A DNA stretch of 30,471 bases from a virus: positions 1-30,471 of the IMG/VR virus record IMGVR_UViG_3300027302_000024, one strand, 5' to 3'. This document shows positions 1 to 30,471 of this stretch, one piece after another. Position 1 is the first letter of the stretch. The number at the start of each line of letters is the position of its first letter. Under the pieces are notes generated by a model. It did not search any database and had not been told where the DNA came from. It worked only from the letters and a program-made list of their open reading frames with translations. The position numbers and the translations under genes are program-made.

Positions 1-8
1 CTGCCTAT

Positions 9-392
9 TTATTTCTTTGGCGACCATGCGCCCATATCTTCACTGGCCGTCTTAGCCGAGTGACAGCTGGTGCACAGCGGTTGCCAGTTGGCTTGATCCC
101 AGAACAAATCCTGATCGCCCTTGTGTGGTATCCGATGGTCAACATCGGTTGCAGGTGTTGTAAGCCCTTGATCAGCACATCGTGAGTCAGGTCCTTCACA
201 TAATGGATGCTCGCGAAGGAAGACTGCCCGAGCCTTTTGCCAATGGTGATCGTATCCTCGCTCGTAGGCTGTTCCCCGACGATCAGCGTCTTGCCTGCTT
301 GCTTGAGTAGCATGGTCAGCGCAGCGGCCACGATTGACCGCGAACTGCTTGCACCCAGGATGACTACACGGACGCTTGGCTGCATGTGGCAT
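9..392 (-). CDS. HNH endonuclease
   Basis: This 127-residue protein has an HNH nuclease core: Asp-His (residues about 83-85, VDHRIPH) followed by a Cys-x-x-Cys-His (LCTSCHS, about 107-113). An N-terminal Cys/His cluster (CSHPGC...CADH) may bind a second zinc. In many HK97-type and cos phages a small HNH nuclease sits just upstream of the terminase small subunit and helps genome packaging. Here it is the last gene before the left edge, in the same leftward direction, which suits that role. Its ATG shares one base with the TAA of the holin-like gene (TAATG), so the two are probably translationally coupled. The terminase itself is outside the window. Confidence 0.9.
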   Translation of the reverse strand: MPHAAKRPCSHPGCKQFAVNRGRCADHATQASRQDADRRGTAYERGYDHHWQKARAVFLREHPLCEGPDSRCADQGLTTPATDVDHRIPHKGDQDLFWDQANWQPLCTSCHSAKTASEDMGAWSPKK

Positions 393-802
393 TACCCGCG
401 CCTTGCTTCACGAACATCACGGGTGATGGTGCCGATAGGATTCTTAGCATCTCTCCACCGGCTCAGCTGATTGGCCACGATACGGGCAACCAACCAGGCA
501 GGCGCTGCAGCGATGAAACAGAAACCGATTTGCGCATGAATCGACAGCCAGCCCAGTGACAACCATTCGATGGCCAACGGCCCACCAAACACCGATGTCG
601 ATACAGCCATGGCCAACATGCCAGCGAACTCCAGCCCGCTGCGCGGTGGAGTCAAAGCCATCATCACCAGGGCGGCCAGTACGCCAACCACAATCAGCAC
701 AGCAATAAGTGCAAACGTACTGGTAATGACAAGCGCACTGCCAATGGTGGCTGCAGTACTGGAGTGCGTGGTCAACGTCGCGGCGCTGATAGCGTCTGAC
801 AT
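392..802 (-). CDS. holin-like membrane protein
   Basis: A 136-residue very hydrophobic protein with three likely membrane helices (about residues 23-50, 58-80 and 92-112) and a short charged C-terminus (RWRDAKN...REARRG). The size, three helices and position next to the endolysin fit a class I-type holin, which would make the inner-membrane lesion that releases endolysin. The start MSDAIS is chosen because AGGGG lies about 6 bases upstream; a longer reading (to 877) lacks a better ribosome site. No sequence-specific holin family is recognised, so the role rests on topology and context. It could instead be an i-spanin or another membrane accessory protein. Confidence 0.65.
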   Translation of the reverse strand: MSDAISAATLTTHSSTAATIGSALVITSTFALIAVLIVVGVLAALVMMALTPPRSGLEFAGMLAMAVSTSVFGGPLAIEWLSLGWLSIHAQIGFCFIAAAPAWLVARIVANQLSRWRDAKNPIGTITRDVREARRG

Positions 803-815
803 GGGTATCCCCTGT

Positions 816-923
816 TTATTCATGACTGACTCCGACTGTGCACCGGACTGTAAGTGTTGGAGCTGGCAGAGTCGCACAGCCCGAGAAGGCGATACATAAC
901 AAGATCAGGAACATGGCTTTCAT
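816..923 (-). CDS. small lipoprotein, lysis-cassette (spanin-like candidate)
   Basis: A 35-residue protein beginning MKAMFLILLCIAFSGCA: a short signal peptide ending in a lipobox (FSGC), so a mature lipoprotein of about 20 residues anchored by Cys15. Its ATG overlaps the endolysin TGA by four bases (ATGA), showing coupling, and it ends 13 bases before the holin-like gene. A tiny lipoprotein in a lysis cassette suggests an Rz1-type outer-membrane spanin, but no i-spanin partner is evident and the mature part has only two prolines. An entericidin-like toxic lipopeptide is the main alternative. Confidence 0.6.
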   Translation of the reverse strand: MKAMFLILLCIAFSGCATLPAPTLTVRCTVGVSHE

Positions 924-1483
924 ACCGACGCCAAGCTGACACGGTTGGCAATCCAGCCAAACACAAACGCTTCGTTCTTCTGACGCTTGCGGGTCAGCTC
1001 GATGTAGCGAGCACATTGCAGGCTGTTGAGCGTCTTCAGCAGTACGGCGCCACCTTTGGGACCGCGTTTGGCGTAGTACGCATGCAATGCAGCGATGGTT
1101 GTCTTGCCGATCACCCCATCCTCAAACAGATCGGGGTAGTACTCGCCCTGATTATTGAATGCGTTCAGCACCTGCTGCAGCATCATGACGGCGGTTGCTA
1201 TGCCCATGTTGACGCCAGTATCAAACAGTTCAGCGGCCAGCGGCTCACTCATGCGGCTGACTTCATTAAGCAGTAGCTTTTCCCAGTATTGGGTGTAGTA
1301 GATGCGCTGGGCGATTTCGATGGACATCTTGCTGATGTCGCCCATGTAACCATTGGCGCGGGCAACCGCTTCGGTAATGCCCCAGATTGTCTTGCCGCCC
1401 AGATCGTTTGGGTTATTGCTGTAGCCGCCTTCATGGCCGACTGTTGCTGCAAATGCCCGAAGGAACTCTGATTGACCTTGCAT
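920..1483 (-). CDS. endolysin, GH108-type N-acetylmuramidase
   Basis: A 187-residue endolysin. The N-terminus carries the glycosyl hydrolase 108 signature with the catalytic Glu in HEGGYSNNPNDLGG (Glu18), then GITEAVA and the YYTQYWEKL segment typical of this family. A C-terminal peptidoglycan-binding_3-like region follows from about residue 85 (ELFDTGVNMG, DGVIGKTTIAAL). It would cut glycan strands after holin action; no signal peptide is seen. The ATG at 1483 is preferred over the in-frame GTG at 1489 because GCGAGG lies 5 bases upstream of it. It is the first gene of the lysis operon and is followed by the lipoprotein with a four-base overlap. Confidence 0.92.
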   Translation of the reverse strand: MQGQSEFLRAFAATVGHEGGYSNNPNDLGGKTIWGITEAVARANGYMGDISKMSIEIAQRIYYTQYWEKLLLNEVSRMSEPLAAELFDTGVNMGIATAVMMLQQVLNAFNNQGEYYPDLFEDGVIGKTTIAALHAYYAKRGPKGGAVLLKTLNSLQCARYIELTRKRQKNEAFVFGWIANRVSLASV

Positions 1484-1502
1484 AGACACCTCGCTTGATT
1501 AA

Positions 1503-1544
1503 CCCCTTTCGGGGCACATCCATGTGCTGGGGTGGCTGACCCAC
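1503..1544 (-). other. stacked hairpins in the endolysin 5' leader
   Basis: On the leftward transcript three compact hairpins follow each other just before the endolysin: GTGG/CCAC (1532-1544), GCACAT/ATGTGC with a two-base loop (1514-1527) and CCCC-GAAA-GGGG (1503-1514, a GNRA tetraloop). No U tract follows the last one, so it is not a standard terminator. With the element at 1568-1637 it fills the gap between the 1758-1955 gene and the endolysin. It may shape translation or stability of the lysis mRNA. Confidence 0.45.
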
Positions 1545-1567
1545 GGCAACGAACACAACATGCGAAT

Positions 1568-1637
1568 GAGCACTGCACAGGCATCGAACCTGTGTCACGT
1601 CGTTGGTTGGCGAACGTGAATGCCGCTTTCAGTACCC
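1568..1637 (-). ncRNA. tRNA-like three-helix RNA element (candidate)
   Basis: The minus strand can fold into a compact three-helix form. An 8-bp closing stem pairs 1630-1637 with 1568-1575 (two G-U pairs). A 5-bp arm CACGT/ACGTG pairs 1614-1618 with 1596-1600. A 6-bp arm pairs 1589-1594 with 1576-1581 and carries a canonical T-loop TTCGATG (1582-1588). The T-arm abuts the closing stem with no spacer, as in tRNA. There is no D-arm (only 11 bases), no 7-base anticodon loop and no CCA. It is either a decayed tRNA, a tRNA mimic, or chance. Confidence 0.35.
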
Positions 1638-1757
1638 ATGCGGTTGTTATGTTTTGCATCCTTGCAGCAGCCTGCCTTGCTGATCCTGCAAACCCGCATC
1701 CTACGGGCGATCATGATTAGGCTGCTGGCCAGCGCCCTGTCCGGGCTTTGTATTGAA

Positions 1758-1955
1758 TTAACCTTCCTTGATGACCAGATAACGGGTGCTGGTCAGGTAC
1801 ACGTCAGGGCCGGTGATGTCGCACGGATTGTTCAGAGTCACTTCATGAGCCATCACATCGGGCTGACCTTCGGGATAGCCTTTATCCCAGACCTGCACCA
1901 CCACCTTAAAGTCTTTGCCGCTATCGGCATTTTCAACACGAACATGCTTTGTCAT
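1758..1955 (-). CDS. hypothetical protein (65 aa)
   Basis: A small soluble protein starting MTKHVRVENADSG and ending VKEG-like (YLVIKEG). It looks like a compact beta-rich domain (KVVVQVWDKG, VTLNNPCDITGPDVYLTSTRYLVI). I do not recognise a function. The ATG at 1955 has GGGTGG five bases upstream; the in-frame GTG at 1964 has none. A terminator-type hairpin (1984-2002) lies directly ahead of it on the same strand, so it is probably read in the late, antiterminated transcript. About 270 bases with structured RNA separate it from the endolysin. Confidence 0.65.
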   Translation of the reverse strand: MTKHVRVENADSGKDFKVVVQVWDKGYPEGQPDVMAHEVTLNNPCDITGPDVYLTSTRYLVIKEG

Positions 1956-1976
1956 GACAACCACCCAAAAACAGGA

Positions 1977-2002
1977 ATAAAAAAACCCGCACTAGGCGGG
2001 TT
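1977..2002 (-). terminator. Rho-independent terminator (late leader, tR'-like)
   Basis: On the minus strand AACCCGC (1996-2002) and GCGGGTT (1984-1990) pair around a CTAGT loop and are followed by a run of U. The hairpin and U run are the same as those of the terminator at 8418-8440. It lies downstream of the Q-like gene and upstream of the lysis genes, where a Q-type antiterminator would act. Confidence 0.75.
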
Positions 2003-2033
2003 ATAAATACGGAAATCCGAAAGGAGGTTTGCA

Positions 2034-2056
2034 GCGGACGCAACTCTCCTGTCCGC
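2034..2056 (-). other. inverted repeat between wHTH gene and terminator
   Basis: GCGGAC (2034-2039) and GTCCGC (2051-2056) form perfect 6-bp arms around an 11-base loop in the 70-base gap between the wHTH gene and the terminator. This is where a late promoter or a qut-like antiterminator loading site would be expected, but I see no convincing -35/-10 pair. It could be a regulator site or an RNA hairpin. Confidence 0.35.
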
Positions 2057-2071
2057 GACTTTACGAAAACA

Positions 2072-2371
2072 TTAGCTTTGCGGCAATAGTGTGAATATAT
2101 TCACTTCCTGAGAATGGTTTTCATCTAGGGCAAGAGCGGACTGCGGCGAGCCGATAAATTGGTACACCTTGATCGTCTTTGGCCCAGTCAACGCCTTGCG
2201 CGGCGACTCCAGAACAGCCACGTCTTTACGCTTTACCAGCTTGCCAAGACGCGATGACAGGTCGGCGCTTTCGACATCATCCGGCAATGCCCGGCGGATT
2301 TCGCTGGCCGACATCGCCCCGCCGATACGCAACACCTTCAGGATACGGTCATTGAGTGATTGGTCACGCAT
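2072..2371 (-). CDS. winged-helix DNA-binding protein
   Basis: A 99-residue basic protein whose first 70 residues look like a winged helix: helices LNDRILKVLRIGG, SASEIRRALP, and a recognition helix around LSSRLGKLVKRKD. The wing strand follows (VAVLESP...KTIKVYQF). The polar tail may be disordered. GGAGG lies 9 bases upstream of the ATG, and it overlaps the Q-like gene by 8 bases, so the two are co-expressed. It could be a late-gene activator or an accessory repressor; the family is not identified more closely. Confidence 0.7.
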   Translation of the reverse strand: MRDQSLNDRILKVLRIGGAMSASEIRRALPDDVESADLSSRLGKLVKRKDVAVLESPRKALTGPKTIKVYQFIGSPQSALALDENHSQEVNIFTLLPQS

Positions 2372-2732
2372 ATGCTTGTTCCTCCAGTTTTTCTTGTACT
2401 GACACCTTTGCAGACACCAACAGAGCCTTGTTGTAGGCGCTCATGTTGTATTCGTTTTTCTGATACCGACTCAGCAGCACCCGTATGTAATCCATTGGCA
2501 GATCGCGGATGATGCGCTCGACACGATCGCCCAGTTCGTCGTTGCACTGGCGTTCCCGCACCGGGCGTCCTTCGTTGTCCCAGACGTACCGGGACAAGTT
2601 GCTGTTCCATTCCCGTTCGGCTGACCCGCACTGGTTGGCGATACGTGGACCCCACGACCCGGAGTTGACGAACAGCCCCCAGTTTTCCAGCAGCATTTCC
2701 AGCACGTCAGGGGTGATAGTGGTTTTAGCCAT
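2364..2732 (-). CDS. late antiterminator Q-like protein
   Basis: A 122-residue protein that resembles the phage antitermination Q family of the short type (RWGAW...). The N-terminus LENWGLFVNSGSW aligns with that signature. A single Cys-Asn-Asp motif (RQCNDELGDRVERII) and a sigma region 4-like helical C-terminus (DLPMDYIRVLLSRYQ...YNKALLVSAKVSVQEKLE) follow. Members load on RNA polymerase and let it pass terminators in the late operon. The position after the replication genes and before lysis genes fits. The terminators at 1977-2002, 19401-19424, 24616-24638, 28765-28788 and 30041-30061 would be its natural targets. The assignment is from pattern memory, not a search. Confidence 0.55.
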   Translation of the reverse strand: MAKTTITPDVLEMLLENWGLFVNSGSWGPRIANQCGSAEREWNSNLSRYVWDNEGRPVRERQCNDELGDRVERIIRDLPMDYIRVLLSRYQKNEYNMSAYNKALLVSAKVSVQEKLEEQAYA

Positions 2733-3015
2733 GATTCACCCCCGGACGCACAGCGAGCGACAGCGGGCGCCGGTTGACCGGTTCAGCAGTGATCCCGCCC
2801 ACCATCAACACTTGACGCCCTACCTCTTCAGCAATGGCCAGCCAGTAAGTGTTTTTTTGGCTTTGGCTGCGCTCCAGCACTTGCTCCAGGACACGCCGGT
2901 TTTTGACGCTGACCTTGTCGAAATTCGCACGCAGCACCTTGTCGGCTTGCTCCGAACTGTTGAGAAAAAACGCCAGAAGGCAATCAATCGTTACGTCTGT
3001 CAGTGTTTTTTTCAT
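2725..3015 (-). CDS. hypothetical protein (96 aa)
   Basis: A mainly helical, basic 96-residue protein (MKKTLTDVTIDCLLAFFLNSSEQADKV...). I see no known motif or membrane segment; the C-terminus is rich in Pro and Arg (NRRPLSLAVRPG). It follows the iteron region and overlaps the Q-like gene by 8 bases, so it belongs to the late-control operon. It could be a replication accessory factor because it is the first gene downstream of the candidate origin, but nothing in the sequence proves this. Confidence 0.6.
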   Translation of the reverse strand: MKKTLTDVTIDCLLAFFLNSSEQADKVLRANFDKVSVKNRRVLEQVLERSQSQKNTYWLAIAEEVGRQVLMVGGITAEPVNRRPLSLAVRPGVNHG

Positions 3016-3048
3016 TTCTACAGCCTTTAACTTCTGTTTTTTTACTTT

Positions 3049-3350
3049 GTTAAGGGTTGTGTTAAGGGTTTAAAGCATACCCTTAACATCTTGAACCATT
3101 GGTGCTGTAGGGTTTGTTAAGATGTTAAGGGTATTAAGGGTTTATCAGCCTTGCGTGTGAGAGAAAAATTTTCTTGCTTGTGAATCAGCGTTTATAAAAA
3201 AAATTACTCTCACACACGCGCGCACGCGCATAAACCCTTAACATCTTAACAAGCCACCCTCAAAGCCTTGCGGCTGTTGGCTTGCTGCGTGTTAAGGGTT
3301 AGTCGAAAACCCTTAACACAACCCTTAACATCACTCACAAAACCCTTAAC
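3049..3350. repeat. iteron array, candidate replication origin
   Basis: Nine exact copies of the 9-mer GTTAAGGGT (either strand) and three variants lie in 300 bases without a gene. Exact forward copies are at 3049, 3061, 3124 and 3291; exact reverse copies at 3079, 3234, 3309, 3321 and 3342. Variants are at 3116, 3133 and 3242. Two iteron pairs form a perfect 17-bp inverted repeat (3116-3132 and 3234-3250). Between them is a second inverted repeat (GTGTGAGAG near 3155, CTCTCACAC near 3208) flanking an A/T-rich stretch (3164-3207), then an alternating CG/CA run. Iterons around an A/T-rich core next to helicase and primase genes are typical of phage and plasmid origins. The last copy covers the helicase stop codon. 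Confidence 0.75.
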
Positions 3351-5091
3351 ACATTTGGTCTGATTCGTTACCGCCCAACGATTCGGCAAAAACTTTCATC
3401 TCACTGGCAAGCCAGTCCTGTTTTTTTTGATCCGCTGGACACTGGCCAACAACGATCACCGTGGCCTGTTTTTTTCCTGTCTGTCCGACCGTGTACCAAG
3501 CCAGCTCTTTTCTTTCGTACACGCTGATGTTGGTGCAAAACTTGGTCATGGTGAGCGGCCGCTCCCCAGATCGCGCACAGAAGCGGGTGTATGCCTGATA
3601 CAAATGTTGAGAGAGGCAGGTCATGTACGGCCAACGCAGGCGGTTTTCCTTCCATTCCCGATGAAACACTTGCCAGCCCGGCAAGCCGTATTCGATCAGC
3701 CGTTTTTTGGCCTCAGTCATAGGCGGCTCCAGGTGCGTGTGAAACGTGAAGGTTTCTTCGCGCCACGTCCCGTCTTCATTCTGCACCGAGCTGGTCCACG
3801 TCATGGGCAGTTGCAACAGATAGGCATAGAAAGCGCGAACGCCTTCTTTGTCAGGAGCATCCATTTCGGCTTTAGCACGCTGGAAAATATCAGCAGGCAG
3901 CTTATGGTCAGGCCAGCACACCAGAAAACGCCGATCATTCGGCTCAATGGGCAAGGGCTGATTTTCGTTCGATAGAAAAACGCAATTGCTGTAATTGGCC
4001 TCTTCCCAACCATTAACAAACTTTTTCTGAATACGATGCCTGCTGCCGCTGATCTGATGCTTGATCAGGCCCATGTGCTGAAGACGATCGTTCGGGTTGA
4101 AAATTTCTTCAAACACTGCATACAGATTGCCGCTTTTGAAATCGGTGTATTGCGATGTCAGGTCGTTCTGTCCCAGTGTGGCGCTGTACTTATCGCCGTA
4201 CATTTGCCGCATAATTTCAGAAAAAAACAGCGACTTACCCGCACCTTGTACATGGCCATAAAACAATATGGCCGTCGCCAGCTTCGTTCCCGGCTGTTGT
4301 AAGGGCAACGCCAGCCATCGCAATACAAACTGATAGCTGACGTCACACTCACACATTTCCAGCAACAATTGCCGGATGCCATAGCATTTGTCATGACACG
4401 TTTTAGCGTCGCCAGGCGTCAACGGCAGACCATCAAACGTGTTTATGCATTCGTCGCCAACCTGTTGTGTCGGGTCGAAAACAATCTGATCCTGCATCAC
4501 CATGAGGCGTTTAGCCGGGTTTTTTAGCCAAAGGTCATATTCATTCGGCCATGCCAGGCGCAGCGTTTCTGCCGGCAAGCGAGTTCGAACCCGTTTATCC
4601 CATACGTCTTTTGTTCCGTAGATCAGAACATAGCGCAGGAACATCTCATCCAGCCCCCCGCCCCCCACTGACCGCGCAGCAGCGTCAGCCTGTGCCGATT
4701 TAACGTTTTCCAGACTGATCGTGCGTTTCTTTTCATGCGCCAGCCATTGCGCCGACAGGTCTTTGCCGACCAGGTCGCGGAAGGCCGGTTTTTTCATGAG
4801 CAGCTTTAACTGGCTGTCCCAAATGTCGGTTTTGCCCAGCACCAGGGCGAACCGAAAGAGCATCATTTCGATATTAAATGGTTGATTTTTTTGCCCTTCC
4901 GGCGGTTCCGGCCCATCACTTTCTGGCGTCGGCTCCGCCGATTCGAGGGGTGCGGGGAGTATGGGCTTGTAGGTAGCAAGGGCGGCCTGAAGCTGCTCAC
5001 GCACCACCGACAGACCTCGAAGAATGTGGAGGTCGTTGAAGTCAGTGGGCTGCCCGGATTTTTTCTTTTTACGCTCGAATGGGTGGCTCAC
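3346..5091 (-). CDS. replicative helicase, D5/P4-alpha-like (DUF5906-type)
   Basis: A 581-residue ATPase. Its helicase core has Walker A GHVQGAGKS (residues about 280-287), Walker B-like LYAVFEEI (323-330), a sensor strand VFLSNE (371-376) and an arginine-finger NDRRFLVCW (385-393). These features fit the superfamily 3-like helicases fused to or paired with primases in P4 and D5-type systems. The N-terminal 100 residues are Pro/Glu-rich and low in complexity. The C-terminal 150 residues probably form a winged-helix or DNA-binding part, which in P4 alpha binds origin repeats. The GTG start overlaps the primase stop (GTGA) and has GAGG five bases upstream. The iteron array begins at its stop codon, so it is the likely initiator. 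Confidence 0.85.
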   Translation of the reverse strand: MSHPFERKKKKSGQPTDFNDLHILRGLSVVREQLQAALATYKPILPAPLESAEPTPESDGPEPPEGQKNQPFNIEMMLFRFALVLGKTDIWDSQLKLLMKKPAFRDLVGKDLSAQWLAHEKKRTISLENVKSAQADAAARSVGGGGLDEMFLRYVLIYGTKDVWDKRVRTRLPAETLRLAWPNEYDLWLKNPAKRLMVMQDQIVFDPTQQVGDECINTFDGLPLTPGDAKTCHDKCYGIRQLLLEMCECDVSYQFVLRWLALPLQQPGTKLATAILFYGHVQGAGKSLFFSEIMRQMYGDKYSATLGQNDLTSQYTDFKSGNLYAVFEEIFNPNDRLQHMGLIKHQISGSRHRIQKKFVNGWEEANYSNCVFLSNENQPLPIEPNDRRFLVCWPDHKLPADIFQRAKAEMDAPDKEGVRAFYAYLLQLPMTWTSSVQNEDGTWREETFTFHTHLEPPMTEAKKRLIEYGLPGWQVFHREWKENRLRWPYMTCLSQHLYQAYTRFCARSGERPLTMTKFCTNISVYERKELAWYTVGQTGKKQATVIVVGQCPADQKKQDWLASEMKVFAESLGGNESDQMC

Positions 5092-6140
5092 AACGACCTC
5101 GCTTGTTTATCAGTGACATCGAGGGTCGTCTGCACGTCGCCGAAATCAGGCAGCACCACAGCGGCTCCAGACGCTGACGCGGCTTCATGCGCTTTGGCTT
5201 GTCCCTTACCGTTTTCGTCCAGATCGGCGCAGATCAGCAGTTTGGCGTCCGGACACTGTTTGCGAACCGTCGCGGCGACTGACACCAGGTTACCGGCGTC
5301 AAAAGCGACGACGACCGGCCATTCGGTGGCCATGTGGATGCTGGCGCCAGTGGCATAGCCTTCGGCAAATGCAACAACCGTTGCGCCGGTGAGGTTGCCG
5401 ATAATGTGATACAAACCGGCCTTGCGCCCGTATTTCGGGAACAGCTTGTCGGTTGCGGAAATGGCCTGCAACGACCACAGCTTGCCGTCGACGTCGCGCA
5501 GCGGGATAACAATCGTGCCTTTTTTGAAAAACAGAAAACTGATGTGGTCCGGGCGCGGCTTGGGCAGCTTGTCGAAAAACTTCATGATTTTGCCGCCAGT
5601 GAGCACACCGGTGCTTTGACTGTCGTCGTCAATCCAGAGCAATACGCTTTGATGAAAAAACCGTATGCCGAACCCGCCTACCTGTTTTTTCTTGAGGTAT
5701 TCCGACTCGCCGAAGTCGTGGCAAAAATTCTCCCAGATCTTGAGGCAGTTTTTGGCGACGACGCCTTGCATGGTTTCACGCTTGGCAGTGTCGGCCTCGA
5801 TCTGGGCCTCACGTTCCGCGCGGCGTTGTTCCTGTTCCTGTTTGAGCTGGCGCTTTTCGGCGGGTGTGAGGTCGCGTTTGTTGGGTTTCCAGCCGGTTTG
5901 CTGGGCCAGATAGATGACGGTGCCGAGGGTGCATTTTCCCACGGCCAGGGAGTCCCAAACGCCACGGGCGTCTTTACGGTTGTACGTTTCCGCCGATTGG
6001 CTCCATGTATCCCAATGGCTGTACGCATCCTCGCCGAACTCGGTTTTGAGGCCGTTGCCGACTTTAAACCAAACGTCGCGGTCGTCGGCGTTGATATGCA
6101 ACAGGATGGCGGGCAAATCGTGCAGTTGTATGTCCAGCAT
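5088..6140 (-). CDS. primase with PriCT-2 and TOPRIM domains
   Basis: A 350-residue protein. Residues 5-85 match a PriCT-2-type domain (LHDLPAILLHINADDRDVWFKVG ... split by WDTWSQSAETY). A charged coiled linker follows (90-130, KRQLKQEQEQRRAEREAQ). From about 205 a TOPRIM domain has the acidic Glu in AEGYATGAS (Glu260) and the DxD-type pair in CADLDENGKG (Asp306, Asp308). It would make RNA primers for phage replication with the helicase encoded next. No CxxC zinc finger is visible, unlike P4 alpha. The start at 6140 is chosen because it overlaps the CII-like stop by one base (TGATG). A longer reading to 6392 gives an Arg/His-rich out-of-frame shadow of the CII gene. Confidence 0.82.
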   Translation of the reverse strand: MLDIQLHDLPAILLHINADDRDVWFKVGNGLKTEFGEDAYSHWDTWSQSAETYNRKDARGVWDSLAVGKCTLGTVIYLAQQTGWKPNKRDLTPAEKRQLKQEQEQRRAEREAQIEADTAKRETMQGVVAKNCLKIWENFCHDFGESEYLKKKQVGGFGIRFFHQSVLLWIDDDSQSTGVLTGGKIMKFFDKLPKPRPDHISFLFFKKGTIVIPLRDVDGKLWSLQAISATDKLFPKYGRKAGLYHIIGNLTGATVVAFAEGYATGASIHMATEWPVVVAFDAGNLVSVAATVRKQCPDAKLLICADLDENGKGQAKAHEAASASGAAVVLPDFGDVQTTLDVTDKQARSL

Positions 6141-6637
6141 CAACGTTGCTCCCGCTTCTGTTTGGCCAGCGTTAGCACTGCCTGGGCGGATTGCATGAGG
6201 GTGATGATTGCCTTGTCCAGCATGGCCAGCTCCTCCTCGGTCACGATGCCGTCGTCGTAGGCAGCGGCGACTTTGCGCGTGAGGTCGCCGACATTGCTGG
6301 ACACCTCGCCCAGCTGTACAAACATGCTGCTGTCGCTGACCGTATCGAGACCGCTGATGTCGATCCAGATGGCATTGCCGTAGATGCTGCACAGGCTGTC
6401 CATGATGCGCGGGTCACGGGTGAGCGAGATGATGGCTTCCAGCTCAGGCACGGTGAGTACGTGGCGCCCTTCATTGTTCAGGTTGATTTTGTTTTGCAGG
6501 GTATTGGCGTTGTAGCCGGTCGCGCCGGCGACGGCGCCGACACCGCCGCGCATGTCGTGGACGGCGTGATAGATCGCTGTCCGTAATGGCAGGATGGTCT
6601 GCTCGATGCGCTGTTGACGTGTTAAACCGCTCTTCAT
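6140..6637 (-). CDS. phage regulatory protein CII-like (Phage_CP76 type)
   Basis: A 165-residue protein resembling the Phage_CP76/CII family. It has an N-terminal helix-turn-helix (HAVHDMRGGVGAVAGATGYNANTLQNKIN) followed by the HVLTVPELEAIISLTRD motif seen in that family. A helical C-terminus is likely an oligomerisation region (ELAMLDKAIITLMQSAQAVLTLAKQ). Such proteins activate or tune the lysis-lysogeny choice. AGGGA lies 7 bases upstream of the ATG. It sits between the Cro-like gene and the primase, the usual place for CII. Confidence 0.78.
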   Translation of the reverse strand: MKSGLTRQQRIEQTILPLRTAIYHAVHDMRGGVGAVAGATGYNANTLQNKINLNNEGRHVLTVPELEAIISLTRDPRIMDSLCSIYGNAIWIDISGLDTVSDSSMFVQLGEVSSNVGDLTRKVAAAYDDGIVTEEELAMLDKAIITLMQSAQAVLTLAKQKREQR

Positions 6638-6667
6638 TGTTATTCCCTGATTTTTATGTGGTGAAAC

Positions 6668-6684
6668 ACGACGTATTTCGTCGT
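6668..6684 (-). terminator. weak hairpin between Cro-like and CII-like genes
   Basis: ACGACG (6668-6673) and CGTCGT (6679-6684) form a 6-bp stem with a five-base loop in the 99-base gap between the two early regulators. A lambda tR1-like attenuator sits in this place in other phages. There is no clean U run after it on the minus strand, so termination is only a possibility. Confidence 0.3.
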
Positions 6685-6736
6685 TTCTAACGTCTTTATT
6701 TGTGCGTATTGTTTAATTGCCCGGCACTGACTGCAG

Positions 6737-6997
6737 TTAGGATGCAGCCAGCGAGGTATGTTCTAAGCTATCTGTTTCGAGCAGACCGAAATGCACAAGC
6801 ACGTCAACGTCACGTATCAGACCATTCGACTTGGCCGACAAAGCTTTCATCAGCTCTTTTTTTGGATATTTGCGACCGTGCATCAGATGAACTTTGATAT
6901 AGCCCGATGTTGTGCCGCAGTCTTTGGCGTACTGTTCTAACTGAGCATCCGTCAGGGAACGAATGAATTCAGGAAATGTCATGGTAGCAAAACTCAT
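6737..6997 (-). CDS. Cro-like helix-turn-helix repressor
   Basis: An 86-residue protein divergent from the CI-type repressor, first gene of the leftward early operon. Its N-terminal helices (FPEFIRSLTDAQLEQYAKDCGTTSGYIKVHLMHG) read as a Cro/YdaS-like HTH with DAQLEQYAKDCGTTSGYIKVHL as the helix-turn-helix. The operator 6999-7013 abuts its ATG, so the message is short-leadered; only a weak AGG precedes the start. An alternative ATG at 6982 has no ribosome site. It should compete with the repressor at the same operators to favour lytic growth. Confidence 0.75.
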   Translation of the reverse strand: MSFATMTFPEFIRSLTDAQLEQYAKDCGTTSGYIKVHLMHGRKYPKKELMKALSAKSNGLIRDVDVLVHFGLLETDSLEHTSLAAS

Positions 6998-6998
6998 A

Positions 6999-7013
6999 AT
7001 ACCTGTCAGGTAT
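6999..7013. promoter_or_regulatory. operator (left region, O1)
   Basis: ATACCTGTCAGGTAT is an almost perfect 15-bp palindrome, with outer bases (6998, 7014) extending it to AATACCTG-T-CAGGTATT. It touches the Cro-like start codon and lies after the predicted start of the leftward transcript. Confidence 0.82.
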
Positions 7014-7030
7014 TACGATACCCCAGCGGG

Positions 7031-7059
7031 ATTATACCTGCAAGCACATTTACCTAGCA
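7031..7059 (-). promoter_or_regulatory. leftward early promoter (pL/pR-like)
   Basis: A perfect TATAAT -10 box is read on the minus strand at 7031-7036. The -35 position (about 7054-7059) is poor and lies inside the operator 7050-7064. A half-operator ATACCTG (7034-7040) overlaps the -10 region. Repressor binding would therefore block polymerase directly. Confidence 0.6.
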
Positions 7060-7064
7060 GGTAT
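7050..7064. promoter_or_regulatory. operator (left region, O2)
   Basis: TTACCTAGCAGGTAT matches the operator consensus ATACCT-nnn-AGGTAT with one change. It overlaps the first two bases of the repressor ATG, so a leaderless or self-regulated repressor message is likely, as for lambda cI. Confidence 0.78.
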
Positions 7065-7743
7065 GAAAGTGTTTAATTTTTCAATGAATATCGACGACAT
7101 AAGACGCGGCAATGCGCGCATGCTTGCAGAGCAGACTGACAGCAAACACCCAATCAAAGGCCTTGCAAATAAGCTTGGGAAGCCGCACGCCCTGATGAGC
7201 CACTACATCGGGAAGAACCCAACAAAGAATATTGGCCCTCAGATTGCCAGAGAGATCGAAGTAGCTTATGGTCATCCTGAAGGCTGGATGGATACACCCC
7301 ATTTTCAAGACACAATCAGAGAACAGTCACGGACGTACGCCTTACCACAACTAATACCAATAAAAGGGTGCGCTCAATTGGGTGACGGTGGATTCTGGGA
7401 AACATTCGAGTATCCAGAGGGACATGGTGACGGCTACATTCAATGGTACAGCGACGATCCTGACGCTTATGCTGTTCAAGGTATTGGGGATAGCATGGCC
7501 CCGCGCATTAGGCACAAGGAATACGCCATCATCGAGCCAAACAGAACCGTTTTTAACGGTGATGAGGTTTTTGTCGTCACCAGTGACGGGCGCCGGATGG
7601 TTAAAATATTCCTGTATTTTCGTGATGACCGGGTGCACTTGGAAAGCACCAATGCCGACCATGAAAAGATTGTCTTGCTCAAACAGGAAGTGTTGACCAT
7701 GCACTATGTTGCAGGAATAGCAAAGGCAAAAGCAAAAATATAG
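7063..7743 (+). CDS. CI-type repressor, HTH plus S24 peptidase domain
   Basis: A 226-residue LexA/CI-family repressor. The N-terminal HTH covers about residues 30-70 (IKGLANKLGKPHALMSHYIG...). The C-terminal S24 domain has the nucleophile in GDSMAPRI (Ser144) and the general base Lys181 in RRMVKIF. The hinge region KGCAQLGDGG (101-110) has no Ala-Gly or Cys-Gly pair, the usual self-cleavage bonds, so RecA-driven cleavage is uncertain. Five operators of one consensus lie at 6999-7064 and 8454-8490, on both sides of its transcription unit. No good ribosome site precedes the ATG; the start codon overlaps an operator, which suggests a leaderless message. Confidence 0.9.
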   Translation: MKVFNFSMNIDDIRRGNARMLAEQTDSKHPIKGLANKLGKPHALMSHYIGKNPTKNIGPQIAREIEVAYGHPEGWMDTPHFQDTIREQSRTYALPQLIPIKGCAQLGDGGFWETFEYPEGHGDGYIQWYSDDPDAYAVQGIGDSMAPRIRHKEYAIIEPNRTVFNGDEVFVVTSDGRRMVKIFLYFRDDRVHLESTNADHEKIVLLKQEVLTMHYVAGIAKAKAKI

Positions 7744-7778
7744 CAAACAAAATCAAAATCTTAGATATGGAGCATCTC

Positions 7779-8399
7779 ATGAAAGCGAGAATCGCAACAC
7801 TCACACTACTTTCAACCCTCATCATCGCAACACCCGTGAATGCTGGCTTCTTACAGGATATTGGTGTCAACCCTATGGGGAAGATCACGACGACGAAGTC
7901 CGACTTTGACGGACTGACAACAATCATGATATCGCCCGCCTTTGTTCGTGACAAAGATAGTAAGTTCTCATGGCCCGCAAAATTCAAACTCGGCTTTTAC
8001 TGGAGTGAAAAATATCCAAAAATTGTCGGCTTTGTAGTTGAGATGGATGGCGTAACAAACATCACTTCGCTTGAATCAAAAATCAACGACAAGATCGTTT
8101 CTTATCCAACCAGTCAGGAATTGCCACACTGGAGCGTTGGCGGAGGTCAAGCTACTTCAAGCAAGATGTTCGCTCTCACGCTTGACCAGGCTAAAGAATT
8201 GATCAATGCAGAGAAGGCAATGCTCAGGGTTAACAATGTGATGGTTGGCTACTTCCATATCGAAACATCCTCTCTCGATCCAACTGCAAAAAAAGCGCTT
8301 GTCAAAGCCCTGCCGCAGATTGAAGCCCTTCAACCCAAAGAAGCATTCCCCAAACCAGTAGCTCAGCCCATTCCAGAAGCATCTCCGCCAGCCTCATAA
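7779..8399 (+). CDS. secreted protein of unknown function, lysogeny-expressed
   Basis: A 206-residue protein with a clear signal peptide (MKARIATLTLLSTLIIATPVNA, cleaved before GFLQDIG). The mature part has mixed strands (KFKLGFYWSEKYPKIVGFVVEMDG) and a Pro-rich C-terminal tail (PKPVAQPIPEASPPAS). The ATG at 7779 is chosen over 7767 because GGAG lies six bases upstream. It follows the repressor by 35 bases in the same direction and ends at a terminator, so it should be expressed in lysogens, where lambda carries rex. A periplasmic superinfection-exclusion or lysogenic-conversion role is possible. I recognise no family. Confidence 0.72.
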   Translation: MKARIATLTLLSTLIIATPVNAGFLQDIGVNPMGKITTTKSDFDGLTTIMISPAFVRDKDSKFSWPAKFKLGFYWSEKYPKIVGFVVEMDGVTNITSLESKINDKIVSYPTSQELPHWSVGGGQATSSKMFALTLDQAKELINAEKAMLRVNNVMVGYFHIETSSLDPTAKKALVKALPQIEALQPKEAFPKPVAQPIPEASPPAS

Positions 8400-8417
8400 A
8401 TTCATCAGTCAAACCTG

Positions 8418-8440
8418 AACCCGCCTAGTGCGGGTTTTTT
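8418..8440 (+). terminator. Rho-independent terminator of the repressor operon
   Basis: AACCCGC (8418-8424) pairs with GCGGGTT (8430-8436) around CTAGT, followed by TTTTTT. The same hairpin appears in the other direction at 1977-2002. Confidence 0.88.
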
Positions 8441-8453
8441 ATTCTCTTAAATA

Positions 8454-8468
8454 ATACCTAGCAGGTAT
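8454..8468. promoter_or_regulatory. operator (right region, O3)
   Basis: ATACCTAGCAGGTAT is a 15-bp near-perfect palindrome with the same consensus as the left operators. It lies just upstream of, and overlaps by one base, the -35 box of the rightward promoter. Confidence 0.85.
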
Positions 8469-8496
8469 TGCAATAATACCTGTGAGGTATTATTTT
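8468..8496 (+). promoter_or_regulatory. rightward early promoter
   Basis: TTGCAA (8468-8473) and TATTTT (8491-8496) are separated by exactly 17 bases. The spacer is filled by operator O4, so repressor binding should shut it off in lysogens. It would drive the rightward operon from 8529. Confidence 0.8.
8476..8490. promoter_or_regulatory. operator (right region, O4)
   Basis: ATACCTGTGAGGTAT, one mismatch from a perfect palindrome. Its centre is 22 bases from that of O3, about two helical turns, which suits cooperative binding of repressor dimers on one face of DNA. Confidence 0.85.
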
Positions 8497-8498
8497 AT

Positions 8499-8516
8499 TT
8501 TTGTCTCAGGACAAAA
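8499..8516 (+). other. hairpin at the start of the rightward transcript
   Basis: TTTTGTC (8499-8505) and GACAAAA (8510-8516) form a perfect 7-bp stem with loop TCAG, beginning near the expected transcription start. It may stabilise the 5' end or be a second operator. The ribosome site GGAG follows it. Confidence 0.5.
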
Positions 8517-8528
8517 CGGAGATCCACC

Positions 8529-8678
8529 ATGCACACACAACAACAACTCCCCGAAAACACCCAGCGCCTGCTGGCGCCAGCCCTTACCAACCCGGCCAGC
8601 ATTGCCCGGCTGGAAAGCGGCTTAAAGGCAACCATCATCATCAACCAGAACGGCCAACTGGCTGTTGTTAAACATTGA
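8529..8678 (+). CDS. small hypothetical protein (49 aa)
   Basis: First gene of the rightward early operon, 49 residues (MHTQQQLPENTQRLLAPALTN-type start, ending QLAVVKH). GGAG lies seven bases upstream of the ATG and the TGA is followed eight bases later by the next start. It has a Gln-rich start and a hydrophobic strand TIIINQNGQLAVV. The function is unknown; small early proteins here often act on host factors. Confidence 0.65.
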   Translation: MHTQQQLPENTQRLLAPALTNPASIARLESGLKATIIINQNGQLAVVKH

Positions 8679-8686
8679 GGTTAATC

Positions 8687-9640
8687 ATGCAAACAATCCG
8701 GGAACACTGGACAAGTTTCAACAAAAAGGTCATTCACCCGCACGCCTGCCAGATCCAGCGTGACGGGATGAAAGGCGCTTTCTACTCGGGCGGCGCCGTG
8801 GTTATGAATCTGTTGCTCAACGCCGATGACGGCCGCTCAGAAGATGCAGCAGTCGTCTACATGGAAGGGCTTCACGACGAGCTGGATGGCTATTTTGAAA
8901 GCATCGACACCGAGCCAGAACCCATTCCGAAATGGGCGTGTTTTTTCATTGAAACAGCGCACTGGATGCACACCACCGATGAACTGGAACACGTAACCGG
9001 CCTTGCCTATGAGTTGCATGGCTTTCGATTGGGTTTGCACCTCGTCGGTTCCATCTCAACAGAGCAATCACGATTGCTTGATGCCGCCATTGATATTGCT
9101 GAAAAGCAGGGCAAGGCGCGTTTTGTCACTGACATTGAGAAGACCGTAACACCCGACATTAATCACGTCATCACCGGTAAAGCCGTGAAGCTACCGCCAG
9201 AAGTGGTAGCCCGCTTTAGACTGCCTCCCACCTTTATAGGTGTTGACCTCAGTGTCGGTGCAACCATCCCGGCATGGGTTATTGCTCACACATGGATGAT
9301 CACTCAGGCCCACGCGTCAGCGGACATAGGCGACTACACCGACTGGACATTCATGCTGGGCTTCCATATTGACGGATTGCTGAGTCACAAAATCATAGAC
9401 GAAGAGCAGCACCATTTACTGGGAAAAGCTCTTGATGCGCTCAATGTCCAAATCGACCCCTGGCACGCTGGCTGGGAAGCCGGAAAAACCGGTCAGCCTT
9501 CATCCGCCAATCCTTATCCGCCCTGTGCATCCAAGCACGAACACTGGCATGACGGCTGGGAAGACTTTCATGGCAAAGGGCGAAAAGCCCGGGAATTCCA
9601 CGAGAAAAATTGCGCCGACGCCGACGAACTCCCTTTCTAA
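8687..9640 (+). CDS. early protein with RMF-like C-terminal domain
   Basis: A 317-residue protein. The C-terminus repeats the pattern of ribosome modulation factor: GWEAGKTG (262-269), then PY (276-277), then WHDGW (287-291). E. coli RMF has the same order and spacing (GYxAGxAG, CPY, WxxGW). The first 250 residues are helical and I do not recognise them. RMF dimerises and silences ribosomes, so this phage protein might bind ribosomes or RNA; this is inference from the motif only. GAGG lies six bases before the ATG at 8687. Second gene of the repressor-controlled rightward operon. Confidence 0.6.
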   Translation: MQTIREHWTSFNKKVIHPHACQIQRDGMKGAFYSGGAVVMNLLLNADDGRSEDAAVVYMEGLHDELDGYFESIDTEPEPIPKWACFFIETAHWMHTTDELEHVTGLAYELHGFRLGLHLVGSISTEQSRLLDAAIDIAEKQGKARFVTDIEKTVTPDINHVITGKAVKLPPEVVARFRLPPTFIGVDLSVGATIPAWVIAHTWMITQAHASADIGDYTDWTFMLGFHIDGLLSHKIIDEEQHHLLGKALDALNVQIDPWHAGWEAGKTGQPSSANPYPPCASKHEHWHDGWEDFHGKGRKAREFHEKNCADADELPF

Positions 9641-9673
9641 CCCTAACACCAAAAAAACAACCCGGAGAACACA

Positions 9674-10321
9674 ATGGAAGCCCTGCTCCCCAAAATGGTT
9701 ATCTACCCCCAGTCCGACAAAGACTGCCCTACCGTCATTTACGGCAACAAACTGGGCCTGCAAACACTGGCCGCAGCCATCAACGAAGTGCTGACCAAAA
9801 ACCCCGACCTCAAAACCAGCACCAGCAGACCGGTGTCCATCACTGCCGAAGTCGAAGGCATGTCGTATCAGATCAAGGTGTCGCTGTCCATCGACCGCCT
9901 GCTCGAAGACGGCACGCTCGGCGCCGCGTTCTGGGAGATTAACCCCGAAGACCGGCCAGCCCCAAAACAACCAACACCCGCCTTCTGCCAACTCAAAGCC
10001 GCCATCATCACCATTGGCCCGATTGACTGGGAAGACCTCAGCATCATGCAACGCGCCCAACACATTGTCAGTGAGTATAACCACTACAAAGTCAAAAACC
10101 GGGTCACCGCCGAAATGCTCATGGTCGCTATGCGTAAGCACCCGGACTGGTATCAAACCCCTGAATGCCACTTTGACATGAGCCGGGCGCTCAACACCGT
10201 GATTGACCTCGATCACCCCGACACCCTGGTACTGCGTACCGACCTCGATGCAGCCCACAAGCGCATCGCCGAACTGGAAGCCGAAAACAAAAACCTCAAA
10301 ACCGAGCTGCTGCCCATGTAA
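9674..10321 (+). CDS. hypothetical early protein (215 aa)
   Basis: A soluble, acidic protein with GGAG six bases before its ATG. The N-terminal half is mixed alpha/beta (MVIYPQSDKDCPTVIYGNKLGLQTLAAAINEVL), and the extreme C-terminus is a short coiled coil (LDAAHKRIAELEAENKNLKTEL). The N-terminal segment may bind a small partner. No catalytic motif is seen. It follows the RMF-like gene by 33 bases and is probably in the same transcript. Confidence 0.7.
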   Translation: MEALLPKMVIYPQSDKDCPTVIYGNKLGLQTLAAAINEVLTKNPDLKTSTSRPVSITAEVEGMSYQIKVSLSIDRLLEDGTLGAAFWEINPEDRPAPKQPTPAFCQLKAAIITIGPIDWEDLSIMQRAQHIVSEYNHYKVKNRVTAEMLMVAMRKHPDWYQTPECHFDMSRALNTVIDLDHPDTLVLRTDLDAAHKRIAELEAENKNLKTELLPM

Positions 10322-10345
10322 GCAGCCGCTGAGAAGGAGTTCGCC

Positions 10346-10585
10346 ATGTTGATGATCGCTCTTGGCCTGCTGTTTACGGCCGGACTAATTGCCAAAGTGC
10401 ATGACCTGACCAAACAAAATCAGGCCCTGCAAACCGAAAACCAAATGCTGTGGTTGAGCAACAACCGCTTGAGCTGGGACGTTGAGCGCGCACACAGCGA
10501 GTTGGAACTGACCTGCATCGAGTACGACATCCCTAGCTATACCAAATTCCGGAGAGTCAAACATGTTGACGCTACACGCCACTAA
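10346..10585 (+). CDS. small membrane-anchored coiled-coil protein
   Basis: A 79-residue protein with one N-terminal hydrophobic helix (MLMIALGLLFTAGLIAKV) and then a coiled coil (LTKQNQALQTENQMLWLSNNRL). AAGGAG lies six bases before the ATG. This layout resembles an inner-membrane spanin or a membrane anchor, but it sits in the early rightward operon, away from the lysis cassette. It overlaps the following gene by 23 bases. Confidence 0.68.
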   Translation: MLMIALGLLFTAGLIAKVHDLTKQNQALQTENQMLWLSNNRLSWDVERAHSELELTCIEYDIPSYTKFRRVKHVDATRH

Positions 10586-10991
10586 AGCCAACGCCGACCG
10601 GGCCGCGATTGAATACCTGACTGAAGTGTTTTTGGCCAGCGGCGGCCAGGTGAAGGCCGTACCCGGTTTTACCACTGTGTTGCACAAAGCCCCGCCGCAG
10701 CGCCGACAGGTGGTGGTTGTGCACAAACCGAATGACATTGCCGTGCCCCGCCCGAAAGCCGCTAACCCAGTGTGGAAACGGGCGCATGAGGTGTTGTTGC
10801 TCATCCGTGAGTATGGGCTGAACCAGGGATCGCTGGCGAAGATGCTGATGATCGAGCGCAGTACGTTGAGCAGCTACCTGAACCAACTCACCCGACCTAC
10901 TCCCGAAGCCGCTAAACGCATTGAGGCTGCGGTCGAACTGATGATTGCTGCCAAAAAACCGGAGTCCGGCCGTGGAATGGGTAGAGGGTAG
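10563..10991 (+). CDS. helix-turn-helix protein (142 aa)
   Basis: The C-terminal half has an XRE-like HTH (LLIREYGLNQGSLAKMLMIERSTLSSYLNQL, about residues 79-110) preceded by a basic linker. The N-terminal 60 residues form a small alpha/beta domain (ATKANADRAAIEYLTEVFLASGG). GGAG lies eight bases upstream. It is a possible regulator of the rightward operon; its target is unknown. Confidence 0.7.
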   Translation: MLTLHATKANADRAAIEYLTEVFLASGGQVKAVPGFTTVLHKAPPQRRQVVVVHKPNDIAVPRPKAANPVWKRAHEVLLLIREYGLNQGSLAKMLMIERSTLSSYLNQLTRPTPEAAKRIEAAVELMIAAKKPESGRGMGRG

Positions 10992-11184
10992 CAATTACCA
11001 CATCGTTTCCGAGTGCGGCAAATACAAGGTCAGCCATTCAAAAGGCGGGCGCCCGCACCGGGACAGATATTCGGCTTGGCGCGTTGAAAACCAGTGGCAG
11101 GCGATTTGCCTGGGCGTTTTTGATGCTGCCGAGGAAGCAAAAAAAGCTTGTGATGATGATAAGGCGAAAGAAAATGAACAATGA
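10972..11184 (+). CDS. small hypothetical protein (70 aa)
   Basis: A conserved-looking single-domain protein (NYHIVSECGKYKVSHSKGG ... YSAWR ... GVFDAAEEAKKAC), probably a three-stranded sheet packed on a helix. GTG at 10972 is chosen because GGAG lies seven bases upstream; it overlaps the HTH gene by 20 bases. The function is unknown. It is common for such small proteins to occur in early phage operons. Confidence 0.65.
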   Translation: MEWVEGSNYHIVSECGKYKVSHSKGGRPHRDRYSAWRVENQWQAICLGVFDAAEEAKKACDDDKAKENEQ

Positions 11185-11773
11185 ACCAAAGATTTTTGGT
11201 TGGGCCGTCAACTGGGCCAACAACCCACACAGCAACGGTACAGGGTTAATCAAAGCCAACATGTACATGGCCAAAGAACTGGCCGACGCCCGGAGAGAAC
11301 AAGGCGCGATTGTCACAACGCTGTATGCAGAGCCACCCGCAGCTATTCAGATTAACGACGTGGCCGCATTGCAGTTTGCCCATGATGCGATGATCGCCCT
11401 GCATGAGGCGTCCGAACCGGACGATACCCCGGAGCTGAATCCCGTTGTACCCGCAGCCGTTTTCAGCAAATTTGTGGATGATATGGCCCAGATCGGCGGG
11501 ATGCTGCATAAGGCGAAGCAGGCATACCCAGATGCTCGACGCGACCTTCAAAAGCACTTGGATCGGTGCGCGTCCGAGGTTGAAACTTGGCCGGAATGGA
11601 AGCGCGCTTGCTTGAAGCCTGCACCTATTCCTGACGTAGTAGTTGATAAACATTTGGATGCTGTATTGCAGGCTGCCGGATCCGATTTACGGTATTACAC
11701 CATGGATCGCACTGTTGCCAGGATGCGAGCAGCTATGCGTGAAGCTATGCAGGCAAAAGGCGGTGCAACATGA
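11174..11773 (+). CDS. hypothetical protein (199 aa)
   Basis: A 199-residue protein starting MNNEPKIFGWAVNWANNPHS. The N-terminal part has a short alpha/beta motif; the rest is helical (FSKFVDDMAQIGGMLHKAKQAYPDARRDLQKHLDRC). It has no known family that I can name. The start has only a weak AAGG site and overlaps the gene before by 11 bases. It ends with an ATGA overlap with the methyltransferase, so the two may be produced together. Confidence 0.65.
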   Translation: MNNEPKIFGWAVNWANNPHSNGTGLIKANMYMAKELADARREQGAIVTTLYAEPPAAIQINDVAALQFAHDAMIALHEASEPDDTPELNPVVPAAVFSKFVDDMAQIGGMLHKAKQAYPDARRDLQKHLDRCASEVETWPEWKRACLKPAPIPDVVVDKHLDAVLQAAGSDLRYYTMDRTVARMRAAMREAMQAKGGAT

Positions 11774-13440
11774 AACGCCGCCCACACGCCAAACACCCTA
11801 TCTACCGCGTCAACCCGCAGAACACTTTCAACTTTGGCGAGCAGTTGGTCGACAACTTTGCCGGCGGTGGTGGCGCCAGTACCGGCATAGAAATGGCCAT
11901 GGGCCGACCGGTTGACATCGCCATCAATCACGACCCGATTGCCGTTGCCTGCCACACCGTCAACCATCCCAACACCACGCACTACTGCGAATCGGTTTGG
12001 GATGTAAACCCGCGTGACGTTGCACCAGCACACCGCATCGGGCTGGCATGGTTCAGCCCGGATTGCCGTCACTTTTCCAAAGCCAAAGGCGCTGCGCCAG
12101 TGTCGCCCCGCGTTCGCGGTCTGGCATGGGTAGTCCTGCGCTGGATGGCCACACGTAAACCGCGAGTCGTGGTGCTGGAGAATGTCGAGGAGTTTCAAAC
12201 ATGGGGCCCAGTGGTACGCAATGACGACGGCGACCATTACCCCTGCCCACGTCGCAAGGGCCACACATTCCGCGTGTTCATCAACGCCATGCGCCGGCAG
12301 GGCTATACGGTTGAATGGCGCGAATTGCGAGCCTGCGACTATGGCACACCGACCAGCCGCAAACGTCTGTTCCTGATTGCACGGCGCGACGGCCAGCCAA
12401 TTGTATGGCCAGCGCCAACGCACGGCCCCGGCCTGCTACCGTACAAGACTGCCGCCGATTGCATCGACTGGTCATTGCCTTGCCCAAGCATTTTCGATCG
12501 CAAAAATCCGCTGGCAGATGCTACCTGTCGCCGGATTGCGGCCGGGATTATGCGATATGTGGTCAACAATCCGGAACCGTTTATTGTCAGCTACTACGGC
12601 GCGAAAGAAGGCGAGAAATTCAGAGGTCAGGGCATCAGCCAGCCGCTGAAAACCCAGACCACTGAGAACCGGTTTGGTATTGTTGTGCCTACGCTGGCTC
12701 CGATCATCACTGAACACGCGAACGCCAGCCATCAACGCAACTTTTCGGCCGACGAACCGCTGCGGACGCAATGCGCTCAGGTTAAAGGCGGTCATTTTGC
12801 TGTGGTATCGGCATTCCTTGCCAAACATTACGGCGGAGTTGTTGGCCACGGTGTTGAGCAGCCGCTTGGCACAGTGACGACAGTTGATCATCACAGCCTT
12901 GTGACTGCCACGCTGATCGGCGCCGGTGGATCAGAGTATTCTGGCAAGCCTGCACCAGTTGATAAACCCATCGGCACGCTGACCACCGAGAACCATAAAG
13001 CGCTTGTTACCAGTCATCTTGTGAAGCTACGCAATAACTGCATCGGTCAATCCGTAGAAAAGCCACTGGATACCATCACCAGCAATGGCGGTCATTTTGG
13101 CGAGATTCGCGCCTTTCTGATCAAATACTACGGCAACGAATCAGGCGGCATCAATATCAACGAGCCTATGGACACCATCCCTACACGCGACCGGTTCGGT
13201 CTTGTGATGGTGCGTGGCGAGCCGTACCAGATTGTTGATATCGGTATGCGCATGCTGGAGCCGCACGAGCTGGCGAAGGCTCAAGGCTTCCCAGATGACT
13301 ACCGCCTGACAGATTTGAACGGCAAAAAACTTTCTAAAAAAGACCAGGTGCGCTTGATCGGCAACAGCGTTTGTCCGCCGATTGCGGCAGCTATTGTCAA
13401 AGCGAATATGGTCGATGTTGTTGAAGAGGTGGCAGCGTGA
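11770..13440 (+). CDS. DNA cytosine-C5 methyltransferase
   Basis: A 556-residue C5 methyltransferase that adds a methyl group from S-adenosylmethionine to cytosine. Motif I DNFAGGGGASTG (28-39), catalytic motif IV SPDCRHFSKAKG (Cys99), motif VI LENVEEF (136-142), motif VIII PTSRKRLFLIA (RxR at 197-199) and motif X GNSVCPPIAAAI are all present. Between VIII and X the recognition region holds about six related units with a PL-x-T-x-T core (see findings). No restriction partner is nearby, so it is probably an orphan that protects phage DNA from host enzymes. It overlaps the gene before by four bases (ATGA) and the one after by GTGA. Confidence 0.93.
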   Translation: MKRRPHAKHPIYRVNPQNTFNFGEQLVDNFAGGGGASTGIEMAMGRPVDIAINHDPIAVACHTVNHPNTTHYCESVWDVNPRDVAPAHRIGLAWFSPDCRHFSKAKGAAPVSPRVRGLAWVVLRWMATRKPRVVVLENVEEFQTWGPVVRNDDGDHYPCPRRKGHTFRVFINAMRRQGYTVEWRELRACDYGTPTSRKRLFLIARRDGQPIVWPAPTHGPGLLPYKTAADCIDWSLPCPSIFDRKNPLADATCRRIAAGIMRYVVNNPEPFIVSYYGAKEGEKFRGQGISQPLKTQTTENRFGIVVPTLAPIITEHANASHQRNFSADEPLRTQCAQVKGGHFAVVSAFLAKHYGGVVGHGVEQPLGTVTTVDHHSLVTATLIGAGGSEYSGKPAPVDKPIGTLTTENHKALVTSHLVKLRNNCIGQSVEKPLDTITSNGGHFGEIRAFLIKYYGNESGGININEPMDTIPTRDRFGLVMVRGEPYQIVDIGMRMLEPHELAKAQGFPDDYRLTDLNGKKLSKKDQVRLIGNSVCPPIAAAIVKANMVDVVEEVAA

Positions 13441-13871
13441 CAATCCTTGATCTATTCGCCGATATCGCCCCGCCCGAAGCTGCAAAGTACTGCGCAGGCC
13501 ATGACTACCAAAACCCGTTTTGGGCAACGCAACGTCGGCACTTAATCGGTACCGATGAAAGCGGCATCGAGCTTCTGGCGGCCTATACCGGCCAGCACTG
13601 GGTAGGAGGTTTTCGTTATTTCAAACTGGACGGCAGAAAACTCCAGTTTTGCTTTGAACTCATGCCAGGCGAAGTCAAGATTTTCAGTCAGCGCGGCTGG
13701 CTGACATGGCCCGATGACGCCATTGTCGGGGGCAATCTGAATTATGCCTATGCTGCCGCAGCCAGTGCTGTCCAGGCGCTGATCTGCAGCAGCGGCACTC
13801 ATCTGCCGGTCGACAGCGAACTGTTGATGCAAGTTGTCAATTTTTGCCGCGAACAGCGACTGCAGGCTTGA
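13437..13871 (+). CDS. hypothetical protein downstream of the methyltransferase
   Basis: A 144-residue protein with GTG start overlapping the methyltransferase stop, so coupled to it. It has an aromatic, strand-rich middle (GQHWVGGFRYFKLDGRKLQFCFELMPGEVKIFSQRGWLTWPDD) and a helical C-terminus. No known domain is recognised. It could be a partner or modulator of the methyltransferase, but the link is only positional. Confidence 0.68.
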   Translation: MTILDLFADIAPPEAAKYCAGHDYQNPFWATQRRHLIGTDESGIELLAAYTGQHWVGGFRYFKLDGRKLQFCFELMPGEVKIFSQRGWLTWPDDAIVGGNLNYAYAAAASAVQALICSSGTHLPVDSELLMQVVNFCREQRLQA

Positions 13872-13884
13872 GGGAGGTACAATC

Positions 13885-14100
13885 ATGAACACCACCTTTC
13901 TAACCACCGAAGAAATTAAGCAGCTCACTGGCTATCAGATCACCAGTCGCCAGGTGAAGTGGCTGGAAGCCAATGCTATCCCCTTTTTCCTGAACGGCCT
14001 CAAGCGCCCTGTCGTTGTGCGTGACGTATTAACCGCACGCAGCGGCCTGAAGCCTGTAAACTCCGACGCCGGCGAATTTGAGCTCGGCGCTGTCAAATAG
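13885..14100 (+). CDS. DUF4224-like protein, candidate excisionase
   Basis: A 71-residue protein starting MNTTFLTTEEIKQLTGYQ. The pattern of LT-x-EEI-x-LTGY followed by RQVKWLEANAIPF...RPVV fits the DUF4224 family, whose members sit directly upstream of phage integrases. The small MerR-like fold and position suggest an excisionase-type directionality factor. The start has GGGAGGT six bases upstream, which rejects the longer reading from 13834. The integrase begins 11 bases after its stop. Confidence 0.75.
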   Translation: MNTTFLTTEEIKQLTGYQITSRQVKWLEANAIPFFLNGLKRPVVVRDVLTARSGLKPVNSDAGEFELGAVK

Positions 14101-14111
14101 AGCACACAACC

Positions 14112-15101
14112 ATGGTCGGCCGTAAAAGCAAAAACCATCACCTACCCCAACGCATGACAGCCCGCATCATGGCCAGCGGCAAGATCCTGTACTACTACCG
14201 CCTGCGCGATGGTAAAAGCATCCCCCTGGGCGACGATTTGAATGCGGCCAAGATCAAATGGGCTGAGCTGGAGTCAGGTGCTGTCAACAAAAAAACGACC
14301 ATGGCCGATATATTTGCTCGTTATGAAAAAGAAGTGCTGCCCCAGAAAGGCTCCAAAACGCAGAAAGACCAGGGCAACCAATTGAAGCTGCTGGTTGCCG
14401 CCTTCGGCCACGCAGAGCCGAACCAGATCCAACCCAAACACATTCGGCAATACCTCGATCGACGCACCGCCAAAATTGCAGCAAATCGGGAGGTTGCTCT
14501 TTTCAGCCATGTGTTCAACTGCGCCCGGGAATGGGGCTATACCGACAAGATCAATCCGGTCGAGGGCGTCAGAAAGAATAAAGAGCGGCCGCGCGACGTG
14601 TACGTCGAAGACGAAGATTTCCACCTGGTACTAAAACACTGCACGCCAGAAATGGCCGATCTGTTGGAGCTGGCATACCTCACTGGCCAGCGGCCAGGGG
14701 ACATCCGCAAATGGCGCAAGAGTCAGATCAAAGATGGCGTACTGCAGCTGCGCCAGGACAAAACACAAAAGCGGATGGGCTTGCGAATCGTTGGCGAACT
14801 GGCTGATATTATCAACAGGGCAATCAACCGCCCCAGATCCGCCTGCAGCTTGTTTATCGTGGCCACAGAAAAGGGCGAGCCATTAACCCAACCCATGATG
14901 CGGGACCGGTTTAATGACGCAAGAGATGCGGCAAGCGCCGAGGTTGGTTATAAGGTGAAGTGGCAGGTGCGGGACATCCGAGCCAAGGCCGCCACGGACA
15001 GCCAGAGCTTGCTCGATGCACAGTCGCTGTTGGGGCATGAAAGCCCAACGACGACTAAGAGGGTTTATAGGCGGGGCGAGATTGTGAAGCCGTTGAAGTA
15101 A
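14112..15101 (+). CDS. int: tyrosine integrase
   Basis: A 329-residue tyrosine recombinase. Catalytic residues: Arg194 (TGQRPGDIR), Lys217 (QDKTQKR), Arg290 in VRDIRAKAATD, His309 (LLGHE) and Tyr319 (KRVYRRG). The first histidine of the usual HxxR is replaced by Arg287, as in several phage integrases. The N-terminal part holds an arm-binding domain and a SAM-like core-binding domain (about 60-150). It should recombine attP (16092-16310), about 1 kb downstream, with a tRNA-Thr gene. No strong ribosome site is seen before its ATG, so coupling to the DUF4224 gene is likely. Confidence 0.93.
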   Translation: MVGRKSKNHHLPQRMTARIMASGKILYYYRLRDGKSIPLGDDLNAAKIKWAELESGAVNKKTTMADIFARYEKEVLPQKGSKTQKDQGNQLKLLVAAFGHAEPNQIQPKHIRQYLDRRTAKIAANREVALFSHVFNCAREWGYTDKINPVEGVRKNKERPRDVYVEDEDFHLVLKHCTPEMADLLELAYLTGQRPGDIRKWRKSQIKDGVLQLRQDKTQKRMGLRIVGELADIINRAINRPRSACSLFIVATEKGEPLTQPMMRDRFNDARDAASAEVGYKVKWQVRDIRAKAATDSQSLLDAQSLLGHESPTTTKRVYRRGEIVKPLK

Positions 15102-15135
15102 TCCGACGAACGGCAGAAAATAATTAAAATAGGGC

Positions 15136-15164
15136 TTGCATGGTGTACTTTGTATACCTATAAT
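15136..15164 (+). promoter_or_regulatory. strong promoter with spacer operator (cassette A)
   Basis: TTGCAT (15136-15141) and a perfect TATAAT (15159-15164) are 17 bases apart. The whole 17-base spacer is an imperfect palindrome: GGTGTAC-TTT-GTATACC. It is unrelated to the CI operators. The HTH protein at 15827-16057 is the natural candidate repressor, so the cassette may be self-regulated and active in lysogens and early infection. Confidence 0.78.
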
Positions 15165-15234
15165 AAACCACATGAGGTAAGCAATTCTGCTAACCGACCC
15201 GCACCCAGGGTACTAATCAGGGTGGAGAAATATC
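15165..15234 (+). other. 5' leader of cassette A, possibly structured
   Basis: A 64-70 base untranslated leader with AGCA-ATTC-TGCT hairpin potential and a CACCC/GGGTG pairing. It has the order GCAAT, CCCAG, TACT, AGG also seen in the cassette B leader (24721-24774). It ends in GGAG seven bases before the ATG. Its function is unknown. Confidence 0.35.
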
Positions 15235-15489
15235 ATGTACGCAGTTATCCAAATAGGCTATGCGGTTTACGGTATCGGCAGCACCATCACAGAAGCAATC
15301 AACAACGCCAATGAGTGGATGGATGGCGATGTAGAGATCAGTGAGTTCATCAGCAACAATAGCCACGCTGTCGGTGATATCGTGGTTCTACGCTGCAGCG
15401 AGGCTTTGGCCAATGCGATCGCTGAAAAAGGCGGAGACATCGCATACGAAATCACCTGCAAAGAAGCCCATCTTCCATCGGAAGAGTAA
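15235..15489 (+). CDS. small acidic protein, cassette A (84 aa)
   Basis: An 84-residue very acidic protein (about 14 Asp/Glu against 3 Lys/Arg), starting MYAVIQIGYAVYGIGSTI. GGAG lies seven bases upstream of the ATG. No membrane segment or known motif is seen. It is the first gene after the strong promoter, followed by a hairpin and a second acidic protein. The size and charge are typical of phage anti-defence proteins such as DNA-mimic or anti-CRISPR proteins, but this is inference from context. Confidence 0.7.
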   Translation: MYAVIQIGYAVYGIGSTITEAINNANEWMDGDVEISEFISNNSHAVGDIVVLRCSEALANAIAEKGGDIAYEITCKEAHLPSEE

Positions 15490-15497
15490 AACATAAA

Positions 15498-15520
15498 GCC
15501 CCGCTCCAACGGGGCATTTT
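15498..15520 (+). terminator. intergenic hairpin in cassette A (attenuator-like)
   Basis: GCCCCG (15498-15503) pairs with CGGGGC (15510-15515), followed by ATTTTCTT. The next gene's GGAGG is directly behind it. The U run is weak, so it may only reduce downstream expression or stabilise the first message. A similar hairpin stands in the same place in cassette B (25047-25062). Confidence 0.6.
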
Positions 15521-15533
15521 CTTGGAGGCCAAA

Positions 15534-15830
15534 ATGGCACACGCAATAAAGGTAAAAATCCCCGACAGCCTCGATTTTTCTGACCTTAAACTGGCCCGCG
15601 ATAATGACGGCCATATCTCATTTGACTGGCAGCCTATCGACTCAATCTGTACCGCCAGCGGCATCAATCCCGCTGTTTTTCGTGACATGCCGGAGGACAA
15701 TGTGTCCGGGCTGATTATCCAGTGGTACGGGCATCACATCGCAGACGGCGGCGATCGTGACCCGATTGCTGATGAGTTGTTGGCCGAGGTTATGCTGGAG
15801 GATGCGCCAGCGCTGGGAGGTACACAGTGA
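15534..15830 (+). CDS. small acidic protein, cassette A (98 aa)
   Basis: A 98-residue strongly acidic protein (about 18 Asp/Glu against 6 Lys/Arg): MAHAIKVKIPDSLDFSDLKLARD... The start at 15534 has GGAGG five bases before it, better than 15522. It overlaps the HTH gene by GTGA, so the two are coupled. No family is recognised. As the middle gene of a promoter-acidic-acidic-HTH array, it is a second anti-defence candidate. Confidence 0.7.
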   Translation: MAHAIKVKIPDSLDFSDLKLARDNDGHISFDWQPIDSICTASGINPAVFRDMPEDNVSGLIIQWYGHHIADGGDRDPIADELLAEVMLEDAPALGGTQ

Positions 15831-16057
15831 ATATCACAGCTGACAAAATACGACAAACCAGGCAAGAAGCCGGACACACACAAGCAAGGGCTGCCCATCT
15901 TGCACGGGTTTCGCTCGTTACCTGGAAAAAGTATGAGGCGGGCGAACGCTCGCCCAGTGATTCCGCCTGGGAACTGTATCTATTGGAGAGCGGACAACAC
16001 CCAACAAGACAAATCGTAGAAAAGCTCAAGCCAAATAAGCCATCAACAGCTCTGTAA
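15827..16057 (+). CDS. small HTH regulator, cassette A (Aca-like candidate)
   Basis: A 76-residue XRE-type helix-turn-helix protein. Helices RQTRQEAGHTQARAAHLA and SLVTWKKYEAGERSPSDSAWEL form the classical HTH with the WxxYExGxRxP signature found in small phage regulators, including several Aca proteins. The GTG start overlaps the preceding stop. Its likely operator is the palindrome in the promoter at 15142-15158. It would limit the burst of cassette expression. Confidence 0.78.
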   Translation: MNITADKIRQTRQEAGHTQARAAHLARVSLVTWKKYEAGERSPSDSAWELYLLESGQHPTRQIVEKLKPNKPSTAL

Positions 16058-16069
16058 TGGGGCTTTTTA
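16037..16069 (+). terminator. possible terminator at end of cassette A
   Basis: AAGCCAT and ATGGGGCTT pair with a two-base bulge across the end of the HTH gene and are followed by TTTT. It is imperfect, so termination is only likely, not sure. Confidence 0.4.
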
Positions 16070-16091
16070 TGCTCAATAATCAAGCAAAATT

Positions 16092-16310
16092 CGGTATCAA
16101 ATACAAAAACACACCTTTATGATACAATGACTTGCAAGAGAGGTATTTGATACCGTTTTTGCATAACATATTTATTTTGCTTAAAATATATTCTGATTCG
16201 TAATCAGTAGGTCGGCGGTTCGATTCCGCCTTTCAGCGCCAGAAAAATCAATGGCTTACAGCAATATACCGGCATAACGAGTTGTACCGGTATCAAATGC
16301 TGTATCAAAT
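16092..16310. other. attP attachment site with arm-type repeats
   Basis: The site has a tRNA 3' fragment as core (16192-16241) flanked by copies of GGTATCAAAT. Left arm: 16093-16102 forward and 16145-16154 reverse, inside a perfect 13-bp inverted repeat (16092-16104 and 16143-16155). Right arm: 16289-16298 and, without the first G, 16302-16310, the last touching the tail-fibre stop codon. These are the expected integrase arm sites, and the spacing of arms on both sides of the core is that of an intact attP. Confidence 0.75.
16192..16241 (+). tRNA. tRNA-Thr(CGT) 3' fragment, attP core
   Basis: The 3' part of a tRNA: anticodon loop TTCGTAA with CGT at 16199-16201, T-arm GGCGG/CCGCC with loop TTCGATT, acceptor strand TTTCAGC, then G and CCA at 16239-16241. 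The matching 5' acceptor (GCTGAAA) and D-arm are absent. Base 16192 cannot pair with 16208, showing that the phage-derived flank starts there. Integration into the host tRNA would restore a full gene. A G before CCA is not usual for tRNA-Thr, so the identity rests on the anticodon. Confidence 0.8.
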
Positions 16311-18964
16311 CACCCGATCCTGATAACCGCCCTACCTCGTCCGCCACTAGTGCTTACCCGCAGGCCTTTGGCCGTCACCACGCCGCTTGTGTGCAGTGTG
16401 AAGTTAGTTGAATTAATCACTGTAACCGACTTGCCGACAAGCTCAGGCGGCATCGCGATCCATTGCGCAGATAACGTGGCATGACAGTCAAATATCCAGT
16501 GGACCGAACCATCTGCCAAAGAATATTTGAAATCGACTGTGTAGTTCGGGTTTGTACTCATGTCGTAGTAGCCGTTGAATGTCACGGCCTGTAAATTCTC
16601 GCCGGCGGCCGCCGTCGCGCCATACCCGCTATCTACAGCTCGGATATATTGTTTTTTAGCGGTTGATAGTTGCCACAACTCAACGCACAGGGCGGCACGT
16701 GTCGCAGGAACACCAACCCCTACATTCCGCGCATAACCATGCACAAACCCCCTGAGTTTATTGCCTGAGGAATCCTTGATAATTTGAGCAAAATGCGATG
16801 CTGGATCGCTGGTATTAAGACAATCAGCCTTAGCAACTGTGACTGTTGCCGCGTTATTTGTGATCTCGGCAATGTTGCTAAAATCATATCCACCTACAGC
16901 CCCGGTCAAGTCCGGCACATATTGCCAGACGGTTTCACCTGCGGCGACATTGCGATACGTGACCTGCCACTGCTGCCCGCCCCAGTAGTCGTCCGTCGAG
17001 CCGCCGGACCGCGCGTATTGCTCAACAACATAGTGATCAAAATAACCGACCTGGGCGCCATACCGATCAAACTGCCATGAGGCATTGACCTCAATTTGTG
17101 TGGCATTTGCCGGGTCATTCGGCAGCAGGGGCGTGACTGCCGGTTTGGCGGCAATGAGCGCCGTCAGCCATCGAGCAGGATTAGGAATGCCATAACTCTC
17201 ACGGACCTCGGCGCGGTAGCCTGAGTATGTACCATCTGCCGTAACCTGCACGCCATCAACATAAATCGCCGATGTGTAGTTTTGGGCGAGCGGCAAAAAC
17301 AACACAGCCGTGTTTACTGTGAATGTATACACACCTGCGCCTGCAAACGTGATTGTCGAACCCGTAACAGTGTTGCGGATCAGCCATTTACTCGCTGATG
17401 CACCATCGTTTTGAGCTGTAACGGTGATGTTATTTGCATCATCTATTTTTGTGATGACCCAGATTTTTGCCGCGCTATCAGTGCCCGTATCGCCAACAGC
17501 GGCATTCGTCAATCCGTGACCGGTTTTGGTCAGCTTGAATGATGCCGCGACGCCATGCCCACCGCCCAGGTACATCGAATTCAGCTTTTCTGGCGGGCTG
17601 TTGTCGTTGCTGGCCTGCAGGTACTCGGTGAGCAGTGCTGCCTCATACATAAACGCGGTATCAGCGGCAGCTGATGCAATTCTAATTTTGCGCACCCCAA
17701 CAAAATCAATTACACCGGCCTCGCTGGCACTTTGAGTCGCAGCGTATTTTAGTTTGCGCACCAGGTCATATGTTGCGTTGTACGGCTGACGGATATAGAC
17801 ATCGGTGCCAGATTTAACGAGCGTCACGGGGTAATCAGTGTTATCCACGGAATCCACCTGGTATGAGTTTGCTGGGTAATATTGGGCGTAATCGATCTGG
17901 GCTGTCCCCAAATAGACCATCGCACGGGCGCGCATAGTCGCGAAATCCTGAGTGGTAGGCGCACTGCCGACTGTGTCGTATGCCGACCACGCGATGTAAT
18001 TGACTCCGCTGGGGACTGTAAAAGTTGCAAACCGGTCACTCTGGGAAAACGTAGCAGTAATCAGCGAGTGAAACGTGCCCCCTCCCGCAGGAGCGGCTGT
18101 GTAACCCATCACTCGAGCCAAGCTGCTGGGTTTGAATATTTTCCAGTCGCTGTGGCAGTTGGTCATGTCAATGACCAGTTGCTGGCCAGCAGTGACCGCA
18201 ATCAATCCGGATCTGTGATACCCGGTAACAGCCCCTACAGAGCCGGACGGGTTGTATGTACTGTTGTCGGCATGATCAGCAATGTTTGGATCGTAGATAT
18301 TTGCTGATGTGAGCAGAGTAAAATTTTCCAACATGCCGGTTTGTTTGGCAGTAATCGCGTCAATCGCCGCTTTACTCGGGTAGGTTGCAATCAATGTCGA
18401 GCTGCCGGAGTTAACCCGACGATATTCGTATGCGGCAATGTCGCCAACACCCTGAACTTTAAACGCCACACCATCAGCCACAGCAGCACGGCCAGCAGCC
18501 TCGGTGGCATATACCCCGGCCCCGATAATTGCTGCATCGCGGGCATTTTCAGCACCGGTTTGCGCTAGTTGGGCGCCCGCTTCAGCGACCGATGCTGCTA
18601 CAGCAGAGTCATTTGCCTCTGCCGCCTTTGTTGTAGCAATGCCTGCAGAATCTCCCGCATCTGCGACAGCCTGTTGCAAGGTTCCCAGGTCGCCCACAAT
18701 CGCAAGCGACTGGTTTTTAGCATCAACAGACTCATCGCGTGCTGTTTCAGATTGCTGACGGGCTGTATCAGCAGCGGCGGCAATAACCTCTGTTTCATTT
18801 TTCAGGGTCTGCACCTGATCAACCGTATCTGCGGCCTGCTGAGCAAATTGTTCAGCCTCATCGCGGGCGTCATTCGCCGCCTGGACAACTAGCTGAGCGG
18901 TAGGCGGCACAGGCACCTGCCGGATAACAATCGGTTGGCTGGCTAAAATCGCTTTAGCAATCAT
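16310..18964 (-). CDS. tail fibre / receptor-binding protein
   Basis: An 884-residue fibre. The first 170 residues are a long Ala-rich coiled coil (DEAEQFAQQAADTVDQ..., DSAVAASVAEAGAQLAQTGAENARD) like lambda Stf-type shafts. A head linker follows, then a large beta-rich region of several small lectin- or jelly-roll-like parts (for example AVTGYHRSGLIAVTAGQQLVI and SGNKLRGFVHGYARNVG). It should bind the host surface. It follows the 18967 gene after two bases and is the last gene before attP, so recombination at attP would place it at a prophage end. Confidence 0.82.
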   Translation of the reverse strand: MIAKAILASQPIVIRQVPVPPTAQLVVQAANDARDEAEQFAQQAADTVDQVQTLKNETEVIAAAADTARQQSETARDESVDAKNQSLAIVGDLGTLQQAVADAGDSAGIATTKAAEANDSAVAASVAEAGAQLAQTGAENARDAAIIGAGVYATEAAGRAAVADGVAFKVQGVGDIAAYEYRRVNSGSSTLIATYPSKAAIDAITAKQTGMLENFTLLTSANIYDPNIADHADNSTYNPSGSVGAVTGYHRSGLIAVTAGQQLVIDMTNCHSDWKIFKPSSLARVMGYTAAPAGGGTFHSLITATFSQSDRFATFTVPSGVNYIAWSAYDTVGSAPTTQDFATMRARAMVYLGTAQIDYAQYYPANSYQVDSVDNTDYPVTLVKSGTDVYIRQPYNATYDLVRKLKYAATQSASEAGVIDFVGVRKIRIASAAADTAFMYEAALLTEYLQASNDNSPPEKLNSMYLGGGHGVAASFKLTKTGHGLTNAAVGDTGTDSAAKIWVITKIDDANNITVTAQNDGASASKWLIRNTVTGSTITFAGAGVYTFTVNTAVLFLPLAQNYTSAIYVDGVQVTADGTYSGYRAEVRESYGIPNPARWLTALIAAKPAVTPLLPNDPANATQIEVNASWQFDRYGAQVGYFDHYVVEQYARSGGSTDDYWGGQQWQVTYRNVAAGETVWQYVPDLTGAVGGYDFSNIAEITNNAATVTVAKADCLNTSDPASHFAQIIKDSSGNKLRGFVHGYARNVGVGVPATRAALCVELWQLSTAKKQYIRAVDSGYGATAAAGENLQAVTFNGYYDMSTNPNYTVDFKYSLADGSVHWIFDCHATLSAQWIAMPPELVGKSVTVINSTNFTLHTSGVVTAKGLRVSTSGGRGRAVIRIG

Positions 18965-18966
18965 TT

Positions 18967-19389
18967 TTATAATCTCGCAAAACAGACCAGGCCATGCGCC
19001 AAAAACGATACAGCGCCATCCAGCGTGATTTTGAGTGAGTACTCAGCAATATGACCCTCTGCCGACACGACAATATCGCCCTCATCGCTCTCAACAACGC
19101 CAGCGCTGACGACGCCCTTGCGGGTTAATGTTGCCGTCAGGTCTTTTGTGACCTCATCCGCTGGTACATGGACGGTGATTTTGGTCAGATCCTCGACAGT
19201 GATATGACCACTATCTGTACTCAACGTCAGGATGATGTCGTCACTGTCGTTGTCCGGCTTGATGACAAGCTCGATGTCGGCGCCGGATACGTCGACCGGA
19301 GTGCCGTCATCCGTTTGCCAGATCCATTGCGGCGGATAAGGGCCGTCGGCATCTATTTCAAAAATGATGTCTTGTCGTAGTGATGGCAT
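18967..19389 (-). CDS. tail tip-associated protein (baseplate, 140 aa)
   Basis: A 140-residue beta-rich protein (FEIDADGPYPPQWIWQTDDGTPVDVSGADIELVIKPDNDSD...). This layout of DGxPVDLSG followed by a long Ig-like fold is seen in small phage proteins placed between the tail tip and the fibre, similar to the N-terminus of BppU-type baseplate proteins. It may link fibre to tip. A terminator-type hairpin (19401-19424) precedes it by about a dozen bases. The ribosome site is GGGTGA. Confidence 0.65.
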   Translation of the reverse strand: MPSLRQDIIFEIDADGPYPPQWIWQTDDGTPVDVSGADIELVIKPDNDSDDIILTLSTDSGHITVEDLTKITVHVPADEVTKDLTATLTRKGVVSAGVVESDEGDIVVSAEGHIAEYSLKITLDGAVSFLAHGLVCFARL

Positions 19390-19400
19390 ATTTCACCCAT

Positions 19401-19424
19401 AAAAAAGCCCAGCGATTGCTGGGC
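19401..19424 (-). terminator. terminator-type hairpin before 18967-19389
   Basis: GCCCAGC (19407-19413) pairs with GCTGGGC (19418-19424) around a four-base loop and is followed by six U residues on the minus strand. It lies only 12 bases before the ATG of the next gene. Confidence 0.8.
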
Positions 19425-19441
19425 CCAGAGAATTTGAATTG

Positions 19442-21838
19442 TCAGGTAATGGCGCCGTAGCGAGTACCGGTGTCTATCCAGGTGATGTTGCTGTCGCCAG
19501 CAATTGCTGTCCCGATTGATCCGCCGGCAGCCCCAGGGAATGCTGCGCCAGTCCCAATACTCACGAGCGAACCATCGTCGCCGTCATATCCGGTTGTCGC
19601 CGACGGGATGTTGCCACCTAACCCGCCAGCCCCGCCGAATACCCTGCTGATTTCGTTTTCCGATGCCCCGCCAGCGCCCGCATCAGTTGCAGTACCCGCA
19701 TTACCAGGGTTCCCGTTATGGTCTGGCGAGCCGACGATTGGGACCATGGCTCCAGCGGCCCCGTATGGCCAGCCACCACCACCAGCACTACCGCCCACCC
19801 TACGCAAGTCGCCGACGCCGACAAAACCCCATGCCGCTCCGCCGCCGCCGCCGCCGCCGCATCCACCACTGATAATCCCCGAGGAGTTATCTATGGTGAT
19901 CGCGTGATTTGCATACAAGGCCGGACCGCCATCACCGCCGTCGCCTGATGGCACCTCATTTGTTGATGCGTCAAGCGAGCCACCATCACCACCAGGGCCA
20001 CCCCGCCCCGCAATAATCCCGTGGTTTTCCAGTGTTAACACAACGCCTGACGGCCATCTGGTATCAACGGTCATGCCATAGTTTGAAGTCGTCGACCCAT
20101 AAATCAGGACGTCTTCATTGACGATAAACAGGACGGTTATACCAGGTTCTGGCTCGCCGTATTCATCAACAAAATCGTCGTACAGGTTGACGCTGGTATA
20201 TTCGTCGGCGCTATAGATGATCGTGTAACTGTTGCCGGTCGGAATAGCAGTACTGACCTGCTGCGCCCGATACATATAGTCGTCGTTGTCCGTCGGTTGG
20301 GCGTAGACCACTTCCATCGGCACCAGGGCATGAGCGCCAGTCACTGACTCCATTTTGCGGGTCTGCGCATAAAACAGGTCGCCGACTTTACGACGATGGC
20401 CTGGTACAAGCCCGAAGGTCAGCACCTGCGGCGGATCTCGGTACGTTTTCAGCAATGCGTCCGCCAGGGCATTGGCCCGGCCTTGCGAGGTCTTTTTAAA
20501 CCAGCGGCTGTACACCTTTTTGATCAGATTGCTGCCATATTCCAAATCGCTGATGGCCTCCAGATTCGGCGTGGCAACCCGCAACTGATAGTTTTTCTGG
20601 TCGTCCAGTTTTTCGGTCGGCTTGAGCTGGGCAAAATAGATCAGCACCGTGCTGATACGCTGGTTGGTATCGGTTTTGACGTCCAGCGTTTTGGCCAAAA
20701 AATGCTGATCATCGGTCAGCACCGGCAGGTCTTCGGGCAACGGTTTGATCGCCCGGAATTTGATTTGCTGGTCTTCTTCATCCCACCAGATGCGGCAGGT
20801 TCCCTGCTCGGTCAGTTCGCCTAGCAGCGTATTGACGCCGGTCGGCTCGGTAATCTCACAGCTAAATACCCCGGCCAGGTAATCGTTAAATTCAGTGTTC
20901 CAGGCGCTGTAGTCGATGTAGCTGCTACTGATCCCCGCATAGTCCGTCAGCAGGCTGTAAATGACGTCGTGCACTTTCTCGTCATCATAAATGCCGACCA
21001 GCTGCACGGTGTCATCCTCGCTGTGCGCCTCGGCGCCGGTGTTGCTCTGTGCCCGCGTCACGGTAAACGCATCGCCAGAACGGGTAAACGTCATCACCTC
21101 GCCGCTGATCGCCAGTTTGCCGCTGGCGGGATATTCGCTGCCAACACCGGACGGGCTAACGCTGAAACTAGTGTCGCTGTTGCTGATATCGGCAGACAAC
21201 CGACCGTTCGATGGCTTGGGAAACAAGGCTTTTTTGTCGTCGGCCAGTTTCAAAATGTCTTTGGCGACAACCTTCATGCCGTCGTTTTTGTCTGGGCCTT
21301 GCAGCTGCTCGATGACATACACGCTGTCGATAAAATTGTCCCAACTGAACACGCCAGTCAGATAGCCACGGCGCACCCGTAAAACCCGGTTTTCATAGAA
21401 CGGATTGCGCGCCTTGAACTTGCCCCAGAACGTCCCCTGGTTAGTGTCGTATGCGCGTTCTCGCCAGTACGGGTCAATCTCGGTATCCGGCCAGGGTGCG
21501 TTGATAAAGTTGGCCGTGACACTGCCACGCACACCCAGACCTTTGCCGGGCGTGATTTCCTGACTGGCGAACGACACCGATTTGAGCAACGGGATAGCCG
21601 ACAGCCCGACCGGCAGATCGGCGTTTTGATCGCAGAAGCGATAGGTTTTGACCGTTTTGTCAAAATTCGGCTTGTCTTGGCAAGTGGCGTATGTGTTGTA
21701 GCATTTGTCGTCACCGGTGACGCCGACGCTGGCCGTGCAGGGGCTGGAGCCATAGACGTTGCCACAATAGTCCATGTCACACTCGACAAACACCGTCGGG
21801 ATGCGGCCAAATTTGGCAGCTTCGGCGCTGTAGGTCAT
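19442..21838 (-). CDS. central tail tip protein with glycine-rich adhesin region
   Basis: A 798-residue tail tip protein. The first 500 residues have the features of a tail hub/tip protein (RVLRVRRGYLTGVFS, DILKLADDKKALFP, CRIWWDEEDQQIKFRAI, RWFKKTSQGRANALADALLKTYRDPP). From about 600 the sequence turns into a glycine-rich adhesin with poly-Gly blocks (GRGGPGGDGGS, GGCGGGGGGGAAWG, GGAGGLGGN), like T-even gp38-type or J-like receptor-binding tips that fold into polyglycine sandwiches. ATG at 21838 overlaps the stop of the gene before (ATGA). Confidence 0.78.
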   Translation of the reverse strand: MTYSAEAAKFGRIPTVFVECDMDYCGNVYGSSPCTASVGVTGDDKCYNTYATCQDKPNFDKTVKTYRFCDQNADLPVGLSAIPLLKSVSFASQEITPGKGLGVRGSVTANFINAPWPDTEIDPYWRERAYDTNQGTFWGKFKARNPFYENRVLRVRRGYLTGVFSWDNFIDSVYVIEQLQGPDKNDGMKVVAKDILKLADDKKALFPKPSNGRLSADISNSDTSFSVSPSGVGSEYPASGKLAISGEVMTFTRSGDAFTVTRAQSNTGAEAHSEDDTVQLVGIYDDEKVHDVIYSLLTDYAGISSSYIDYSAWNTEFNDYLAGVFSCEITEPTGVNTLLGELTEQGTCRIWWDEEDQQIKFRAIKPLPEDLPVLTDDQHFLAKTLDVKTDTNQRISTVLIYFAQLKPTEKLDDQKNYQLRVATPNLEAISDLEYGSNLIKKVYSRWFKKTSQGRANALADALLKTYRDPPQVLTFGLVPGHRRKVGDLFYAQTRKMESVTGAHALVPMEVVYAQPTDNDDYMYRAQQVSTAIPTGNSYTIIYSADEYTSVNLYDDFVDEYGEPEPGITVLFIVNEDVLIYGSTTSNYGMTVDTRWPSGVVLTLENHGIIAGRGGPGGDGGSLDASTNEVPSGDGGDGGPALYANHAITIDNSSGIISGGCGGGGGGGAAWGFVGVGDLRRVGGSAGGGGWPYGAAGAMVPIVGSPDHNGNPGNAGTATDAGAGGASENEISRVFGGAGGLGGNIPSATTGYDGDDGSLVSIGTGAAFPGAAGGSIGTAIAGDSNITWIDTGTRYGAIT

Positions 21839-22632
21839 AACGTCGCCCCGCTCAACAAACACTGCACCGGTACGCTGATGTTCTGGAACCGGTTGTCGTC
21901 AATGGCAATGTCCGGCATGTCGCCAGCGGTTGCGCAGTAACAGGCGTCCTCTGGCCGGAACGTGTGATTCCAGCTGAATACAAACGGCAGCAGCTCGGCA
22001 TGCTCAACGAACGCCTCCCAGTACTGGCGCACCCAGTCCTGCGGGATGGTTTTGAACGTGATGTTGCTAGCCGCGCCCTGGGCAATTTTGACCCGGCCGA
22101 CAAACTGGCCGCCTTCGGTTTTCTGGTTGGTGATCTGGTTTTTACGACCGTGACGCGGCGGGACGAATCCGCCGACCATGCCACGGTACAGCGGCAGCTT
22201 GGCGCCGAACATGATGACGCCGACATAGAACGGCGTGGCGCTGGACAGCGCGAAGGTGATGCGCCAGAACAGCGCCGATACCGCGTTGAATGTTTTGAGC
22301 ACCAGCTCATTGTCATCGGCCGCTTCGGCGGTGAACGTAGTGGTCCAGGCGATGCCGTCGTCGCTATACTCAAGCACAACTGTGCCGCCGACTGTACCCA
22401 GGTTATGCCGGTAGATGGCGAAATAGTCGGCGCTGACGGCCTCGGTAAACTCAACAGTCAGCCGATTGTTGCCGCTGGCGGATGTCGGCGACCAATAGCT
22501 GGTGGTGTACCAGTCGTAGGCATTCGCCGCGCTGAACCCGGCGCGCTCGCTGGTCGGCGTGATACTGTCGACCAGCGGCGACACCAACAGGTTGTCGTAG
22601 CAGATGATGGCGTGATTGGCGGTTAAGGTCAT
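21835..22632 (-). CDS. distal tail-type protein
   Basis: A 265-residue beta-rich tail protein. It has a discoidin-like segment in the first 140 residues (AANAYDWYTTSYWSPTSASGNNRLTVEF, FAIYRHNLG) and a C-terminal half with GGFVPPRHGRKNQITNQKT and RQYWEAFVEHAELLPFVFSWN, typical of proteins between tape measure and tip. It would form the ring that joins tail tube to tip. It overlaps the tape-measure stop (ATGA) and the tip start (ATGA), showing translational coupling. Confidence 0.72.
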   Translation of the reverse strand: MTLTANHAIICYDNLLVSPLVDSITPTSERAGFSAANAYDWYTTSYWSPTSASGNNRLTVEFTEAVSADYFAIYRHNLGTVGGTVVLEYSDDGIAWTTTFTAEAADDNELVLKTFNAVSALFWRITFALSSATPFYVGVIMFGAKLPLYRGMVGGFVPPRHGRKNQITNQKTEGGQFVGRVKIAQGAASNITFKTIPQDWVRQYWEAFVEHAELLPFVFSWNHTFRPEDACYCATAGDMPDIAIDDNRFQNISVPVQCLLSGATL

Positions 22633-24602
22633 GCTGGCACTATCCTCAAGTTTTCAATAACCCCGCCGTTATCGGCTAAGGCCCCGCCAACCAGATTCAA
22701 AATGGAGCGTCCGGTAAAAATGTCATCCGGGTCAAGGCGCAAGTAAGTGATCTGTTTCGCTTCTGTGGCTCGTTGTTCGGCTTGGCTGGTCGGTGAACTG
22801 GTTGTCGGTAGCGCACCTGGTGCGCCGCCAGCGACACCGCCGGTCGGTGATCCCCCACTCATGACGCCTTGCGCCATCGAGCCGCCGAACGCAATCGCGG
22901 CAGCTGCGGCAGCGACGCCCAGCGCCGGGCCAACAATCGGAATCGGTGCCAGAGCGGCATACGCGCCCATCGCCGCTCGGTAGGTATTTACACCGATTTC
23001 GTACAGCGCCTGCGCTTGCTGGATGGTTTTTGCTGCTTTGGCGGCCTTGCTGTGGCCTTGCGCCATCGAGGCCAAGCCCTGATGAAAGAAGCTGACGGTC
23101 TGTGCCATTTGGGCCTTGCGGGCTTCCAGTTCGGCATCGCCGTTTGTGATAACGGCGTTGATGCGGTCTTGATCGAGCGTCAAAAACGAGCTGACAAAAT
23201 CGCTTTGGGCTTGCAGTTTGTAGGCGTTGGCGGCGTCCATGGCGACCAGTTCGCTGTCAACGAGCTCGCCCCATTGAGCATCAGCGATGGTTTGCGCAGC
23301 ATCCATTTCGACCAGCATGGCGTCGATCTGATCGCCGAATTGCTGGGCAGCCAGATCCTCTTGGGCGGAATACATCTGCCCAGATAACGCCTCGGCGGTG
23401 CTGGCGTTGTTGTACTCGGCGGCTGACAGCGCCAATCCGCCATACTCGAAATTGTCTTTTGGGTCTTTGTTTTTCTTGTCTTTGCCAGCCTCTTTGGCAG
23501 CAGCCAATGCGTTCTGGATCTCCAACGACTTCGCCGCTTTCGCTGCAGCGTCAGCCTGCTGTTGGCCGGATGCAGACGCTTTAACACCCGCGTCCTGCCA
23601 CAAATTGCCGATGGCCAGCAGGTCGGCTTTAGCTTGATCTTTGCCGGATGTATCGCGCCAGATAGCTGCTGCAACCTCAAAATTGCCGGTCGCCGCCTCA
23701 ACAGCGACAGCCGATACCTTGCCGATCAGATCGCCCAGGGTTTTCAGCCCCCAGATGCCAGCTTCAAAGCCGGTGTACATAACTTTGATGGCGGTGGACA
23801 AGGCGTAAGCAGCCCCTTCCATGACCTTTGTATCATTCGCGCCTTGCACCATGTGGGTGCTGATTTGGCCTAACGTCGGCACCAGCTCAATAGCCATCGC
23901 CCGCCAGACACCGGTGGCTGCAAACTGCATTTTGTCCAGATTGTCATTGAGCTGGCCAGCAGCCTCGGATGCCTCAGTACTGACTACCAGATTGAATTTT
24001 TCAGCCTCTTTAGTGAGGTCTTTAATAGCCGCACTACCCTGACTCAAAAACGGCAATAATTGCGGGCCCAGAGATTTGCCCAACTCCTGCACCGCCAGAC
24101 TGTTTTGAGTAACCCCTGCATCCATTTTTGACAAAACATCAGCAAAATCCATCATCACATCGGACGCTTTCCGCATGTGACCAAACTGGTCTTGATAACT
24201 AATTTTAAGCTTATCGAAAACAGCCACTTGCTCTTTGTTGCCTTGAGCCGCAGCTGACATGCTTTCAGACAATTTTTGCAGGCCGCCAGTGTAGTCTTGC
24301 AGGGTTGCATCACTAAAATGCAGCGCGTACTCAATGGCGCTCAACGACTCAACTGTTTCATTTGCTCGAGCTGCAACATCAGCCAGGCTATCGGCATAGT
24401 CAATCTGTTGTTTGATGTGGTCCTGAATCATGTCGATGGCAAAGATGCCAGCCAGCACACCAGCCAGTTTTTTAGCCTGATTTTCGATGTTGCCCATAGC
24501 GTCGGCGGCAGTGTCCTGCGCCTGATTCATACCCTGGTCAAAAGCGGCGCTGTCAGCCGACAGGCTGATGTGTAACGCCCCGATCTGTACGCCGCCTGCC
24601 AT
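22629..24602 (-). CDS. tail tape measure protein
   Basis: A 657-residue tape measure protein. It is a long, mainly helical protein (ALHISLSADSAAFDQGMNQAQ at the start, a long coiled middle with Ala/Glu/Gln-rich helices) with a hydrophobic segment near the C-terminus (AALAPIPIVGPALGVAAAAAAIAFGG). Its length would match a tail of about 100 nm by the usual 1.5 angstrom per residue rule. The ATG at 24602 has GGGTG six bases upstream. A terminator stands directly ahead (24616-24638), separating it from cassette B and from the tail chaperones. Confidence 0.88.
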   Translation of the reverse strand: MAGGVQIGALHISLSADSAAFDQGMNQAQDTAADAMGNIENQAKKLAGVLAGIFAIDMIQDHIKQQIDYADSLADVAARANETVESLSAIEYALHFSDATLQDYTGGLQKLSESMSAAAQGNKEQVAVFDKLKISYQDQFGHMRKASDVMMDFADVLSKMDAGVTQNSLAVQELGKSLGPQLLPFLSQGSAAIKDLTKEAEKFNLVVSTEASEAAGQLNDNLDKMQFAATGVWRAMAIELVPTLGQISTHMVQGANDTKVMEGAAYALSTAIKVMYTGFEAGIWGLKTLGDLIGKVSAVAVEAATGNFEVAAAIWRDTSGKDQAKADLLAIGNLWQDAGVKASASGQQQADAAAKAAKSLEIQNALAAAKEAGKDKKNKDPKDNFEYGGLALSAAEYNNASTAEALSGQMYSAQEDLAAQQFGDQIDAMLVEMDAAQTIADAQWGELVDSELVAMDAANAYKLQAQSDFVSSFLTLDQDRINAVITNGDAELEARKAQMAQTVSFFHQGLASMAQGHSKAAKAAKTIQQAQALYEIGVNTYRAAMGAYAALAPIPIVGPALGVAAAAAAIAFGGSMAQGVMSGGSPTGGVAGGAPGALPTTSSPTSQAEQRATEAKQITYLRLDPDDIFTGRSILNLVGGALADNGGVIENLRIVPA

Positions 24603-24615
24603 AAAATTCACCCAT

Positions 24616-24638
24616 AAAAAAACCCGCCGAAGCGGGTT
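24616..24638 (-). terminator. terminator-type hairpin before the tape measure gene
   Basis: AACCCGC (24632-24638 on the minus strand) pairs with GCGGGTT (24621-24627) around TTCG and is followed by a run of U. It lies 14 bases before the tape-measure start, so expression there needs read-through or antitermination. Confidence 0.8.
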
Positions 24639-24691
24639 ACTTGTTGCCGGTCAAAAGCCGACGAACGGTAGAAATATTGTTTAAAAAGTGC

Positions 24692-24720
24692 TTGATTGCG
24701 CCTAATTATAGGCGCATAAT
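24692..24720 (+). promoter_or_regulatory. strong promoter with spacer operator (cassette B)
   Basis: TTGATT (24692-24697) and CATAAT (24715-24720) are separated by 17 bases. The spacer is a perfect palindrome, GCGCCTA-ATTA-TAGGCGC (24698-24715). As in cassette A the operator occupies the polymerase footprint. The HTH protein at 25076-25600 is the likely autoregulator. Confidence 0.8.
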
Positions 24721-24774
24721 TCAACACATAGGGAAGGCAATCGCGCCGCCCAGTAGTCAAATGAGGACTTCAAA
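24721..24774 (+). other. 5' leader of cassette B, possibly structured
   Basis: About 50 bases of leader holding GGCAATCGCGCC and CCCAGTAGTCAAATGAGG, in the same order as similar words in the cassette A leader (15165-15234). GAGG lies eight bases before the ATG. Confidence 0.35.
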
Positions 24775-25038
24775 ATGGAAAACATGCAACAACTCCCCAA
24801 AATCGTCGAAAACACTTTTGCCTATGTCTCCACTGGCAACTGCACTCAAAACTGGATGGTTGATGGCGACGACATCCAAGATCGTGCCAATGCTCATCTG
24901 TCTGCTTACTATGGGGTAGAAGCAGTCATCCATCAGCGCGGCGTTCATGGGTTCGCTTTGATGATTGGCGATTATGTTATCGATTTATTCAACACCCGCG
25001 AAGCTGCCGATAATTATCTGGCCAACGTATCCATATAA
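24775..25038 (+). CDS. small acidic protein, cassette B (87 aa)
   Basis: An 87-residue acidic protein (about 11 Asp/Glu against 4 Lys/Arg), MENMQQLPKIVENTFAYVSTG. It is soluble, of mixed fold and unlike any family I know. It lies on the + strand inside the leftward tail operon, with its own promoter, the mark of a moron. A hairpin and an HTH gene follow. A role against a host defence is a fair guess from architecture only. Confidence 0.72.
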   Translation: MENMQQLPKIVENTFAYVSTGNCTQNWMVDGDDIQDRANAHLSAYYGVEAVIHQRGVHGFALMIGDYVIDLFNTREAADNYLANVSI

Positions 25039-25046
25039 TTCCAATA

Positions 25047-25062
25047 GGCCGCTCCGGCGGCC
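25047..25062 (+). other. intergenic hairpin in cassette B
   Basis: GGCCGC (25047-25052) and GCGGCC (25057-25062) form a perfect 6-bp stem with a TCCG loop, directly before the GGAG of the next gene. It has no U run, so it acts on RNA stability or translation if at all. Cassette A has a hairpin in the same place. Confidence 0.5.
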
Positions 25063-25075
25063 ATCGGAGAACAAC

Positions 25076-25600
25076 ATGAATCTCGAAAAAACAATGCATA
25101 CCCTCGGGCGCATTTGCCGAATGGTCTGGCCCGAAGTCGGTGATGCCGACGAAACTGTCGTTGAAACCATCACAAAATTACCAGCACAAGGTTTCGGGTT
25201 ATTGTGCTCGACACACGCATTCCAGTCAGCTATGGACGACCCAACAATTGAGCGACTTGTTTCAAGTTTGCCAGTAGATTTGCCAACCGGACCGCTTAAA
25301 ATAGAGCTTCAAGGCCCATTTTATATTGGCTTTTATCAGCAAGCCCATAAAATTAACCTGTCAAAAGCTCTTGGCAAAGATGACTTGCGAATTATCGGTG
25401 AGGCTCTCTTTGGTGCCACATGGCAAAGCGAATTAGCACGGCAACTTGACATAAAAGATAGCCGACGCATTCGCGAGTGGCTATCAGGAGACCGATCAAT
25501 CCCAGCTGGCGTATGGCTGGAGTTAGCCGAATTATCCAAATCACGCGGTGAGAATCTTGTTTCGCTGTCTGGACTCATCATGCAAACAGCCGATACCTAG
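25076..25600 (+). CDS. two-part protein with C-terminal HTH, cassette B
   Basis: A 174-residue protein. The first 110 residues (MNLEKTMHTLGRICRMVWPEVG ... GPFYIGFYQQ) are of unknown fold. The C-terminal 60 residues form an HTH (TWQSELARQLDIKDSRRIREWLSGDRSIPAGVWLEL) of the RxxREWxxGxRxIPxG type seen in Aca-like repressors. GGAG lies six bases before the ATG. It may be an autoregulator, or a fused effector-regulator protein. Its stop is only four bases from the end of the convergent tail chaperone gene (25605). Confidence 0.75.
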   Translation: MNLEKTMHTLGRICRMVWPEVGDADETVVETITKLPAQGFGLLCSTHAFQSAMDDPTIERLVSSLPVDLPTGPLKIELQGPFYIGFYQQAHKINLSKALGKDDLRIIGEALFGATWQSELARQLDIKDSRRIREWLSGDRSIPAGVWLELAELSKSRGENLVSLSGLIMQTADT

Positions 25601-25604
25601 TCGG

Positions 25605-25919
25605 CTACAACCCCGCAAACACCGCCTCGGTCTTCGCTTTCAGTTCAGCATCCGACAGTTCACGCCGCTTTGGCTTGTAGGGCATAAAGTGGTCACTGCC
25701 CCGCGCCGGCGCCCGAGGCGGCCGGTTGACGTTGTAAGTCATCGCCAGCAGCTCGGCGTTGCGCCGGTCGGCCCGCATCTCGCCAAAATGCGTCAGGTTG
25801 TAATATGCCTGCCACTCCTCCAGCTCATCCGCCCCCAGCGTCTGCTGCAACTCCCGAACCGTGCGCCCCAAATGGCCAGCCAGCAAAAACAGGAACTGGC
25901 GATCAGGACGCGCTAGGAG
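25605..25919 (-). CDS. tail assembly chaperone T part (made by -1 frameshift)
   Basis: A DUF4035-like region (LAGHLGRTVRELQQTLGADELEEWQAYYNL...) found in gpT-type tail chaperones. It has no ATG and no good ribosome site of its own. It is open from the slippery site 25919-25925 in the -1 frame to 25605, so it should be fused to the upstream G protein to give a GT form of about 221 residues. Such a protein helps the tail tube polymerise around the tape measure. The frame starts LLARPDRQFLFLLAGH after the slip. Confidence 0.85.
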   Translation of the reverse strand, partial: LLARPDRQFLFLLAGHLGRTVRELQQTLGADELEEWQAYYNLTHFGEMRADRRNAELLAMTYNVNRPPRAPARGSDHFMPYKPKRRELSDAELKAKTEAVFAGL

Positions 25920-26269
25920 TTTTTTTCAGGGTCATCCCCCGACTTTTTGACCATGTTATTGAGGCGCAGCGCCACGTCGGCCAGGCGCATGACCGCCAGC
26001 GAGTTGAGTTTTTTGACATCCGGCAGGTCAGCCAGGCTGAATACTGGCTGGCCCTCAGCATCTTTGACCGTGCAAATCACCAGCAGGCTACGAAAATTCT
26101 CGGCGCGCTCGGTCTCCGGGTATGCCCGGTAGGCGCTGTCGAACAGGTCACGCTCGGCAACCGACATCACGCTGACGCGCAGCGCCTGGCCGTCGCCGAA
26201 CTCCGGCACAGGAACCACTTCAAACGGCAACGCAGTAATCGTTGCCAAAATCGCTAATTTCAGACTCAC
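25913..26269 (-). CDS. tail assembly chaperone G-like protein
   Basis: A 118-residue chaperone matching the position and shape of lambda gpG: an alpha/beta N-terminus (LKLAILATITALPFEVVPVPEFGDGQALRVSVMSVAERD) followed by a helical tail (MRLADVALRLNNMVKKSGDDPEK). The zero frame stops at 25913-25915 just after AAAAAAC. GTG start has AAGGGG six bases upstream. It and the GT fusion form work with the tail tube and tape measure proteins. Confidence 0.85.
   Translation of the reverse strand: MSLKLAILATITALPFEVVPVPEFGDGQALRVSVMSVAERDLFDSAYRAYPETERAENFRSLLVICTVKDAEGQPVFSLADLPDVKKLNSLAVMRLADVALRLNNMVKKSGDDPEKNS
25919..25925 (-). other. -1 ribosomal frameshift slippery site A AAA AAC
   Basis: The minus strand reads GAA AAA AAC TCC TAG in the G frame; A-AAA-AAC is the canonical slippery heptamer. 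A slip of one base opens the T frame and skips the stop. No stimulatory stem is obvious downstream. The same arrangement drives lambda gpG/gpGT. Confidence 0.88.
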
Positions 26270-26279
26270 GACCTACCCC

Positions 26280-26729
26280 TTATTCCGCCGGCGTGTAAAT
26301 GGTTTTGCCAGAAACCTTGATGCTGATGGTCTGGCGGCAAACATCATCAAAACCGTTGGTCGGCTTGAGGCTGGTGACAACGCCCTTGAACTGACGGGTG
26401 CTGCCATCAATGTACAAAATCCGGTAGTCCACCGGCGCTTCTGCTTCAATATCGGCTTCGATCAATCGTTGCGGCCCATTGATGTCAGGATCAAACACCG
26501 AGTCAATCTCGATCGCCCCGGACTCGATCAGGCCGCCGACAACCTGTTTGTACAGATCAGGATCACTGCCGTCGTACTGGTCGATAGTCGTCACGTCGAT
26601 GGTCGTGCGACTGGCATCAGGCGGCGTAATGTCTTTGCACTGGGCAATCCACACCCAGGTAATGGTTTCGCCCGGCGTGCCGCGCTGGAATTTGGTGCCC
26701 TGAGTATGTAATACATTTGGTGCGGTCAT
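26280..26729 (-). CDS. major tail tube protein
   Basis: A 149-residue protein starting MTAPNVLHTQGTKFQRG. The pattern (GTKFQRGTP..ITWVWIAQCKDITPPDASRTTIDVTTIDQY... and the end IKVSGKTIYTPAE) is that of the gpV-like major tail tube proteins. These form the hexameric tube. GGGAG lies eight bases before the ATG at 26729, and the ATG overlaps the stop of the gene before (ATGA). It stands directly upstream of the chaperones as expected. Confidence 0.82.
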   Translation of the reverse strand: MTAPNVLHTQGTKFQRGTPGETITWVWIAQCKDITPPDASRTTIDVTTIDQYDGSDPDLYKQVVGGLIESGAIEIDSVFDPDINGPQRLIEADIEAEAPVDYRILYIDGSTRQFKGVVTSLKPTNGFDDVCRQTISIKVSGKTIYTPAE

Positions 26730-27085
26730 GTTGTTTGCTCCCACATGGAAAATTCAATCACAATCAAATGTGACTGGGTCTGTTCTTCAAATTGATACTG
26801 GTTGCCAATGTAATTGCAGCTATCGAGGTCGGTTTGACCGGCCATGATGCTGATAATTTGATCCTTGAGCTTTTTGACTTCGGCATACTCTTTGGCAAAA
26901 ACCCACATCTGCACCCGGTTTTTGCTATGCCCCAAAAAACCCATGTCGATGGTATTCAGGGCGTCGCTGTTGGTTTCGGTGTAAATCATCAGCGGGTATT
27001 CAGCATCCTCTGGCGCCGCGTTTGGCCAGATGCGGCTGCTGAAAACCGGTTTCAGGTTTTTGTAAATCGCCTCACTAACGAGCAT
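26726..27085 (-). CDS. tail terminator / completion protein (DUF3168-like)
   Basis: A 119-residue protein starting MLVSEAIYKNLKPVFSSRIWPNAAPEDAEYPLMIY. The pattern fits the DUF3168 / gpU-type tail terminator proteins that cap the tube and join it to the head. GGGAG lies seven bases before the ATG. It overlaps the gp10-type gene before it by 11 bases and the tail tube gene by four. The order is normal for this module. Confidence 0.78.
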   Translation of the reverse strand: MLVSEAIYKNLKPVFSSRIWPNAAPEDAEYPLMIYTETNSDALNTIDMGFLGHSKNRVQMWVFAKEYAEVKKLKDQIISIMAGQTDLDSCNYIGNQYQFEEQTQSHLIVIEFSMWEQTT

Positions 27086-27551
27086 TTGCAGACTCCCGCG
27101 CCTCTTTCTCGATTTCTTCACCCAGCCGCTTACTGGTCTGTATCAACGCATCATTTTTCTTGGCTTCCCACGCCGGCCCCATGAAACGCTGGGGAGCGAT
27201 GTATCTGCCATTGCGGGCCTTCCAGCCCCATTCCTGGAATTTGCCAGCGAATGCACGGCCATCGAGTGGGATGATCGCCTGAATGCTGCCCATTGCCGCC
27301 CGCTGGCCACGGTAGACCCGCTGCCTCAACGACCGGCGTAAATTGCCAGGACGAACCGTGATAGTTTGGCCGCGCTCTTTGAATTTGTGCGGTTTAGTAC
27401 CGACCGGCGCCCGGCTTTTGGCCTCGGTCAGCACGACTTTTGTGCCGCTTTTCACGGCAATTTCGAGCGCTTTTTTGGCAACCTTGCCTTGCAACTGACT
27501 GAGCGACTGTTCCAGCTCCTTCAGCCCGGTGACATGCACGGTGGTGGCCAC
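27075..27551 (-). CDS. HK97 gp10-type neck/tail-completion protein
   Basis: A 158-residue basic protein (VHVTGLKELEQSLSQLQGKVAKKALEIAVKSGTKVVLTEAKSRAP...) with the glycine-rich middle YIAPQRFMGPAWEAKKNDA typical of the HK97 gp10 family. GTG at 27551 is preferred because GGGAG lies eight bases upstream; TTG at 27557 is too close. The start overlaps the end of the adaptor gene. It helps join tail to head. Confidence 0.82.
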   Translation of the reverse strand: MATTVHVTGLKELEQSLSQLQGKVAKKALEIAVKSGTKVVLTEAKSRAPVGTKPHKFKERGQTITVRPGNLRRSLRQRVYRGQRAAMGSIQAIIPLDGRAFAGKFQEWGWKARNGRYIAPQRFMGPAWEAKKNDALIQTSKRLGEEIEKEARESANAR

Positions 27552-27553
27552 GG

Positions 27554-27880
27554 TCAATTCTCCCGCACGCCTTCGCTGACCATGAGATTCAGCTCTTTAT
27601 GGCGCAGTTCCGGGTCAATCACGGCGTGAATGCTGTAGATTTTGCCCTCAAACACGGCGCGCATTTTGGCGGTGATGCGGGCGTCATAGCGTATGTCGAT
27701 CATGCCAGTGACCTCGCTGTGGTTTTGCTGAGCGGCAAACAGCGATCGGCCTGTTAATGGCCGGATGCGGGCGTATACGGTGCAAACGTCTACCCAGGTG
27801 TTTTTGCCAGCGCCGTGGGTGTCTTTTTGTTCGGTGAGTTGTTGGAAAGTGACGCGGTGACGGAGTTTTCCGGCTTGCAT
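27554..27880 (-). CDS. head closure / head-tail adaptor (SPP1 gp16-like)
   Basis: A 108-residue protein starting MQAGKLRHRVTFQQLTEQKDTHGAGKNTWVDVCTVYARIRPLTGRS. This is the signature of the head closure family of SPP1 gp16 type. Members plug the head after packaging and form the docking face for the tail. The gene stands between the gp6-like connector and the gp10-like protein, as in most HK97-type modules. Confidence 0.88.
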   Translation of the reverse strand: MQAGKLRHRVTFQQLTEQKDTHGAGKNTWVDVCTVYARIRPLTGRSLFAAQQNHSEVTGMIDIRYDARITAKMRAVFEGKIYSIHAVIDPELRHKELNLMVSEGVREN

Positions 27881-27881
27881 A

Positions 27882-28424
27882 TCAGTAACTCACCCTATGC
27901 GGATCCAGCAGACCGTCTACAAACGGATACGGGATGCTGGCAACACTGCCAGCAGCCACCGCCTCGCGGTTTTCGTAAAGTGTGGCCAGGTCAACCAGAA
28001 TCCATTGCACAATGCTTTTAGGCACAGCGGCGGCCCCGCCATAACCGGCGTCATAGGTTGCCATCATGGTTTTTTGGGCGGCAACCTTGAGCACTATTGA
28101 TGGGATCAGACCGCTGTTACGGATGTAATAATCCGACTCGTCCAACGTGGTTTCCTCGCCATCCTCATCTACCAGCACTACCGATGAAACCGCCTGCAAC
28201 GTTGGCAACAGCTTGAGGCAAGACACATCATCGGCAATGGTGCGGTAGGTTTTGGTTAGCAGCGAACGACCAAGCTGGTGTTCGGCGCGTTCGGTGGCCA
28301 CAGCAATCAGGTGGTCAACAAACTCATCGTCATCACTGCTGTCGGTTGGCAGGCGCAAGTGCTGTTTGGCTAGCGCAGTGGTGACAGCTTGCCCGGAGGC
28401 TGGTGTGATGACGATGGTTTTCAT
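27882..28424 (-). CDS. head-tail connector (HK97 gp6-like)
   Basis: A 180-residue protein with the gp6-like connector pattern: AVTTALAKQHLRLPTDSSDDDEFVDHLIAVATERAEHQLGRSL at the N-terminus, and VPKSIVQWILVDLATLYENREAV near the C-terminus. It forms the ring below the portal. It overlaps the Pro-rich gene before it by ATGA and is followed by the head closure gene after one base. Confidence 0.88.
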   Translation of the reverse strand: MKTIVITPASGQAVTTALAKQHLRLPTDSSDDDEFVDHLIAVATERAEHQLGRSLLTKTYRTIADDVSCLKLLPTLQAVSSVVLVDEDGEETTLDESDYYIRNSGLIPSIVLKVAAQKTMMATYDAGYGGAAAVPKSIVQWILVDLATLYENREAVAAGSVASIPYPFVDGLLDPHRVSY

Positions 28425-28732
28425 ACCGGATTAGCCTCGAAATGCGCAATCTGGGCGGGGTCATTGCTGGCCCAACCCACGGCTTTCAGAGCATCAAAAT
28501 CAGCCTTGGACAGCGTGACTACCTGACCGCAACGCAGCCGTTGGCCGCTATTCGCGGTACAGGCATACAGCGCCACGCACTTGACCGGCTCTGGTTCTGG
28601 CGCTGGCGTATCAACTGCCGGTGCTGGCGTATCGACTGCCGGTGCTGGTGTATCGACTACCAGCGCTGGCGTTTCAACTACCGGCACTTCACTGTCTGCA
28701 ACAATCGCTGCAGATCCTTTTTTACCTGCCAT
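28421..28732 (-). CDS. small capsid-linked protein with Pro-Ala repeat
   Basis: A 103-residue protein. Residues about 15-50 repeat the heptad-like unit VDTPAPA (encoded by a 21-bp tandem repeat), ending PAPEPEP. The C-terminal half is a small domain (CVALYACTANSGQRLRCGQVVTLSKADFDALKAVGWA) common in proteins encoded next to HK97-type capsids. It may be a head accessory or decoration protein with a flexible neck. A terminator-type hairpin (28765-28788) precedes it. Confidence 0.7.
   Translation of the reverse strand: MAGKKGSAAIVADSEVPVVETPALVVDTPAPAVDTPAPAVDTPAPEPEPVKCVALYACTANSGQRLRCGQVVTLSKADFDALKAVGWASNDPAQIAHFEANPV
28602..28685. repeat. 21-bp tandem repeat, four copies
   Basis: Units at 28602, 28623, 28644 and 28665, consensus near GCTGGCGTATCGACTGCCGGT, lie in frame in the Pro-Ala linker gene. 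Each unit codes for seven residues, so copy changes would keep the frame. Confidence 0.88.
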
Positions 28733-28764
28733 GATTAACCCCTGAACTATTTCGTCATACCAAT

Positions 28765-28788
28765 AAAAAAGGGGCTGTTAAACCCCTT
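28765..28788 (-). terminator. terminator-type hairpin after the capsid gene
   Basis: AAGGGG (28783-28788 read on the minus strand) pairs with CCCCTT (28769-28774) around an eight-base loop and is followed by a run of U. It lies between capsid and the Pro-Ala gene. Confidence 0.78.
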
Positions 28789-28805
28789 GTCATCACCACC
28801 AGCGA

Positions 28806-30023
28806 TTAGCTGGCCGCGTTTTGGTAGTATTTGATGGCGCCGCCAACGTCGATCAGGTTGCCACCGGCGCGCGCCCAGGTCAGGAAGCCCACTTGACCCA
28901 GCTTGGCATAAGCCGAGTCTTCAAAGCGATGCATGGTGTTTTGCAGCACATCGCGCACGTAGTAACGGCTGAAGTCGCCGAACAGCACAGACTTGGCATC
29001 TGCCGCCATCGTGGCCATATCCTGGTTAATAACAACCTCATAACCCAGAATAGTGTCAGGCATTGCACCGCCCAGACCGTCGTAACCGGGGATGAAGATC
29101 GGGCGACCGGTGGAGTCTTTCAGCTTGCGGATCGCCAACAAGGTGTTGTCGTGCAACATAAACCGGCACTGGCCACTGGCGCGGTACGCCGGATCAACAC
29201 TGTGCACCAGGTCGATCAGGTCATCCACAGTGATGGTAGCCGTCTGGCCAGACGCGCCAACCTTACCTACACTGGCCGCTGTGACAACGCCTTTGGGTTG
29301 GCTGGTGCCGGTACCGGTGGTGAAATAGGTATTGGTGATGCGACCCAGACGGGTTGCCTGACGCCCGATGACGAACGCCTCAATATCTACCGCCGAGTCC
29401 ATCAGCAGCTCGATCGGTACGGCAACTATTTTGGAGCTGAACTTATAGACGTTCAGCGCAATGGTTCCGAAACTCGGATCAGCGCCAGTGGCAGTAGTGT
29501 TTTCGGCAATCAGCTCACCAGTTTCGCTGGTGCCGTCCGACGACGGGAACGACATCGGGTTGCCGCCCTCGGTTTGGATAACCGTGGCCACAGAACGAAC
29601 TCCGCCGAACAACTTCAAGGCATCTGCAATCACCTTGGCAATGTCGGTCTGTACGGTGTAGCCACCCTGACCGGCAGTGGTAGTAGACATGGTGTTGCGG
29701 ATGTCGGTCCAGTCCTGAGCGGTCAGGGCTTTGTCGCCGCCTTTCAGCCATCTGGCGAACAGTTCGCGCGCTTTGTTTTTAGCCTTGGCGCCGTCGTGTT
29801 GATGCTTGTCAGCAAACTCCTGCATCTGATCGTCAGCCAGCGCAGCGTTGAATTTTTCGATGCGGCCAATCTCGGCCTTGGCGTTGTCGATTTCGGCCAT
29901 CAGCGCGTCATAGCTGGCCTGATTCTCAGGCGTCCATTGTTTGCCATCGGTGCTGGTCATCAAGGCTTGAACAGCTTGCGCCTTGGCTTGAATCAGGGCG
30001 CGTAATTCGGCGATAGTCTTCAT
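28806..30023 (-). CDS. HK97-type major capsid protein
   Basis: A 405-residue major capsid protein. The first about 100 residues are a charged coiled-coil delta domain (MKTIAELRALIQAKAQAVQAL..., EIDNAKAEIGRIEKFNAAL) that the prohead protease should remove. The body starts near TTTAGQGGYTVQTDIAKVIADALK and has the family signatures FSSKIVAVPIELLMDSAVDIEAFV, FTTGTGTSQPKGVV and CRFMLHDNTLLAIRKLKDSTGRPIF. ATG at 30023 is preferred because GAGAGA lies eight bases upstream. It follows the protease gene with a terminator-type hairpin between. Confidence 0.93.
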   Translation of the reverse strand: MKTIAELRALIQAKAQAVQALMTSTDGKQWTPENQASYDALMAEIDNAKAEIGRIEKFNAALADDQMQEFADKHQHDGAKAKNKARELFARWLKGGDKALTAQDWTDIRNTMSTTTAGQGGYTVQTDIAKVIADALKLFGGVRSVATVIQTEGGNPMSFPSSDGTSETGELIAENTTATGADPSFGTIALNVYKFSSKIVAVPIELLMDSAVDIEAFVIGRQATRLGRITNTYFTTGTGTSQPKGVVTAASVGKVGASGQTATITVDDLIDLVHSVDPAYRASGQCRFMLHDNTLLAIRKLKDSTGRPIFIPGYDGLGGAMPDTILGYEVVINQDMATMAADAKSVLFGDFSRYYVRDVLQNTMHRFEDSAYAKLGQVGFLTWARAGGNLIDVGGAIKYYQNAAS

Positions 30024-30040
30024 TTGCGTTTCTCTCAAAT

Positions 30041-30061
30041 AAAAAAAGCCGCAAATGCGGC
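30041..30061 (-). terminator. terminator-type hairpin between protease and capsid genes
   Basis: GCCGC (30057-30061 read on the minus strand) pairs with GCGGC (30048-30052) around ATTT, followed by seven U residues. It ends about 20 bases before the capsid start. Confidence 0.78.
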
Positions 30062-30082
30062 CTGTAGCTGTGGGGGTAAACG

Positions 30083-30471
30083 TTAAATCAGGGCGACCGC
30101 CAGCCGACGTTCAGCGGCTGCACGGTCAAAATTCAAAGTGGGTGGTGGCGTTTCTGCCTCGGGCGCCGGTTTGGTTTTCGGTGATGGCTGCTTGGGCGCA
30201 TTTTGGTAGACCGACATATTCCAGGTCGTCGAGTTCTGGGTACCGTTCTGGCCGTTCTGGGCTGCCGATATCTCATCGACGAAGCCTGCATCCAGCGCCT
30301 CTTGCGCGGTAAACCAGGTCTCGGCGTCCATATACGCGGCAATATCCTCAACCGATTTACCGGTTTTGCTGGCGTAGGTGGTGGCCAGCGTATTGTCGAT
30401 TTTGTCCAGCAATGTGGCAGTCTTGGTCAGGTCGTGTTTGTCCCCCCACGCTCCCGTCCACGCATTATGGA
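30083..30471 (-). CDS. ClpP-like prohead protease, 3' part only
   Basis: The 5' end lies beyond the right edge; the frame is open up to 30471. The visible C-terminal 128 residues begin HNAWTGAWGDKHDLTKTA, then TYASKTGKSVEDIAAYMDAETWFTAQEALDAGFVDEI, the classical end of S14 (ClpP)-type prohead proteases. The catalytic Ser is not visible here; the first residue, His, fits the HNPW-type motif near the active site. A Gln/Pro-rich tail of about 60 residues closes it. It would cut scaffold (delta) parts of the capsid protein encoded next. Confidence 0.88.
   Translation of the reverse strand, partial: HNAWTGAWGDKHDLTKTATLLDKIDNTLATTYASKTGKSVEDIAAYMDAETWFTAQEALDAGFVDEISAAQNGQNGTQNSTTWNMSVYQNAPKQPSPKTKPAPEAETPPPTLNFDRAAAERRLAVALI

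Follow-up and report, generated by a model that had tools for sequence, protein, structure and literature searches.

The locus examined here raises the question of whether the cluster of short repeats lying directly 3' of a phage helicase gene is the replication origin of that phage, and which protein would open it. Our answer, drawn from comparative sequence analysis, is that the array is very probably the origin and is opened by the phage's own D5-like helicase (probability about 0.88). The window (the whole stretch of viral DNA analyzed, 30,471 bases) encodes a major head protein, a head protease, connectors, a major tail protein, a tape measure, and a tail fiber, and these head, connector, and tail genes, together with integrase and excisionase genes, indicate a temperate phage. 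The record ends in an HNH endonuclease on one side (1–392) and in the head protease on the other (30083–30469). Neither a terminase nor a portal gene was recognized in its 30,471 bases; the record is therefore probably a fragment or else a cut provirus, and a second site could exist elsewhere in the genome.

All nine copies of TGTTAAGGGT in the record fall within 3048–3351, with none outside, five on the minus and four on the plus strand. Each exact GTTAAGGGT has a T before it (positions in Table 1), and the array also holds one single-mismatch copy (ATTAAGGGT) and two half-copies (GTTAAGATG), in agreement with the nine exact and three variant iterons originally proposed. Allowing at most one mismatch, the window contains 13 matches vs. 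3.9 ± 1.9 after shuffling, and at least 13 were seen in 0 of 100 shuffles. The array sits between the helicase gene and an unknown gene (2725–3015), both on the minus strand, and the last iteron (3342–3350) does overlap the helicase stop codon (3346–3348), as had been noted. It consists of two near-mirror arms with an A/T-rich core between them, so that, read in the direction of the helicase, the order is outer copies, opposed copy, inner block, CG/CA run, A/T-rich stretch, T-tract with CTCTCACACGCAAGG, inner block, opposed copy, and outer copies. The A+T fraction is 0.59 in the array and 0.77 in the stretch 3160–3206, compared to 0.46 in the window. The inverted repeat that had been described as perfect and 17 bp long is indeed perfect, but extends over 19 bp (TTGTTAAGATGTTAAGGGT, 3114–3132 and 3234–3252). 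The near-mirror layout holds for the arms and not for the core, which carries different conserved elements on its two sides (see below).

Table 1. Features of the putative origin and of the adjoining replication genes, in the direction of the helicase after the first line.
Feature	Position	Strand	Details
Two-armed iteron origin, putative (whole array)	3048–3351		Holds all nine TGTTAAGGGT of the record
CII-like (CP76) regulator	6140–6637	-	First of the replication genes; E 1e-22
Separate primase	5088–6140	-	PriCT-2 and Toprim, EGYATG motif; upstream of helicase
D5/VapE-like SF3 helicase	3346–5091	-	581 aa; C-terminal winged helix (residues about 466–550); Pfam and predicted structure
Helicase-side outer iterons	3290–3351	-	Exact copies 3342(-), 3321(-), 3309(-); single opposed copy 3291(+)
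Helicase-side inner block	3234–3252	-	Exact 3234(-), half-copy 3242(-); one arm of the 19-bp perfect inverted repeat
Alternating purine/pyrimidine run (CA/CG)	about 3212–3229		Adjoins inner block
A/T-rich stretch, probable melting region	3160–3206		77% A+T
T-tract and CTCTCACACGCAAGG element	3147–3171	-	Before far inner block
Far-side inner block	3114–3141	+	Half-copy 3116(+), exact 3124(+), variant 3133
Far-side outer iterons	3048–3088	+	Exact copies 3049(+), 3061(+); opposed copy 3079(-)

The helicase matches the Pfam families DUF5906 (5e-15, 56.5 bits) and VapE-like (1e-6, 28.6 bits, cut-off 25), with a weak match to Pox_D5. Its AlphaFold2 model (mean pLDDT 89.4) is closest among solved folds to the NrS-1 primase-helicase (Z 26.9, 353 residues, rmsd 3.8), and the SaPI5 primase-helicase aligns with Z 17.9 (301 residues, rmsd 4.1). 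Given these Pfam matches and the fold matches to NrS-1, SaPI5, and D5, it has a D5/VapE-type ATPase domain. The last 117 residues are predicted to form a winged helix (pLDDT 91), which taken alone has weak structural neighbors, the best being Orc1/Cdc6 on origin DNA (Z 5.4), with the P4 origin-binding domain 1ka8 also found (Z 4.7); Foldseek with the C-terminal domain alone gave no match at E 0.001.

Relatives were gathered by a helicase-profile search of viral and genome contigs that ignored repeats, and loci from earlier searches were added; after removal of near-duplicates there were 119 non-redundant loci, 115 of them not dependent on an iteron search. For each we counted the commonest 8-mer, on either strand, in a 410-base stretch spanning the helicase stop and the DNA beyond it, leaving out low-complexity words; two-letter repeats like TGTGTTGGG are part of the count. 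Just past the stop, 100 of the 119 loci have an 8-mer in at least five copies, vs. 1 of 1995 control tiles from the same loci and 0 of 3570 shuffles. The layout is common to the relatives, and the iteron sequence differs from lineage to lineage. What they share with the window is the helicase and the primase, not the window genes downstream of the array. One helicase relative, in Moraxella phage Mcat7 (L037, 5120–5520), has a best 8-mer with only three copies downstream, and may have GGTGCA-like repeats that escape the 8-mer count. A DNA-only search for two neighboring iterons returned 22 contigs, 13 with a helicase relative. The other nine (L014, L015, L016, L017, L019, L021, L022, L025, and L026) contain at least two neighboring TGTTAAGGGT and no helicase relative in the stretch examined, and their copies could reflect chance, tandem repeats, or elements sharing the initiator. 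Among plasmids, the array had no match and the helicase had weak ones only. Nor are iterons a property of every D5-type phage, none being found after the primase gene in the four distant phages AXL_3, pPM_01, MP1412, and OLIVR4.

Positions in the relatives follow a common scaffold. The first iteron lies a median of 16 bp from the helicase stop and the last about 295 bp from it, the inner blocks keep a 9-bp spacing (85/104 and 117/142 steps), the core is a median 89 bp long, and gaps of about 45 bp separate inner from outer blocks on both sides. The core was defined by the switch from plus to minus copies, found at 94 of 105 loci, so the inner orientation is partly a matter of construction. Its conserved parts are the alternating purine/pyrimidine run and the T-tract with a CGCGAGG-like element. 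Of 94 relatives, 92 have an alternating run of at least 10 in the core half nearer the helicase (vs. 3.6% of shuffles), and 82 have, ahead of the far block, a T-tract and then the CGCGAGG-like element, scored by a loose pattern (vs. 17% of shuffles). The alternating CA/CG run originally noted is present in the window (Table 1), where it also makes a weak terminator-like hairpin (3209–3234). The inner GTGTGAGAG/CTCTCACAC repeat of the same note exists in the window as well (18 nt, 83%), but is not conserved; it exceeded shuffles by the margin used in only 4 of 94 relatives, with the window scoring highest, and was discarded as a general feature. GC skew, suggested as a check, has no turn at 3 kb and is uninformative. 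An Rfam search gave no match, and no DnaA boxes were found in the window.

The proposed comparison with P4-type alpha proteins and their ori and crr sites proved apt. Many relatives have an arm spacing equal to that of the mapped P4 ori. With ori type 1 repeats and crr taken from the annotation of the P4 GenBank record, the ori copies lie, in GGTGAACA orientation, at 0, 10, 21, 43 (opposed), 86, and 96, and those in the helicase-side arm of Pseudomonas phage LPPA56 at 0, 9, 20, 42 (opposed), 85, and 94. Against a null in which gaps and strands were shuffled within each locus, 21 of the helicase-side arms at 103 loci fitted every one of the six sites to within 2 bp (null 0.000), and 40 fitted five or more (null 0.012). 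The far arm, mirrored, fits less well (at least four of six sites in 29 of 103 loci, null 0.058), and the window's own arms match at 3/6 and 4/6 sites within 2 bp. Both spacing and orientation of the P4 type 1 repeats recur in the arms of relatives. Other likenesses are the position of crr directly downstream of alpha, as the array is of its helicase, the EGYAT primase motif (EGYATA in alpha, EGYATG in the window primase), and the C-terminal winged-helix origin-binding domain, which is predicted in the window helicase. However, the P4 iteron is GGTGAACA, sequence similarity is weak (hhalign probability 62%), primase and helicase are fused in P4 and are two separate genes in the window, and P4 has ori and crr about 5 kb apart where our record, itself incomplete, has a single cluster.

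Across 45 sister pairs, iteron change tracks the C-terminal winged-helix region of the helicase and not the ATPase core. Among 104 loci, the winged-helix region had the top rank correlation with iteron distance (0.47, or 0.35 given the ATPase core; 0/300 permutations). As such distance matrices share ancestry, non-overlapping sister pairs were used, in which the partial r with iteron distance, given the rest of the protein, was 0.40 for the winged helix (p 0.0065), 0.62 for the hairpin/tail after it (p 5e-6), 0.06 for the ATPase core, and -0.14 for the linker; the N-terminal part, used as control, gave a weak r of 0.30 (p 0.04), so that some shared ancestry remains in the signal. Most of the covariation is carried by eight discordant pairs. 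The helicases of L125 and L051 are 90–100% identical per 30-residue step over residues 60–480 and 36–53% afterward, while their iterons read TATACAGGGT and TGTGCAGGGT, respectively, with the same two positions changed in most copies and much of the spacer DNA unchanged. These loci (L051, 4297–4635; L125, 4264–4614) look like natural near-chimeras, with near-identical helicases, a diverged C-terminal region, and changed iterons. When covariation is taken column by column, residues 528, 516, and 517 rank high and map to the predicted recognition helix/wing, but high-ranking columns occur throughout the rest of the protein too, which makes this measure only suggestive.

The linkage of array and helicase in about 100 lineages, the P4 ori spacing of the arms, and the covariation with the C-terminal region make an iteron origin opened by the helicase the best supported reading, in line with the original prediction. 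The alternative that survives best, although improbable, is that the array is an operator or an antitermination/termination region for the downstream genes and not an origin. It does lie inside a run of same-strand genes, and terminator-like sites 3' of the helicase, mostly in the core, occur in 51 of 105 relatives vs. 21 of 105 shuffled sequences, with a weak one in the window (3234–3209); their presence in about half of the relatives suggests that the region may serve more than one job. However, the array stays with the helicase whereas relatives do not share the genes found downstream of it in the window, no promoter-like site was found, the arms of relatives carry P4 ori spacing, and iteron changes follow the helicase C-terminal region, in a comparison covering the helicase alone.

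A further comparison is offered by PICIs. In their origins, an A/T-rich region invariably lies between two sets of iterons, a rep-ori of this two-sided layout from a Gram-negative (E. coli) PICI replicates a plasmid, and in EcCICFT073, SaPIbov1, and SaPI5 the origin is directly 3' of the rep helicase gene (PMC6092414). Here, too, two iteron sets flank an A/T-rich region and the array overlaps the helicase stop. The C-terminal domain of SaPI Rep recognizes iterons directly downstream of its gene, Rep appears to bind as two hexamers, and the D5-type helicase Cch2 of SCCmec has a C-terminal domain binding repeats downstream of its gene (PMC7581432), although that staphylococcal element has only three iterons. 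PICI and SaPI iterons are different, and the alternating run and T-tract element are absent from the origin descriptions consulted. Moreover, a PICI is a helper-packaged satellite without a full structural gene set of its own, whereas the window phage has its own capsid and tail genes. We infer that the array functions in the manner of a PICI/P4 origin, in an element that is no PICI and whose replication genes differ in arrangement from those of P4. The array is best read as a self-loading-helicase origin of the P4/SaPI-PICI kind in a temperate phage.

Marginally less probable than an operator is an accessory site like P4 crr, required in cis and bound by the helicase, with the true origin elsewhere. 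Position and similar repeat units recall crr, but there is no second iteron cluster in the record, although the record lacks part of the genome, and the A/T-rich core lies between the arms, an arrangement that PICI origins share (PMC6092414). Iteron arrays can act in partition, incompatibility, or packaging in plasmids and phages, but such a role is most improbable here, in an integrase-encoding phage with no partition gene recognized among the genes scanned and an array that accompanies the helicase gene across about 100 lineages.

For the helicase-opened origin, we infer binding, hexamer number, melting site, and replication activity as follows. In each arm, the C-terminal winged helix would recognize the iterons and one hexamer would assemble with its face toward the A/T-rich core; the two hexamers would then melt this core and set off two forks, and the neighboring Toprim primase would make the primers. 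The layout is a fixed scaffold on which iteron letters and the domain proposed to read them change together, and we propose that each phage lineage has thereby its own origin specificity. More tentatively, and at somewhat less than an even chance, one ancestral arm may lie behind P4 ori, P4 crr, PICI origins, and this phage family, its letters being rewritten along with the winged helix on the fixed scaffold into dozens of mutually exclusive specificities, as a readable protein–DNA recognition code.

The two-sided layout has been termed unique to PICIs in published work, and searches of the open-access literature revealed no account of it in this phage family, although subscription journals may hold one. 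Its presence in temperate phages that encode structural proteins of their own, from many Gammaproteobacteria and Betaproteobacteria, removes that boundary and suggests where satellites may have obtained their origins. The about 100 natural helicase–iteron pairs on one scaffold constitute a data set for decoding how winged helices read origins, and point to phages and satellites that could be rivals for one initiator. Elsewhere in the window (11770–13440) there is a large C5-cytosine methyltransferase (556 aa) whose second half seems internally repetitive.

Follow-up and report, generated by a model that had tools for sequence, protein, structure and literature searches.

A candidate autoregulated anti-defence operon between the integrase gene and attP of a viral genome

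The cassette at positions 15136-16057 is, with an estimated probability of roughly two in three, an autoregulated anti-defence operon built on the acr-aca/ardA-HTH plan, as judged from gene order, homology, operator conservation, and synteny. It probably combines a new candidate effector family (orf98) with an orphan gene (orf84), and is probably not a switch for lysogeny or superinfection. The original prediction had offered both anti-defence and superinfection control as roles. The anti-defence half is supported, the support being by association, and comparison with relatives lifts it from a guess to what appears to be the best explanation. The guilt-by-association search near acr and antirestriction genes that had been proposed was run and turned out positive. 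HTH76 falls into the HTH group of the Aca10 and ArdA operons, and the operator core is common with the ArdA type. Relatives of orf98 adjoin an Aca10-like HTH gene or a DUF1874 gene, and some are fused to a ribbon-helix-helix domain of the AcrIF25 type. The superinfection or lysogeny control half is unsupported; the phage has a separate module with CI (7063-7743) and CII (6140-6637).

Genomic setting of the cassette

The window, i.e., the whole stretch of DNA that was analysed, comprises 30,471 bases and is a whole IMG/VR virus record. Genes for head (capsid PF05065), tail, and lysis are on the minus strand, and the CI/CII control region, in which CI is an S24 peptidase, is found at 6.1-7.7 kb. 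On the plus strand, an excisionase-like gene (DUF4224, 13885-14100; Pfam PF13986, 1.1e-10; PHROG excisionase, 1.2e-13) is the upstream neighbour of the gene for the tyrosine integrase (14112-15101; Pfam PF00589, 4.4e-10; PHROG integrase, 1.5e-42), which is 43% identical to the integrase of Pseudomonas phage F10. The attP core (16195-16241, plus strand) corresponds to the 3' half of tRNA-Thr(CGT), as seen upon alignment to the whole tRNA-Thr. The Rfam tRNA score at 16179-16238 is 28.9 bits, slightly below the cut-off of 29. With integrase and attP both identified, the cassette is located between them, as had been described. The DNA of positions 12000-20000 has no match among the phage records.

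This location might suggest that the cassette controls integration and excision, with the promoter palindrome as an arm site of integrase or excisionase and HTH76 as an XafT-like recombination factor. HTH76 does match the VC1465/XafT model (NF040522) at 27.6 bits; however, the cut-off of that model is 70 bits. Inverted repeats at 16087-16160 (I1; 18 nt, 89%) are probable integrase arm sites, and arm-like repeats (GGTATCAAATAC) flank attP, spread over 16087-16310. These do not recur at the promoter, so that its palindrome was rejected as an integrase arm site, and the phage has its own excisionase-like gene at 13885-14100. We consider this explanation hardly credible.

A related phage (locus L002) has an integrase with 50% identity and the same tRNA-Thr site. 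At 6571-7120 it carries a different acidic gene and an Aca10-like HTH gene with a palindromic promoter, on the opposite side of attP, as if cargo had been exchanged. Just upstream of the integrase region of the window, at 11770-13440, is a gene for a C5-cytosine methyltransferase (PF00145), the second half of which has repeated motifs of the type PLGTVTTxxHHSLV. Such a phage-borne enzyme near the integrase could act in anti-restriction in its own right. Elsewhere in the window, at 8448-8496, two adjacent palindromes (ATACCTAGCAGGTAT and ATACCTGTGAGGTAT) overlap promoter-like sites and are likely to be another operator.

Organisation of the cassette

Every feature named in the original prediction exists, and the observation as a whole is confirmed, with three features toned down. 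The promoter (15136-15164, plus strand) consists of TTGCAT (15136-15141), the 17-bp spacer GGTGTACTTTGTATACC, and TATAAT (15159-15164), a layout shared by the operons of relatives. The label 'near-consensus' is justified for the -10 element (6/6) but not for the -35 element (3/6), and a standard scan makes no call. An imperfect palindrome (GGTGTAC-TTT-GTATACC, 15142-15158) fills the spacer and is the probable operator of HTH76; it is present as reported but, taken alone, within chance (p about 0.07). The hairpin between orf84 and orf98 (15498-15515, plus strand; GCCCCG-CTCCAA-CGGGGC), a possible attenuator, is also present, but its folding is marginal (z -1.53, with equally good results for 14 of 200 shuffles). 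An RsmY-like RNA at 15422-15518 was rejected (18.9 bits compared to a cut-off of 57).

The remaining features stand as described. The first effector candidate, orf84 (15235-15489, plus strand), codes for 84 residues with a net charge of -11, and the main effector candidate, orf98 (15534-15830, plus strand), for 98 residues with a net charge of -12. The gene for the repressor candidate, hth76 (15827-16057, plus strand; 76 residues, net charge +4), comes last and overlaps orf98 by GTGA. A weak terminator-like hairpin (16048-16064, plus strand) lies at the operon end, and no co-directional gene follows hth76 before attP. Among the about 40 genes, the most acidic are orf84 (-0.13 per residue), orf98 (-0.12), and the gene at 18967-19389 (-0.129). 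The latter, on the minus strand, codes for a 140-residue protein of the tail region with a net charge of -18 and a weak match to PHROG 1084.

As for the claim that the cassette at 24692-25600 has the same architecture, the promoter architecture is indeed the same (TTGATT-GCGCCTAATTATAGGCG-CATAAT). The spacer of that promoter contains a perfect palindrome of 8 bp, and the cassette has genes for proteins of 87 and 175 residues, the longer of which has a C-terminal HTH-like stretch (PHROG 12690, YdaS-like, with a score below the cut-off).

No relatives of orf84 were found in viral contigs, plasmids (chance matches only), 200 genomes, or the fetched loci (L numbers). A single-sequence model of orf84 (pLDDT 50) is too poor for use.

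HTH76 as a repressor of the Aca10/ArdA-operon group

HTH76 has a Pfam HTH_31 domain (1.1e-9). It matches 7xi5, the Aca10 structure, with an E-value of 1.4e-6, and has no comparable match elsewhere in PDB; the Aca10 link rests on this match, with a circular profile that contained an Aca10 row being disregarded. The two proteins share 20 of 48 residues. Aca10 is the regulator of acrIC7-acrIC6-aca10 and binds to a palindromic site within its own promoter (PMC9410881, where 7xi5 is identified as Aca10).

The best matches of HTH76 among 72,556 plasmid records are HTH genes from Acinetobacter (28 of 63 residues identical). On 6/6 examined Acinetobacter plasmids (L012, L013, L020, L038, L039, L040), which are interrelated and thus count as one lineage, the HTH gene is the final gene behind ardA and at most two small genes. 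For three of these plasmids, a Pfam search confirmed the identity of ArdA. Based on these homologies, we assign HTH76 to the Aca10/ArdA-operon HTH group. It shares with Aca10 a homologous HTH_31 domain, the place as last gene of a short operon for small proteins, and an inverted repeat within the core promoter (p 0.07 taken alone). The HTH group is broad: several members end operons with cargo lacking an assigned function, and others are solitary.

Because HTH76 is small, of the Xre type, and weakly similar to the RstR and DicA models, it could be taken for the immunity repressor of a superinfection or lysogeny control module. The RstR and DicA scores are all far below the cut-offs, however, and a complete CI-like (S24) plus CII module is already encoded at 6140-7743. 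In addition, hth76 is the last gene of a co-directional operon, has no divergent promoter, and codes for a protein devoid of an S24 domain. All this makes an immunity repressor very unlikely. HTH76 is also weakly similar to HTH proteins of the MqsA/HipB type, and might then be the antitoxin of a toxin-antitoxin pair that stabilises the prophage. We rate this as highly improbable: the scores (MqsA, 16.6 bits; TIGR03830, 26.7 bits) compare to cut-offs of 30 and 61.8, respectively, the strongly acidic orf84 and orf98 match no toxin family, and the fold comparison gave no toxin-like match.

The operator palindrome

As the spacer palindrome of the window is weak alone, its weight comes only from comparison with relatives. 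A palindromic stretch of 16-18 bases between -35 and -10 recurs in operons of the HTH group from Acinetobacter, Klebsiella, Serratia, Gluconobacter, Laribacter, and phage L002. Such promoters are TTGATT-TAGGTACATTGTACCTA-TATAAT (L020), TTGATA-AATACGCTCATTGAGCG-TATTGT (L036), TTGCAA-TACACTCATGGAGTGTG-TATATT (L021), TTGCGT-CGCACGGATTCCGTGC-TATATT (L002), and TTGAAT-TTAGTATCCAACGGATAC-TAAGAT (L018). Individual p values for the spacer palindromes in the operons of relatives range from 0.0007 to 0.11. L036, L021, and L047 have sites similar to that published for Aca10 (ATACGCTCATTGAGCGTAT; PMC9410881), with Klebsiella and Laribacter among those that are alike.

In the window, the spacer has the core GTACTTTGTAT, which is to be compared with GTACWNWGTAC in the ardA operons. 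Both cores have the same spacer centre (P 1.2e-4 for a fixed centre, 6e-4 anywhere, in a post hoc comparison with one mismatch allowed). The nearest HTH and the shared operator core are both of the ardA type, so that the closest HTH has the closest operator. The Acinetobacter ardA operons have an Aca-like HTH gene at the end, and in most of them GGTAC palindromes are found in the region from -35 to -10, which suggests that antirestriction genes on Acinetobacter plasmids may be autoregulated in the Aca manner.

The orf98 family

A conserved family is founded by orf98, which has no match in Pfam, PHROG, NCBIfam, or PADLOC. This family appears to be undescribed. Neither orf84 nor orf98 matched a known Acr in Pfam, NCBIfam, PHROG, PADLOC, or PDB, the ArdA domain (PF07275) is absent from both in a Pfam search, and the proteins have no match among the phage records. 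An AlphaFold model of orf98, built from three sequences, is mostly helical (pLDDT 81); when compared to PDB, it gave chance matches by Foldseek (E 0.78 or worse) and a VIA-align Z of 2.6 at best.

Relatives of orf98 were found by tblastn on nine conjugative plasmids. The best one is a plasmid protein from Nitrosomonas stercoris (BBL36037; 60% identity over 85 residues), the gene of which (locus L003) is flanked by that for a 173-residue protein (net charge -26) and by a DUF1874/STIV B116 gene (PF08960, 9.9e-11, with relatives in PDB). DUF1874 is the AcrIII-1 ring-nuclease family, and the two names appear together in publications. The literature on AcrIII-1 is conflicting, according to a warning in PMC13131331. 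Positions 2349-3668 of this locus from a conjugative plasmid, with the acidic 173-residue gene, a fusion of an AcrIF25-type N-terminal domain with the orf98 domain, and then DUF1874, may be regarded as a candidate for a compact anti-CRISPR cluster.

The plan of the cassette recurs independently. In the Laribacter locus L021, a gene for a 111-residue protein (net charge -17) is followed by the orf98 relative and by an Aca10-like HTH gene with an ATGA overlap. The orf98-HTH pair is kept in a second Laribacter copy (L024). The viral contigs L022 and L045 have orf98 together with a gene for a small overlapping HTH protein or small basic protein. Such a gene overlaps the orf98 stop codon in 4/4 independent phage-type loci. 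A likeness of the 69-residue protein of L045 to ribbon-helix-helix proteins was noted by eye; Pfam did not support it.

Four of the relatives (L003, L021, L022, L045) have an extra N-terminal ribbon-helix-helix domain. The only real match of this domain in PDB is AcrIF25, with E-values of 2.5e-12 for the L022 segment, 6.7e-10 for L003, and 4.7e-8 for L021, that of L045 being assigned via its 64% identity to L022. The subfamily with this AcrIF25-like domain is rare, being present in 5 of 72,556 plasmid records. In AcrIF25 itself, inhibition is done by the C-terminal domain (PMC13131331), and it is in this place that relatives of the L003/L021/L022 type have the orf98 domain. No sequence match to the AcrIF25 C-terminus was obtained with the orf98-family profile or with full-length L003 or L021. 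Proteins with a similar N-terminal domain from Salmonella Newport and N. eutropha were set aside as degenerate or devoid of the orf98 domain. It is possible, at somewhat less than even odds, that the orf98 domain represents a new family of effectors against CRISPR, or against defence in general, which occurs free under an Aca-like repressor, as in the cassette, or swapped onto the AcrIF25 ribbon-helix-helix domain. If true, the latter would be a carrier that phages and conjugative plasmids reuse with various inhibitory C-termini.

Several findings speak against an anti-defence function: orf84 and orf98 have no known Acr or antirestriction match, orf98 of the window has no AcrIF25-like domain, and chromosomal and plasmid relatives of orf98 are found beside ordinary or unrelated genes. 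Relatives are rare in evenly drawn genomes (3/369 and 9/399) and mostly chromosomal. They adjoin mrp and thrC (as a group), a Nudix hydrolase gene, or an endonuclease I-like gene. The group beside mrp and thrC (L028, L029, L031, L032, L033) consists of 97-residue proteins encoded at a conserved place. Plasmid relatives from Marinobacter, Delftia, and Comamonadaceae lie next to genes that are not clearly connected with defence. Distant relatives are encoded directly before nucleases with a signal peptide (L006, 2983-4079; L007, 2983-3962; L026, 1504-2480), which are of the DUF1524 HNH type in Marinobacter and endonuclease I-like in L026. This adjacency may be a link or chance.

The cassette might therefore be an autoregulated moron operon with host-directed effectors unrelated to immunity, orf98 being an old family picked up by phages and plasmids. 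The ordinary chromosomal neighbours such as mrp/thrC would fit, as would the plasmid relatives that adjoin non-defence genes such as that for DsbC or precede nucleases with a signal peptide, and the orphan status of orf84. However, wherever orf98 occurs in a phage or prophage, a small regulator-like gene accompanies it, and several relatives have the AcrIF25-type domain. We thus consider a moron of this kind unlikely. Membership in the orf98 family by itself proves no function.

Proposed mechanism and implications

For the anti-defence operon, we infer the following course of events. On entry, the repressor would be absent and the promoter open, resulting in a burst of orf84 and orf98. At least orf98 would inhibit a host immune complex stoichiometrically, with orf84 perhaps being a second inhibitor. 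A CRISPR-Cas complex is the most likely target because of the links to Aca10, AcrIF25, and DUF1874. A restriction enzyme, which is less likely, may be considered because of the ardA link and the C5-methyltransferase of the phage itself (11770-13440). AcrIC proteins are mostly acidic and block DNA binding (PMC7913775); the charge of orf84 and orf98 fits this and singles out no target. HTH76 would be translated last via the GTGA overlap, accumulate, presumably dimerise, and bind the GTAC-N3-GTAY palindrome between -35 and -10. The operon would thereby be shut down, and a lysogen would retain a mere trickle of its products.

Should orf98 act as an inhibitor of a defence complex, it would represent a new effector family spanning phages, prophages, and conjugative plasmids, and AcrIF25 would be one case of a modular plan in which a common ribbon-helix-helix domain is combined with exchangeable inhibitory domains. 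The comparison also connects Aca-type repressors with ardA, and a common repressor group and promoter design seem to underlie antirestriction and anti-CRISPR operons alike. A small HTH gene in last position, combined with a palindrome that fills the -35/-10 spacer, may serve as a search rule for hidden anti-defence genes.

Comparison with known systems

The acrIC7-acrIC6-aca10 operon from Pseudomonas citronellolis (PMC9410881, PMC7913775) has small effectors followed by an HTH_31 gene of about 65-76 codons, and a palindrome inside the core promoter. The cassette shares this plan, and HTH76 is clearly similar to Aca10. In contrast, its effectors have no match to AcrIC6 or AcrIC7 in the databases searched, and its operator follows the ardA type, with a GTAC core, rather than the Aca10 type (CGCTCA).

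AcrIF25 (8jdh/8jdi; PMC13131331) has an N-terminal domain that is homologous to that of the orf98 relatives L003, L021, and L022. This domain is absent from orf98 of the window, and the C-terminal half of AcrIF25 is a different sequence. The cassette is not assigned to the AcrIF25 family, nor to that of ArdA.

The Acinetobacter ardA operons have the closest HTH and resemble the cassette in the position of the palindrome within a 17-bp spacer, in the GTAC core, and in having an acidic gene first and the HTH gene last. Their first gene codes for ArdA, to which neither orf84 nor orf98 is similar, and their HTH gene does not overlap the preceding gene, whereas hth76 overlaps orf98.

The P2-like Laribacter prophage L021 (JAGPIM010000046) has an operator of the Aca10 type, compared to the ardA-type core in the window. 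Its first gene is unrelated in sequence to orf84, and its orf98 relative is extended by the N-terminal domain. The order of the three genes, the spacer palindrome, and the 4-bp overlap between orf98 and the HTH gene are the same as in the cassette.
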